64,000 nt of DNA from Ampullaceana balthica (taxonomy: Eukaryota; Mollusca; Gastropoda; Lymnaeidae), in the NCBI GenBank assembly GCA_944989445.1, contig CALYLW010000501.1, forward strand, positions 1 to 64,000, read 5' to 3'. The translations under genes and the position numbers were made by a program. The notes below the pieces were generated by a model. The model worked only from the letters and a program-made list of their open reading frames with translations, ran no database searches and had not been told where the DNA came from. Of this stretch, positions 1 to 64,000 are shown one piece after another; positions within the stretch are counted from its first letter, which is position 1, and every line of letters starts with the position of its first letter.

Positions 1-409
1 TTCTTTTTTCTCCGCCCCAGTGAGTGAGTGATTGGCTTTTAGTAGGAGAGTGGAAAAGAGTGTCTATAGGAGTTTGAGGGACCATTCGGTATCGATGACT
101 GCACAGAAAAAAAATTGCCTTTTATTATATAGGATTGCGCACTATATCTTACATTTCAACATGGTATCATTAATTATTAATGTTTGCCGTAAATCAAACA
201 TGTAAAATATATCCCAATTACATTGAAAAATTCCTATAGCATCTGGAAGTTGTGTTTTTTAATAAACATTTGTAAAAAAAAAGTATAATACTTTTTTTCA
301 CGTATCTTATTATATCTTATGTTAAGAGAATTATCGTGTGCTAAGCTTGTACATGGTCTGTGTCTAGTTGTGCATTACATCATGTATATCCTTATTTGCT
401 TAATTTCAG

Positions 410-9558
<9,149 letters not shown>

Positions 9559-10079
9559 AATTTCAGACATTTTGATACTATCGTATATTTCCTTTTGAAC
9601 TGGGCGTTAAGTTTGGCGCAAGATATCGAAGTGGGCTTTTTAAGTCAGTTATCGAAAGATGGTATCGCTTGTAATAAGCCAAGTTCAGGTGCCTTCGTTG
9701 GAATTTAAACTCGCTAAAAGATTAAACAACTATTGTCATTGTAGAAGGTCACAATTTAAAAAACAAAAACAAAAAAACTTGATAATTTTTCTGCCACTCA
9801 ACGATTTAGGTCGATGTGAGCGCCAAATTCAAATTTGAAGGTCTCGAAATGGAATGTGGCCAAAAGTTTTTAAAGATAATGTTATCTGTATCCGATAATT
9901 AATTAGCTGTTTAAAAACCATCAAAATGTTTTATTGAATCTGTTCATAAACAACTAATTATTTGTAAAACTGAATTTGCGTTCTTACATAGAAGAAAGAT
10001 ATGTTTATGTATCACTTTAAACACGTCATAGTTTAAATATTTAAAAAAAAACTTTAAAAAACATTTTTTAAAACTATAA

Positions 10080-10930
10080 ACCTTTCACGTAACAGACATC
10101 ACTAAAAGAATGTTCATTATAATACTCAGCTCAAGACCATCCAAAAATACAAAATTTTATTTAAGTCTCGTAAAACATATTTAATATAATGCGCATCTAT
10201 CTGAAATATATTTTTAAAAAGTATAGTTAATATAATACGCACCTTATTGCGTGACAGGAAAGGTTGTTCAATATAATACGCACCTTATTGCGTGACAGGA
10301 AAGGTTGTTCAATATATACGCACCTTATTGCGTGACAGGAAAGGTTGTTCAATATAATACGCACCTTATTGCGTGACAGGAAAGGTTGTTCAATATAACA
10401 CGCACCTTATTGCGTGACAGGAAAGGTTGTTCAATATAATACGCACCTTATTGCGTGACAGGAAAGGTTGTTCAATATAATACGCACCTTATTGCGTGAC
10501 AGGAAAGGTTGTTCAATATAATACGCACCTTATTGCGTGACAGGAAAGGTTTGTTCAATATAATACGCACCTTATTGCGTGACAGGAAAGGTTGTTCAAT
10601 ATAATACGCACCTTATTGCGTGACAGGAAAGGTTGTTCAATATAATACGCACCTTATTGCGTGACAGGAAAGGTTGTTCAATATAATACGCACTATGACA
10701 CTATAGCGAAAAAAAATACCATATTACATAGAGATAAATAAAAATAATATAAAAAGTCATTAATTTAAATACTGTACAATTTGATTGATCTGAAATTTTG
10801 ATACATCATTTTTATCATCGGCACGAGTCTGCCTGCAAAATTTCAGATCGCTAGCTTACGAGGAAGTGGGTTAAAATAGATCCAACGTTTTTTCGGCACC
10901 GCCTCACGCAGACACCACGAGTTAATACAA
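10080..10930 (+). mobile_element. Non-autonomous repeat element with internally expanded 41-bp array
   Basis: The flanks of the 41-bp array match, in reverse complement, an unexpanded copy at about 47765-48205: one end has GAATGTTCATTATAATAC and CCAGACCATCC-like sequence, the other CAGACACCACGAGTTAAT. No coding capacity. Superfamily not assigned. It lies exactly between the two duplicated terminal-exon copies. Confidence 0.65.
10225..10690. repeat. 41-bp minisatellite (TACGCACCTTATTGCG)
   Basis: About eleven nearly identical 41-bp units containing AATACGCACCTTATTGCG and GACAGGAAAGGTTGTTC. The copy of the element near 48 kb has only about one to two diverged units, so the array arose by expansion inside the element. 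Units abut without unique spacers, so this is not a CRISPR array. Confidence 0.95.
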
Positions 10931-10934
10931 AGGA

Positions 10935-13183
10935 TTATATTGTTGTATTTATACATCAATGATACTCTATCACCATATTGTTGTATTATACATCAATCAT
11001 ACTCTACCAACATATTGTTGTATTTGTAAGTTTGTTTATAAGTAAACCATATTCTAACGTAATAAGGTTGTATTTGAAAGTTTGTTTATACATGAATCAT
11101 ACTCTACCATCCTGTTGTTGTATTTGTAAGTTTGTTTATACATCAATCATGCTCTCCCATCATATTGTTGTATTTGTAAGTTTAAAAGATCTCTAAACAA
11201 GCACTTCCACAGTCACACTGAAACATCCTCTAAATATTATTTAAACCTCTATGTTAGCTAATCTTACCTAATTTTATAATACTCTGTACTTTCGAATTGA
11301 GACGATCGAATGGGTTTATCTTTTCATTGATCTTTTTTTCTTATTTAACACTTATGATTTAAAATAGGTTTGTTTAGGTATAGGATATAAATAAAATCAT
11401 TGCAATAGGTTTGATGAAAGTACACAGTTAAATTTAACAAATTTACAATTTGAAAAAAATTATATAAAGATTCACTCTTTTTTTTACTATTAACTTGTTT
11501 CACAATTCCTAAATTGTAGCACACGTGAGATCTTTTTCCTTCCTCAATACTTATGACTATCAGAGTTTGAGGTTTCGCTTCTCTTCGGGAAAAAGTAATG
11601 TTTGTCTAACAAAGAAGGATTCTAGATTAAGCTGATTTTAGTAACAAAATACATATCATTTATATTAAAGGGCGATTTTCGGTTGTTATCCTATTTTATA
11701 GATATCGATCCTAGGGAGATCGGCTTGATTCCCAGTGTTGCAAAATAAATCCTCCCCCATATTGAGTTCCCCCCCCCCAAACCGACTGATTTCACAAAAA
11801 AAATTAATTATCTGTAGATTACCTATAAAATAAAATGTCCCCAAAATAAATCCTATCCCAATTAAACTTTCAATATAATACAAAGAGATCACTCAGAATT
11901 AAAAGAATGGAGAGTAATTATTATTTCTAATAGTTACTTAATTATTTTATACTCTGTTTTGTTGTTGTTTTTTTTTAAATTATTATTTTTAAATTAACGT
12001 TGCGCAATTTGACACCCTTAAAAATGTATCCCTCTAGGGTAAGAAGGCGCCTTTCCCTCAGCTTTTTATTTTACACCGCTGACTAAGCTTATGATTGTTA
12101 AATTTCAAATAAACATATAAAAATGCATGAAGCAGAAATTCTACTTATATTCTGAGACAGAAGGTTTTTAGAAACATAATTTATAATTTTATACCATTAA
12201 AAGGCTTTTTTTTAACCATGAATATATTTTTATTTATATTTTTTTTGGGTTGAGTGTGGGGGAGAGGACGGGTTTAATTTCTTGACATTTGTATTGGACG
12301 TTTTTATCCCCCTTTCTTTTTAAAAAAATCAATTAAAAATTTGATCTTGCTATATTAAATATTCATGTACCGAATAATTTATAGCATTAATGTTCTGATA
12401 ATAATTTCAATTTAAGTGTTTTGATCTTCTAAGTGTATAATAAATGCCCGTGCAGTAACTTCATACGTGTAAATAAGACCTACAACGAAACAACCCAACA
12501 ACTTAATGTAATTTCTAAATATGGTGGAAGAAACAACTATTTGATCTAACAGCTACATAGAGTAGCACTCCATTCATAACTTGTGTGATTGTTTACTCCC
12601 ACAGGTACTTCTACTGCTAAACAAGCATCTAGATCGTCTGCTGAGTCGACTGTCATTGCACCCATGATGTTTCAAAATAAATCCGCCAAAACAGTTCGGC
12701 CGGAAAAGAGAAGAGAATCACGTAATTACAATTTCAGACATTTTGATACTATCTTAAATGTCCGTTTGAACTGGGCGTTTAGCTTGGCGCAAGATATCGA
12801 AGTGGGCTTTTTAAGTCAGTTATCGAACGATGGTATCGCTTGTAATAATCCAAGTTCAGGTGCCTTCGTTGGAATTTAAACTTGCTAAAAAATTACACAA
12901 CTATTGTCATTGTAGAAGATCACAATTTAAAAAAACAACAAAAAGAAACTTGATAACTTTTCTGCCACTCAGCGATTTAGGTCGATGTGAGCACCAAATT
13001 CAAATTTGAAGGTCTCGAAATTAAATTTGGCCAAAAATTCTCTAAGATAATGTTATCTGAGTCCGATAATTAATTAGCTTTTAAAAACCATCAAAAATTG
13101 AATCTGCTCATAAACAACTAAATATTTTAAAAACTTAATTTGCATTGAAAAAGACATAAAAGATGTGTTTATGAATTACTTTA
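10935..13183. repeat. Tandem segmental duplication, copy 2
   Basis: Direct copy of 7690-10020 with small indels. Holds an alternative terminal exon for gene A at 12605-12879 but no copy of the upstream micro-exon 7486-7521. Confidence 0.85.
12605..12879 (+). CDS. Gene A alternative terminal exon, copy 2 (extended C-terminus)
   Basis: Starts after CTCCCACAG in the same phase as copy 1, so upstream exons could splice to either copy. It runs through the RN position where copy 1 stops and continues with YNFRHFDTI and later GFLSQLSNDGIACNN to a TAA at 12877. In about 91 comparable codons I count 14 replacement differences from copy 1, two synonymous ones and one nonsense. That is unusual for recent copies with well-conserved flanks. 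It may be an alternative C-terminus, or the last exon of a lost gene copy. Confidence 0.6.
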
Positions 13184-13274
13184 AGTCCGTCTTCCATAGA
13201 TCGTGATAGTTAAAAGAAAAAATGTTGACCCTATAGAAAAATAAACTTTAATATTCGCATTTTTCTCAAGTTTA

Positions 13275-13456
13275 CTTAATTTTAAAATCGTTTCTCTTTG
13301 TATTTAGTTGGCAGATTCGCGATGTAACAACGACGCAGAGAAGGGAAAAGATCGTGAGAAGTTGTACTTAATTTTAAAATCGTTTCTCTTTGTGTTTAGT
13401 TGGCAGATTCGTGATGTAACAACGACGCAGAGAAGCGAAGATCGTGAGAAGTTATA
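13275..13456. repeat. Two tandem copies of an about 90-bp unit
   Basis: GTACTTAATTTTAAAATCG to GATCGTGAGAAGTT occurs twice in direct order with a few differences. Function unknown. Confidence 0.85.
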
Positions 13457-13624
13457 GGGAGAAAACGCCCTAAAATTCAGTATGAGTGATGAAAGCGGAA
13501 ACAGATTCAAGGTTTTAAGGGCTGAAGTGAACTAAAATAATAAATGACAAATATTCATACCACTGCTGGCAGTTCTTTTGAAGTTATTTTGTTTTGTGCA
13601 TTTACAAAATCATTAAGCATTCTG

Positions 13625-13915
13625 GTGCGAGGGCGCATATAAGTGTGTGTACAAGGGCGCAGATACGTGTGTGTACAAGGGCGCATATATGTGTGTGTAA
13701 AACGGCGCATATACGTAGGTACAAGGGCGAATATACGTGTGTGTACAAGGGCGCATATACGTGTGCGTAAAACGGCGCATATACGTGTGTGTACAAGGGC
13801 GCATATACGTGTGTGTACAAGGGCGCATATAAGTGTGTGTAAAAGGACGCACATACGTGTGTGTACAAGGGTGCATATACATGTGTGTAAAAGTGCGCAT
13901 GTACGTGTGTGTACA
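13625..13915. repeat. 24-bp minisatellite (GGCGCATATACGTGTGTG)
   Basis: About twelve units of 24 bp with variants ACAAGG and AAAACG. Because the period is divisible by three, long frames are open on both strands; these low-complexity translations are not taken as genes. Confidence 0.92.
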
Positions 13916-14096
13916 TGGCGTACTCTTAAATTGCCCCCACCGCCCTTAGCTAAGTTGATCATTCCTTATAATGGACGAGGAGAGCTATTAGGCAACGAAA
14001 AATGGACATAAATTCAATCAGCACTCGTTTACTTTTTCAAGTAAATTATACGAGTTTTAATTGTGGACGAATTAAAGCTGAACTGCTATCAGTCAT

Positions 14097-14278
14097 TGAA
14101 GTGGACTGAGATCTTATAATTCTAGATAGATAATACAACAGACAAGGAAGCCATTTTATGTACGCCTTGTTTATTATGTATCCAAAACGAAAGTAAACTT
14201 GCAAGGGACATCACTCAAACATTTTAAGACTAATACAAGAGAATGAGTTCCCCCAAGAATAAAGCCTAATATATTACA
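14097..14278 (-). repeat. LTR, left copy (3' LTR of the minus-strand element)
   Basis: 182 bp, TGAAGTGGA to TATTACA. Matches 15643-15896 apart from point differences and an about 71-bp insertion in the other copy. Confidence 0.85.
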
Positions 14279-14824
14279 TCCCTTTACCCTTAGTAAATAC
14301 TAACATAGCTTTCAAGGGAATAAATGATAGTATCTTAAAATTACCTTTTTATTTTCTACTTTAAAACATTAGAATTGCCAAGCAATAATAAAAGAAAGAT
14401 TGAATTATCATTGCTATTATATAAAGAAATGTATGAAACTGAATTATGAATAATGATCCCTTTTCAATTAATAACACATCAAAAGTCAATACAAAACACT
14501 ATATATATGCATTCCTTCTGAAATGTTAAACAATTTAATGAATCACTAAATATATCGTAACATGAACATTATATGATTTGAATCATTTGGTAGATTAAAT
14601 CCTTACAAACAAATGCAAAATATGCTACAACATAATTAAAATACAAAACAATGATGTCAAAGTCATCTTAACTTTTAAAATCAAAGGTCTAACGTATGTG
14701 GGACTTTGATTGTCCTTTTTGACCTTCTCAGTGGCTGTTGATTTTGTGACTCAAGATTCTGACCATCTGGACTCTCTAGCTCAGGGAGTCCAGGATCTAA
14801 ATCATTAATTCCAGAATTTACATT

Positions 14825-15645
14825 TTCTTACTCTAGAATACTTGGTTCACTCATATCAGCAGACATTGGTTGTGGAACAAACTGAGTTGGTGTGAACCTG
14901 TCAGATCTGGTGGGATTGACAGATTCACACTCATTATCTGCACAAGTTATTTTTAACTGGTCTGCATGTCTACGGACAATAAGTCCATTATTTGATTTTA
15001 CTTTATAAGACACAGGTCCTGTACATTGAACAATTTGACCTGGCATCCATTTTTCCCCTCTCCCATAATTTCTCAGATACACATTATCATTAACCCCAAA
15101 CTCTCTCTCAATAGATGTTTTGTCATTTTTGTGTATTTTGATGTTGGGAAACAGACCTTTGAACAGTTGGATGTAGTAGGTCAAGGTGAGTTTTAATTTG
15201 TCTACCACACAGCAATTCGCATGGTGCAACACCTGTTGTTATATGAGGAGTTGTGCGGTATTTGGCTAAGAACCTGTTAACTCTTTCCCTGAGAGAAAAT
15301 TTGTTACCGGTACCCATTTTTACCATAGCGGTTTTGAATATGCCTACCGCTCTTTCAGCCAAACCATTCCCAGCAGGATGATAGGGTGATGTGGTTATAT
15401 GCTCAATACCATTTGCTACACAAAACAGTTTAAACTCATGAGCAGTGAAACTAGGCCCATTATCTGAAACAATTTGATCAGGTAACCCATGAGTTGAAAA
15501 TATTTCCTTAAGTTCTATAATGGTATCACTTGCAGTGATTGTGTTCATGATTTTAACTTCTAACCACTTAGAATGTGAATCAATAACAATTAAGAACATT
15601 TTGTTCATGAAGGGTCCTGCAAAATCCATATCTCGTCGCCAATGA
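14825..15645 (-). pseudogene. Gypsy integrase remnant
   Basis: Minus-strand frame at about 15689-15123 shows the integrase core: MDFAGPF, the first Asp in FLIVIDSHSKWLEV, the second in SDNGPSF and the Glu in NGLAERAVGIF, in D,D-35-E-like order. A second frame (about 15160-14828) continues with VNDNVYLRNYGRGEKW and GPVSYKVKSNNG, a GPY/F-type C-terminal region. The break near 15150-15160 is a frameshift. The zinc-binding N-terminus and all upstream pol domains are missing. Non-functional as it stands. Confidence 0.85.
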
Positions 15646-15896
15646 AGTGGATTGAGATCGTATAATTCTAAGATAGATAATACAACCATAGATAAGCGTA
15701 GGACGCAATAATCTTCTGTATAGAAGGAGCGTCTGTAAACAGATAAGATAAGATAACAGACGAGAAAGCCATTTTATGTACGCCTTGTTTATTCTGTATC
15801 CAAAACGAAACTAAACTTGCAAGGGACATCACTCAAACATTTTAAGACTAATACAAGAGAATGAGTTCCCCCAAGAATAAAACTTAATGTATTACA
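15643..15896 (-). repeat. LTR, right copy (5' LTR), with nested LINE tail
   Basis: Same ends as the left LTR, but interrupted at about 15686-15756 by the 3' tail of a LINE. The left LTR is the empty reference site. Confidence 0.85.
15686..15756 (+). mobile_element. About 71-bp LINE 3'-tail insertion in the LTR
   Basis: Sequence from CCATAGATAAGCGTAGGACG to AGATAAGATAAGATAA is the reverse complement of the end of the LINE at 45.03-45.11 kb, including the GATAA tail. A severely 5'-truncated insertion. Confidence 0.8.
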
Positions 15897-16119
15897 GTCA
15901 TCAATAGACATAATTCCCGTTGTCTGTTTGTATGGATGTAACTAGGTGGCGCTGTGAAATTTGTAATGCTGTTAGGTGGCGCTGCGATCGATTTTGTTTT
16001 ATAGTGCTGCACCAACAATAACACGTTTCGAACGTTCCGCATAAAATTGTTCAATATGATAATAAATGAATCAAATAATCTAATATATAATCGCCCTAAG
16101 TATGCGTGTGTCTCCCCGT

Positions 16120-16185
16120 TCAAAGGCGCGCGAAAAGGTGCTCGAAAGGCGCGCAAAAAAGGTGCGCAAAAAAAGGCGCGCAAAA
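16120..16185. repeat. GGCGCGCAAAA short tandem motif
   Basis: Five to six imperfect GGYGCKCRAAA units inside the Helitron's left region. Confidence 0.7.
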
Positions 16186-16579
16186 TTATTATAAATAAAT
16201 TAAAAATGTTCGCCGTAAAAAAATATTATATGACGGCATTGTTTTAGCTAGAACGTCAATTACCGAAACAACGCACGAACCTGTGACGTCAGCATTTGTG
16301 TACACACAAACACACATTTGTGTTGAGTCTAACATCGGCCACCAGCCTATGCGTGTGTGTGTCTCCGTTATAAATCATGATGTTAGTCACCACCAACCGG
16401 TTGATGTCGGTGTGTCGGTCTTCGGTTCTTGACCCACTGCCAACTGCATTGCTGCGCCGCATTCAAGGTACGACACCGTTCTCCTACGCCTGTACCCATC
16501 GTCAATGTCACGTTCGCATTGCTTTATTATTTCTTCTTCAACTCCACAAATTTACAAACCTTCGCGTGTTGCCACGAGA

Positions 16580-16912
16580 CAAATATGCCTCGAAAAAAGA
16601 ACATTCGATGAAGCCGAAATTGCCGATAGAAAACGTCGCAGAAACGAACATAACAGGAATCGAAGAAGAACAGAAACACACGAGGAGGCATCCCGGCGAC
16701 GTGTAACGCGAAACCAACGCGAAAGCCTTTTTGGGTTCCACATGCACAAGCAGTCTCATGCAATTATCAGACTCCAAGTTCATCTCCTTGGCGAGCAATC
16801 AGTAGTTTTTATTACTGATAACGTTGAGGCTGCAGCACAGAACGCAGCTTCGAGAGACACTACTTTAACGGCATGGTTCAAACTAAATCAACAATACCAG
16901 ATGGCTACATGT
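16580..16912 (+). pseudogene. Helitron protein N-terminal fragment fused to pre-helicase region
   Basis: The frame reads a basic coiled segment (ADRKRRRNEHNRNRRRTE, then EEASRRRVTRNQRE), then IIRLQVHLLGEQSVVF and TTLTAWFKLN. In Helitron proteins the Rep domain lies between these two parts; here they are joined near 16750, so Rep has been deleted. The frame shifts shortly after FKLN. Confidence 0.7.
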
Positions 16913-18930
16913 ATACTATACTATACATACTGACATACCTGAACATTATGTTTTTCACGAGAGGACCAGAACATGGCAGAGAAGGCAAAGGGATGCTGAC
17001 AGAATAATTGGTCGTATGTACTCTGTCAGTTTAGTGTCAGACATTCAGCGCTTCTGCTTGCGCTTACTTCTCCTTCATGTGCCAGGTGCAACTTCCTTTG
17101 AGGACCTTCGGACCGTCCATGGTATTACATATCCAACATTCAAGGAAGCTACACAACACCGAGGCCTCTTCAATGACAAGCAGGTCTGGGATGTGACGTT
17201 ACATGATGCAGTTGCCGAAAAGAGACCCGCTCTACTACGGGAATTATTTGCACAAATGTGCCTGCTCGCATCTCCTTCAAATATTCCACAATTGTTCCAG
17301 AAATATAAAGAATACTTTTATGACGATTTTACGTTGCAGTTTCATCACGAAGTGAATTGCAAACACTGCCTCAATTTGGCCCTTACTGATATTCAATTGA
17401 TCTTTATTGCTAATAGGAAAACCTGCGAGAATTTTAGGTTTACCAGTTCCACCAAGTCACGTGGAAGACATACATGACAGCGTTTTTGATCCGGTCCAAC
17501 AGCTCAGCAAAGCAACAGACATGGTACGGAGTCTCAAGGAACAGCAGAGACACGCATTTGATGAAATTATCACAGCCGCAGCCAATGATCATCTTCCTCA
17601 TAGGTGTTACATTCTTGACGGACCTGGTGGCAGTGGTAAAACATATTTGTACACAACCTTGCTTGCATCCTTTAGAGTGGAACAGAAGATTGCTTTAGCT
17701 TCTGCATCAACTGGAATCGCGGCCAATTTACTGTAAAGTGGTCGAACGTATCATTCCCAATTTCAACTTCCCGTCCCAATTATCGACACCTCAATCTCCA
17801 GAATGAGAATGACCTCCTCCGATGCTGACATTCTCCGAAGAGCCACAATAATCATTTGGGATGAATCCACGATGGCCTCTAAGGACGCATTGAAATGCGT
17901 GAATAAACTCTTACAAGATATCATGCAAAATGACAAACCTTTCGGAGGAAAAACCATTCTCTTGGGTGGGGACTTCAGACAAACCTTGCCCGTTGTTGCT
18001 CATGGAACCAGGTCCGCCATTGTCGAAGCGAGTATTAAGTTTACCGATCTTTGGTCTAAATTTACAATTCTCACATTGACAAGTAATGTGCGATCTATTG
18101 ATCCAGAATTTACGTCTTGGTTAATTGAGCTAGGCAATGGAACATTAACCAATGAACATGGATTGAACGAGAATATGTTTGAAATTCCAGCCCATATGGT
18201 CTGCACAGGATCTATTGTTTCTGAAATCTTCGGTGAACGACTTCTAGCCAGAGATGCGGAAGAATTTGCAAATAAGGCTATTCTCTGCCCTACAAATGCC
18301 GATGTGGACCTTATCAATAGTCAGGTTCTGCATTTACTTGAAGGAGAACCCAGGACATACTTAAGTTCCGACTCCATCGACGACTGCACGCCAGATGATG
18401 AAAACAATTATCCCGTGGAATTTCTACATCAATTGGCACCTTCGGTAATGCCGCTTCATCAATTAACAATAAAAGTCGGAGCAATTATAATTCTTCTTCG
18501 CAATTTGAACACTAAACGAGGTCTATGCAACGGCACCAGATTGGTGTTTAGGGACCTCAAACCCAACCTCATCATAGCTGAACTTCTGTCCGGAAGTGAC
18601 AAAGGTCGCACTCTATTCATTCCACGCGTGGACATTGCCCCGACAACCACATACTTGCCTTTCATTCTACGGAGAAGGCAATTCCCTGTGAAGTTAGCTT
18701 TCGCAATGACCATAAACAAATCGCAGGGCCAGACACTGGATAAGGTCGGTATCTACCTACCACAACCTGTGTTTAGCCATAGACAATTATACGTTGCTTT
18801 CTCCCGTGTACGCAGATCAGCAGATGTCAAGGTCCATGTGGCAGATGGTCCTAAACAAGGGAAACTGCCCCACGACAGCTCCACCTGCTACACTAAAAAT
18901 GTGGTGTACAAGGAGATCTTTCATATTTAG
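16913..18930 (+). pseudogene. Helitron PIF1-like helicase remnant
   Basis: Frames at 17016-17477, 17407-17736 and 17803-18930 together give a Helitron helicase: LRLLLLHVPGATSFEDLRTV, Walker A GPGGSGKT (about 17620), Walker B IIIWDES (about 17848), GGDFRQTLPVV, NVRSIDPEF, the FAMTINKSQGQTLDKVGIY motif and LYVAFSRVR. A frameshift near 17410 and an in-frame TAA at 17733 break it, so no intact enzyme is made. Confidence 0.9.
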
Positions 18931-19165
18931 CTGTTCATATCGTATTGTGTTCATGGCAATAAAAGATAAAAGTTCTTTTCTATTTGAGTATTTCGTACAT
19001 CTCTTTGTTATTTATTTTCATATCGTATTGTGTTCATGGCAATATAGGCCAAATGTTATTTTCTATTACAGTAATTCATACATTTCTTTGTTATTTCTGT
19101 TCATATATCGTATTCTGTTCATGGCGATAAAGGCCACGTGGTTTTTTCTATTGCAGTATTTGGTA
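18930..19165. repeat. Three tandem units of about 84 bp after the helicase
   Basis: Units begin TTCATATCGTATTGTGTTCATGG and end CTTTGTTATTT; they lie between the helicase stop and the Helitron 3' end. Confidence 0.8.
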
Positions 19166-19329
19166 TAGTTCTTTGTTATCCCTTCTGTGGGATTTCGTTC
19201 TGCCAGCTTCAGCAGGCTTTTGAACTAGTAATAAATAAAATAAATGAAAGTTTTGTATTACGTTATTTTTTAATCTGATGTGTATTTATTTTGAAAACTT
19301 CCGTCATTTTTGACTGGTCATACGCTAGT

Positions 19330-20760
19330 ATAAACATAAATCTCAAAAAATTAGAACTCATCATTTTTTAAAATTCAAAATAGATTTACTATCATAAGCT
19401 AAAAATCAATATTCAATATTTAAAATCAACAAGATAATGATAAAGCAGTAATCATCACTAAATAATAGTGATTAAAAAATATATTTATCAGTACTCTTGA
19501 CTAAATAGTAAAATCAAATAAAATATGTTCTCTGTGGGCTTCTTTGAGATCGATTTATATGCCTATTATTTAAAAATAAGAGTCTTTTCAACTTTCTGTA
19601 GTCCTGGCAATGAGACAATGCGTGAAAATGTATTTACGCTTTACTTTACACACATAGGACCAACTAATGGATGGTCATGAACTCATGAGTGATATATAGT
19701 ATTGATTGTTGTCATTTAATTTAAAAAAATGAAGACATCACTATTTGATTTTTTATTTAATTTTCAAATGTTACTCCTTTATACCTTTATTTGTGTATAT
19801 ATTTATTATTTTCATAGGCATTCTGCTGCTATATTTTGTTTGACAGTATTGCCGGGGAAACCTCATTTTCTGTATCTTTTCTGGGTATAAATCTTAAGGG
19901 AGCTGCCTTGTAATTTTGAAATGGTGAACGTTCTGTTAATCAGATAGAAATGAAAGTAAAATTTCACTCTCTATTTGATTTGATTGTGTTATCACATTTA
20001 ATAAGACACATATTTAAGAAAAATCAACAGTGGAAACTGTAATATTTTTTTTTAAATTTTAACTTGTCTAGCATTTTTCAAAGGAACGGAAAATGTGTAG
20101 TTTCAAAATTAAAAAAAAATTCTTTATAAAGAAGTGTACTCAATAAGTGCAAATTGGTGCAGTCTAATATGATACGGTCCTACTTTTTTAATATCTTAGA
20201 GTAACTTCCTTTATTAATCTAACATATATTTTGAAAATGAAATCTAATGAGATTTTAATACGAAATATTGATAATAGTCATCAGGCCTTTGTTTACATAC
20301 ATTTTGAATAGTACTTAAGGTGACTAAAATTTTAGTTTAAATAAGGGTCTCGGTAGATAATTCATTGAACATTAGGAAACCATTTTAATTCACAAAATTT
20401 TTGGATATTTATTAGCATTCATTTAAAAGTTTTAAGTATTAGTTCAATAAATAAACATAATTGTCCAGAAAATCTAGAGCAAAATGTCGTTGTATAGAGT
20501 AATGGAAATTAAAACAACAGTTTAAAAAAAAACTCCGAATAATGTCATCCTTTCATTGTGAATTTAATAATTTAATAGGCAGATGAAGTAAAGTGTTTAA
20601 TCAGAAAGACTTTTGGTCACATATTCTTGAAACTCGGGGTATCCACAAAGGACTTCTTTAGGTCCATACTTATCCTGAATTACGTACATGATTTTAACGA
20701 CCGCATTTCAGAAAAAAAGTTGGGCGGTTATTGGCTAATGATTATCTATATATAAATATA
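19330..20760. other. No gene seen
   Basis: A+T-rich sequence between the Helitron end and the MITE upstream of gene B. I see no supported exon, RNA gene or repeat in it. Confidence 0.5.
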
Positions 20761-20762
20761 TA

Positions 20763-21155
20763 TTAGGGCTGGTAATTATTTTAAAAAAATAAAATGTTAG
20801 ATTAATTGGGGAAAAAAAGTATATTTTTACAACTCATATCCCTTACAGTTGCGATTCATTATTTCGCGAAATTGGTTAGGTCGTGGTAATTCCATGGCTC
20901 CCAAGTTTTGTTACGAAACACAGCAAATTCATTCTGCTTTTGCAAGGGAGCAAAACCTTTTTTGTTTACGTATGCACGTCTAAATAAATAATAATAATAC
21001 GAGGGGAAAGTATGTAAGTAATAAAAAAAATTATTAAAAAAGGGAGAAAAAAATATTGCAAATATTTTCTTAAATTTTAATCCATCAATTTTTTTTATCG
21101 ATTACAATTTTTAACGTTTAATCGATTAAGTAATCCTTAATTTCCGCGGCCATTA
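20763..21155. mobile_element. TAGGGCTG-family MITE directly upstream of gene B
   Basis: Left end TAGGGCTGG, right end (reverse complement) TAATGGCCGCGGAAATTAAG. Shares an internal block (TTGCGATTCATTATTTCGCG, GGTAATTCCATGGCTC) with the copy at 38.55-38.99 kb. It ends only about 93 bp before the gene B start codon. Confidence 0.65.
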
Positions 21156-21156
21156 A

Positions 21157-21165
21157 TATATATAA

Positions 21166-21199
<34 letters not shown>
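21157..21199 (+). promoter_or_regulatory. TATA-like element and (TG)n tract before gene B
   Basis: ATATATAAATG at 21157-21167 is followed by a (TG)n run to 21199. The gene B ATG is at 21249. Position and sequence suit a core promoter, but the transcription start is not known. Confidence 0.3.
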
Positions 21200-21201
<2 letters not shown>

Positions 21202-21248
21202 AAGGGATAAAGGGATAATGTAGCTCTCCTCACGTTGTTAGTTAGCAA

Positions 21249-21494
21249 ATGAATGGCGCACTGAAGACGGCCATTGAACTATTTCTGACATTTGTCTGGC
21301 TGGTCGTGTGCGGGGCCCAGGTACTTGAACTCTACAACTACAACCCAGATTCACTGTATTCAAGCTGCACCAGAAAACTGGTTAACGAAGTTGACAAGTT
21401 CTCAGTGAGCTTCAAGGTCAAATATGCAGGTTTGACTGAGTTGGAAACTGCAGTGCTTGAAATCCTTCTGGCCAGCAGCAAGGATGTCAAGCCG
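21249..21494 (+). CDS. Gene B exon 1: signal peptide and first half of domain 1
   Basis: The ATG opens MNGALKTAIELFLTFVWLVV, a basic-then-hydrophobic signal peptide, with likely cleavage near CGAQ. It then encodes YSSCTRKLV and FSVSFKVKYAG. Ends KDVKP in phase 0 before GTACGT. The start is chosen because it gives the signal peptide. Confidence 0.75.
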
Positions 21495-24400
21495 GTACGT
21501 TACAGCAGTAGCATCTCGCGCTCTTTTTGTGTACTATTTAAAGGAATTAATGAATTTGTTCCGTTGATTTCCTTTGAATATTATTATTTTAACTGAATAT
21601 ATATATATATGTAAATATTCTTATTTAAGAAATTACAAGTTTTTTTTTAAAGTAATGCATAACAGTTGATGTCCACCTAAATTATATAATCTGAAAGACA
21701 CAGAAAAAGATATGCGCAGTACCTCTTCATTCTCAATTTCGTTAACGAAAAAGAAAATATTAACATTATAATTATTAAATTAATTTTCTCCCGTTATGTT
21801 AATGGCGTGGTTCCACCAAATCCGACAACGTAAGGTTTAAATGGCAACACTAAGTGACACTGATATTTTATCTCTACTCAAATGCTCTACTCACTTTTGA
21901 TACTTACTTCCTTTTCTTTTGTCCTGTGTCACTGTTAGTTGTTTTCGTTTTCTTTTTATCGCAACTTACTGATTTTTCCTTGATATAGAATGTCTTAGAT
22001 AATTTAAGTGTGGCCGTGTGCCCCCAAAACATACATGGGGCGCGTAGCTAGGGACAGTAGTAGAGCATAGGCTGTAATAGAATTGTACACTGTGTTTCCT
22101 GTGTTCAAATACTGAGACGTCAGTATTTCGTCAACCTTAGAAAATATGCATATACATATTATAACACTATAGTCCTCAATTGACCTGCATTGAGTTAGTT
22201 TGATTTTATTAGCTGTTCAGTCGGTCTTATTCAAACTAACAATATAGCCACCACTCGGCTACATAAGTATAACTTTAATACTTGTGTAAGTTATTGGTAC
22301 TCACAAAGGCAGTAGCCAAAACTGTATTCCTTTGTATCAGTTAATTAATACAGCTTTATTTTATTTGTTTTGATTACACAATTTGTTCGTGCATTTTGTG
22401 CAATACAGGAAAGGGTGACGACAATATACAAGTGGAGGGGTCTACCAGCGGTTGAGTTCCTCGTCAACGGTTCTTGCACTCCAACCCCGCCGGTCTACGA
22501 GAGTTTATTCGTCAAATGCACGATCGTGGCACGTTGCGAAATAGGTGAAGGTCGTCTCTACATGACCATGGCTCACCTGGGAGACGTTCTCAAAACTCAG
22601 GATGCCCTGATACCGAGAGTGTATCGTATGTGCCGCAATGAAATACGTTTTACATTTTATTTCATTTCAGTTTTTGTTGATAATAATGTGTTTTTTTTAA
22701 CTAGATGTATTCTGATTTTATATTTGTGCATCAGCTTGTTATGGCGTTGGAGTGCTTCAATACAATAAGCGCCAGCATTAAAAAATAAAATCGGTTGATA
22801 ATCGTAATGGGGCTTTCCTTCGAGGCGTGACCCAAAGAAGTATTACTTAAAGCCTAAGTTCCTCAAGATTTCTCAATTTTAACTTTATCATATTTAAATA
22901 TTTATCAATTCATACGACGTAGTGGGAAAAAAATTAAAAATGAGATATTGTCAGCGACATTTATTAAATACAGGTAGTTTTAATTAATAATAGAAAAATA
23001 ATATGCGAGTTTCTACCAAATTCATTTTCTTGCCTCCCTTCATGTATCATTTTTTTCTCTCTTCTTTCTTTGAAAATTATTTTTGTTAAATTATTGCAAA
23101 GCTTACAATGTTTTATTTACTTTGTGTTAGCCTGTATTGTTACATGAGTCACGGGGAGCCAAGACGTTGTTTGGATTACAACATAATACAAGTTATCATG
23201 TATCATTATGTTAATCACTCTAGCGTTTATTATAGAGTCCCACCGACCTCAATAAAGGAAACAGAACAAGCTTTAAAAATAATAGCATTCATTGAAAACA
23301 AGTACACCAAAAAACAAAAAAATAATAATAATAAATTTAAACCAAAAAAAAAGAAATGAAAAATGCATTTAATTTTATTCATTTAATGAAAAAGTTGGCT
23401 AATATAGACAATTTGAACCAACAATAAACCTTTGATGAACTTACTTTCAAAATAACTGTTAATTCACTGGAATCCGATTATTCTTATGTTGCTCTACTCA
23501 GCGAGCTTACATCACTGTTTTTGTCAATAACTAAACATTACTTCTTTTTTTTTCAAAAACAAAAAAAAGCCACGTGCTCTAAAGGCTTCGAGGAAAGACA
23601 AAGTAAGATGTCACTTGTTGATCATTTACAGTTGACCACTTAAGGTTTTGTTGGTTTAATTTAATTGTTTTTCATGAGTTATAATTGTTGTTCAGGCCTA
23701 AGGAAATAAACAGTTAAAGCTTGGCAAGCAATTCTTCGATCACTATATTTCTAGTCCCTTTGAAAGTAATTGGTCACTCGCCAATAATTTTACACAAAGC
23801 GTTTTTTAGTCTTCTTAATAATCTTTTGTTAATGTAAATGCTGATCAGAACTTTGTTAGTTCTTAATTACTTTTGTTTGAAAATGACACCTTCTTCTTGT
23901 TTAAATTTATCTTCTAATTACTTCCCATGAACACGTAATCTTTTTAACACAATATCTGACATTGATTTGAACATGTGTAATCCCATCTTTGCGACGACAC
24001 GTCAAGTTGATTCTCTGTCAGTGAATATCGATGGGAAGGAGGTGCTGGAGAGTCACAACTGTGTAAAGAAGTACGCCGCCGAAGCAAATCTCATCATGGA
24101 GTTCTGCGTCAAGGTCCATAACTCAAATATAACCCTGGTTTTAGAGAGAGATGGAATGACCTTCTTCAGCTATAAAGATGCTCGGTGCGGCAAAATATCG
24201 AGCCGCATCACTAAAAAGGTGGCCGTCTTTGAGCTGACGACGGTCGACGTCTGTGGAGTGCGGGCGAGGCTCCGTTGCGAATTTAGTAAGTAATTAGAAA
24301 ACATTAAGCATTTTTTCCCGCTTTTAAAATGGTTTAGTGGTGTGAGGTAAGAAATGGATCTTTTTTTTTAATTCTTCTGTGTGTGTGTGTTGTTGTTTTT

Positions 24401-27400
24401 TTGTTGAAAATTTTCTTATTTCTATAATATGTAGACTAATTCGCATCTCTGATCATTAAAAGTATAACACGCTGAATTTGAGACGATTATAGCTGGCCCC
24501 ACCTCCCAGTGATCTGAGGTTTCTCCTTTTGTTTCCTGAGAGGGAGCAAATGAAAGACAAAATCCTAACGAAGACATGAAGGTTGATGCAGATCTCTACG
24601 CCCGGTTATCTTAGGGAACTCTTTTTTTAAACCTGTACTGTAGGGGTTCTCAACTTTGAATCTATTGCGCAAAACTCATAAAAAACAAATGTCTACTATA
24701 GTCTTTGGAGGAATGTAAATATAATATAGAATCAGATGAGAGCCATGATCAAAAGGCAAGGTTCTTTAGGTTATAATACATTTTTTTAACTTAGGATTTG
24801 TGGAACACGAGTATGACATATGACATATCCGTCATATGCAACCTATAAACTGACTAAATGTGCGATTGAAACAAAGAAAATTGTTACATCGTTGATTGGT
24901 AAATGTAAACTTCTATTTCATCCCATAAAATTAATTTTGTTCGTCTCTTTTTGTCAGCTTTTATATTTCTTAGACACAATTTGTTAAAAGTGAAAGTAGC
25001 ATGCTCAAGGCTATTAGAGCTACCTTATCGTTATCATGTTTTTACAACTAGATTCTCATGTAATACCAAATGTTTAACTGAAGGTAGTGTTTCGTTTCAA
25101 TAATTTATCTATAAAAACATTCTTCTTGAAAAATTCAAATGAAATATTAATGTATTTGTTGAAAGAAAATAAGAAAAAAAATTAAAGTGAAATGTTTAAC
25201 CCTTTTTAAAAATTGTAAAATATAAAAGTTAACATTTGACAGCGTTAAAAAAATGTAACAATGATCTTACTATCGGTTTAACTTAATCTTGACAAAGTAT
25301 TCAAGAAACCAAAGAAGTTATGAAAAAAAAATTAAGGAACATTTCAAATTAATTAAAGAAGTGAACTAGATTGTTTTTTCTTTCCTTTTTAGGCGTTTTT
25401 GATAATACTGTCCGTATTCCAAAAAAAGTTAAAGAGCAGTGTAAGTATATTTTGGAGTAATTCACAGGGGGATTGGGGGTTAACGAGCGGGTTACTGACA
25501 CCTTGGACTGGCTACTGGGCTCTGACGTCAGGGTAAAACATGTGCTGTAGAGACTAGGTGTCCTTGTTTCCCGATGGGCGGGAGTGGAATGGGCTGCGAA
25601 GTACTTTCCACTGAAGCTGAGGAACTTGTGGAAAAAATACCTTAGTGAAGACTTGGCGACTACACAATTGACAGTCGACATGGAGACAAGAGCACGGCGA
25701 AGAGAGTAGGAGAGTCGCAGCAAGGAACGAGTGGGAGTAGCAGTCGCTGAATCTTTTATGTAATGGAGAAATAAAGGGAGACAATTACAATTGGGTTCAC
25801 GGTGGCCGAACGTCAGCGCGGTTTGGTCTTTGGTTCGGTTCTTGGTAAAGTTTGGAACCTATTCCACGAGTCATAAGGGTGCCCGTGAGTCCAAACTGCT
25901 CAGATGGGTACCCGACATGTTTTGGGGGAAATAAGGCGGTTGTGATTTGTACACAATCCACTGGTATGCCGTTGTATCTGAATCACGAGAAATCTTCTAG
26001 ACTTGCTGCAATAGACCTGGGAGGTCTGAAAGGAAGAATTGCAAGTGGTATTTTTTAATTATATTTTATCTACGTTGTTGATGGCTGAGGAATAGCACGT
26101 GAGGCATGGGAAGAGTTAAGGAGATAGGGACGACACGGTTTGTGTACAACGTTGGGCAGAGATAAGGAGATAGGGACGACACGGTTTACATACAACGTGG
26201 GGCAGAGATAAGGAGATAGGGACGACACGGTTTACGTACAACGTGGGGCAGAGATAAGGAGATAGGGACGACACGGTTTACATACAACGTGGGGCAGAGA
26301 TAAGGAGATAGGGACGACACGGTTTATATACAACGTGGGGCAGAGATAAGGAGATAGGGACGACACGGTTTACGTACAACGTGGGGCAGAGATAAGGAGA
26401 TAGAGACGACACGGTTTACATACAACGTGGGGCAGAGATAAGGAGATAGGGACGACACGGTTTACATACAACGTGGGGCAGAGATAAGGAGATAGGGACG
26501 ACACGGTTTATATACAACGTGGGGCAGAGATAAGGAGATAGGGACGACACGGTTTACATACAACGTGGGGCAGAGATAAGGAGATAGGGACGACACGGTT
26601 TACGTACAACGTGGGGCAGAATTATCTACGATATTTTCATACTTTTTTTTATTTGCACTGCCACAAGTTTATAAGTTAGGGAATAGTCAGTAGGATTTGG
26701 TGGAGATGAAAAAATGATTATTTTATTTTTTTTAAATACTAAAACAAGCTGTAACATACACAAAACATAAAACAAGGTGCACTTTTTAAAGAAATAAAAA
26801 AAAGAGACAGCAATAACTCAGATAAACAAATAAAATAACACAAAAACAATCCCGACAATACCTGTACTCAATTAGTATCAATGATAACATGGTTTGTTTT
26901 TTTAATTCTAAAAGTCCCGTTAACCTTTGTGGTTGTGATTGCGTCTGGCGTCCTGACCCTCCTTCTTTGTGGAATCGTCCTCTACACCAGTAAGTAGGCA
27001 CGATGACCACACATGCTACACAAGACACACCGAGTGTTATAAAGTGTGAAATAAGCAACACGCATGCGCACGCTGATACAGAGATGTAATGATTCGCCAG
27101 AAGCTAAATGTTATGTCTCCTGCAATTGCAAATATACACACAACATGTGTTTTCTATGTAAAATATAATATAACCATTACGTGCACATGGTGTGTGAATA
27201 CCACATTCACTGTGTACGCTTGCTGTTAACTTAATGCTCACATGAAATATTAAACAAATTTTAATCATATCCTGTTTTCTCCGTTTTCAATTATTCCATT
27301 CAACGGTCTACTTCTTTTAATCACTCATTTCTGTTCACACACTATGGACAACTGTAACTAGATACAAGCAATCATCTTTGTTTTCGTCACCACTTGTATT

Positions 27401-30101
27401 TTGTATATAATTCTTGCATTGAATAAATTATTTACAGCCCACAGTGTATTATACATATAACTTAAAATATTAAAATGTTGCAATAACAATTCTTCAAGTG
27501 AGTGATCTTTTGTTATGCGATACTAAATTTGTATAAAGTAAGGTTGTTTTTTTTTGTTGTTTTTTTAAAATGGGTATTATTTATATCCAGTCTATTAAGG
27601 GTTTAATATTAATACATTTTTTTTCCAAATGTGTAAATAATTATTTCTTCGATTTTATTCCTTAGAGCTGAAAAAGAAACCGCCAGGTAAGATCAACTTG
27701 TACATTCAATCCACCAAAAACGAGATTCCAAACATAAATCATTAAATGTTTTAGTAGTTATATAGTCGAATGTGTGTCTTAAATATTCATTTATTGTGGA
27801 TGTTATATTTTTTTTGTTTTGGTTTATTGTTTTTGTTTTGGTGTTGTTTTATTAATTTTCTAGTTTAGGCTTCATTTTTTAATGATGTGAAATATATAAA
27901 CACTATTAGATATTGGGTTTAAATTTTTTTCTGGCATACCAAACAATTTAAAAAAAAACAACATTCCTTTATTTCAGAACCCCCTAAAAAGAGCATAGCC
28001 CCACGTAAGTAAATAAGCATATACATATACTGAAGTTAAATATGATAAAATTAGCAATTTTTTTTTAAATGGTCCATTCAAAGTGGAGAAAAATACACAA
28101 ACAGTAATTTGTAGAAAGCTTTGGTGATTGAATATAGACTTAAAGAATTACAATTAAATGTTATTAATTATCATCGACCTTGAACCTCATTTGAACTTCA
28201 CAGTGATTGTTTTCAGTGATTTGGTGCGTTTTCGCACCATTAAAATTTCAAAATAATTGTTTTTAAGCAGTCATATGCCAAAAAATTGTTGTTGTTTTTT
28301 TTTACTGGGCACTCTATTATAAATTTCCATTGAAGTGCAACACAATATGTCTTTAAACATTCAAAGCCAATTGTGGTCGCAAACTTTTCTTGTACAAACT
28401 CCTTTTATCGATTTCATTATTTTACACAGTTTAGGGTTATTAAATCGCCACTTAAAATAACATGGTACTATTTCCATGTTACTACTTCCACCACACACAA
28501 TGCCATGTTACTACTTCCACCACACACAATGCCATGTTACTACTTCCACCACACATCATGCCATGTTACTACTTCCACCACACACAATGCCATGTTACTA
28601 CTTCCACCACACACAATGCCATGTTACTACTTCCACCACACACAATGGCATTCTACTACTTCCACCACACACAATGCCATGTTACTACTTCCACCACACA
28701 CAATGCCATGTTACTACTTCCACCACACACAATGGCATGCTACTACTTCCACCACACACAATGCCATGTTACTACTTCCACCAAAAACAATGCCATGTTA
28801 CTACTTCCACCAAACACAATGCCATGTTACTACTTCCAACACACACAATGCCATGTTACTACTTCCACCAAACACAATGCCATGTTACTACTTCCACCAC
28901 ACACAATGCCATGTTACTACTTCCACCAAACACAATGCCATGTTACTACTTCCACCACACACAATGCCATGTTTCTACTTCCACCAAACACAATGCCATG
29001 TTACTACTTCCACCACACACAATGGCATGCTACTACTTCCACCACACACAATGCCATGTTATTACTTCCATCACACACAATGCCATGTTACTACTTCCAT
29101 CACACACAATGCCATGTTACTACTTCCACCACACACCATGCCATGCTACTACTTCCACCACACACAATGCCATGTTACTACTTCCACCACACACAATTCC
29201 ATGCTACTACTTCCATCACACACAATGCCATGCTACTACTTCCACCACACACAATGCCATGTTACTACTTCCACAACCCAAAATGTAATGACAGAAAATA
29301 ATTGAGAAGCACTTTTTATTCCCACGTGACTGTTTTAAAAAGTGCTTCAGATCCAGATGATAGATGCTTTTTTTAAAAACATAATTATTGACAATATCCA
29401 TGAGACGGATTTTTAAATGTACATTTGCCATGGCACTTCCTAAACCTTCCCATTTAAATGTTTACAAACATCATTCCAATAATTCATAAACAGAGGCAAT
29501 CGATTAAAATCAACGTATTGTTTCATCCACAGGTAAAACAATAGGTTCGTAGCTCATGTTATGTTGTTTGTTTTTATTAAAGTAAGAAAAATAATAAATC
29601 ATTAGGAAAGTAAAAAAATATACACAATTTAATAATGAATGTTGGTTTATCAATGAACAGAAAGTAAAAAAAAAGTAAAACAATTAAAGAATATTTACAT
29701 TAGTGTTTACATTTAGCCGCTGAGAAGTGTCAAAATCAATAGTGCGATCGCCACACAAACTAAGCTGCGTGGAATCTAGCCCATGCTAAGCCACGATAAA
29801 AACTTGTTGGTGAATGACTATTGCTGAAAATAAATAAAAGTAAAAAAAAAGATTTTTAAAAACAACGTTTTTATAAGCGGACTAAAAAGAAGAAAATATA
29901 TTTTTCCCCCTGAATGGTGAAGTAAAAATCTTTTTCTGGATTGATAAAAATGTCAAACTTATATGCTCAAGTACTATGATTAAAACGTGGGCGGGCGCTT
30001 CTCAGGCTTAAATAATTCAATTCACTCAATTTCTTACTCGTCATTTGTAAACCCTAATCATTTTAGCTAAACGCCTAAAAAGCTCCTACCGATGTTTTTA
30101 T

Positions 30102-30187
<86 letters not shown>

Positions 30188-30606
30188 CAGTGCTAATCAC
30201 AGCACGATTTTTAAACTAATTTTAGAAAGCAGCGCACCAAATTACTGCACCAATGCATCCAAAGAAGTGCAAATTAAAGATGTGCTGTAAAAAATATTAT
30301 ATGACGTCATTGTTTGAGCTCATATTTTCATTTTGGAAAAGGGAACAATGTAAAAAGAGGATTTGATGATGGTTAATTATAAAATTAAAAAAACAAAGGT
30401 AGGCGCCCTACAACCTCTATTATAAAATACTTTGTGTACATTTCAGAAAGTTTAATATTTCGTATTTACCGTATTTATCAAACAAGGATAAGTTAGTTGG
30501 GCTTTTGAAAAAGGTCGGCGCCGTAGGCATCCTAAAAAAGTGCATTTTTTCAAGAGAAATAGATTTCAGCTGAAAACGTTCGTCATTTTTGACGGGTGAT
30601 ACGCTA

Positions 30607-30653
<47 letters not shown>

Positions 30654-33600
30654 AATTTAAGCGTAAAACTGAAAAATAAATAAAATAAATACAATTTAAA
30701 AACAAATGTTTCTAATTTTAAAATTTAGGATACGTTAGTTGATTTAGCAAAAAATGATATGCTAAGACATGAACGTTCTACTTGGTCTTGAAATGGTGAA
30801 AATGTTATTTAAATCAACATACAATTTATATTCTAAAATGTTTTTGCATTTTTGTACAACTGACCATCCAAATCCGTTACTTAAGCGTAGGTGTTAGGCA
30901 TACATATATGAAAAGCTTCCAGGCAGCTATACATTCATAAGTAAAATTTTAAAGTTTACTTTTCATTGATTATGTCCGTAGACAACGTTATTAATAAATT
31001 AATAATTATTTTCGTACAACTATTTCGGCAAACATTAATTTCATGATTAATACCTCTCACAACATTTTAGATTTGAAAACAAATAATTACATCTTAACAA
31101 TTATATATTTTTTCTAAATGATAATCTTTTTTTATAACTTTGTCCAATTAGTGTTGTTTTTTTTTAGGCACGAGGAAACTATCTATTCTTAAACATCCAT
31201 GAAGATCATAATATTTTTATTTGAGCAAAAAAAGTGTTGATTACGAGAATAATTACAAAATCCTCTATTTAAAATATAATTTCTCTTTTCAGTTGCTCCA
31301 GTTGCTATAAGCAGAAAAAGTAAGTTAAAATTCTATGAATATTTTTATTTTAAAAAACTTGGCAATAAAACGAGTTTTGTATAATTTGAAAAAAAGCAAG
31401 TTTTTGAAGTATATACAAGAAATTCGTTTTATTCTGACATGATACTGATTGGTTCATAAAAGTTACCTCTTCTAACTTACTTAAGGTTTTAAAAAACAGT
31501 CAAGAAAAAACAACATACTTTTAAGTCTATCGGCACTTGACATTAACCATCTTTTAATGTGTTCTTGTCATTTTTTCCACTTTTTTTCTTTTCTTTTTTT
31601 CCTATTTAAATGGTATGTTTTTGTTTCATAAGAAATTCTGGAGCAAGACGTAAGAGAACGGTGCTTCACTAGATTAGTTTTTAAATTGGATGTTTTCAAT
31701 TAAATGATGAAAAAATTCTAGCACAAAAGTATTATATTTTATGTTTCTTTTCTTCGTTTAAAAAAAAGGTATCATAGCTTTCAAAATAATTCCTATTGTT
31801 AAATAGTTTTTGTTTTTATATCCTTTCCTAGACACTGAAAGAAAGAAAACTGTTGGTAAGTTAATATTCTAAAGAAAAAAAAATGAGTATAGCCTTCATA
31901 GCAACGTTTTAAATAAATGATAATTGTGAAGTTTTAGACCGACACATTATCCTTCAAATAGAAAAAATATTAGAGAACTTATTCTTATTAAAACAATTTT
32001 TAAAAATGTGAAAGTAGACTGTTCTTTTAATTTAAATTACGGTTTATTATTGCTGATATAATTTATGTGTTAGAAATAAAAGCATTGTTTCAAGTGTTAA
32101 GACAGCACAAAAATAAATATTTATCGGGCTCATTCTTAACTTTGAAAATTAATAATGCATACGTGATAAATAAAATCAATAAATATGTTTTTAAAAACAT
32201 ATCTTATTACATCATATCAAGACATCGAATGTTTCGTTTTCGTAAGATAAGTACAGAAATAATTCATTGCAAAGAAATCTGTGCATAACAATGTTAAATA
32301 CATGTATCAAGAACTAAAAACTTCAAATAAATTCAAGAAAATTAGGAAAAAGTCATACTTCAAAAAATGTTAGCAGTCTACTTGTTTTAATCATGACTAT
32401 TATTTCTTTCATTTATCTTTTGGTCTTCCGCTGTATAGGTGATGTTCTTACAACCCGTACAATCACATTAGAAATTTATGTGTAGTGAAGGCTAAAAATA
32501 TTAAAATATATTTTTCAAAAAATTAAATGATGTTCTGAAAACTTTGATTTTTAAACAATTTGTATTTTTAAAAAAATACATGTAAATAAGATTGTAATAT
32601 TCTGAAGTGGATTATCTCACTCAAATTTTTTTTAAAAATAATTCTTTTAATGTCTTTGTGATCTAATGTAGTATTCAGTGCTTCAACTGTGTTCAGCATA
32701 TGTGATCAGTTTAATTGAGTAGGCTCTATTTTATATTATTAAATTTTAAAAGAAAAGTATGCACACAAAAACAAAGTCTGCTGTTAAAATCTCAATATCG
32801 GGTTTCTATTCCCAGATGTCATTGAACCACTTGGTAAGTCTGTTCCATTTACTTATTTATCTATTATTTGGTGTTTTTTTTTGTGTTTTTTTTTGTTGTT
32901 TTTGTTGTTTTTTAATATATTTTTCTTTCCAGACAAGAGTTAACAAATTTTAATATGATACGCGTTTTGTAAACACCGTTCGTTCACCTCTGAACATGTT
33001 TATATTTCACGGTCTCCGTAATATTTTCAGTTTAGATTGTCATATTTGTTTCATATTTGTTGAATAATATCCAGGCCTGACTGCACTTTATTGAAATTAA
33101 ATTTGATTAACAAAAAATTTAGGAAAATATATTTCAACTCAGTACGTGGTATCCATTTGAAATGTTCATAGAGAGTAACACATTCAAATTCGTATTCACC
33201 ATCCTTTTTTTTTAGTTAGCTCTTAAAATATAGTAATCTATGGCTTGAAAAAATATCACAGATGGACTCGAGCATTCTTTTAAATTGTTCTACTTTGTTA
33301 TTAAACGTTTTCCGAGAAACACATTTTGAGACATTGCATTTAAATAATGACAATATGACTTGTTGCACATTATAGTTATTATTCGCATTTTCTCTCATTG
33401 ATTGTTTTCTTTGTAAAATAATGCATCTTTTAAATAAATTAGTGTTACAACCCCGTATTGAATAATGTAATCTTTAACATCTCAAACTTTTAGAAATATA
33501 TTTTTATGTTCTACGATAAAAGTTATTTTAAGTAACAAAAATGTCAACAACTTTATGGAAAACATAATAGCTTGTGAAATTATTAAACTACGTATTCTTA

Positions 33601-35792
33601 TGTACAAAAATTTAACTTACGTTTAAAAAAAATATTCTCAAGACTTGTCTGTCTAAAAATATTTTATAAACATTAAATGGAATCATTTACGTTAAAATTG
33701 TTCTAGATATTTACATTTATAAAATCTTATCAATATTTATTGTTTCTTTGGACTGCTACTACATGATGGTTTGTTTAAAAACTGCTTTCCATCTTCAACG
33801 TTTAGGACAACAATAAGACTTGCTTAAAGTCGTAACGTGCAATGATTTATTCTACTCAATCCATCTACCGTCATCGTCTGATAGGGAAAATATGAATTCG
33901 TTTATTGTTGATTAATATCATTGCTCAGTAGAATGATGTCAATGATTAACTCTAATCCCTGGATTTTTCTAGATATATAGACATACATTTATAGTAAAAT
34001 TAATAGAAACATATTTATTGTTTTTATTATATTAATTCATTCAATACAAGTTATTACATAGTTAATTATAAGTGAATTTTAATGTTTCTTGAGCATATTT
34101 TGATCAATAAAAAAGTGTGACCATTTTTATTATTAATAAAACCTATAAAACAGATTTCGTAACAAATACTTGAATAAAGTCACTGTAAACATTAGCTTTC
34201 TTGTAGTTTTATGACAACGTGTTACATTAATGCTATCCCCTCTAGTTCACCCCTTACAAAAAATATTACTTTTCGTTGCAGTTGTCGAGCCAGTACCGGA
34301 GCCGGAGCCAGCGCCACCGCGTAAGTCCACGAACCATCAAACAATATTTAGTTGGTTAGATAGTGAATGGAAATATTGACATAACAAAGTACCGGTATTC
34401 TTAAAAGTACACTTTTATGTACTGAAAATCTATAGTATTTTTAGGACTTAAATTAGACAATCGATTCCATTGCTCGCTGCAGAAGCTCACCTTTAAAGGA
34501 TCATTACTTTAATTTGCTTGTATGTATGGAATCTTTCCATCTACGAGAGATGATAGATTTATCCTTGTAGATGCACCTCTCGGTGTGGCTGGTGAGACCA
34601 ATCTTGGGGTGTCAGTCTCTTTTGCATTTCCAAACACGAATGCGATAGGCCGTTTTGCCTGGCCTTCCTCTTCGCTCTTAAATTCCAGCTGTCACCGCCT
34701 TGTTTCGTTCCTTGACTCGAAGTGATCCTTCCTTCATGATTTCCCAACCGTTCCTCACCAGGGAAAGCTTATTGGCAGTTTAATTATAGTTAAAATACTT
34801 TGTATTTTTTCTGTGAGAAAATTGTTTAACTTCTTGTATTTATAGCCTATTTTTTATGTTTTATTTGTCATCCCCCCCAAAAAAAATCCGTTATCCAGCT
34901 TATATTAACAAAAGATGAATAAACACACAACGCTACTGAGCAATAGTGTGCTTAATATATCTAATATAACACGCGATATTTAGAAGAACAGCTTATTTTG
35001 CCATACCTCAATAATTTATTAGGATGAAAGCTTCTCTTACCTTATATTGCGTTTCAAAAATGTAGATGGCTTTGCCTTTCGATTTAAATCCACCTTGAGA
35101 GTGAAGGTAATTTTATGACCATACATTAAATAAAAAATTCAAGACAAATTACCAGCCTCCAATAACTGTCTTGGTCGAAGTACGTCATTATAGTTTGTGC
35201 TAGCTCTTGTACAACCGCCAACGGTATCTATTCCCGTTGAGATTTAAAGCACGTGCCTTTTAGATCACGGCGTTATAGCGAACCTCTTTCATTGAGCTCT
35301 CAACCATTGTATTACAGCCCCTGATCCAAAGCGTCGTTCTACTGCTTCTGGACACTCATCATTGGTTGGATCTATGATTCATATGCTCCCACGGAGAAAA
35401 ACTCATCATGAAGAAAAGAAATTAGAAACACGTAATAACTATTTAAATTTATTAAAAAATTCATTTATGTCTTCGTTTTATGCTTGATTGTCTGTACACA
35501 TTGTATTTAATAATTGAAATTTGGTCACGGGTTAGGTAAAAAAACTGGTAATCAAATCTTGATGGGGTGTTGAAGGTATCTGTCCATGAACGAAAAATTA
35601 CCCGAATCCTTCCTTTAGGCTCAGCAATACATTTCTGAAGGGTTTGATTAGCTTTTATTGAATAAAATTGTGTTTCAACTTGTTATAAATTCAAATACAA
35701 TATCAACGTTCTTTTTTAAACTTTATTTCTTTATTTACTTCTGTTAAAATTATTATTATATTTTTTTTTCAGATTCAACGTTCATATACTAA
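21249..35792 (+). CDS. Gene B: two-domain Ig-like single-pass receptor with micro-exon tail
   Basis: Exons 21249-21494, 22409-22625, 23570-23602, 24007-24285, 25393-25440, 26915-26989, 27666-27686, 27978-28004, 29533-29544, 31293-31319, 31832-31855, 32439-32456, 32816-32833, 34282-34320, 35318-35431 and 35773-35792 sum to 1218 nt: 405 residues and a stop, without an internal stop. Order: signal peptide, two cysteine-paired domains of Ig-like size, short stalk, one membrane helix (26915-26989), then a tail of about 130 residues made of micro-exons. Except at the first intron (phase 0), all boundaries are phase 1. The tail is basic and proline-rich (LKKKPP, EPPKKSIAP, VEPVPEPEPAPP). Likely a plasma-membrane receptor or adhesion protein; ligand unknown. 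Exons 23570, 29533 and 32439 are less certain. AATAAA lies at 35920. Confidence 0.75.
22409..22625 (+). CDS. Gene B exon 2: second half of domain 1
   Basis: Phase 0 start after CAATACAG, phase 1 end before GTATGT. Encodes YKWRGLPAVEFLVNGSC, a Cys-x13-Cys span (ending LFVKC), TIVARC and an acidic GDVLKTQDAL region. One N-glycosylation sequon, NGS. The paired cysteines resemble those of domain 2. Confidence 0.72.
23570..23602 (+). CDS. Gene B candidate exon 3 (TCSKGFEERQ)
   Basis: 33-nt phase 1-1 segment with a GTAAGA donor but a purine-rich, weak acceptor (AAAAAAAAG). Skipping it keeps the frame: exon 2 to exon 4 gives Leu, with exon 3 it gives Pro and Ile at the junctions. Confidence 0.4.
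24007..24285 (+). CDS. Gene B exon 4: Ig-like domain 2
   Basis: 279-nt phase 1-1 exon encoding a whole domain. Its C-V-x12-E-F-C-V span (CVKKYAAEANLIMEFCV) aligns without gaps to CVLRLNAGGKHTFELCV of gene C exon 2, and both are followed by an N-I-T/S sequon. Three further cysteines follow (DARC, VDVC, LRC). The acceptor GTCAAG lacks a good pyrimidine tract but is the only AG that fits the frame; the donor GTAAGT is strong. Confidence 0.75.
25393..25440 (+). CDS. Gene B exon 5: stalk
   Basis: 48-nt phase 1-1 exon between CCTTTTTAG and GTAAGT, peptide VFDNTVRIPKKVKEQ. It ends in T; the next exon supplies TC (Phe). Joined instead to exon 27666-27686 (starting AG) it would create TAG. Confidence 0.75.
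25480..26060. other. Less A+T-rich island in gene B intron, unidentified
   Basis: Contrasts with its A+T-rich surroundings and includes CACGGTGGCCGAACGTCAGC. The composition suggests an inserted element, but I see no transposase, terminal repeats or recognisable coding. Confidence 0.35.
26105..26622. repeat. 46-bp minisatellite in gene B intron
   Basis: About eleven units containing GATAAGGAGATAGGGACGAC and GGTTTACATACAACGTGG; variants differ mainly at CATACA, CGTACA or TATACA. Lies between the stalk and membrane exons. Confidence 0.95.
26915..26989 (+). CDS. Gene B exon 6: transmembrane helix
   Basis: 75-nt phase 1-1 exon encoding PLTFVVVIASGVLTLLL then CGIVLYT, a single hydrophobic helix of about 23 residues followed by a Lys-rich exon, which fits type I topology. 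Donor GTAAGT. Confidence 0.8.
27666..27686 (+). CDS. Gene B tail micro-exon (K-LKKKPP)
   Basis: 21-nt phase 1-1 exon after ATTCCTTAG, donor GTAAGA. Basic stop-transfer-like juxtamembrane segment with the first prolines. Confidence 0.72.
27978..28004 (+). CDS. Gene B tail micro-exon (E-PPKKSIAP)
   Basis: 27-nt phase 1-1 exon between TATTTCAG and GTAAGT. With the previous exon it gives KKKPPEPPKK, a possible SH3-type proline-basic segment. Confidence 0.72.
28476..29282. repeat. 29-bp minisatellite in gene B intron
   Basis: About 28 units of CATGTTACTACTTCCACCAC plus ACACAATGC. As 29 is not divisible by three and the unit has no stop, all three plus frames stay open and predict the same 29-residue peptide repeat in rotation; this is not evidence of a gene. 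Confidence 0.96.
29533..29544 (+). CDS. Gene B candidate 12-nt micro-exon (R-KTI)
   Basis: Phase 1-1 segment between CATCCACAG and GTTCGT. The acceptor is good, the donor weak. Skipping it joins the neighbours in frame. Confidence 0.35.
   Translation, partial: VKQ
30103..30185. repeat. (TA)n, left of Helitron-like insert
   Basis: Pure TA repeats, continued at 30608-30650 after the insert. Confidence 0.95.
30186..30607 (+). mobile_element. Non-autonomous Helitron inserted in (TA)n
   Basis: The right end has a CGTCA-TTTT-TGACG hairpin followed by GGTGATACGCTAG and T, matching the end of the Helitron at 19.3 kb. The internal AAATATTATATGACGTCATT matches 16213-16248. No coding. It splits one TA tract, giving an exact 3' boundary. 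Confidence 0.78.
30608..30650. repeat. (TA)n, right of Helitron-like insert
   Basis: Continuation of the interrupted TA tract. Confidence 0.9.
31293..31319 (+). CDS. Gene B tail micro-exon (V-APVAISRK)
   Basis: 27-nt phase 1-1 exon between CTCTTTTCAG and GTAAGT, both strong. Confidence 0.7.
31832..31855 (+). CDS. Gene B tail micro-exon (N-TERKKTV)
   Basis: 24-nt phase 1-1 exon after CCTTTCCTAG, donor GTAAG. Basic, with two threonines. Confidence 0.7.
32439..32456 (+). CDS. Gene B tail micro-exon (G-DVLTT)
   Basis: 18-nt phase 1-1 segment after CGCTGTATAG with a GTACAA donor. If the donor is not used the frame runs to a TAG about 30 nt further, so it could also serve as an alternative last exon. 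Confidence 0.45.
32816..32833 (+). CDS. Gene B tail micro-exon (D/H-VIEPL)
   Basis: 18-nt phase 1-1 exon between CTATTCCCAG and GTAAGT. The junction residue is Asp if the preceding exon is 31832-31855 and His if it is 32439-32456. Confidence 0.68.
32834..34281. other. Gene B intron, nothing else seen
   Basis: A+T-rich. A T-rich acceptor near 32931 would lead to an immediate stop (Asp-Lys-Ser-stop); otherwise no supported feature. Confidence 0.4.
34282..34320 (+). CDS. Gene B tail micro-exon, proline-glutamate repeat
   Basis: 39-nt phase 1-1 exon between CGTTGCAG and GTAAGT, peptide VEPVPEPEPAPP. G+C-rich against its surroundings. With the next exon it forms a run of prolines and then basic residues. 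Confidence 0.75.
34512..34775 (-). mobile_element. LINE 3'-end fragment
   Basis: On the minus strand one frame reads VWKCKRD, stop, HPKIGLTSHTERC, the C-terminal zinc-finger-like motif of the LINE family also seen at 39.3 kb. The 3' end carries a decayed form of the CGTCTCGCGAGACG palindrome found there. Confidence 0.6.
35318..35431 (+). CDS. Gene B penultimate exon, conserved C-terminal module
   Basis: 114-nt phase 1-1 exon after TATTACAG: PPDPKRRSTASGHSS, LVGSMIHMLP, RRKTHHEEKKLET. Homologous to the gene A terminal exon in the pattern SS-[LF]-[VI]-x-x-M, KT and EKxxE[ST]RN. It ends C|GTAATA. The same bases also read CGT AAT (Arg-Asn, conserved in A), and read-through stays open to a TGA at 35485, so an unspliced alternative C-terminus is possible. 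Confidence 0.72.
35773..35792 (+). CDS. Gene B last exon (H-STFIY-stop)
   Basis: Follows a T-rich tract and CAG; phase 1 entry gives STFIY and TAA at 35790. The polyadenylation hexamer AATAAA is 128 bp downstream. Chosen over read-through of the previous exon because both splice sites fit, but this is undecided. Confidence 0.5.
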
Positions 35793-35919
35793 TGGTTGGA
35801 TAAAGCATGGCGAATTTCACATGGTTTTAAAAGAAGAAAACATGAACTGAATTTTTTTTTATTGTGGGGTAGATTCGGATTTGTGGAATTGAATGAATTC
35901 TACTTATAATATAATATAT

Positions 35920-35925
35920 AATAAA
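35920..35925 (+). terminator. Gene B polyadenylation signal
   Basis: AATAAA followed by a T/G-rich stretch from about 35932. Confidence 0.5.
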
Positions 35926-35949
35926 GAATTATTGTTTTTCCTTTTTTTT

Positions 35950-37815
35950 GGGGGGGGGGATGATAGTACGTTAAGGCATCAATTTTAAACTAAATTACAG
36001 TGGCATAAGCAAATTTATTTGTTGTTTGGTAAATATGTCGAAAAAAGCTTAGCCCAAAGATGTGAATCTTTTGACAAAGAAATGCAGATGCCGTATTTTA
36101 AAAACGCTATTTATTTATTTTTAAATCTATAAATAATAAATATAAGTTATAAAATAAAACTTGTATTAATGGCTTTGTTCTGCTTCGTACCTCTTTAAAG
36201 TTTGTAGTTGTCTGCATGCTTGTAGTTATTATTCCCGTAGGTCGGAACAATTGAGATCAGCTAATATTGATTACATGTGTAGTGGAACAGAATTTGGTAG
36301 AGCGATAACAAGCGCATTACTTTACAATGTATATAAAAAAACTAGAAATTATAACCTGTTTACTATTTAGTTCTTTGTTATGGCTAACAGTTTGGGTATA
36401 TAGAGCCTAATAGTATCACATTAGGATATTTGACAAAACATTTAATACTGATTTGTAAGTTGTTGTGTTTTTGTTTTTGTTGCTGTTTTTTTTAAATGAA
36501 AGTTGCATTTCAGCAATTAGGTCCTTGGCGTAAAGTTAAAAACCGTAAGGAACCGCAAATTAACAAATGTGTACACGCAGAACCAATTTTAAAAAAAATA
36601 TATATAAATAGCCCTTTTGAAGCCTTGCGTCTTTTCGTCAGTGAGCCTTTGAAGTGGACAACGAGCTTTAATTTATTGTAAGGCTTCCCCTAGAAAACAT
36701 TGGTACAGCAAGGATTTAAAGCGTTGCCAAGAGATATCGACTGTCTTTTATGATGGTTTGCAGAGTTGGAAATTATTTAAGACACTGGCATATAAAACAA
36801 TACATTCAAAATCCATTCCTATGGGAAAAGACAACATAGGCATCATATGGGAGCAACGGAAAAGAGCTTCTCGTAAATAAATTGGTTTTTTTTTCAATGT
36901 CAAATGTTTTCTATTTTTAGATTAATTAAGATTAAGAGGAAACAAATGAGAATGGATTTTATTATTTACTTCAGTTTTTAAGATTGAGTGTTCTATCTAG
37001 CATCCTAGTCTTCTCACTAGGAATTGATGGGAGCTCTAGATATAACTCTTAAAACATTAGACAACAAATATTGCTGTTAGTTTCAATTATGATTTTTGTA
37101 GACTAAAAATCACGTGTTTAGAATTAAATTCAATGAAACCGTAAACCAGTTTAGTGTCATCTTTTGCATTAAAACATGCCATTCACTACATCTATTTAGA
37201 ACATCTCATAGCTGTCATTTGATCGTACGGCTGTCATCACTGCATTTCATTTCAAATGTTTTATTTTTTATAACTTCATGCAAATCATCTTAAATATATA
37301 GACTAACTAATAATAATATGACTTTAAATTATAAAATACTGAAATTGTAAACATTTATGCAGATTCATATTTTGAGCACTTTGAGCGTTTTGTAAAATGG
37401 TTTAATTTTTTTGGGACAAAATACGGTGTTTGTTCTAATAGGCGAAACGTTTACACGTGGTACACGCAAGTTATAAGTTATGCGGACATGGGTCATTATT
37501 TTATTTATGCATTGCTCTATAACAGTCACGGAAATTCACATTGACATTTCTCATGCGATTTCAAAGAATGCTTATTTCTCTGAGAAGGACATTATTTTCA
37601 ATAAATTATGCAATGAAATCATGAATATTACATTTAATAAAGTCATTACAGCGACAACAAAATAAACACACAAAACAAAATACAACAACAAAAAAAAACC
37701 AAGTTTTTATTTCAGTTACAAGATGTAGTATTTATTTATTTTAAACTTAAATTCCCGTTTATATATTTACTCACTGATGTTTTTAATACCGGGAGAAATC
37801 ATTTTGATAAAATTG
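35950..37815. other. Intergenic region between convergent genes B and C
   Basis: A+T-rich with short chance frames; no exon, RNA gene or element recognised. Confidence 0.5.
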
Positions 37816-37819
37816 AACA

Positions 37820-37825
37820 TTTATT
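37820..37825 (-). terminator. Gene C polyadenylation signal
   Basis: TTTATT on the plus strand is AATAAA on the coding strand, about 110 nt after the gene C stop codon. Confidence 0.4.
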
Positions 37826-37933
37826 TTGATTTAGCGAGATATTGAAACGTTTTTGCATCGATTTGCCATACAGCTTAACATTTTATCTTTCTGCTGTGTT
37901 TTATGGTTTTGTGTTTACAAATCAATTTTTTGC

Positions 37934-37986
37934 TTAATTGACCTCTGTCATTACTACTGTCGCATCATCAGTATCGCGGAAGTAAT
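37934..37986 (-). CDS. Gene C last exon
   Basis: Phase 1 entry after TTTTCCAG; YFRDTDDATVVMTEVN then TAA. Strongly acidic before the end. The preceding junction codon G+AT gives Asp. Confidence 0.7.
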
Positions 37987-40900
37987 CTGGAAAAGCAAAA
38001 CAAAAACAGCATGCATAAAAGTGTCTTAATATGACAACTTAACATTCCCTTCGTCCTCGTGTTCCCAAAATATAAATAATAGTTGCAATTATCAAGTCTT
38101 GTTAAATTTATTCAAATTAATAACATTCTCAAATTTTAAAAAAAAATAATAAAAATAAAAATATATTACACAAAAGAATACTTCATTAATGTCTTCGTAA
38201 TGAAAATTTTGTTTTAATGATCATACTGTAGGAAAAGGTTTAATCTTATCCGACTACTTTGATAGTATAGGACGATGCAACCATTTCTGCTATATCACGG
38301 CTGTGCAAGGAATTGTTACACACATGAAATATATTTGTATATAAAACAATTCAAATTATTTTGATTCCAATTTCAATACCAAAATCAATCAAATAGATTG
38401 AAGACTATCAAACAAACAAATTAATACACACAAATTGATTCATTCATGAACAATTCCCAGAGTATAAGGCGTGTTTGTGAAGTAATTTGGAAAAGTAGAT
38501 TTTAAAAAATACATGAAAAGAAAGCGATTCCCGAATAAAGTTTCTGAGCGTGGGGTGGTACTGATTAAAAAAATATTTTTTGATTAATCGGGAAAACATT
38601 AATCGATTAATCGAATAATTTCGATTAATTATATTTTTATAATTCATAGATAGATCCCGTTAAGTTGCGATTCATTATTCCACGAAATCGGTTACGTCGC
38701 GGTAATTCCATGGCTCTAAAATTTTGTGACGTAACACAACCAATTCGTTCTGCTATGCAAGAAATAAGGAAGAAAACCCTTTTGTGTACATATGCACGTT
38801 TAAATAAATATTTACGAAGGAACAGTATGTATGTAACAAAACATACAAATTATTAATAAATTGGTTTTAAAAAAATTAGAAATATTTACTTCAATTTTAA
38901 TCGAAATTTAATCGATTATATTAATTTTAATCAATAAAAATGTTTAACGATAAATCGATTAATTAATCGTAAATTGTCGCAGCTCTAATCTGAAGACATT
39001 AAAATTTAATGAAAGCTGCATTCAAATTCATAGATAATGCTTTGTAGAGCAATTAAGTGTTTGAAAGAGTACTTACCAAGACCATCAACGTCTGACTCTG
39101 TTTCTGCATGCAAAAAAATACAAACTTACAGTACAATAAGACAATCTTGTCTTATACAAAAGTTTAGCTAATAAGAAAAAAATGGACGAAAAGCAAACAT
39201 TTTATTTTAAACGACTTCCCCATTTACATTCAGTGAATGCTCGTGTTTTGACACAGACAATAATAATCGGCATCCTTCCGTCTCGCGAGACGATGGTGCA
39301 TCACCGTTGAGTTGGGTTGCATTTCTTCGAGTGGCTGTGCATTTCTATCATTGAGTGACAGTCTTTACCACAGCTGTTACACACGAGTTCTGTGCTTCCA
39401 AATGTTTTGGCCTTTCTCCTAGCTCTTCTTTCTGTAGCCTCCTCCATCCTTCGCTCCTCTTTGACAACTGTGCGCCACGTAGTTCGGTCTTCTGCCTTAC
39501 ACCCCCAGTCGGTTGTGCGTATTCTGGCTGCTTTCATGTCCCTTTGTCAGACATCTTTAAATCGCAGACGTGGGCAACCGCTCTTCCCTTTTCCCGATGC
39601 CAGTTCTCCATATAGGAGGTCCTTGGGGATGCGTCCAAGGCTGATTGACACAGACAATGAATATAAGAAAATGTGTTACTTACCAAAAGTAGTTGATGGT
39701 GCTAAGCTAAAACCTGTAGATTCCAAAGACAGTAAAGAAGTGAGTGTCGTAAAAATCTTGCAAAAAAATCTATTCATTATCAACATGCGTTACGCTTGAG
39801 GAGATTTCATGTCAATGTAGAAACCACGCCTATAAAGTTTTATAATGATGGTTCACTTACGAGAACACTTGCTTTCCAACTAATCATTGCGTTTGTAATT
39901 AAGAATTAATTAGGAAAAAATACATGTGTTTAAAAATGAAATTACCCTTGCGCAACAATGAACTTTGGTATTAAAAGAGTGTCGCATTAAAAATACCTTT
40001 TGAAATTATTTGTTTTTCCTGTTTGCGTATAATATAAATCTATACAAAGATTCAATGTCTCTGAAACCAAAGTTTTCTAGTTTTTTTTAGTTTTTATTTA
40101 TTTGTTTTTTTTTACAGCTTCAGTTCACTAGAGGTTTAGGACAAATTAGAATCACAAGGTTCTATTGTAACTTTTGGTCGAACCGAGATATTCGCGTTTG
40201 AAAATTTGATTTTAGTAGGCCTGTATCGAATTAGAAAATTATTCTGCACTTCCCACACAATTTTCTCAAGAAACAGCTTTCATATTTTCACCATGATAGA
40301 TTAATACATGGACCATAAACCCAGTGGCTATAACTGATGTTGGTCACAAATTCGAACTTGTTATTGTAAGGGGGGCGCAATGCTTTGCTCACCCGTTATT
40401 AAATACATGTTTTACAAATAAGATACTAACATTGCTTTTTTATGCTTACATTTTAGTTCTAATCACCATGTTTAACCTATGTCCAAGATGCAATAATATA
40501 ACAGCTTCAGTCAGGGGCGGATTAAGACTGCACGGGGCCACTGGCTGCAATTCAAACTGGGGCCCTATCCAGCCAGCTTCCCCTTAAATAAAATGATTTC
40601 CAGCAGCTAATATAAGACTGTAACTTGTAACTCAATAGTTCATCGGTTCCTTTAACATACTTGGTCTGTACTACGGGATCGGCCTTCCCAGCCAAAGATT
40701 ATTCATGAAAAAATGGAATATGAAGAAATAACTGTTTGCCGGTATCCTAATATTGAGTGTAAAAATACAATTTTTAAAAAAAGTGGTGCCCACGCCGGGA
40801 ATCGATCGCGTGACCGCTTGCACAGCAGGGCGACTTTCTACCTCAAGACCAGACGAGCCTGATGAAAATTGTGAAGTTTAAAAATATAAAATTAGTTTTT

Positions 40901-43900
40901 TTTAAATTAATTTTTTTAATGTATGATATTTTCAGGAATTCATGCAAACATTTGTCCATCTTTCTTATAAAATATACTACATTTGGGGGCCCCTAATCAT
41001 CGGGGGCCCCTGGCTTTAGCCCGTTCAGCCCCCCCCCTTAAATCCGCCATAGGCTTCAGTGTGCCCATTTCTAGTTTTATACATAAAACTTTAGCAATTT
41101 CTATCTTTCAAACTGCTAAAAATACATTATTTCCTTTTTTGACATTACATTTATTTAAGATCGTGATTTATTTATTTCGACTGTTGTTCTTTTCTAATCC
41201 CTTAATAACGAAAATAAACCTAAGAAATGAAAAACACTTGTTACTTTTAATTTAAGTAGCCTTTCTTCTATTTCAGTATTGAAATATTGCACAGGCAATG
41301 ACTAAGTAGGCAAATTGTTTATAGGACATTGAACGCTGATAACACCGCTGTTGTAGCATGTATTAAACTTCATCACTGCGGCTTTTGATGCCTTACTCAT
41401 ATACACGTTAATTACAGGGAACAGAAACCGTAACATTTTTTCAAACTTACTTCTTTCGAATTTGCTAAGTCTTTCTTCGGAACTATTGAACCCTAAAGGA
41501 AAAATTAATGTTTCTTTTGTTAAAAAAAAACTATATTTAAGACGTCTATCATGTACTGCAATTTCGATGTGGTATTTAGTGTCATTTAACAAACTCTTAC
41601 ATTTATTATCGATACCCGAAACACAATCTTTGTATTAAAGAAGTAATACAATAATTTATTTCATCAAATTATACCTATGTAACGATAGTTCGAAAGTAAA
41701 ATGACAACCACAACCTAATAATTTACTAATGCAAAGGAGCAACATTTTTAATTTGTATTATACATTTTTTAAAAACCGGTTACAGTTTTAGCTTATTCTT
41801 ACAAATACACCGTTAGATTGGGCCCCTAGTTTAAGTACACATTTTAAATTTCTGAAATTTACGAAAGGAAGACAGCTATGATTGACCTAATGTGTAGAAG
41901 GTGTGAACAACCCAACCATAAACACCTCCCCAAACCCCAGAGGCGTAACAACGACTTGGCATCGGGGCAGTTGCCAAGGGCGCCGAGGGCTAAACCTTCA
42001 ATAATTTATTTATTCTGTATAATTTACTATTTTCCCTATTTCTCAAGGGCGCCAAAAATGAATTAGCCAAGGGCGCTGAAAACCCAGTTACGCTTCTGCA
42101 ACCCCCCCCCCAAAAAAAAACATCCATAAACTGTTCTGACACATAATCTATCCACAAACCGCCAAAATCAGGTCACATCAGTCCAAAAAATAGAATCAAC
42201 TACTTACCTGAACCAGCATGACTTTTGCCTGTGGCATTGCTTTGCACTGCTGTAAGTAAGTATAAGTAAAACAGGTTTGATCAAATATTTTATTAATCAG
42301 TTTTAATATCCAGACTTTGATGAGGTTCATCAATCGCAGTTGTCGATATAATGTCATCATTTAATTCATTAATTCCCTGCTTAAACGCTGCTAGATTTAC
42401 AATCTTGGGTCGTTCACTCGTCACTGTTGCTGAAAAACTCTCTACTTCATTTTATCTTATATTAACCTTTTATTGTTTAGTACAAGTAGCAGTCCTATAA
42501 ATGTTACAGAAATTTAACAGTCGATTTAGCAGCGACCACTTGATCAGCTGAAGGCCCATGGGCATAGGTATGGGGAGGGGGCAAGGGGGAATTCCCCCCC
42601 CCCTTACATTTTAGAAAAATGTCATAATTTGTTACAATAAAACTGAACTAAATTTCCTGAAAGTTTATTACATTGAAGACATTTTACATATATCAAACAT
42701 AAAAAAGAACTATATCTGCAAGTATAACTGATACATTACCTATTATTTTAAATATTCCAGTTGTTTAACAATTTCTGTCATATTTTCAGAAAAAATCCGC
42801 AAGCTTTTATATTTATGTGTCCATCTAGTTTCACATAACAATTTAACATTTGGAATAAGTTTTCTTTGCTGGATACTTTCTCGAAAACACACTATAACTG
42901 AATTGATTGTTCCTATTGTGTTTCGTTAAGCCTTCACATTATTTAAATCGCTCATGACAAGATTTAGTTTATGTGAACTGCAATGTACCAATCGTGCTAT
43001 TGGGTATTTTTTTCCAATTATTGCTTGGACTCCTCCTTCTTTAACTGGCATTGTAGAACATCCGTGGTATCCTTGACCAACAAGCTTTGTCATATCTAAT
43101 CCAAATTCTAATGAATTTTTAATGATGGTGTTGGCTAAACCTTCGGCTGTTTTATCGACAATTGGAATATATCACAGGAATGCTTCTGTGACCATTATTT
43201 TCCCATTTTGTTCTTTGACAAATCTAACACCAAGTGACATCTGCTCAATGCCTGAAATGTCATTTGTCTCGTCGAAAAGTACAGAAATTGCAACTTCTTC
43301 TTCTTCTAATTATTATTTTGGCCTGTGACTTAGCCTTGGCTAATACATGCGCAACCCGCCTCATCTGCTGAGCAGTGCCCTACAGCACTGTCTTCACGTA
43401 GGACTCTTTTGCATCCCTAACCTCCCCACTATGTCTAGCGCGGGACACGAAGTTAACAAGTGTAGTACTGTTTCAGTGGCTAGGCTCCAATCATGGCAGT
43501 TCGAGTCCCAGTCATCGTCTAGCCTGTTAAAATATGAGTTAGTTGGGAAGTGTTCTTTTCGCATTTGCGTCACTAAATTCTGGTGTTTGCGACTCAAAAT
43601 CCACCACTGGTCTGATCGGCTTGGCATGGGCATGTTAGCGAATACTCCCCCTGTTAGCGGAAACAACACGCAATATTTGCAAAAGGCACCTTTTAACATT
43701 TGCGAGTATACAAGCCACTGTGAAAAGTCTGATAACCATGCATATCTAAAAATTAAAAAATGTGTTTCCCTCACTGTCAGCTCTAAAATCATAATTTTTA
43801 TAAGGGGTCCAACAATCACGAATCAGCTGCAATTTCAACTCATTTGAAAGGTCGTTTGTCCAGACATACCTTCCAATATCCAATTTAGGGAATGAATAAA

Positions 43901-46900
43901 TGTCAGCGATAATCAAATTAGGAACAGTTGCTTCAGTTGTTTCTGGCTGTTGAGATTGTACTATTGCCCCAAAATCTTCTAATAACGGCATTTCAGAATC
44001 CTGCGATTTCTCAACTTTTCGTTTTTTTTCTTTCTTTTGAGCCTGTAAAAAAATGCTGATATCCATATTTGATAATCCTGCAGTTTCTACACGTATACTA
44101 TTTCACAGCAAAATTCAATTTTCTCGTGAGAACCTAAGTTTTTAATTTATTAAATACATCAAAATATGTTGTATTTTAGCTATTACAGTGCTAAAGTGTA
44201 GGTCTTATTAATTTCTAAGGCTTTTTTCGGCCCTTATGTTGTACATAACTTGAATTTAATTGAAAATTTAACCTGTATGGCATTGTCAGTTACATTTAAA
44301 AAACGTGTTTCCCCCACCCCCAATGGAAAAATTCCAAGTGACGCCCATGCCTGCAGCCATTAATATTCTGGAAAATGTCATACATATAGTAAACGTCAGA
44401 GTTCTGCTTTTTACTTCGTCTCTAAGGAAAGGCAACGTGAAATAAAAAAATCAATAAAAATATGATATTATAAGTTTCAATAATAAATATTCACCAAGGA
44501 ACAAATGTTACTTAACTTTTATAAATTAAATATTAGACAAAATATAATTTTATTGGCACATTTAATACTCACAGTCTACTTTTTCAAGGCCTTCTAGAAT
44601 GGAAAAAGGACTGAATATAAATGTTTTAATAAGGTAAGCGTCTTACAAAATTTAAAATTGAAATGAATATTGAAAAATAAATATTTAAAATTGAAATAAA
44701 TATTGAAAAATAAATATTTAAAATTGAAATAAATATTGAAAAAAATCTGCAAGTATCATTATTAAAATAATAAGGGGAAAAGTGCTAGAATTTGTGTAAA
44801 AAACAAACAAACAAAAAAAAAGAAAAAAAAACAAAAAAAAAGATGCTAAGCTCGTTCACTAGTAAATTCCCCTCCATCTCTTATCGTTAATTAAATGAAT
44901 CTCCCGTATCAAAACATTGCTCAAGCCAATGAATAGACAACTGAATGACAACGCCGCATAATTAAGTTTTAACATGGACCTCAACTTTTCAATGTAATAA
45001 TGTTAAAATGGTATTAAACGTGTGAATGCTATCTTATCTTATCTTATCTTATCTGGTTACAGACGCTCCTTCTATACAGAAGATTATTGCGTCCTACGCT
45101 TATCTATGGTTTGTGTTTAGTCCTGCATTTTTATTAGAGATTTAAATGTTGATAAAGTGTTTGTTTTCCTGGATTCTTCAGGCAACCCATTCCACGCCCG
45201 AATTCCGGACGGGAAGAAGGAAAACTTGTATGTGTTTGTTCTTGCATACGGAATAAGAAAGGTGTTTTTATCCTTATGTCTATCTGAGGGTTGTATTAAG
45301 TTATCTTTGTGTTGTATTTCTAAATTAGAATTAATTGCTTTATGTATGATTACTACTTTGCTCTTGGTTCTTCTATCCTCTAGTGTTTCAAGGTTTAATG
45401 ATTTAACTAATGGTGTTATTCTTGTCAGTTTCGAATATTCTCCAGTAATGAATATGGCAGCTCTTTTTTGAATTTGTTCTAGTTTATCAATGTTTTCTTT
45501 GGTGGATGGGTCCCATACAGAAGATGCATATTCTAGTACAGGTCTCACCAAAGTGAGGTAGCATTTTAGTTTTATATCTCTATTACATTTGTTAAAGTTC
45601 CTTTTTATAAAGCCTAAGGTTTTTTTTGATTTTTTAATAACTTCATTGACATGGGGATTCCATGATAGTTTCTCATTTATTAAGACTCCTAAGTATTTTG
45701 CATCTTTAGTTTGGGTCAGTTCTTTTCCATGAATGTAATATTTTGAATTTATTTGTTTCTTTTTCTTTGTTACTCTTATCAGTTGACACTTTTCTGGGTG
45801 GAAAGACATACTCCAGTTAGTTTCTCATTTTATCAATTCATCTAAGTCTTTTTGTAAAATTTTGCTATCTTGTTCTGATTTAATTATTCTATAGATTATA
45901 CAATCATCAGCAAATAACCTAACTTTTGTACCTGTTGAGGTGTTGTTGGGTAAATCATTTATATAAATTAAAAAGAGTAAGGGACCTAGCACAGTTCCTT
46001 GTGGAACTCCTGAGTTAACCTTTATTGGTGCAGATTTAGATCCATTAATTATTACAGTTTGCTCCCTGCCCAAAAGGAAGTCTTGGATCCAGTGATGTAA
46101 GGAACCTGAGATTCCAAAGTAGTTAAGTTTTTAAGTAAACTAAGGTGGTGAACTTTGTCAAATGCTTTTGAGAAGTCTAGTAATATTGTATCTATTTGAT
46201 CATTTTTGTCCAAGCCTTTTGATAGTTCATCTATTAAACCTATTAATTGTGTTTCACATGATCTGTTTTTTCTAAAGCCGTGTTGATGTGGGCATAGGGC
46301 ATTATATTTGTCAAGGTGGTTAACTATTCTACTATATATTATGTGTTCTAGTAATTTACAAGTGATACTAGTAAGTGATACAGGCCTGTAATTACCAGGG
46401 TCTGATTTATCCCCTTTCTTAAAGAGTGGAGTTACGTTAGCTAATTTCCAATCCTGGGGCACTTTACCCTGGTTTAGAGAGGCTTGAAAGAGAACTACAA
46501 GGATTGGCGACAGTTCATTGCTGATTTCTTTTAATAATCTTGCAGGCAAATCATCTGGGCCAGTAGCTTTGTTTATTTTTAAGTTTATTAGGAGTGAATG
46601 TATACCTATCTCATCTACAGTTATGTTACCTATTTCCTCCATTTTATTTAAATTTATTAAAACTTCCTTGTCGCCTGAGGCAGAAAAAGATTATGCAAAA
46701 TATGTGTTAAGGATATTAGCTTTAGTTTCATTATCATTATAGGTTTTATTATTTGAGCCTTTTAGTGTGGCTATTCCTGAAGGTTCCATTTTTTTAGATT
46801 TGATAAAGGACCATACGTTTTTATTGTTATCTTTGGTAATTACATTGTTTATATATTCATTTTGGAGGTTTCGACTAAGTTTTTGTGTCAAGTGTTTAAT

Positions 46901-49900
46901 CTTTAAGTATTTTTTGTGTATCCTATATGAATAGGTATCTTTATATTTCTTAAATAAGTTCTCTTTTAGTTTGCATAGCTTTTTCAATCTAGAATGGAAC
47001 CAGCATTTGTTAATTTTATTTGATGTTAGTTTTGTTGGAACATTCTCATCCATTATAGTTTTTAGATTTGTTTTTATATCTTTCCAAATTTCTTCTACTG
47101 GGCTATTTGTGTTAAATTTACTTAGGAAAGTTTGTTGGAAGTTAGCCGCTGATTGGTGTAGTTTTATTGAATTACATTTATTCCAAAGATAGATTATTCT
47201 TCTAGGTATCTTATTAATTTTAGTTATTATTGTATTGGTGACCCTAACAATATCATGGTCGGACAGTCCTGGAATTATTTTATAGTCTAACACTAGTCCT
47301 GGTCTATTTGTAAGGAATAAATCTAGTGTTTTATTTTTCCTTGTTGCTGTTTTTACTATCTGTTCTAGGTTTATGTTGTTTATAGTGTCTAGAAAGTGTT
47401 CATTAATTTCTTTGTTAGTTTGATGGTTATCAATTGTATAATTTTTCCAATTTATATCTGGAAGATTAAAGTCCCCCATAATCCATAGAAATGCATTTTT
47501 ATTATTCTCTTTTATGAAAGTTAATTGACTACAAAGATTGTTCATGTATTCTAGGTTTGTATTCGGAGGTCTATATATACTGCCTACAATAATGCTAATG
47601 ATACAGTAGTCAAACATAATATGTTAAGTACGGTAAGTTTCATAAGTAAAATTATAAATATGGTTTTGATATTGTATGCTTTAATTTGTTATTATTAAAT
47701 ATGTTAAAGAGATAAATAATAATAAATTTCGCGTGCATAAAATTGTATTTTTAAATCCTTTATATTAACTCGTGGTGTCTGCGGCCGACCGACCGACCTT
47801 GCTTGCTTGCTTGCTTGTCGCCAAAACTTTTGATCGATTTTTAACCCACTTGCTCGCAAGATAGCGAGCTGAAATTTTGCAGGCAGTTTCGTACCGATGA
47901 TAAAAACAATGTATCAAACTTTCAGATCGATCGCATGTACCGTAATTAAATTATTGATTTTTTAGATTATTTTATTTATTTCTATGTATCATGCTATTTT
48001 TCGAGATAGAGCGTCGCGGTGCGTATTATATTGAACAACCTTTCTGTCGCGCAATAAGGTGCGTATTTTATTGACAGCTCTTTTTATAAACATATTCCTG
48101 ATCGGTGCGCATTATATTAAACACGTTTTACGACACAACTGCAATTTTGTATTTCTGGATGGTCTGGCGCTGCGTATTATAATGAACATTCTTTTAATTA
48201 CTTCTCGTACATAAAGGATTTATAGTCAAAAACTTGGTTTTTTACGGGTTTTTCTTATTAATAGTACTGTATGAAGAAATATTTTGTGGACTTATTAGCT
48301 CCTAATAGGGTTAAGCGGAATCAATTTCCATGTTTAAAAGATAGATTTTAAAAGTTTTTAACAAGTTTCATTTTCACATATTGTTTATATTTTGTTCTTT
48401 TAGCGTCTATTTTTCAAGGCATAAAAAAGTAATAAAAAAAACTGTTTGGTTCATTTGTTTCATGCTCATATTATAATACGTATATGAATGATTAATAACC
48501 TCTTGAATATGGTTCATCTAAGACATTAGGACGCTTTCATACATTTTCTTGCTGATTCTTTATTTTTCTCTCTCTAATTTTTGCAATAGCTTGGTTCAAA
48601 TTTTAATTGGGAAAGTTGATTTTCATATATTCATAAATTTCATAAACAGTATTTCTAGTTTCAAGTAAAATTTTGAATAATGAAGAGTAAAATTTTGTTT
48701 AAAATTCATTGGTTCCCCAAATTTTACTATGAAATATAATCTTTGTGTCTGGTATAGTAAAACTGTCCCACTTTTATCTGATTACACGTGATTAACGTTG
48801 ACAGTGACACAGCGGTAATTTTGAAAAAAAAAGTTTTTGTAGCTTGTAATTGTGTCTCTCACATTGTGTCTTACAATTAATATAGTGGCCTTATGATTTG
48901 GTTGTTAAATTACGGTTTTAGAACTTCTCATCATTTTATGGAGAACCTAACATAAAGACAAGCAATGTTTTATATAAGCCCTAAATAACTACTGCATCAA
49001 AGCAGCCATTATGAAATAATGAATGCTAAGCCTTTTTTTCAGGGGAATTGTTAATCAAAGCATTCGAAAAAAAACAGCGAAGCAGCAAGTGAGTTACAAC
49101 GCTCAAATTTCCATTGTGTACACAAATTTAGCTTAATTTTGGATTTTATTATTTTAAAAAACTTTATTGGAAAATTCACACTCCCCCTATATGTATATGT
49201 ATAAGGATGATGATCATGGCTACTTCAAAGTTTTGTTCTAACTCACCTTTCTTAAAACAGTAAAGCTTCTCGTTATCTGAAATATCATTAAGAAAAGTTC
49301 ATTAAGATTTATTTAATACTTTCAAAGAAACGCTGCTCTTTGGTCTAAAGAAATCTATTTGCTTCTTCCGAAATTTTGTCTTTATACATTTTGTAAACTA
49401 GTTCCTTTGAAACAATGATTTTTTTTTATAAAAGGATAACAAGCTGCTTGTTTAATTAATATCGTGGTTTTCGGTTTTTCAGTTTCATTGAAGTAATTGT
49501 TTATTTTTAATGTAGAGTAAACAAAAAATTTTAATTAAAAAAAATAATAAAGCCAAAAATTGAATACTCTTCAAATATTAGATTAATTTACGTAGTGCTT
49601 TGTTTTTGTCAGTATTGACGCAGCCACAGGTAACACACCTCATTCGTTATGGACGCGTGTTTGGAGTTCAATTAAAAGTTAATTAAAAGACACCGACTTA
49701 CACATTAAAACACCAACTCCTATAAAGGTAATCCCCATAGTGACGGGTATCACAAGCAGTAAGTACAGGTGATCTTTAAAAAAAAACATACACATTTGTG
49801 ACGGTTCAAGATAATGTATTTTTAAAAAAAATAGCGAACAGTTTGGTCTCTGGACAAAATAATTACCGCCATTCTATGGCGGATTAAGGGGGGGGGCTGA

Positions 49901-52900
49901 ACGGGCTAAATCGAGGGACCCCCGATGATTTAGCAAAAGTATAATTTATAATAAAGGTTGAAAAATGTTTTGCATGAATCCCTAAAAATATCATAAATTA
50001 AATAAATTAATAAAATCGTATCTATTTATCTGATCGCTATTCGGACCCGGTAGCCTCAGTATCGAAAAACTTGATTTGATTGGCTCAATAAGAGAAAATA
50101 TTAATGAATATTATTGATATCTTTTAAATTTTGGTCAATCATCAGGATCTCGTGGTCTTGAAGCAACGTGTTGTCTTGTGGAGCAAGAGATAGCGGGACC
50201 GATTCCCGGCGGGGGCATATGTTATTTTTTAATTTGTCTTTTTTTAAAATTATCTTTTTACACTCAATTTTAGTTTCTTGGCAAACAGTTATTTCTTTGT
50301 GTTCGGTTTTTTTGATGAATCCGATCCCGGAGTACAGACACATTATGAATAAGGAACCAATGGACTATCTAATTACAAGTTACAGTCTTATATTAGCTGC
50401 TAGCAATCATTTAATTTAAAGGGACGCTAGCTGGAGAGGGCCCCAGTTTGAATTGCAGCCAGGGGCCCCGTGCAGTCTCAATCCGCCCTGCGCCATTGCA
50501 TAAATCAAAATATTTTGATAATTACCAAGTATGTATATTAGCAAGCATTCAAGATTTTTTATTTTTAATTAGATTGATTATTTTGGAATACTTTAATTGC
50601 TCTTATAGTGTTCATTGTTTCACAAATGTCCAGAAAATGTATTGTTAATTCTGTGATGGTAATAATGGATTTTATCGTTTACAAATATAATACACATCAA
50701 ATAATATTATAGAAACAAATGCGTATGTAACTTATAATATGATTAAAACATAAGTAAGAATCTATATATACATTTTAAAAGCATGTATTGTAAATTAGCA
50801 TATGAAGTATGTAAGAAACAAATGAATCATAGATACTGTCATTCAGCATATGATTTGTGTTACTGGGTATCATTCATTATCAGATACAATAATGTAGACA
50901 CAATATAAATTTTAAATCTTTTGAAAGTCGTCAATGATAATTGGTACATTTTATAATTTTGATAAATAAATAAAAGTTTAAAATATTTTAACTATGTCAC
51001 TTGTCGAGGAAATGTATATGTTTATTTTTAAACGTAAACGGATTACTAACATACTGACCTAAGATAAGAGGAACACTTACTTTCATATGGAGAGTAGCGG
51101 TGCACGATTATCTTGGTTGTTCTATCTAAAACAAATATATTGAAATACTAGGTGAAATTTAATAGCCCCTGAGTAATTCGTTTTAAATGAATCAATTTAT
51201 ATGTTCTCTGTAAAGTATAGGACAATTATGAATAATTAACTAAAAAAGAAAAAAAAACACATTTGACGTTATTTGTGGATTTAAAAAAAAATAATAGCGT
51301 TTTTGAGTTTCACAATTAACATACTGTTTATATTATCTCGTTAACCTTGGCCATTGGCGTATCTCTTTGGCATATATATATATATATGCAAACAATTTTC
51401 TCATAGTCTCAAACTCTTTTTCTATCTACTTTTCGTCTTTGTCTTTCATGTCTTTACCTGTTTCATTCTCTGACAATTGATATCATTACAAAAGTCACTC
51501 ACGTTTGGTGGTCACCGATGGTTGGGTTGGAAATCTCGTCGTAACTAAAACATATTTTAAAAATACATTTACACAATACTACATGGAGACGTTTACAATC
51601 CTCAAATGCACAACAGTGATAAATTTGAATTCCAATAATAGATTAGTTAATACTGCTACATTTAATTAATTTAATAAACCATAAAATAAACAGTATAGTA
51701 CTTGACTTGGAGCAGGAAATATTACCCATGAAAACGAGTTCGTGTGCCATTATATGTGTTTAACCAAATCGGCTTTAAATAAGTTTGGAATGTATGATTA
51801 TTTAAGTGAATAACTCATTTCAATTACTTTTGGTTGCATTCTAAGGCGCAGCTCTACATGTTCAGACAAAAAATGCATAAAAATACATTATTGCACCATT
51901 AAAAATGTTTCACAGTAATATAAAGTAAATAATGTAAAATAAAAACATTTTAAGCGTGCATAAGACTGACTGAATACAAGCTGAGTGGCGTGGTATCTAG
52001 CCCACGTGAACCACAATAAAAATGTTGATTATTGCTAAAAATTCCTCCGCTGACTTGGAGAGGAGATGGGTGCCGCCAAGTCTTACCAAGCCCCGAAGAA
52101 GTTCTAATGGAAACATTAGAAAACCCCCACGACCACGAGGTTATGGGACACACACACACACACACACACACACAGACTGACTTACAAAAAGCCGCAATAA
52201 CATTTCAATGTTTCATTAAGCGCTGATCACCACGACCCACCTGTACAGATGTGGTTGAAGGTATGATTGCACGCGTCAGTGACTTTGATGGTGATGTTGG
52301 AGTTGGAATGATCAATCAAGCATATCTTCGTCACGCACGTCACGTCCGTGTCGTTCAGGTGATGACACTCCCAGTCTGCGGTCAGTGAAATGTTTGGGTA
52401 GCGGTAGTGGAAGACGCACAGCTCGAACGTGTGCTTGCCCCCTGCATTCAGTCGGAGCACACACGGTGCGTGGCTGGATCTATCGGGCCCCGAGTCCACT
52501 TTGAACGTCTGATGCTTCATCTCAGTGACTAACGTACATGCAAATGAAAATAATTGTAACTCGGCGAAGTTTAAATTAGATGTAAATTTTATTTTAAAAA
52601 ATTTTAAAGAAATAATTAGAGTTCTAAAAATTCGATACGTGTTTAATTATTTTTTTTCGAAATGTGTATGGCCCTGGATTAAATCCGTGTATACTTTTCA
52701 GGGCTGTCCATCTAGGGCAGGGTTCGGGAAAATTTTTTGTCTGAGAGTCATAAACACCACATATTTTGAAAAGCAATTCTGTGAGAGCCATACATTATGT
52801 TTTAAAAACCAAATTTTTAAGTAAATGTGCGCATTTTGTGTATTTTCAACACTAAAAGTACAATAATTATGTCTCTGAATTCTTTTTAATAATATTTGTA

Positions 52901-53329
52901 TGCTATTTTTTTTATTCAATTAATATGTAGATCAAAGGACTCTGAATAACAGTTGTGTTTTTTAACAATCGAACATTGTCTGAGAGCCAGATGAAGCCAT
53001 CAATAGGGCCACATCTGGCTCACGAGCCATGGTTTCCCGACACCTGATCTAAGGTTTTAGGCACTGGAGGTTGGAGAACAGGACGCAATAAACATAAATG
53101 AGTCAGTCAACAGACCCTTTCGGAAAAATGTATGTCCCTGTGACTGATTGCCCTTGGTAGCAGCGAGGAGCCCTTGTGCAGTGGTCTTTTATTTATGAAA
53201 CCCAACAATACACGTCATAAATTTTAACAGTTAAAATGCGATGCCAGTTTACTCACTCTGGCAATTAATTTGTCCTCGAGACACATGGAAGCAATGGATG
53301 ACAAGCAGAAAGACCAGTAACACTATCAT
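37934..53329 (-). CDS. Gene C: one-domain Ig-like single-pass receptor with micro-exon tail
   Basis: Minus-strand exons, in transcript order: 53329-53257, 52528-52241, 51544-51503, 51125-51081, 49773-49702, 49276-49247, 44593-44573, 42228-42208, 41492-41451, 39713-39684, 39103-39077, 37986-37934. They sum to 744 nt, 247 residues and a stop with no internal stop; all introns are phase 1. Order: signal peptide, one cysteine-rich domain homologous to domain 2 of gene B, two Thr-rich stalk exons, one membrane helix, then a tail of micro-exons ending TVVMTEVN. The domain has three N-I-S, N-D-T or N-I-T sequons. Probably a plasma-membrane receptor; ligand unknown. Nearly every large intron contains a transposable element. 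A longer form of exon 41451-41492 is possible. Confidence 0.75.
38550..38987. mobile_element. TAGGGCTG-family MITE in gene C intron
   Basis: Same internal block as 20763-21155 (GCGATTCATTATTCCACGAA, GGTAATTCCATGGCTC) and ATTAATCG-rich ends; right end (reverse complement) TAGAGCTGCGACAATTTACG. The left boundary is degraded. Confidence 0.6.
39077..39103 (-). CDS. Gene C tail micro-exon (E-TESDVDGL)
   Basis: 27-nt phase 1-1 exon, acceptor GCATGCAG, donor GTAAGT. Acidic, with the x-VD element shared with tails A and D. Confidence 0.68.
39267..39640 (-). mobile_element. LINE 3'-end fragment
   Basis: The minus-strand frame encodes RTTDWGCKAEDRTTWRTVV and then ELVCNSCGKDCHSMIEMHSH, a typical LINE C-terminus with a terminal CxxC...HxxxC motif. 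The 3' end holds the perfect palindrome CGTCTCGCGAGACG near 39280. Lies in the intron between exons 39684-39713 and 39077-39103. Confidence 0.75.
39684..39713 (-). CDS. Gene C tail micro-exon (S/G-FSLAPSTTF)
   Basis: 30-nt phase 1-1 exon, acceptor AATCTACAG, donor GTAAGT. A nearer AG would put a stop in frame, so the longer exon is chosen. Confidence 0.65.
40512..41052. mobile_element. hAT-like MITE (CAGGGGCGGATTAAG ends) with 8-bp duplication
   Basis: Ends CAGGGGCGGATTAAG and, reversed, CTATGGCGGATTTAAGG. Flanked by the exact 8-bp duplication GCTTCAGT (40504-40511 and 41053-41060), typical of hAT elements. The interior has a tRNA-like stretch (GCCGGGAATCGATC region near 40795). Other copies: 49874-50489 (inverted) and about 62738-62880 (short). 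Confidence 0.82.
41451..41492 (-). CDS. Gene C tail micro-exon (G-FNSSEERLSKFER), possible longer form
   Basis: 42-nt phase 1-1 exon, acceptor TCCTTTAG, donor GTAAGT. An alternative acceptor at 41628 (ACAAAG) with the same donor gives a 177-nt exon, also a multiple of three and phase 1-1. It is fully open, adding CVSGIDNKCKSLLNDTKY and further residues. Which form is used cannot be decided from sequence. Confidence 0.6.
42208..42228 (-). CDS. Gene C tail micro-exon (C-KSHAGS)
   Basis: 21-nt phase 1-1 exon, acceptor TGCCACAG, donor GTAAGT. Confidence 0.62.
42690..43290 (-). pseudogene. hAT transposase catalytic region, broken
   Basis: Pieces read LVGQGYHGCSTMPVKEGGVQ, then ARLVHCSSHKLNLVMSDL and LLCETRWTHKYKSL, the conserved central blocks of hAT transposases. 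In-frame stops interrupt it, so it is inactive. Confidence 0.75.
43295..43505 (-). mobile_element. Insertion within the hAT transposase, probably a LINE 3' fragment
   Basis: Sequence encoding HLLTSCPALDIVGRLGM on the minus strand, with a (TCT)n-like edge at about 43295, interrupts the hAT reading frame after FNRLDDD. The H-L-L-T-x-C-P-A-L pattern is typical of LINE C-termini. Confidence 0.5.
43506..44066 (-). pseudogene. hAT transposase N-terminus (TTF-type zinc finger)
   Basis: Two frames (44066-43746 and 43819-43394) overlap around NFRYAWLSDFSQWLVYSQM. They encode YSFPKLDIGRYVWTNDLSN, the finger segment GAFCKYCVLFPLTGG and QWWILSRKHQNLVTQM. A frameshift near 43750-43820 and the downstream insertion disable it. 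Confidence 0.72.
44573..44593 (-). CDS. Gene C tail micro-exon (E-GLEKVD)
   Basis: 21-nt phase 1-1 exon, acceptor CATTCTAG, donor GTGAGT. It begins AA: after the membrane exon (ending T) it would make TAA, after exon 49247-49276 (ending G) it makes Glu. Confidence 0.62.
44650..44745. repeat. 32-bp tandem repeat, three units
   Basis: Units of TTTAAAATTGAAATAAATAT plus TGAAAAATAAAT. Confidence 0.85.
45117..46642 (-). pseudogene. LINE reverse transcriptase, broken
   Basis: Reads KATGPDDLPARLLKEIS, LFKKGDKSDPGNYRPVSL, HGFRKNRSCETQLIGLIDEL, LLDFSKAFDKV, NSGVPQGTVLGPLLFLIYIN, RLFADDCIIY (the FADD catalytic motif) and the thumb region with KYLGVLINEKLSW and SSVWDPSTKENIDKLEQIQK. A frameshift near 46080-46130 and a TGA at about 45826, where a Trp codon is expected, interrupt it. 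Confidence 0.9.
46643..47617 (-). pseudogene. LINE endonuclease C-terminal half and linker
   Basis: GSIYRPPNTN, IMGDFNLPDINW, KTLDLFLTNRPGL and PGLSDHDIVRV are the later blocks of an apurinic-type LINE endonuclease. The N-terminal blocks are missing. A TAA follows TYFA near 46690, after which the frame continues into the reverse transcriptase. Confidence 0.85.
47765..48205 (-). mobile_element. Unexpanded copy of the 10-kb repeat element
   Basis: Reverse-complement match to 10080-10930: TTAACTCGTGGTGTCTGCG at one end, GCGTATTATAATGAACATTC at the other, and one to two GCGTATTATATTGAACAACC units where the other copy has eleven. Confidence 0.7.
48210..49240. other. Gene C intron, nothing recognised
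   Basis: A+T-rich without supported exons or elements. Confidence 0.4.
49247..49276 (-). CDS. Gene C first tail exon (Y-NEKLYCFKK)
   Basis: 30-nt phase 1-1 exon, acceptor ATTTCAG, donor GTGAGT. Juxtamembrane, with a Cys and two Lys. The junction with the membrane exon (T+AT) is a Tyr codon. Confidence 0.68.
49702..49773 (-). CDS. Gene C transmembrane exon
   Basis: 72-nt phase 1-1 exon: HLYLLLVIPVTMGITFIG then VGVLM, a single hydrophobic helix. Acceptor TTTTAAAG, donor GTAAGT. Same position in gene order and nearly the same length as the gene B membrane exon (75 nt). Confidence 0.78.
49874..50489. mobile_element. hAT-like MITE, inverted copy of 40512-41052
   Basis: Starts CTATGGCGGATTAAGG and ends AATCCGCCCT. 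Flanks CCGCCATT and GCGCCATT form a 7/8 match. The interior includes an open tRNA-like stretch near 50150-50215 (GATTCCCGGCGGGG). Confidence 0.78.
51081..51125 (-). CDS. Gene C stalk exon 2
   Basis: 45-nt phase 1-1 exon, acceptor GTTTTAG, donor GTAAGT, peptide RTTKIIVHRYSPYE. Lies just before the membrane exon. Confidence 0.7.
51503..51544 (-). CDS. Gene C stalk exon 1 (Thr-rich)
   Basis: 42-nt phase 1-1 exon, acceptor GTTTTAG, donor GTGAGT, peptide TTRFPTQPSVTTK. The Thr and Pro content suggests an O-glycosylated stalk. Confidence 0.7.
52149..52173. repeat. (CA)n microsatellite
   Basis: About 12 CA units in the intron next to the gene C ectodomain exon. Confidence 0.95.
52241..52528 (-). 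CDS. Gene C ectodomain exon, Ig-like domain
   Basis: 288-nt phase 1-1 exon, acceptor TACGTTAG, donor GTGGGT. Contains CVLRLNAGGKHTFELCV (the paired-Cys span shared with gene B exon 4), PNISL, WECHHLNDTDVTCVTKICL, SNSNITIKV and DACNHTFNHIC: eight cysteines, an even number consistent with disulfides. No known family is recognised from sequence alone beyond an Ig-like length and cysteine layout. Confidence 0.78.
52718..53046. mobile_element. hAT MITE (CAGGGTTCGGGAAA ends), copy 1
   Basis: Ends CAGGGTTCGGGAAA and, reversed, CAGGTGTCGGGAAACC; flanks ATCTAGGG and ATCTAAGG form an 8-bp duplication with one mismatch. Homologous along its length to 58993-59351. In the intron after the gene C signal-peptide exon. 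Confidence 0.82.
53257..53329 (-). CDS. Gene C exon 1: signal peptide
   Basis: Encodes MIVLLVFLLVIHCFHVSRG then QINCQ and ends with A before GTGAGT (phase 1). A classical signal peptide with likely cleavage near SRG-Q. It joins directly to the ectodomain exon. Confidence 0.75.
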
Positions 53330-53439
53330 CCTTTCAGAGCATCCCGATTGGATCAGAATCATTAGAGTCATAGACTCTCGAGCTTACTCCCCAGGATGTG
53401 TGTCCAGTCATTTTTCAAAGAATATACCTGAATAGGTTC

Positions 53440-53452
53440 TGATTATAAAAAG
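53440..53452 (-). promoter_or_regulatory. TATA-like element upstream of gene C
   Basis: Coding strand reads CTTTTTATAATC about 115 nt before the ATG. Position fits a core promoter; unproven. Confidence 0.28.
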
Positions 53453-53459
53453 TATAAAC

Positions 53460-55070
53460 TTTAAAAATGTAATTATTTGAAAGGATTGGATAAAAATCAT
53501 TAACTGACTCGCCAAGATCTAATTTTAAAAGAGATATAAAAAGTCGGTGAAACATTTAGTATTTAAAAAAAAATAACTGTATTTTCTCTAAGAAACATAA
53601 ATTAGAAATAATTTTCTGTCAGTTGACAGTAGATGTTAATGTGAGTGTCACGTTCAAACCAGGGGTCAGTTTTTCTGTTAAATTAAGTACTTTATATCTT
53701 AATGTGATAATGACGTCAGACTTCTGCTTCCTCGAGCACTTTTAATGACGAGAACAATGAATGGGCTATTCTTCAGTTTAAATTCAGAAATATATAATTT
53801 TAAACGAACCTTTTTTCTTACCCTTAATACTTTTCTAGTATTTAATATGTAGTTTTAAAATAAAATAACCCAGTAATGCTTTCTTTGCAAACCTGGATTA
53901 AAATGTGATTTCAAATTGTATGAATGAATATACAAATAATAATTATAATGCATATCAAAAGTAATAATTACAATAAAAATTGTTATTGTAACTAAAGCAA
54001 ATGAGTTTGTCGCCATTAGTCCGTTACGTGCATAAATTAGTTAAGCCCATCAAACAAATTCTTGTTACCTAAGGCCTAAGACCATCAGTGATCAAATTTT
54101 TATATGTAAACTATTTTAAATATTATGTAACTCTATGTAGCTCATATTCAAAGTGATTTCCTTCTCAACTATTATTTTACCTGAATTCAAGTTACATAAT
54201 TACAAATAAAAAATAGTCATATGTTTCTTCTTATTTTTTAATAACAAGCGATAAAAGTAATGTATGGATTTGAATTGTTTAAAAGCATTTTAAAGTTTAA
54301 TTTCCTTTTCATTTTAGAAAGCAAGGTTTTATTTTCTATTAACTCTTTTATATGACAACTTCAAATGGTGCGCTACTGGGAATTTGGCTTTCTGTCGTGT
54401 TTTTATTTATTTTTAGAAAAATCTAATTCACTTCGAATCTTTTATTTTATAATACAGACCCTTTTCTCCTGACCATGATATTAAGCAGGAGTCCACAGAA
54501 AAGAATAGTGGCCTCATCTTAGCTTTTTTTTATTAACGGCAAATAATTGTCGGAGTTAGTGGGTCTTCATAGTTTTCTTAATTAATTACAATAGTCAATC
54601 CAATTATCGTTCGGTGTTTGTCCTGGCTCTATACAGCTGGAAGAATTTTTTATTTAAAAATGCATTCACAACAAATATTTACAGCATTGCTTGGGTGTCT
54701 TGTTATGTCGCACTATGAACGGTATTGTACAATCAATTGATCTCAATGACAAGTTTTTTATTTTGTTCCCATTGTTAAACCAGCTGTTTTTAGAACATCA
54801 CATCAAAGGTAAAGATTTATTTCTCCCAGTCTTTATTTCGTTACCTCTAGCTCGGTGTTTCGCCTCGTTCTCTCTTTTACTCATATTATGGACGTTTTTG
54901 TTTCCTATTTTCTATATATATAAATATAGAAAATATGCTTGAAAGGCTTCGAATTTCTGACCATGGTCTTTTTATAACGATCTGTAAAACTCGTGTATGT
55001 TCATCCCCTAGAAAGGCTATTCAAATAACATTTGTTAAAATTTATTTTGCGTTTTAAAAGATAAATAACA
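53460..55070. other. Region between genes C and D, D 3' end not located
   Basis: A+T-rich. The last exon of gene D should lie here. One weak possibility is an acceptor near 54785 leading to GLTMGTK and a stop; I do not call it. Confidence 0.35.
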
Positions 55071-55079
55071 TCAACTTAC

Positions 55080-55097
55080 ATAGAAACTTGAATGTGT
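55080..55097 (-). CDS. Gene D tail micro-exon (D-TFKFL)
   Basis: 18-nt phase 1-1 segment, donor GTAAGT; the acceptor TTTAAGCAG lacks a good pyrimidine tract. Confidence 0.42.
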
Positions 55098-55603
55098 CTG
55101 CTTAAATTATCAGTTTTTATTTAATTTTAGAGATGAATGTGCATTCGAACATCAATGTGTTTAGAAACTAAATTGGTATAAAACTAGACACAATGAACGT
55201 TCTAAAATGGTATAAAAGATGATTTTAAAAAAATGAAGATTTAACGTATTTTATTTTCAAAGTATATTAGTTTTTATTTTAAAATAGACATTCAGTTGCC
55301 TGTTGACATTTTGTTGGATTTAAAAACTCAAGTTATCAACATTTGACTTACAAGTTGACTAGCATATTTTAAAAAAAATTTACTCTTCTAAATATTTCCT
55401 TATTCTCTTTAAATTGTGTGTCACTTAAAAATAACGCAGTGAACCTGAAAAAAAATGATATAATAGAATACATTTTACAAAAATAATAAGTTGCTAAATA
55501 CTTCTTCGTTTAAATTTATTTTCATTAATTTTACATAAACTTTAAATTTAACTTTTATTTTTTTCAATGAGATATACACATAAATTATAAAAATAAGTTT
55601 TAC

Positions 55604-55685
<82 letters not shown>

Positions 55686-58600
55686 AACAGAAATGACAAA
55701 GAATAATATCAATATTGTAAATTTTATAATATTTAGTTGGAAGTATTTGAATATATTCTTGTTGCCAATGTACAAAAGATCTGGTTCTGCTTTGTCAACT
55801 GATTTTCTATCGTAAACAAGTTGTAAAAAAGCTTAGCACTTTATTAATGTTAAAGTTTGTAGACAACTTAGTGATTCAAATCTGTGCGTTGTGGCACACG
55901 CACACAACCTTGAAAAATATGTTTCAGATACAAAATTGTTTTAAAACATAAATAAAACGTATCTAACAGTGTATAAAACTTGAGTATAAATCCTTACACA
56001 TTAAATACAATAGGCACTACTTGGGGATCAACACAAAATTTAACTTACCAAAGACGTCAAACAACTGAAAAATAGAAGAACACATTTAAAGTAGACATTT
56101 GTTCATGTTAAGATTTGACTTATTCATTTACAGAAATGTATACAGCATGAAAAGGAACAAACTTAATTTTTTGAATAATTTCTTTAATTTGGTAGTAAAG
56201 TGTTTGAAACCATCATCAAAATTTCATGATATTCAACTAAATATGTCAGTTTTTGAGATGCATTAGCATTATCCTCCATTCTTATTTTATGAATTGAACA
56301 GCTGGCATCATTAAATGCCTATCTGCTAAAGCTAAAATTATGTGTGTGATTCTGTGTAGTGTGTATATCTGTGTGTTTGTGTATAAATAATGAGTACAGT
56401 CTGTGGAAATTTGATACCAAATTTTTTTAATCATTTAAATTGTTCTATTTAAAAGCACAATTAAATTTAAAAATCAAAGAACATAATTGAAGCTTTTATT
56501 GTTAGTTTTAAAAGATATATATAATGTTAAAACATGAAATTTAAAAGTTTCAAATAAATAAAATCATCAAATCAACATGGGGATACGGTGGTCGAGTGGC
56601 AGCGCTCTCGACTGGCGTACCGATGGTCACGGGTCCATGGTCCATGGGAAGCCATGGATTTGTTCCCGGGGCCTAGGGCGTCCCCGAGTCCACCCAGCGT
56701 CGAGTGGGTACCTAACGCATAGTTAGGGAAAATAAAAGGCGGCTGGGTAATGCGTGGAACCCTTATAGCCGTGGCATGTGAACGCTGCCATCACTTGCCA
56801 AAATCAACTGCTGCCTTGCAGATGGTCTTTGCTGACCAAAGGCTATGGAAGCACATCCAGAAAAAACAGCAGGCTGAAGTCGGAGACCACGGGCCAATTT
56901 TGGCGCAAAACACGTCGGCAGTCAATACTCAAATTGAGAACGAAGAAGAAGAAGAGAAGAATAAAATCAACAAATTTAGCTTGCATTTTGATGAAAAAAT
57001 GTATACGAATACTTTCATTTTTTAAAATTTTTATTATCCATTACATTTATTAAAAATAAATCCTTCTTACCTGTCTCAAATTTCCAGTCGGTCCTAACAA
57101 AGAAACGGAATAGAATTTAAGTAATAATGTTGAACTAATAATTTAAAGATGATTGAATTGTTTGTTTGTCTGTTTGTTTGTTTGTTTGTTTGTTTTTGTT
57201 TTAAAAAAAATAAGAACTCATTTTTAAAAAAAATATATTTCTAAATCTACGCTTTTTAAACACTGTATCTCTCTCTTTCTCTCTCTCCCTCCATCCCTCT
57301 CTTTCCCCCCCTCTCTCTCTCTTTCTCTCAAAACCACTGCCTATATCAATTGACTCTCTCACACCTCACCAACTCTCTTATATTCTCTATTAACTCCTTT
57401 TATCTGCATATTTTCTCTTACTAGCTTTAAAATCAAAAACTTTTTAGGTTCCCTTTTCAGCAAATTAATCTCTCATCTATAGGGATAAAACAACATAGGT
57501 AGATATAGGGCTAAAACAACATGGTAGATATAGGGCTAAAACAACATGGTAGATATAGGGCTAAAACAACATAGGTAGATATAGGGCTAAAACAACATAG
57601 GTAGATATAGGGCTAAAACAACAATGGTAGTTATAGGGCTAAAACAACATAGGTAGATATAGGGCTAAAACAACATAGGTAGATATAGGGCTAAAACAAC
57701 AATGGTAGATATAGGGCTAAAACAACATAGGTAGATATAGGGCTAAAACAACATAGGTAGATATAGGGCTAAAACAACATAGGTAGATATAGGGCTAAAA
57801 CAACATAGGTAGATATAGGGCTAAAACAACATAGGTAGATATAGGGCTAAAACAACATAGGTAGATATAGGGCTAAAACAACATAGGTAGATATAGGGCT
57901 AAAACAACATAGGTAGATATAGGGCTAAAACAACATAGGTAGATATAGGGCTAAAACAACATAGGTAGATATAGGGCTAAAACAACATAGGTAGATATAG
58001 GGCTAAAACAACATAGGTAGATATAGGGCTAAAACAACATAGGTAGATATAGGGCTAAAACAACATAGGTAGATATAGGGCTTAAACACTTTTTTGGTTA
58101 CGTGTGTACAGAAAAATATAAATCATCCTTCTTCCCGTCATACAAATTATCCTTCTTCCCGTCATACAAATCATCCTTCTTCCCGTCATACAAATCATCC
58201 TTCTTCCCGTTATATAAACCATCCTTCTTCCCGTCATACAAATCATCCTTCTTCCCATCATACAAATTATCCTTCTTCACGTCATACAAATCCTCCTTCT
58301 TCCCGTTATATAAATCATCCTTCTTCCCGTTATATAAATCATCCTTCTTCCCGTCATACAAATCATCCTTCTTCCCGTTATATAAATCATCCTTCTTCCC
58401 ATTATATAAATCATCCTTTTTCCCGTTATATAAATCATCCTTCTTCCCGTCATACAAATCATCCTTCTTCCCGTTATATAAATCATCCTTCTTCCCATTA
58501 TATAAATCATCCTTTTTCCCGTTATATAAATCATCCTTCTTCCCATTATATAAATCATTCTTCTTCCCGTCATGCTAAAAAGTAAGGATTTGTTTTACCT

Positions 58601-60197
58601 AATGAAGCAGTAAAAATATAAAACACATTTAACATTGAAAAATCGCTAGCCTAAAAAAAACATGGACAAATGCTGGACAATATAATCTTAAATATTTACG
58701 AGTCTGTAAAATTTACAATAAGATTATATTGTACTCTTGTTAATAAATATTTATACAGGTAAGTAAAAAGCTTTTCTTTTATTGTTTTCTATGAATTAAG
58801 ATTTCAATTTAACTCGTTCCATAACTAATTTTAATTTAATAATATTACCACCGTTTTGAGGGTAACAATTTTCCATCTACATATACATTTCAGAGTTTAT
58901 CCTAAAGCTGCTATTACTTCAGTGGTTTGTTAACAAAATTATTATTGCCTCTCCCCTCAAAAGTTGTTCTGACCCCCTTTATTAGCCTAGGGCAGGGGTC
59001 GTAAAACTTTTTGTCTGAGAGAGCCATAAACACCACATATTTTGAAAAGTATTTATGTGAGAGCCATACATAAGGTTAAAACTACAAATTAAATTAAGTG
59101 TGTGAATTTTGTGTAATTTCAACACTTAAAGTACAATAAGTATGTCTCTGAATTATTTTTTAATAACATTTTTATGCTGTTTTTTTTTAAATATGCAATT
59201 AATATGTAGATCAAATGAGTGTGAATGAAAGTATTTTTTTAAAAATAAAATGTTATTTTTTTTTAAATGAAAAAACTTTTGTCTGATAGCCAGATGCAGC
59301 CATCAATAGAGCCACATCTGGCTCGCGAGCCATGGTTTGCCCTGACCCCTGGCCTAAGGGTTTGTTTAAATAAATCGTCTTTTTAGTTTATGTTTGTAGG
59401 GGTAGGGTACGGGCAAGAATGGGAGAAGAGATTGAAAGAGAAAAACAGAGAAACAGAGCGAGATGAAGAGTAAAAGAAAAATGAGATGGGGGACTGATGG
59501 AGAAAAGGGGGCATTAAGTGATTCAGAAGTAGTGGCAGAAAATGCGCTAAAAAAGACGATAAAAAACATAGGTAAGAGATATAAATAAATAAAAAAATAA
59601 CGAGGAATGTGTGAGATAATGAAAGATCATGGAAAGTGAACGAAAGAGGTTCAGAGTGAAAGTGGGAGCGAGAGAGAGAAAGAGGGAGAGAAAGAGGGAG
59701 AGAGACAGTATGAAAGATAAAGAAAGAGGGAGAGAAAGAGAATGAGAAATGGAGAAAAAAGGAGAGTGAGAAAGGGAGAAAGAAAGAAAGACAGAAAAAG
59801 AGAAAAAGAAAGAAAGAATGAGAAAGAGAAAGAAGAGTTTGAAGAGAGAAAGAAAGAGAGACGAATAGAAAGAGAAGAAAGAGGGAAAGAAAGAGAGACA
59901 AATAGAAAGATAGAAAAAGAGAAAAAGAGAGCAAGAGAAAAAAAGAGAAAGAAATAGAGACAAATAGAAAGAGCAAAAAGAGAGCAAGAAAGAGAGACAA
60001 ATAGAAAGAGAGAGAGATAAAGAGAGAAAAAGAGAGAAAGAAAACGAGAGAAAGAGAAAAAGAGAAAAAAATAGAGATAGAAAGAGAAACAAATAGAAAT
60101 AGAAAAAAAGGAAAAGAAAGAAAAACAATACAAAGAGCGAGAGAGAAACAAATAAAGAAAGAAAGAAAGAAAGAGAGAAAGAATGAAGGAAAGAAAA

Positions 60198-60243
<46 letters not shown>

Positions 60244-63200
60244 ATGAGAGATTGAGAGAAAGATTCGGGAAAAAAGAGAGAGGAAGAGAGAGATAGAAAA
60301 AAAGAAACAGAAAGAAGGAGAAAGAAAGAGAGAGAGAGAGAAAGACAGATCCAGAAAAGGTAAGAAATAAAGAGAAAGAGAGAGAGAGATTTTTTAATCA
60401 AATTTACAGAGACAAAAATGAATGAATTTTTACAAAAACACATGATCTTTTAATTGCCATCACCCCAAATGGTGTAGCTGAGATAAAACAACTATCTTCT
60501 ATACTGTGTTGTGTTTGTATTAGTCATTCAAAATATAGACGCAAAGTTAAAAATAGAACAAAATGATGGAAACTTGATGTTTAAAACTTTATTTTGACAA
60601 TCACATCGATGTGAGCTTAACAGATATCGATAAGACGGTCCGTGCAGATGCTGATATAGTCCATTAAGAATAGTTTTGCTCTTCGTGTTTCTTTTAAAAC
60701 CTCCGTGTAACTGGAAGATCCACTATACGTTCAATCGATGTAGTCTCAATCAATTTGATGAAGACCAAAGTGAACGGCCGTCCTCATCTTTTCTATAAGC
60801 TGTAAAACACTTTATTTAATTTTTTTTTAAATTACCTTATATACTCGTTCTAAAGCCGACCCTTTTTTGGAAAAAATCTAGGGCAAAATAATGGGGGGGG
60901 GGTCGGTTTACTAGCTCGTCATAGGTGATTTCTGCATGCACAAGGAATGTCGGTGTTGTTATTGTACATCATCAAGTTTTTTGTCTACATTATGCAAGAT
61001 TCGACTGCTCTACCAGAAGCTATAAAATACAATTAAACATCAGCACTTACCTTATTTATTCTTTTTATTTATTTTTGTGAATTTCTTAATATTTTTTTTT
61101 ACAAATTTTGTTTTCAAGAACGAAGTTAATGTACTTGCTTTCGGCACTGTTTATCGAAGAAACAAAACAATACCGGTAACTCTTGGGGTCGGCTTACGAG
61201 CGGGTTAATTACACTCTTTCTATACTATTCTTTTCCAAAAATAGGGGGTCGGCTTATGAACGAACGGGCTATATAACGAGTATATATGCAAATGTAGAGA
61301 ATTCGAAAAGTAAACACAATATGTTCACACTGAAATTCCAAAAATAATTAAATATCTTCTTATATCTTATCTAAACAGACGCTCCTTCTATGCAGAAGAT
61401 AGTTGCATTCACAGGCCACGGCTTTGTGGGTTCCACGCATTACCCAGCCGCCTAACTACATGTAGTGTTAGGTACCCATTCGGAGCGGGACGCCCTAGGC
61501 CCCGGGAACAAACCCTTGCCTTCACACGGATTCGAACCCGTGACCATCGGTACGACAGTCCAGTGCGCTGCCACTCGAACACCGCGTCCCCAAAAAATAA
61601 TAAATAATAAATAAAAATAAAAATAATATTTAAAAATATATATATTAAATATTTCCCTACCTGGGCTATCAACTTCTGATTCGAATCTTGTGTTAGGATT
61701 TTGATCTGTAAAGAAATAAAAGTTGATATAAAGTATACACGTTAAGAAACTTAAAAAATGTTATAAAATAGGTATATAATTATATTATTAGAATAAATAT
61801 ATCATTTCCTTTACAGCAGATTGCACATTTTCAAAAGAGCCTATAGAATTAGTTACAGTGTACTTTCATTTATATATTTGAAAATTAAAAAAAATAAAAA
61901 ATTTTAAAGCAAAAAAACAACACAAGAACACACTACAGGAGCTGCCAAAAAATACAGTGGCTGGAACAAGCTTCCGCAGCGAGTAGTTGAAGTTAAATTA
62001 TTTCTGCAACCAGTTCTCCAAAACACTGTCCCCTGATAACGTCAACGAAAAGCCCTTGTGTATTGTCCTCTTCACAGAGCACCGGGAAACTCTTAGCAAA
62101 CGAACGATCTAGAAACAACATTCCGAATTCTAATAAAATTCAAGACTAGACATAAATCATGGCTAAGGGCATCGCGCAATAATCTTCAGTACTGAAGGTA
62201 AATCTGTGATATATAAAATTAGATAGCTACAGTTGGCCACCAGACAGTTGACCTCTCTACTTACTGGGACCCATGTCTCCTTCTGAAACGGTTGCAGCTG
62301 TAAATACATGCACAAATAAATGTAGACAAATGGAAAGGTAAAGAGGGTTCAAGCTGTATTAAAATCCCAGTTATAAAAACGGATTTTTTTAAGCGTGGGG
62401 AAAAAAGCAAATTAAACAACTAAATCAATTGTTGATTCTTTTGATACAAAGAAAATTATTTTTTTTTAGTTCCTTCGCAGGAATACGTATTAATTTATGC
62501 TGAATTTATATTTAAATCTTTTACTACAAATAAAATGATCTACTAATTCTAAAGGTAACAAAATAATTTTTTTTCAAAACAAAGAATAAAACTATGTCAT
62601 TCAAAAAGGTATTATTCAATGTTAAAATACTGACTTACATGTTACTTTGCTTTTCTTGCCAACAGAAGACTGGCTTTGCTTTGCTGAAAAGAGTAATACA
62701 AGATTTATCTTTAAGCTATTTAATAAAACCGTACTGGCTATGGCGGATTAAGGAGGGGGCTACTAATTGGGATAAAGCCGGGGGCCCAAATTATGTAAGG
62801 GCCCATACTTATTAAGGTTGCTAGACCGGGTCCCAGGTGGAATGGCAGCCAGGGGCCCATGCAATCTTGATCCTCCCCTGGGTCCTAGCACGCTTACAGT
62901 CACACGAGTCATTGTTCAAATGTTAAGATGAGATCAAGCGCCCCTCTATTGTTATAAGGGATACTTGGAAACAGCAATTTATTAACTGAATAGATTTAAC
63001 GTAAAAAAAAACTATAAAAAAAGGACAACTACAACACAAGAAACACTACAGGAGCTGCCAAACTCTCTAAAGAATCAACCATTTACACAGTCATTAATCA
63101 AGCATTTGTTGATCAAACAAGTAATTAGCACCATCTATGTATCACAATAGAAATATTTACAATGCATATATTTAATCAATTTAAACACAAACAAGCTTCC

Positions 63201-63862
63201 CTTGCCTGAATCATTTCCCTAACATATTGATTAACATATGCGTCAATCAGTCAGGTGAGAACATAATCCATCCAAGAAACAAAATCTTTACATTGAAATT
63301 GAAGCTTAGCAGCTGATTAAGACCTGTGAACTCTTTCGATGAGCGTCTTTACCGTCTGGCCTACTCCACAGTGGCTCCCCAAGCCATTAGATAACCCTAT
63401 TTCATTCGCAATAATATGTTTTTTAAACGCTCATCTTTCGTTCCGTTTAAAATTTCCATAAATCATTTTAATGGGTATTACCTGATGTTTGGATACTCTT
63501 CGTGGTCGTGGTGGCCCTTGCTGTAACGATACGAGGTTGATAGTTATATGGCCGTCTAATAATAATACATTTAATAAATAAGAGTCAAAATTGCCATATT
63601 CAAAACTGAATCCCCCTTAAAATATTCAAACAACGCGTATTGATTGAAGAATGCTTAATTTAGTCTCAACATTTAAAATAATTGTAGAGATAAAGAATTT
63701 TTTTAAAAATCCTACACGTTGGAGAAGCAATTAAAAATTTATTTCAGAGGAAATCTCGATGCCTCCACCCGCCCCTCACAAAAAATAAATAAATAAATGC
63801 ATTGGACGTTTAAAAAAACAAACTAGCAGACTTACAATGCTCGACAGACGTTGCATCTTGAT
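55080..63862 (-). CDS. Gene D: micro-exon cytoplasmic tail of a receptor-like gene (3' part)
   Basis: Minus-strand exons in transcript order: 63862-63836, 63520-63482, 62683-62639, 62297-62265, 61705-61661, 57093-57071, 56064-56049, 55097-55080. The membrane and ectodomain exons should lie beyond 64000 and the last exon was not found. All are phase 1-1 except the pair 57071-57093 (23 nt, phase 1 to 0) and 56049-56064 (16 nt, phase 0 to 1), which together restore the rule. The joined frame has no stop. The tail is Ser/Thr-rich (RATTTTKSIQTS, KQSQSSVGKKSKVT), then acidic (ATVSEGDMGP, FESEVDSP). Several pieces resemble tail exons of A and C. Confidence 0.62.
55608..55685. repeat. (TA)n microsatellite
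   Basis: Near-pure TA run in a gene D intron. Frames through it are low-complexity Ile/Tyr and not genes. Confidence 0.95.
56049..56064 (-). CDS. Gene D 16-nt micro-exon (LFDVF), phase 0 to 1
   Basis: Acceptor CTATTTTTCAG and donor GTAAGT are both strong. Phase 1 entry would give a stop; phase 0 entry gives LFDVF, exactly what the preceding 23-nt exon provides. Confidence 0.6.
56578..56965 (+). mobile_element. tRNA-derived SINE with (GAA)n end
   Basis: Begins GGGGATACGGTGGTCGAGTGG; the B box is damaged. The body (TGGGTAATGCGTGGAACCC, GCCGTGGCATGTGAACG) matches the other SINEs; an unrelated 3' part ends in GAAGAAGAAGAAG near 56945. Confidence 0.7.
57071..57093 (-). CDS. Gene D 23-nt micro-exon (G-PTGNLRQ), phase 1 to 0
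   Basis: Acceptor TTGTTAG and donor GTAAGA. Alone it would shift the frame; with 56049-56064 it adds 39 nt, a multiple of three. Confidence 0.58.
57265..57335. repeat. CT-rich simple repeat
   Basis: CTCTCTTTCTCTCTCTCCCT-like run. Confidence 0.85.
57482..58083. repeat. 26-bp minisatellite in gene D intron
   Basis: About 23 nearly identical units of ATAGGTAGATATAGGGCTAA plus AACAAC. Adjoins a second, unrelated minisatellite. Confidence 0.96.
58118..58575. repeat. 24-bp minisatellite with higher-order structure
   Basis: About 19 units of CATCCTTCTTCCC plus GTCATACAAAT or GTTATATAAAT. In the right half a four-unit block (about 96 bp) is repeated twice in the same order of variants. Open frames in it reflect the period of 24. 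Confidence 0.95.
58993..59351. mobile_element. hAT MITE (CAGGGGTCG ends), copy 2
   Basis: Ends CAGGGGTCGTAAAAC and, reversed, CAGGGGTCAGGGCAAACC; 8-bp flanks GCCTAGGG and GCCTAAGG. Homologous to 52718-53046. Confidence 0.85.
59395..60395. repeat. About 1-kb polypurine tract
   Basis: The plus strand is almost entirely A and G (GAAAGAGAGAAAGA-type), the minus strand all pyrimidine, with pure stretches of GAAA near 60150-60240. Frames through it are Phe/Leu/Ser-rich artefacts on one strand and Lys/Arg/Glu-rich on the other. Confidence 0.95.
60400..61350. other. Gene D intron, nothing recognised
   Basis: Two GGGGTCGGCTTA/GGGGGTCGGTTTAC-like motifs facing a TATATAACGAGTATA sequence hint at an old repeat near 60840-61285, but no element can be defined. 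Confidence 0.35.
61358..61591 (-). mobile_element. tRNA-derived SINE, well preserved
   Basis: On the minus strand: GGGGACGCGGTGTTCGAGTGG, A box; GGGTTCGAATCCGTGTG, B box; body with TGGGTAATGCGTGGAACCC; and a 3' tail GAAGGAGCGTCTGTTTAG plus GATAAGATA shared with the LINE at 45.0 kb. It is the best copy for defining the family. Confidence 0.85.
61661..61705 (-). CDS. Gene D tail micro-exon (N-QNPNTRFESEVDSP)
   Basis: 45-nt phase 1-1 exon, acceptor TCTTTACAG, donor GTAGGG. Combines the NPN and EVD elements that in gene A sit on separate micro-exons. Confidence 0.62.
61919..62215 (+). mobile_element. Probable LINE 3'-end remnant
   Basis: Contains SGWNKLPQRVVEVK, a pattern found near LINE C-termini, and ends CGCAATAATCTTCAGTACTGAAGG, a decayed form of the shared LINE/SINE tail. 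The starting motif ACTACAGGAGCTGCCAAA recurs at about 63045. Confidence 0.5.
62265..62297 (-). CDS. Gene D tail micro-exon (S-ATVSEGDMGP)
   Basis: 33-nt phase 1-1 exon, acceptor ATTTACAG, donor GTAAGT. Confidence 0.63.
62639..62683 (-). CDS. Gene D tail micro-exon (A-KQSQSSVGKKSKVT)
   Basis: 45-nt phase 1-1 exon, acceptor TTTTCAG, donor GTAAGT. Basic and Ser-rich, like gene A exon 3527-3559. Confidence 0.65.
62738..62880. mobile_element. Short internally deleted copy of the CTATGGCGGATTAAG MITE
   Basis: CTATGGCGGATTAAGG at the left and GATCCTCCCCTG at the right, with GCAGCCAGGGGCCCATGCAA as in the longer copies. About 143 bp; no clear target duplication. Confidence 0.68.
63482..63520 (-). 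CDS. Gene D tail micro-exon (S-RATTTTKSIQTS)
   Basis: 39-nt phase 1-1 exon, acceptor CGTTACAG, donor GTAAT. Thr-rich; it resembles a stalk, but no membrane exon lies between it and the next exon, so a tail position is preferred. Confidence 0.58.
63836..63862 (-). CDS. Gene D tail micro-exon (QDATSVEH)
   Basis: 27-nt phase 1-1 exon, acceptor TTTTCTCTAG, donor GTAAGT. First gene D exon inside the window. Confidence 0.62.
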
Positions 63863-64000
63863 CTAGAGAAAAGTTTGAAAAATATGCGTTACGGTTTGTT
63901 GATACAATCACCAGTTTCCCAGATAGGATTTGTTTTAATGCGATAAAGATTGTATCAATATTTATGACTACGTCACTTTTGATACTATACCACAAGTCTT

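Follow-up and report, generated by a model that had tools for sequence, protein, structure and literature searches.

Strings of short phase-1 exons encode predicted cytoplasmic tails in a tandem cluster of putative receptor genes of Ampullaceana balthica

The first 64,000 nt of contig C501 of Ampullaceana balthica (the window; contig of 726 kb, assembly of 1.097 Gb in 3363 contigs) probably hold the beginning of a cluster of tandemly arranged, divergent single-pass receptor genes, the cytoplasmic tails of which would be encoded by strings of genuine micro-exons that are multiples of three in length (3n), split the codon after its first base (phase 1) and have a motif function. The genes are modelled as one or two extracellular exons with a five-cysteine domain, followed by a transmembrane (TM) exon and a tail of micro-exons mostly between 12 and 51 nt, with one additional exon of about 115 nt in genes A and B, all tail exons being bounded by predicted phase-1 introns. 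Short 3n phase-1 tail exons exceed chance, and the existence of a receptor family with tails of symmetric phase-1 micro-exons, as proposed from a sequence-only reading of the window, is supported by the statistics of paired splice sites as well as by conservation between duplicated genes.

For gene B, seven tail exons of 21, 27, 27, 24, 18, 39 and 114 nt are supported (Table 1), the splice scores being based on generic matrices that are not species-trained. All seven are 3n, phase 1, open and flanked by both splice sites; six of them, from 27666 to 34320, lie above the splice-score cut, and the donor of the 114-nt exon is weak. The initial proposal of up to nine exons between 12 and 114 nt thus stands for these seven, with a range of 18 to 114 nt, while the two others, presumably a 12-nt candidate at 29533..29544 (+; donor score 0.5) and an 18-nt candidate at 32439..32456 (+; donor CCC/GTACAA, judged by eye), have poor donors and were rejected. 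It also holds arithmetically for the accepted exons that any of them can be skipped without a frameshift. Exons 1 and 2 of gene B show 37.5% identity each, over 80 and 72 aa, respectively, to a gene on contig C799, and the 114-nt exon resembles the 117-nt exon of gene A at 37.8% identity across 37 aligned residues, with an E of 0.007 obtained in a small database. As gene B is without a close duplicate here, the basis for its exons consists of their splice scores, their agreement with the family pattern and this one weak homology. The intron between exons 1 and 2 is in phase 0 and all later modelled ones are in phase 1, including those in the extracellular part. One of the tail introns contains a tandem array (28474-29285) in which a 29-nt unit occurs 28 times.

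Table 1. Modelled exons of genes A to E in the window. Scores are splice scores; where two are given, they refer to acceptor and donor.
Gene	Feature	Position	Strand	Basis
A	tail exon, 27 nt	410..436	+	score 13.8
A	tail exon, 27 nt, weak sites	1859..1885	+	scores 3.8/2.0 (donor 2.0)
A	tail exon, 21 nt	2048..2068	+	score 10.8
A	tail exon, 27 nt (VDASVDDI)	2753..2779	+	score 8.6
A	tail exon, 33 nt, 10-residue peptide	3527..3559	+	score 8.6
A	tail exon, 33 nt, tyrosine motif, 10-residue peptide	6208..6240	+	scores 2.5/4.2
A	tail exon, 36 nt, ITIM-like SVYNDV	7486..7521	+	scores -0.4/3.2, weak acceptor
A	tail exon, 117 nt	9434..9550	+	homology to gene B 114-nt exon
B	exon 1, signal peptide (by eye) and start of extracellular part	21249..21494	+	open frame with ATG and donor
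B	exon 2, extracellular	22409..22625	+	splice sites by eye
B	exon 3, five-cysteine extracellular domain	24022..24285	+	family alignment; acceptor chosen by eye
B	stalk exon, 48 nt, phase 1	25393..25440	+	gene model
B	transmembrane exon, 75 nt, phase 1	26915..26989	+	hydropathy 2.83 over 19 aa
B	tail exon, 21 nt (LKKKPP)	27666..27686	+	splice scores 3.8/7.7
B	tail exon, 27 nt (PPKKSIAP)	27978..28004	+	splice scores 7.7/4.3
B	tail exon, 27 nt (APVAISRK)	31293..31319	+	splice scores 7.7/3.9
B	tail exon, 24 nt (TERKKTV)	31832..31855	+	splice scores 3.4/4.2
B	tail exon, 18 nt (VIEPL)	32816..32833	+	splice scores 5.3/4.2
B	tail exon, 39 nt, proline-rich (VEPVPEPEPAPP)	34282..34320	+	splice scores 5.8/3.1
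B	tail exon, 114 nt, weak donor GTAATA (score -1.4)	35318..35431	+	homology to gene A exon at 9434
B	last coding exon (HSTFIY-stop)	35773..35792	+	acceptor TTTTTTTTTCAG, by eye
C or D	last coding exon (YFRDTDDATVVMTEVN-stop)	37934..37986	-	gene model
C or D	tail exon, 27 nt (TESDVDGL)	39077..39103	-	score 11.2
C or D	tail exon, 30 nt, uncertain	39684..39713	-	score 8.1
D	tail exon, 42 or 39 nt	42208..42249	-	score 12.1
D	tail exon, 21 nt	44573..44593	-	score 7.3
D	first tail exon, 30 nt (NEKLYCFKK)	49247..49276	-	score 13.3
D	transmembrane exon, 72 nt	49702..49773	-	TM exon search
D	five-cysteine extracellular exon	52241..52528	-	family alignment/searches
E	tail exon, 45 nt	61661..61705	-	score 15.0
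E	tail exon, 33 nt, under splice-score cut	62265..62297	-	scores 2.6/3.8
E	tail exon, 45 nt	62639..62683	-	score 9.9
E	tail exon, 39 nt	63482..63520	-	score 6.8

A repetition of this design in genes A, C and D had been suggested as well, which is borne out for A and less clear for C and D. Gene A, truncated by the contig start, has eight tail exons, five of them above the splice-score cut and three with weaker sites; a further candidate at 6137 (score 7.1) was dropped. Its 117-nt exon occurs in a second copy (12605-12721) within an 87% duplicate block and has the weak donor CAC/GTAAT in common with the 114-nt exon of gene B. Reading through this donor in gene A leads to a stop after two residues (RN-stop), and such a read-through would give an alternative end, analogous to the intron read-through in chicken BG genes. 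Gene D consists of an extracellular exon, a TM exon and tail exons. The ectodomain-like frame taken as gene C (41305-41634), on the other hand, lacks two of the five cysteines, and a search for a TM exon behind it found none; accordingly, the exons from 39713 to 37934 may be the tail of gene D or a remnant. Gene E contributes a fifth tail (63520-61661), with its TM and extracellular exons lying beyond the window. Transposon frames are present within the window, and a candidate exon at 46674-46630 was rejected for lying inside a LINE frame.

The degenerate frame C without a TM exon, the truncation of gene A by the contig start and the transposon frames would all suit a cluster that is largely decayed, with C and the second copy of the 117-nt exon as pseudogene fragments and the exon strings as relics. 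This is unlikely, however, given that the modelled exons of gene B and of the duplicated genes G and H (see below) are open, and that between the latter two dN is lower than dS in the tail as well as in both extracellular exons.

For comparing the splice-site content of the tails with chance, acceptors and donors 12 to 60 nt apart were paired at a threshold of 8 in nine tail intervals of C501 (98.6 kb), ignoring length divisibility and reading frame. The intervals were set by hand from the TM exons, those of A and C being taken from the earlier reading. On the coding strand, 68 pairs were found, of which 51 are 3n (p 2.5e-12 against an expected share of one third) and 49 of these 51 are open in phase 1. 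In contrast, the other strand of the same intervals gave 19 pairs with three of them 3n and one open in phase 1 (p 4.4e-6, sense versus antisense). Thresholds of 7, 9 and 10 left this picture of sense and antisense pairs unchanged. In 30 replicates of order-3 Markov copies (C and D merged), the mean was 18.4 pairs (maximum 29) with 6.4 being 3n (maximum 11), so that the real tails show 3.7-fold more pairs and 8-fold more 3n pairs.

Greedy pairing of exons up to 160 nt (threshold 8) resulted in 3n exons open in phase 1 for four of six pairs in the B tail, three of nine in A and four of eight in C/D, compared to none on the antisense of each. On the minus strand, two of nine were obtained at 55-64 kb (part of the E tail) and one of two at 14-21 kb, with none on the plus strand of either, while Markov copies of the B tail gave a mean of 0.29 (maximum 2). 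The signal is weaker in this procedure because long false pairs swallow short exons.

Eight other loci from C799, C2136 and C501 (164-194 kb; together 145 kb, both strands) show 40 pairs, with 24 being 3n and 20 open, a pattern which we read as further family members. Since C2136 carries family genes and the first 2 kb of one locus (L022) lie in the tail of gene H, these loci do not represent a clean negative control.

Conceivably, all of these exons could be chance splice-like sites in AT-rich introns of genes with short real tails, particularly as Markov copies still yield about 18 pairs and some threshold candidates proved false on inspection, such as the LINE fragment at 46674-46630 and a repeat on C2136. 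Against this stand the 3.7-fold excess of pairs and the 8-fold excess of 3n pairs, the antisense control and the conservation within two pairs of duplicated genes. For individual candidates chance may apply; as an account of the whole family it is very improbable, and we regard it as refuted by the pair statistics, the Markov copies and the conservation between G and H.

Two genes on C501, G at 118.6-137 kb and H at 137.8-165.6 kb, form a tandem duplicate pair. Seven of the eight short 3n candidates in the G tail are kept in H, with identical lengths (30, 39, 30, 21, 21, 21 and 18 nt) and open in phase 1 in both genes, while intron lengths differ by as much as 362 versus 4351 nt; an eighth tail exon of 18 nt is also common to both. 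Pooled over the seven exons, 160 of 180 bases are identical without any gap, compared to 1081 of 1564 in the flanks with 146 gap columns (p 3.3e-9 when gap columns are counted as differences, 5.9e-5 without them). When each exon is compared with its own flanks, identity is higher in five of the seven exons, whereas t1 (0.83 versus 0.83) and t5 (0.71 versus 0.73) show no gain, the flanks being higher when gap columns are left out. Across the eight tail exons, dN is 0.094 and dS 0.218, compared to 0.205 and 0.301 in the first and 0.070 and 0.321 in the second extracellular exon. Two non-3n pairs are likewise conserved in sense, both overlapping accepted exons. As the antisense strands of G and H offer only one and two 3n candidates, the absence of conserved pairs there says little.

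A second duplicate pair, O and P on contig C140, was compared over five micro-exons, of which two belong to the tail, another two belong to the stalk and the remaining one lies between the ectodomains. Here, 145 of 159 bases are identical without gaps, against 872 of 1103 in flanks with 76 gap columns (p 1.5e-4; 0.038 without gap columns), although the 15-nt exon, at an identity of 0.73, falls below its flanks (0.87). From the pooled comparison of both pairs it can be deduced that the micro-exons as a set behave like coding exons under mild constraint.

Conservation of this kind also bears on whether the micro-exons, while being real, might be included constitutively, with their symmetry and phase as by-products of the frame constraint and without any combinatorial code. 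To this we assign a probability only slightly short of even. From the junction of exons 2 and 3 of gene B onward, all modelled introns are in phase 1, so that any new exon has to be 3n and phase 1 as well; and G and H have kept the same seven exons with their splice sites, meaning that at a dS of about 0.2 to 0.3 a fast exon turnover is not seen there. Since only 3n phase-1 exons would be tolerated between phase-1 introns, a uniform phase is by itself no proof of alternative splicing. On the other hand, the weak sites at the acceptor of A 7486 (-0.4) and at the donors of A 1859 (2.0) and B 35318 (-1.4) would fit variable inclusion, or else a wrongly placed border, and the tails of BG and BTN3A are in fact variably spliced.

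The mechanism which we favor for the micro-exon tails would start from binding of a putative ligand to the cysteine-containing ectodomain, with the tails coupling this event to signalling through series of short linear motifs of basic, proline-rich, PPxY and tyrosine type. SVYNDV in the tail of gene A, where YTEI is found as well, would be a candidate ITIM, as it fits the consensus, and PPPY in the tail of gene I a candidate WW-binding pattern, while the tail of gene B has a proline-rich stretch. Through the duplication of frame-neutral exons or their insertion, exon strings may become longer or shorter. Due to this frame neutrality, motifs could be freely added or dropped by evolution, and splicing could do so too. 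As in the BG genes of chicken, variable inclusion in the mRNA is probable for some of the exons. Going further, exon junctions might create or abolish signalling motifs in a combinatorial code by which single blood cells could tune a receptor between inhibitory and neutral states. Exon 6208 of gene A illustrates the idea, as it would read QDYTEI after exon 3527, and with predicted skipping IHYTEI after 2753 and SDYTEI after 2048; the latter two fit the ITIM consensus, in a count made without control and for a motif of which chance matches are not rare. We consider such a code improbable.

The ectodomains of ten copies (D, E, F, I, two in G, H, B, the C799 gene and a C2136 gene) share five invariant cysteines, which drop to three when the degenerate frame C is added to the alignment. 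An ectodomain match together with a TM-like exon is present in each of B, D, E, F, I, G and H in the tandem cluster on C501. Genome searches with single proteins gave further matches on C140 and C1372, and the micro-exon tail design is present on two contigs besides C501, with C2136 holding family genes. A Pfam scan of five family proteins left the domain unnamed, without an Ig, FN3 or TMEM154 match, so that reading it as Ig is unsupported; sub-threshold matches pointed to three unrelated families (BVU_2266-like, E 0.0084; IFT122 propeller, 0.023; Ets1 flank, 0.026). A search of PDB sequences gave a best E of 0.8, and a structure prediction from two sequences only had a mean pLDDT of 34.3 with no residue reaching 50, which makes it uninformative as to the fold. 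In a protein search with gene B, none of 3802 candidates had an E value of 1 or below.

Tail diversity was assessed on a curated list of 85 exons, obtained from 92 threshold candidates by dropping 15 (transposon, repeat, unconvincing site or spacing) and adding eight below threshold; counts from this hand-edited list are therefore a matter of judgement, while no such editing entered the pair statistics. According to this list, tails have 15 exons in gene I, nine each in G and H, eight in A, seven in B and two in P. Most curated exons are short, 60 of 85 having 36 nt or less and 14 exactly 21 nt. In an all-against-all comparison, 19 exon pairs scored at least 9, versus none or one in codon-shuffled sets. 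As these pairs occur only between G and H, between O and P and within J, no base-level alignment is possible between the micro-exons of distant paralogs. By eye, the first tail exons of D (NEKLYCFKK), E (ISKKRCFKM) and I (NKQQGCFKK), all of 30 nt, look alike, as do TESDVDGL of C/D and SDDVDGL of gene K (C2136 33027-33004), and none of these CFKK-type and DVDGL likenesses passed the base-level similarity test. Tandem duplicate micro-exons are found on C2136 (TSVDPK/TNVDRK) and, by eye, in the stalk on C140 (NDSTESYTNSQ/NDSTEIYSN). Five candidates at 44.1-44.4 kb of C2136 were rejected because their spacing points to a repeat of some 54 bases.

The sequence-only reading knew of no described receptor family with such tails, which is contradicted by chicken BG genes and butyrophilins. 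In the former, tails are encoded by many 21-nt exons (a few of 18 or 24 nt) with the first codon split into one and two bases, amounting to 13 to 36 small exons per gene in one haplotype, with an ITIM in BG1 and alternative splicing that is largely intron read-through (PMC5938342, PMC4046983). Like the polymorphic BG genes, the snail genes are clustered single-pass receptors with tails of many small split-codon exons in numbers varying per gene, that is, strings of small phase-1 exons. However, nearly all BG exons have 21 nt and encode coiled-coil heptads, whereas only 14 of the 85 snail exons have that length and the tails are not made of 21-nt heptad exons. The BG ectodomain is Ig-V, and the Pfam scan of five snail proteins gave no Ig match. 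BG being a vertebrate system, the likeness is presumably convergent. For the butyrophilin BTN3A, the TM segment is described as being followed immediately by several very short heptad exons, one of them missing in some transcripts (PMC6790196). Very short exons after the TM exon are common to butyrophilins and the snail genes, but the former have few of them, in most cases followed by a B30.2 domain, and Ig ectodomains.

In content, the closest known systems are PTC1 (GRC) and PTC2 of Biomphalaria, described as clusters of single-pass TM1 genes, and the snail cluster presented here is likewise a tandem array of predicted single-pass TM genes. Features of some PTC1 genes are FN3, in four of them, and TMEM154, neither of which was found in the five proteins scanned here. 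An extracellular FN3 exon is described as variably expressed in B. sudanica and B. glabrata. The PTC clusters are further marked by haplotypes that differ extremely from each other. The portions consulted of the snail resistance-locus literature contain no description of tail exon structure, and the words "cytoplasmic" and "splic" are absent from the main text of the PTC1/PTC2 cluster papers searched.

Schistosome MEGs have many short symmetric exons of 36 bp or less that are removable without frameshift (PMC8293314). The snail tails resemble them in their short symmetric exons. MEGs, however, are parasite genes from another phylum, facing the host immune system and not encoding receptor tails, and the snail genes do not consist mainly of symmetric exons up to 36 bp, as their extracellular and TM exons are longer. 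Nor are the genes studied here schistosome genes facing a host, since TM exons are present and the genome carries egg-laying-hormone (ELH) genes of gastropod type. The latter show a Pfam ELH match at E 1.1e-61 and RLRF-type peptides, and none was found in 14 control genomes. This one gene family is what points to a freshwater pulmonate snail, a search for mitochondrial COX1 having given no hit. Dscam of shrimp is an Ig/FN3 receptor, the tail diversity of which, to our knowledge, is not known to arise from micro-exon strings. By the title of the corresponding report, PmDscam has a cytoplasmic tail of high diversity and is an immune receptor of an invertebrate.

Exons of 12 to 30 nt tend to be overlooked by gene finders, so that annotations may render the tails of such genes incorrectly. 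The tail plan itself is already known from chicken BG, and clusters of single-pass receptors are known in snails from PTC1/PTC2. Among the matches listed in a search of the open-licence PMC literature, no description of micro-exon tails in mollusc receptors was found. As far as seen, new are the tail plan in a mollusc family, the use of mixed-length exons not coding for 21-nt heptads and the five-cysteine domain. Should the cluster be related to the receptor clusters of schistosome resistance, or function like them, its tails would bear on receptor signalling, a question left open for PTC receptors in the parts of that literature consulted. The cluster would also represent a convergence of a mollusc family with the BG tails of birds, which suggests that strings of frame-neutral micro-exons are a repeated route to receptor tails.

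The 117-nt tail exon of gene A is present in a second copy, carried by an 87% direct duplication (window 8694-10020 versus 11864-13184), and the open frame of this duplicate continues beyond the donor site to position 12879. Micro-exons are also found outside the tail, as on C140, another contig of the same genome bearing relatives of the five-cysteine ectodomain, where exons of 36 and 30 nt lie in the stalk between ectodomain and transmembrane segment (256417-256235 and 232861-232679, loci L035-L038). These stalk exons are apparently tandem duplicates. On the same contig, a 15-nt exon sits between both ectodomains.

Further ectodomain matches in this genome, C1372:151536-151802 and C2136:6938-7204, are of equal length, score and identity and represent either a recent duplicate or one locus assembled twice as two haplotypes. 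Between the tandem genes G and H on C501, the contig of the window, a stretch of about 150 bases (134602-134750 and 164004-164150, loci L012 and L022) is almost identical, with few mismatches as judged by eye, and its likeness exceeds the surrounding level. This stretch possibly comprises the last exon plus 3' UTR or another constrained element.

Gene B contains two tandem repeats, a 46-nt unit in 11 copies directly upstream of the transmembrane exon (window 26108-26620, 96% matches) and a 29-nt unit in 28 copies within a tail intron (28474-29285, 93% matches). GC skew amounts to -0.338 in window 28001-30000.

Frames resembling those of transposons are listed below. The helicase frame probably belongs to a Helitron element, and the integrase core frame is probably the remnant of an LTR-type element. 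The LINE-type element, with its endonuclease and reverse transcriptase matches, lies within the tail region of gene D and encloses one splice-like candidate from the splice-site scan.

Transposon-related frames in the window
Feature	Position	Strand	Match
PIF1-like helicase frame	17737-18927 (ORFs from 16374)	+	Pfam PIF1, E 6.7e-36
LINE-type element with frames for an endonuclease and a reverse transcriptase	45117-47623	-	E 2.1e-12 and 9.7e-15
Integrase core frame	15126-15773	-	rve, E 4.8e-12
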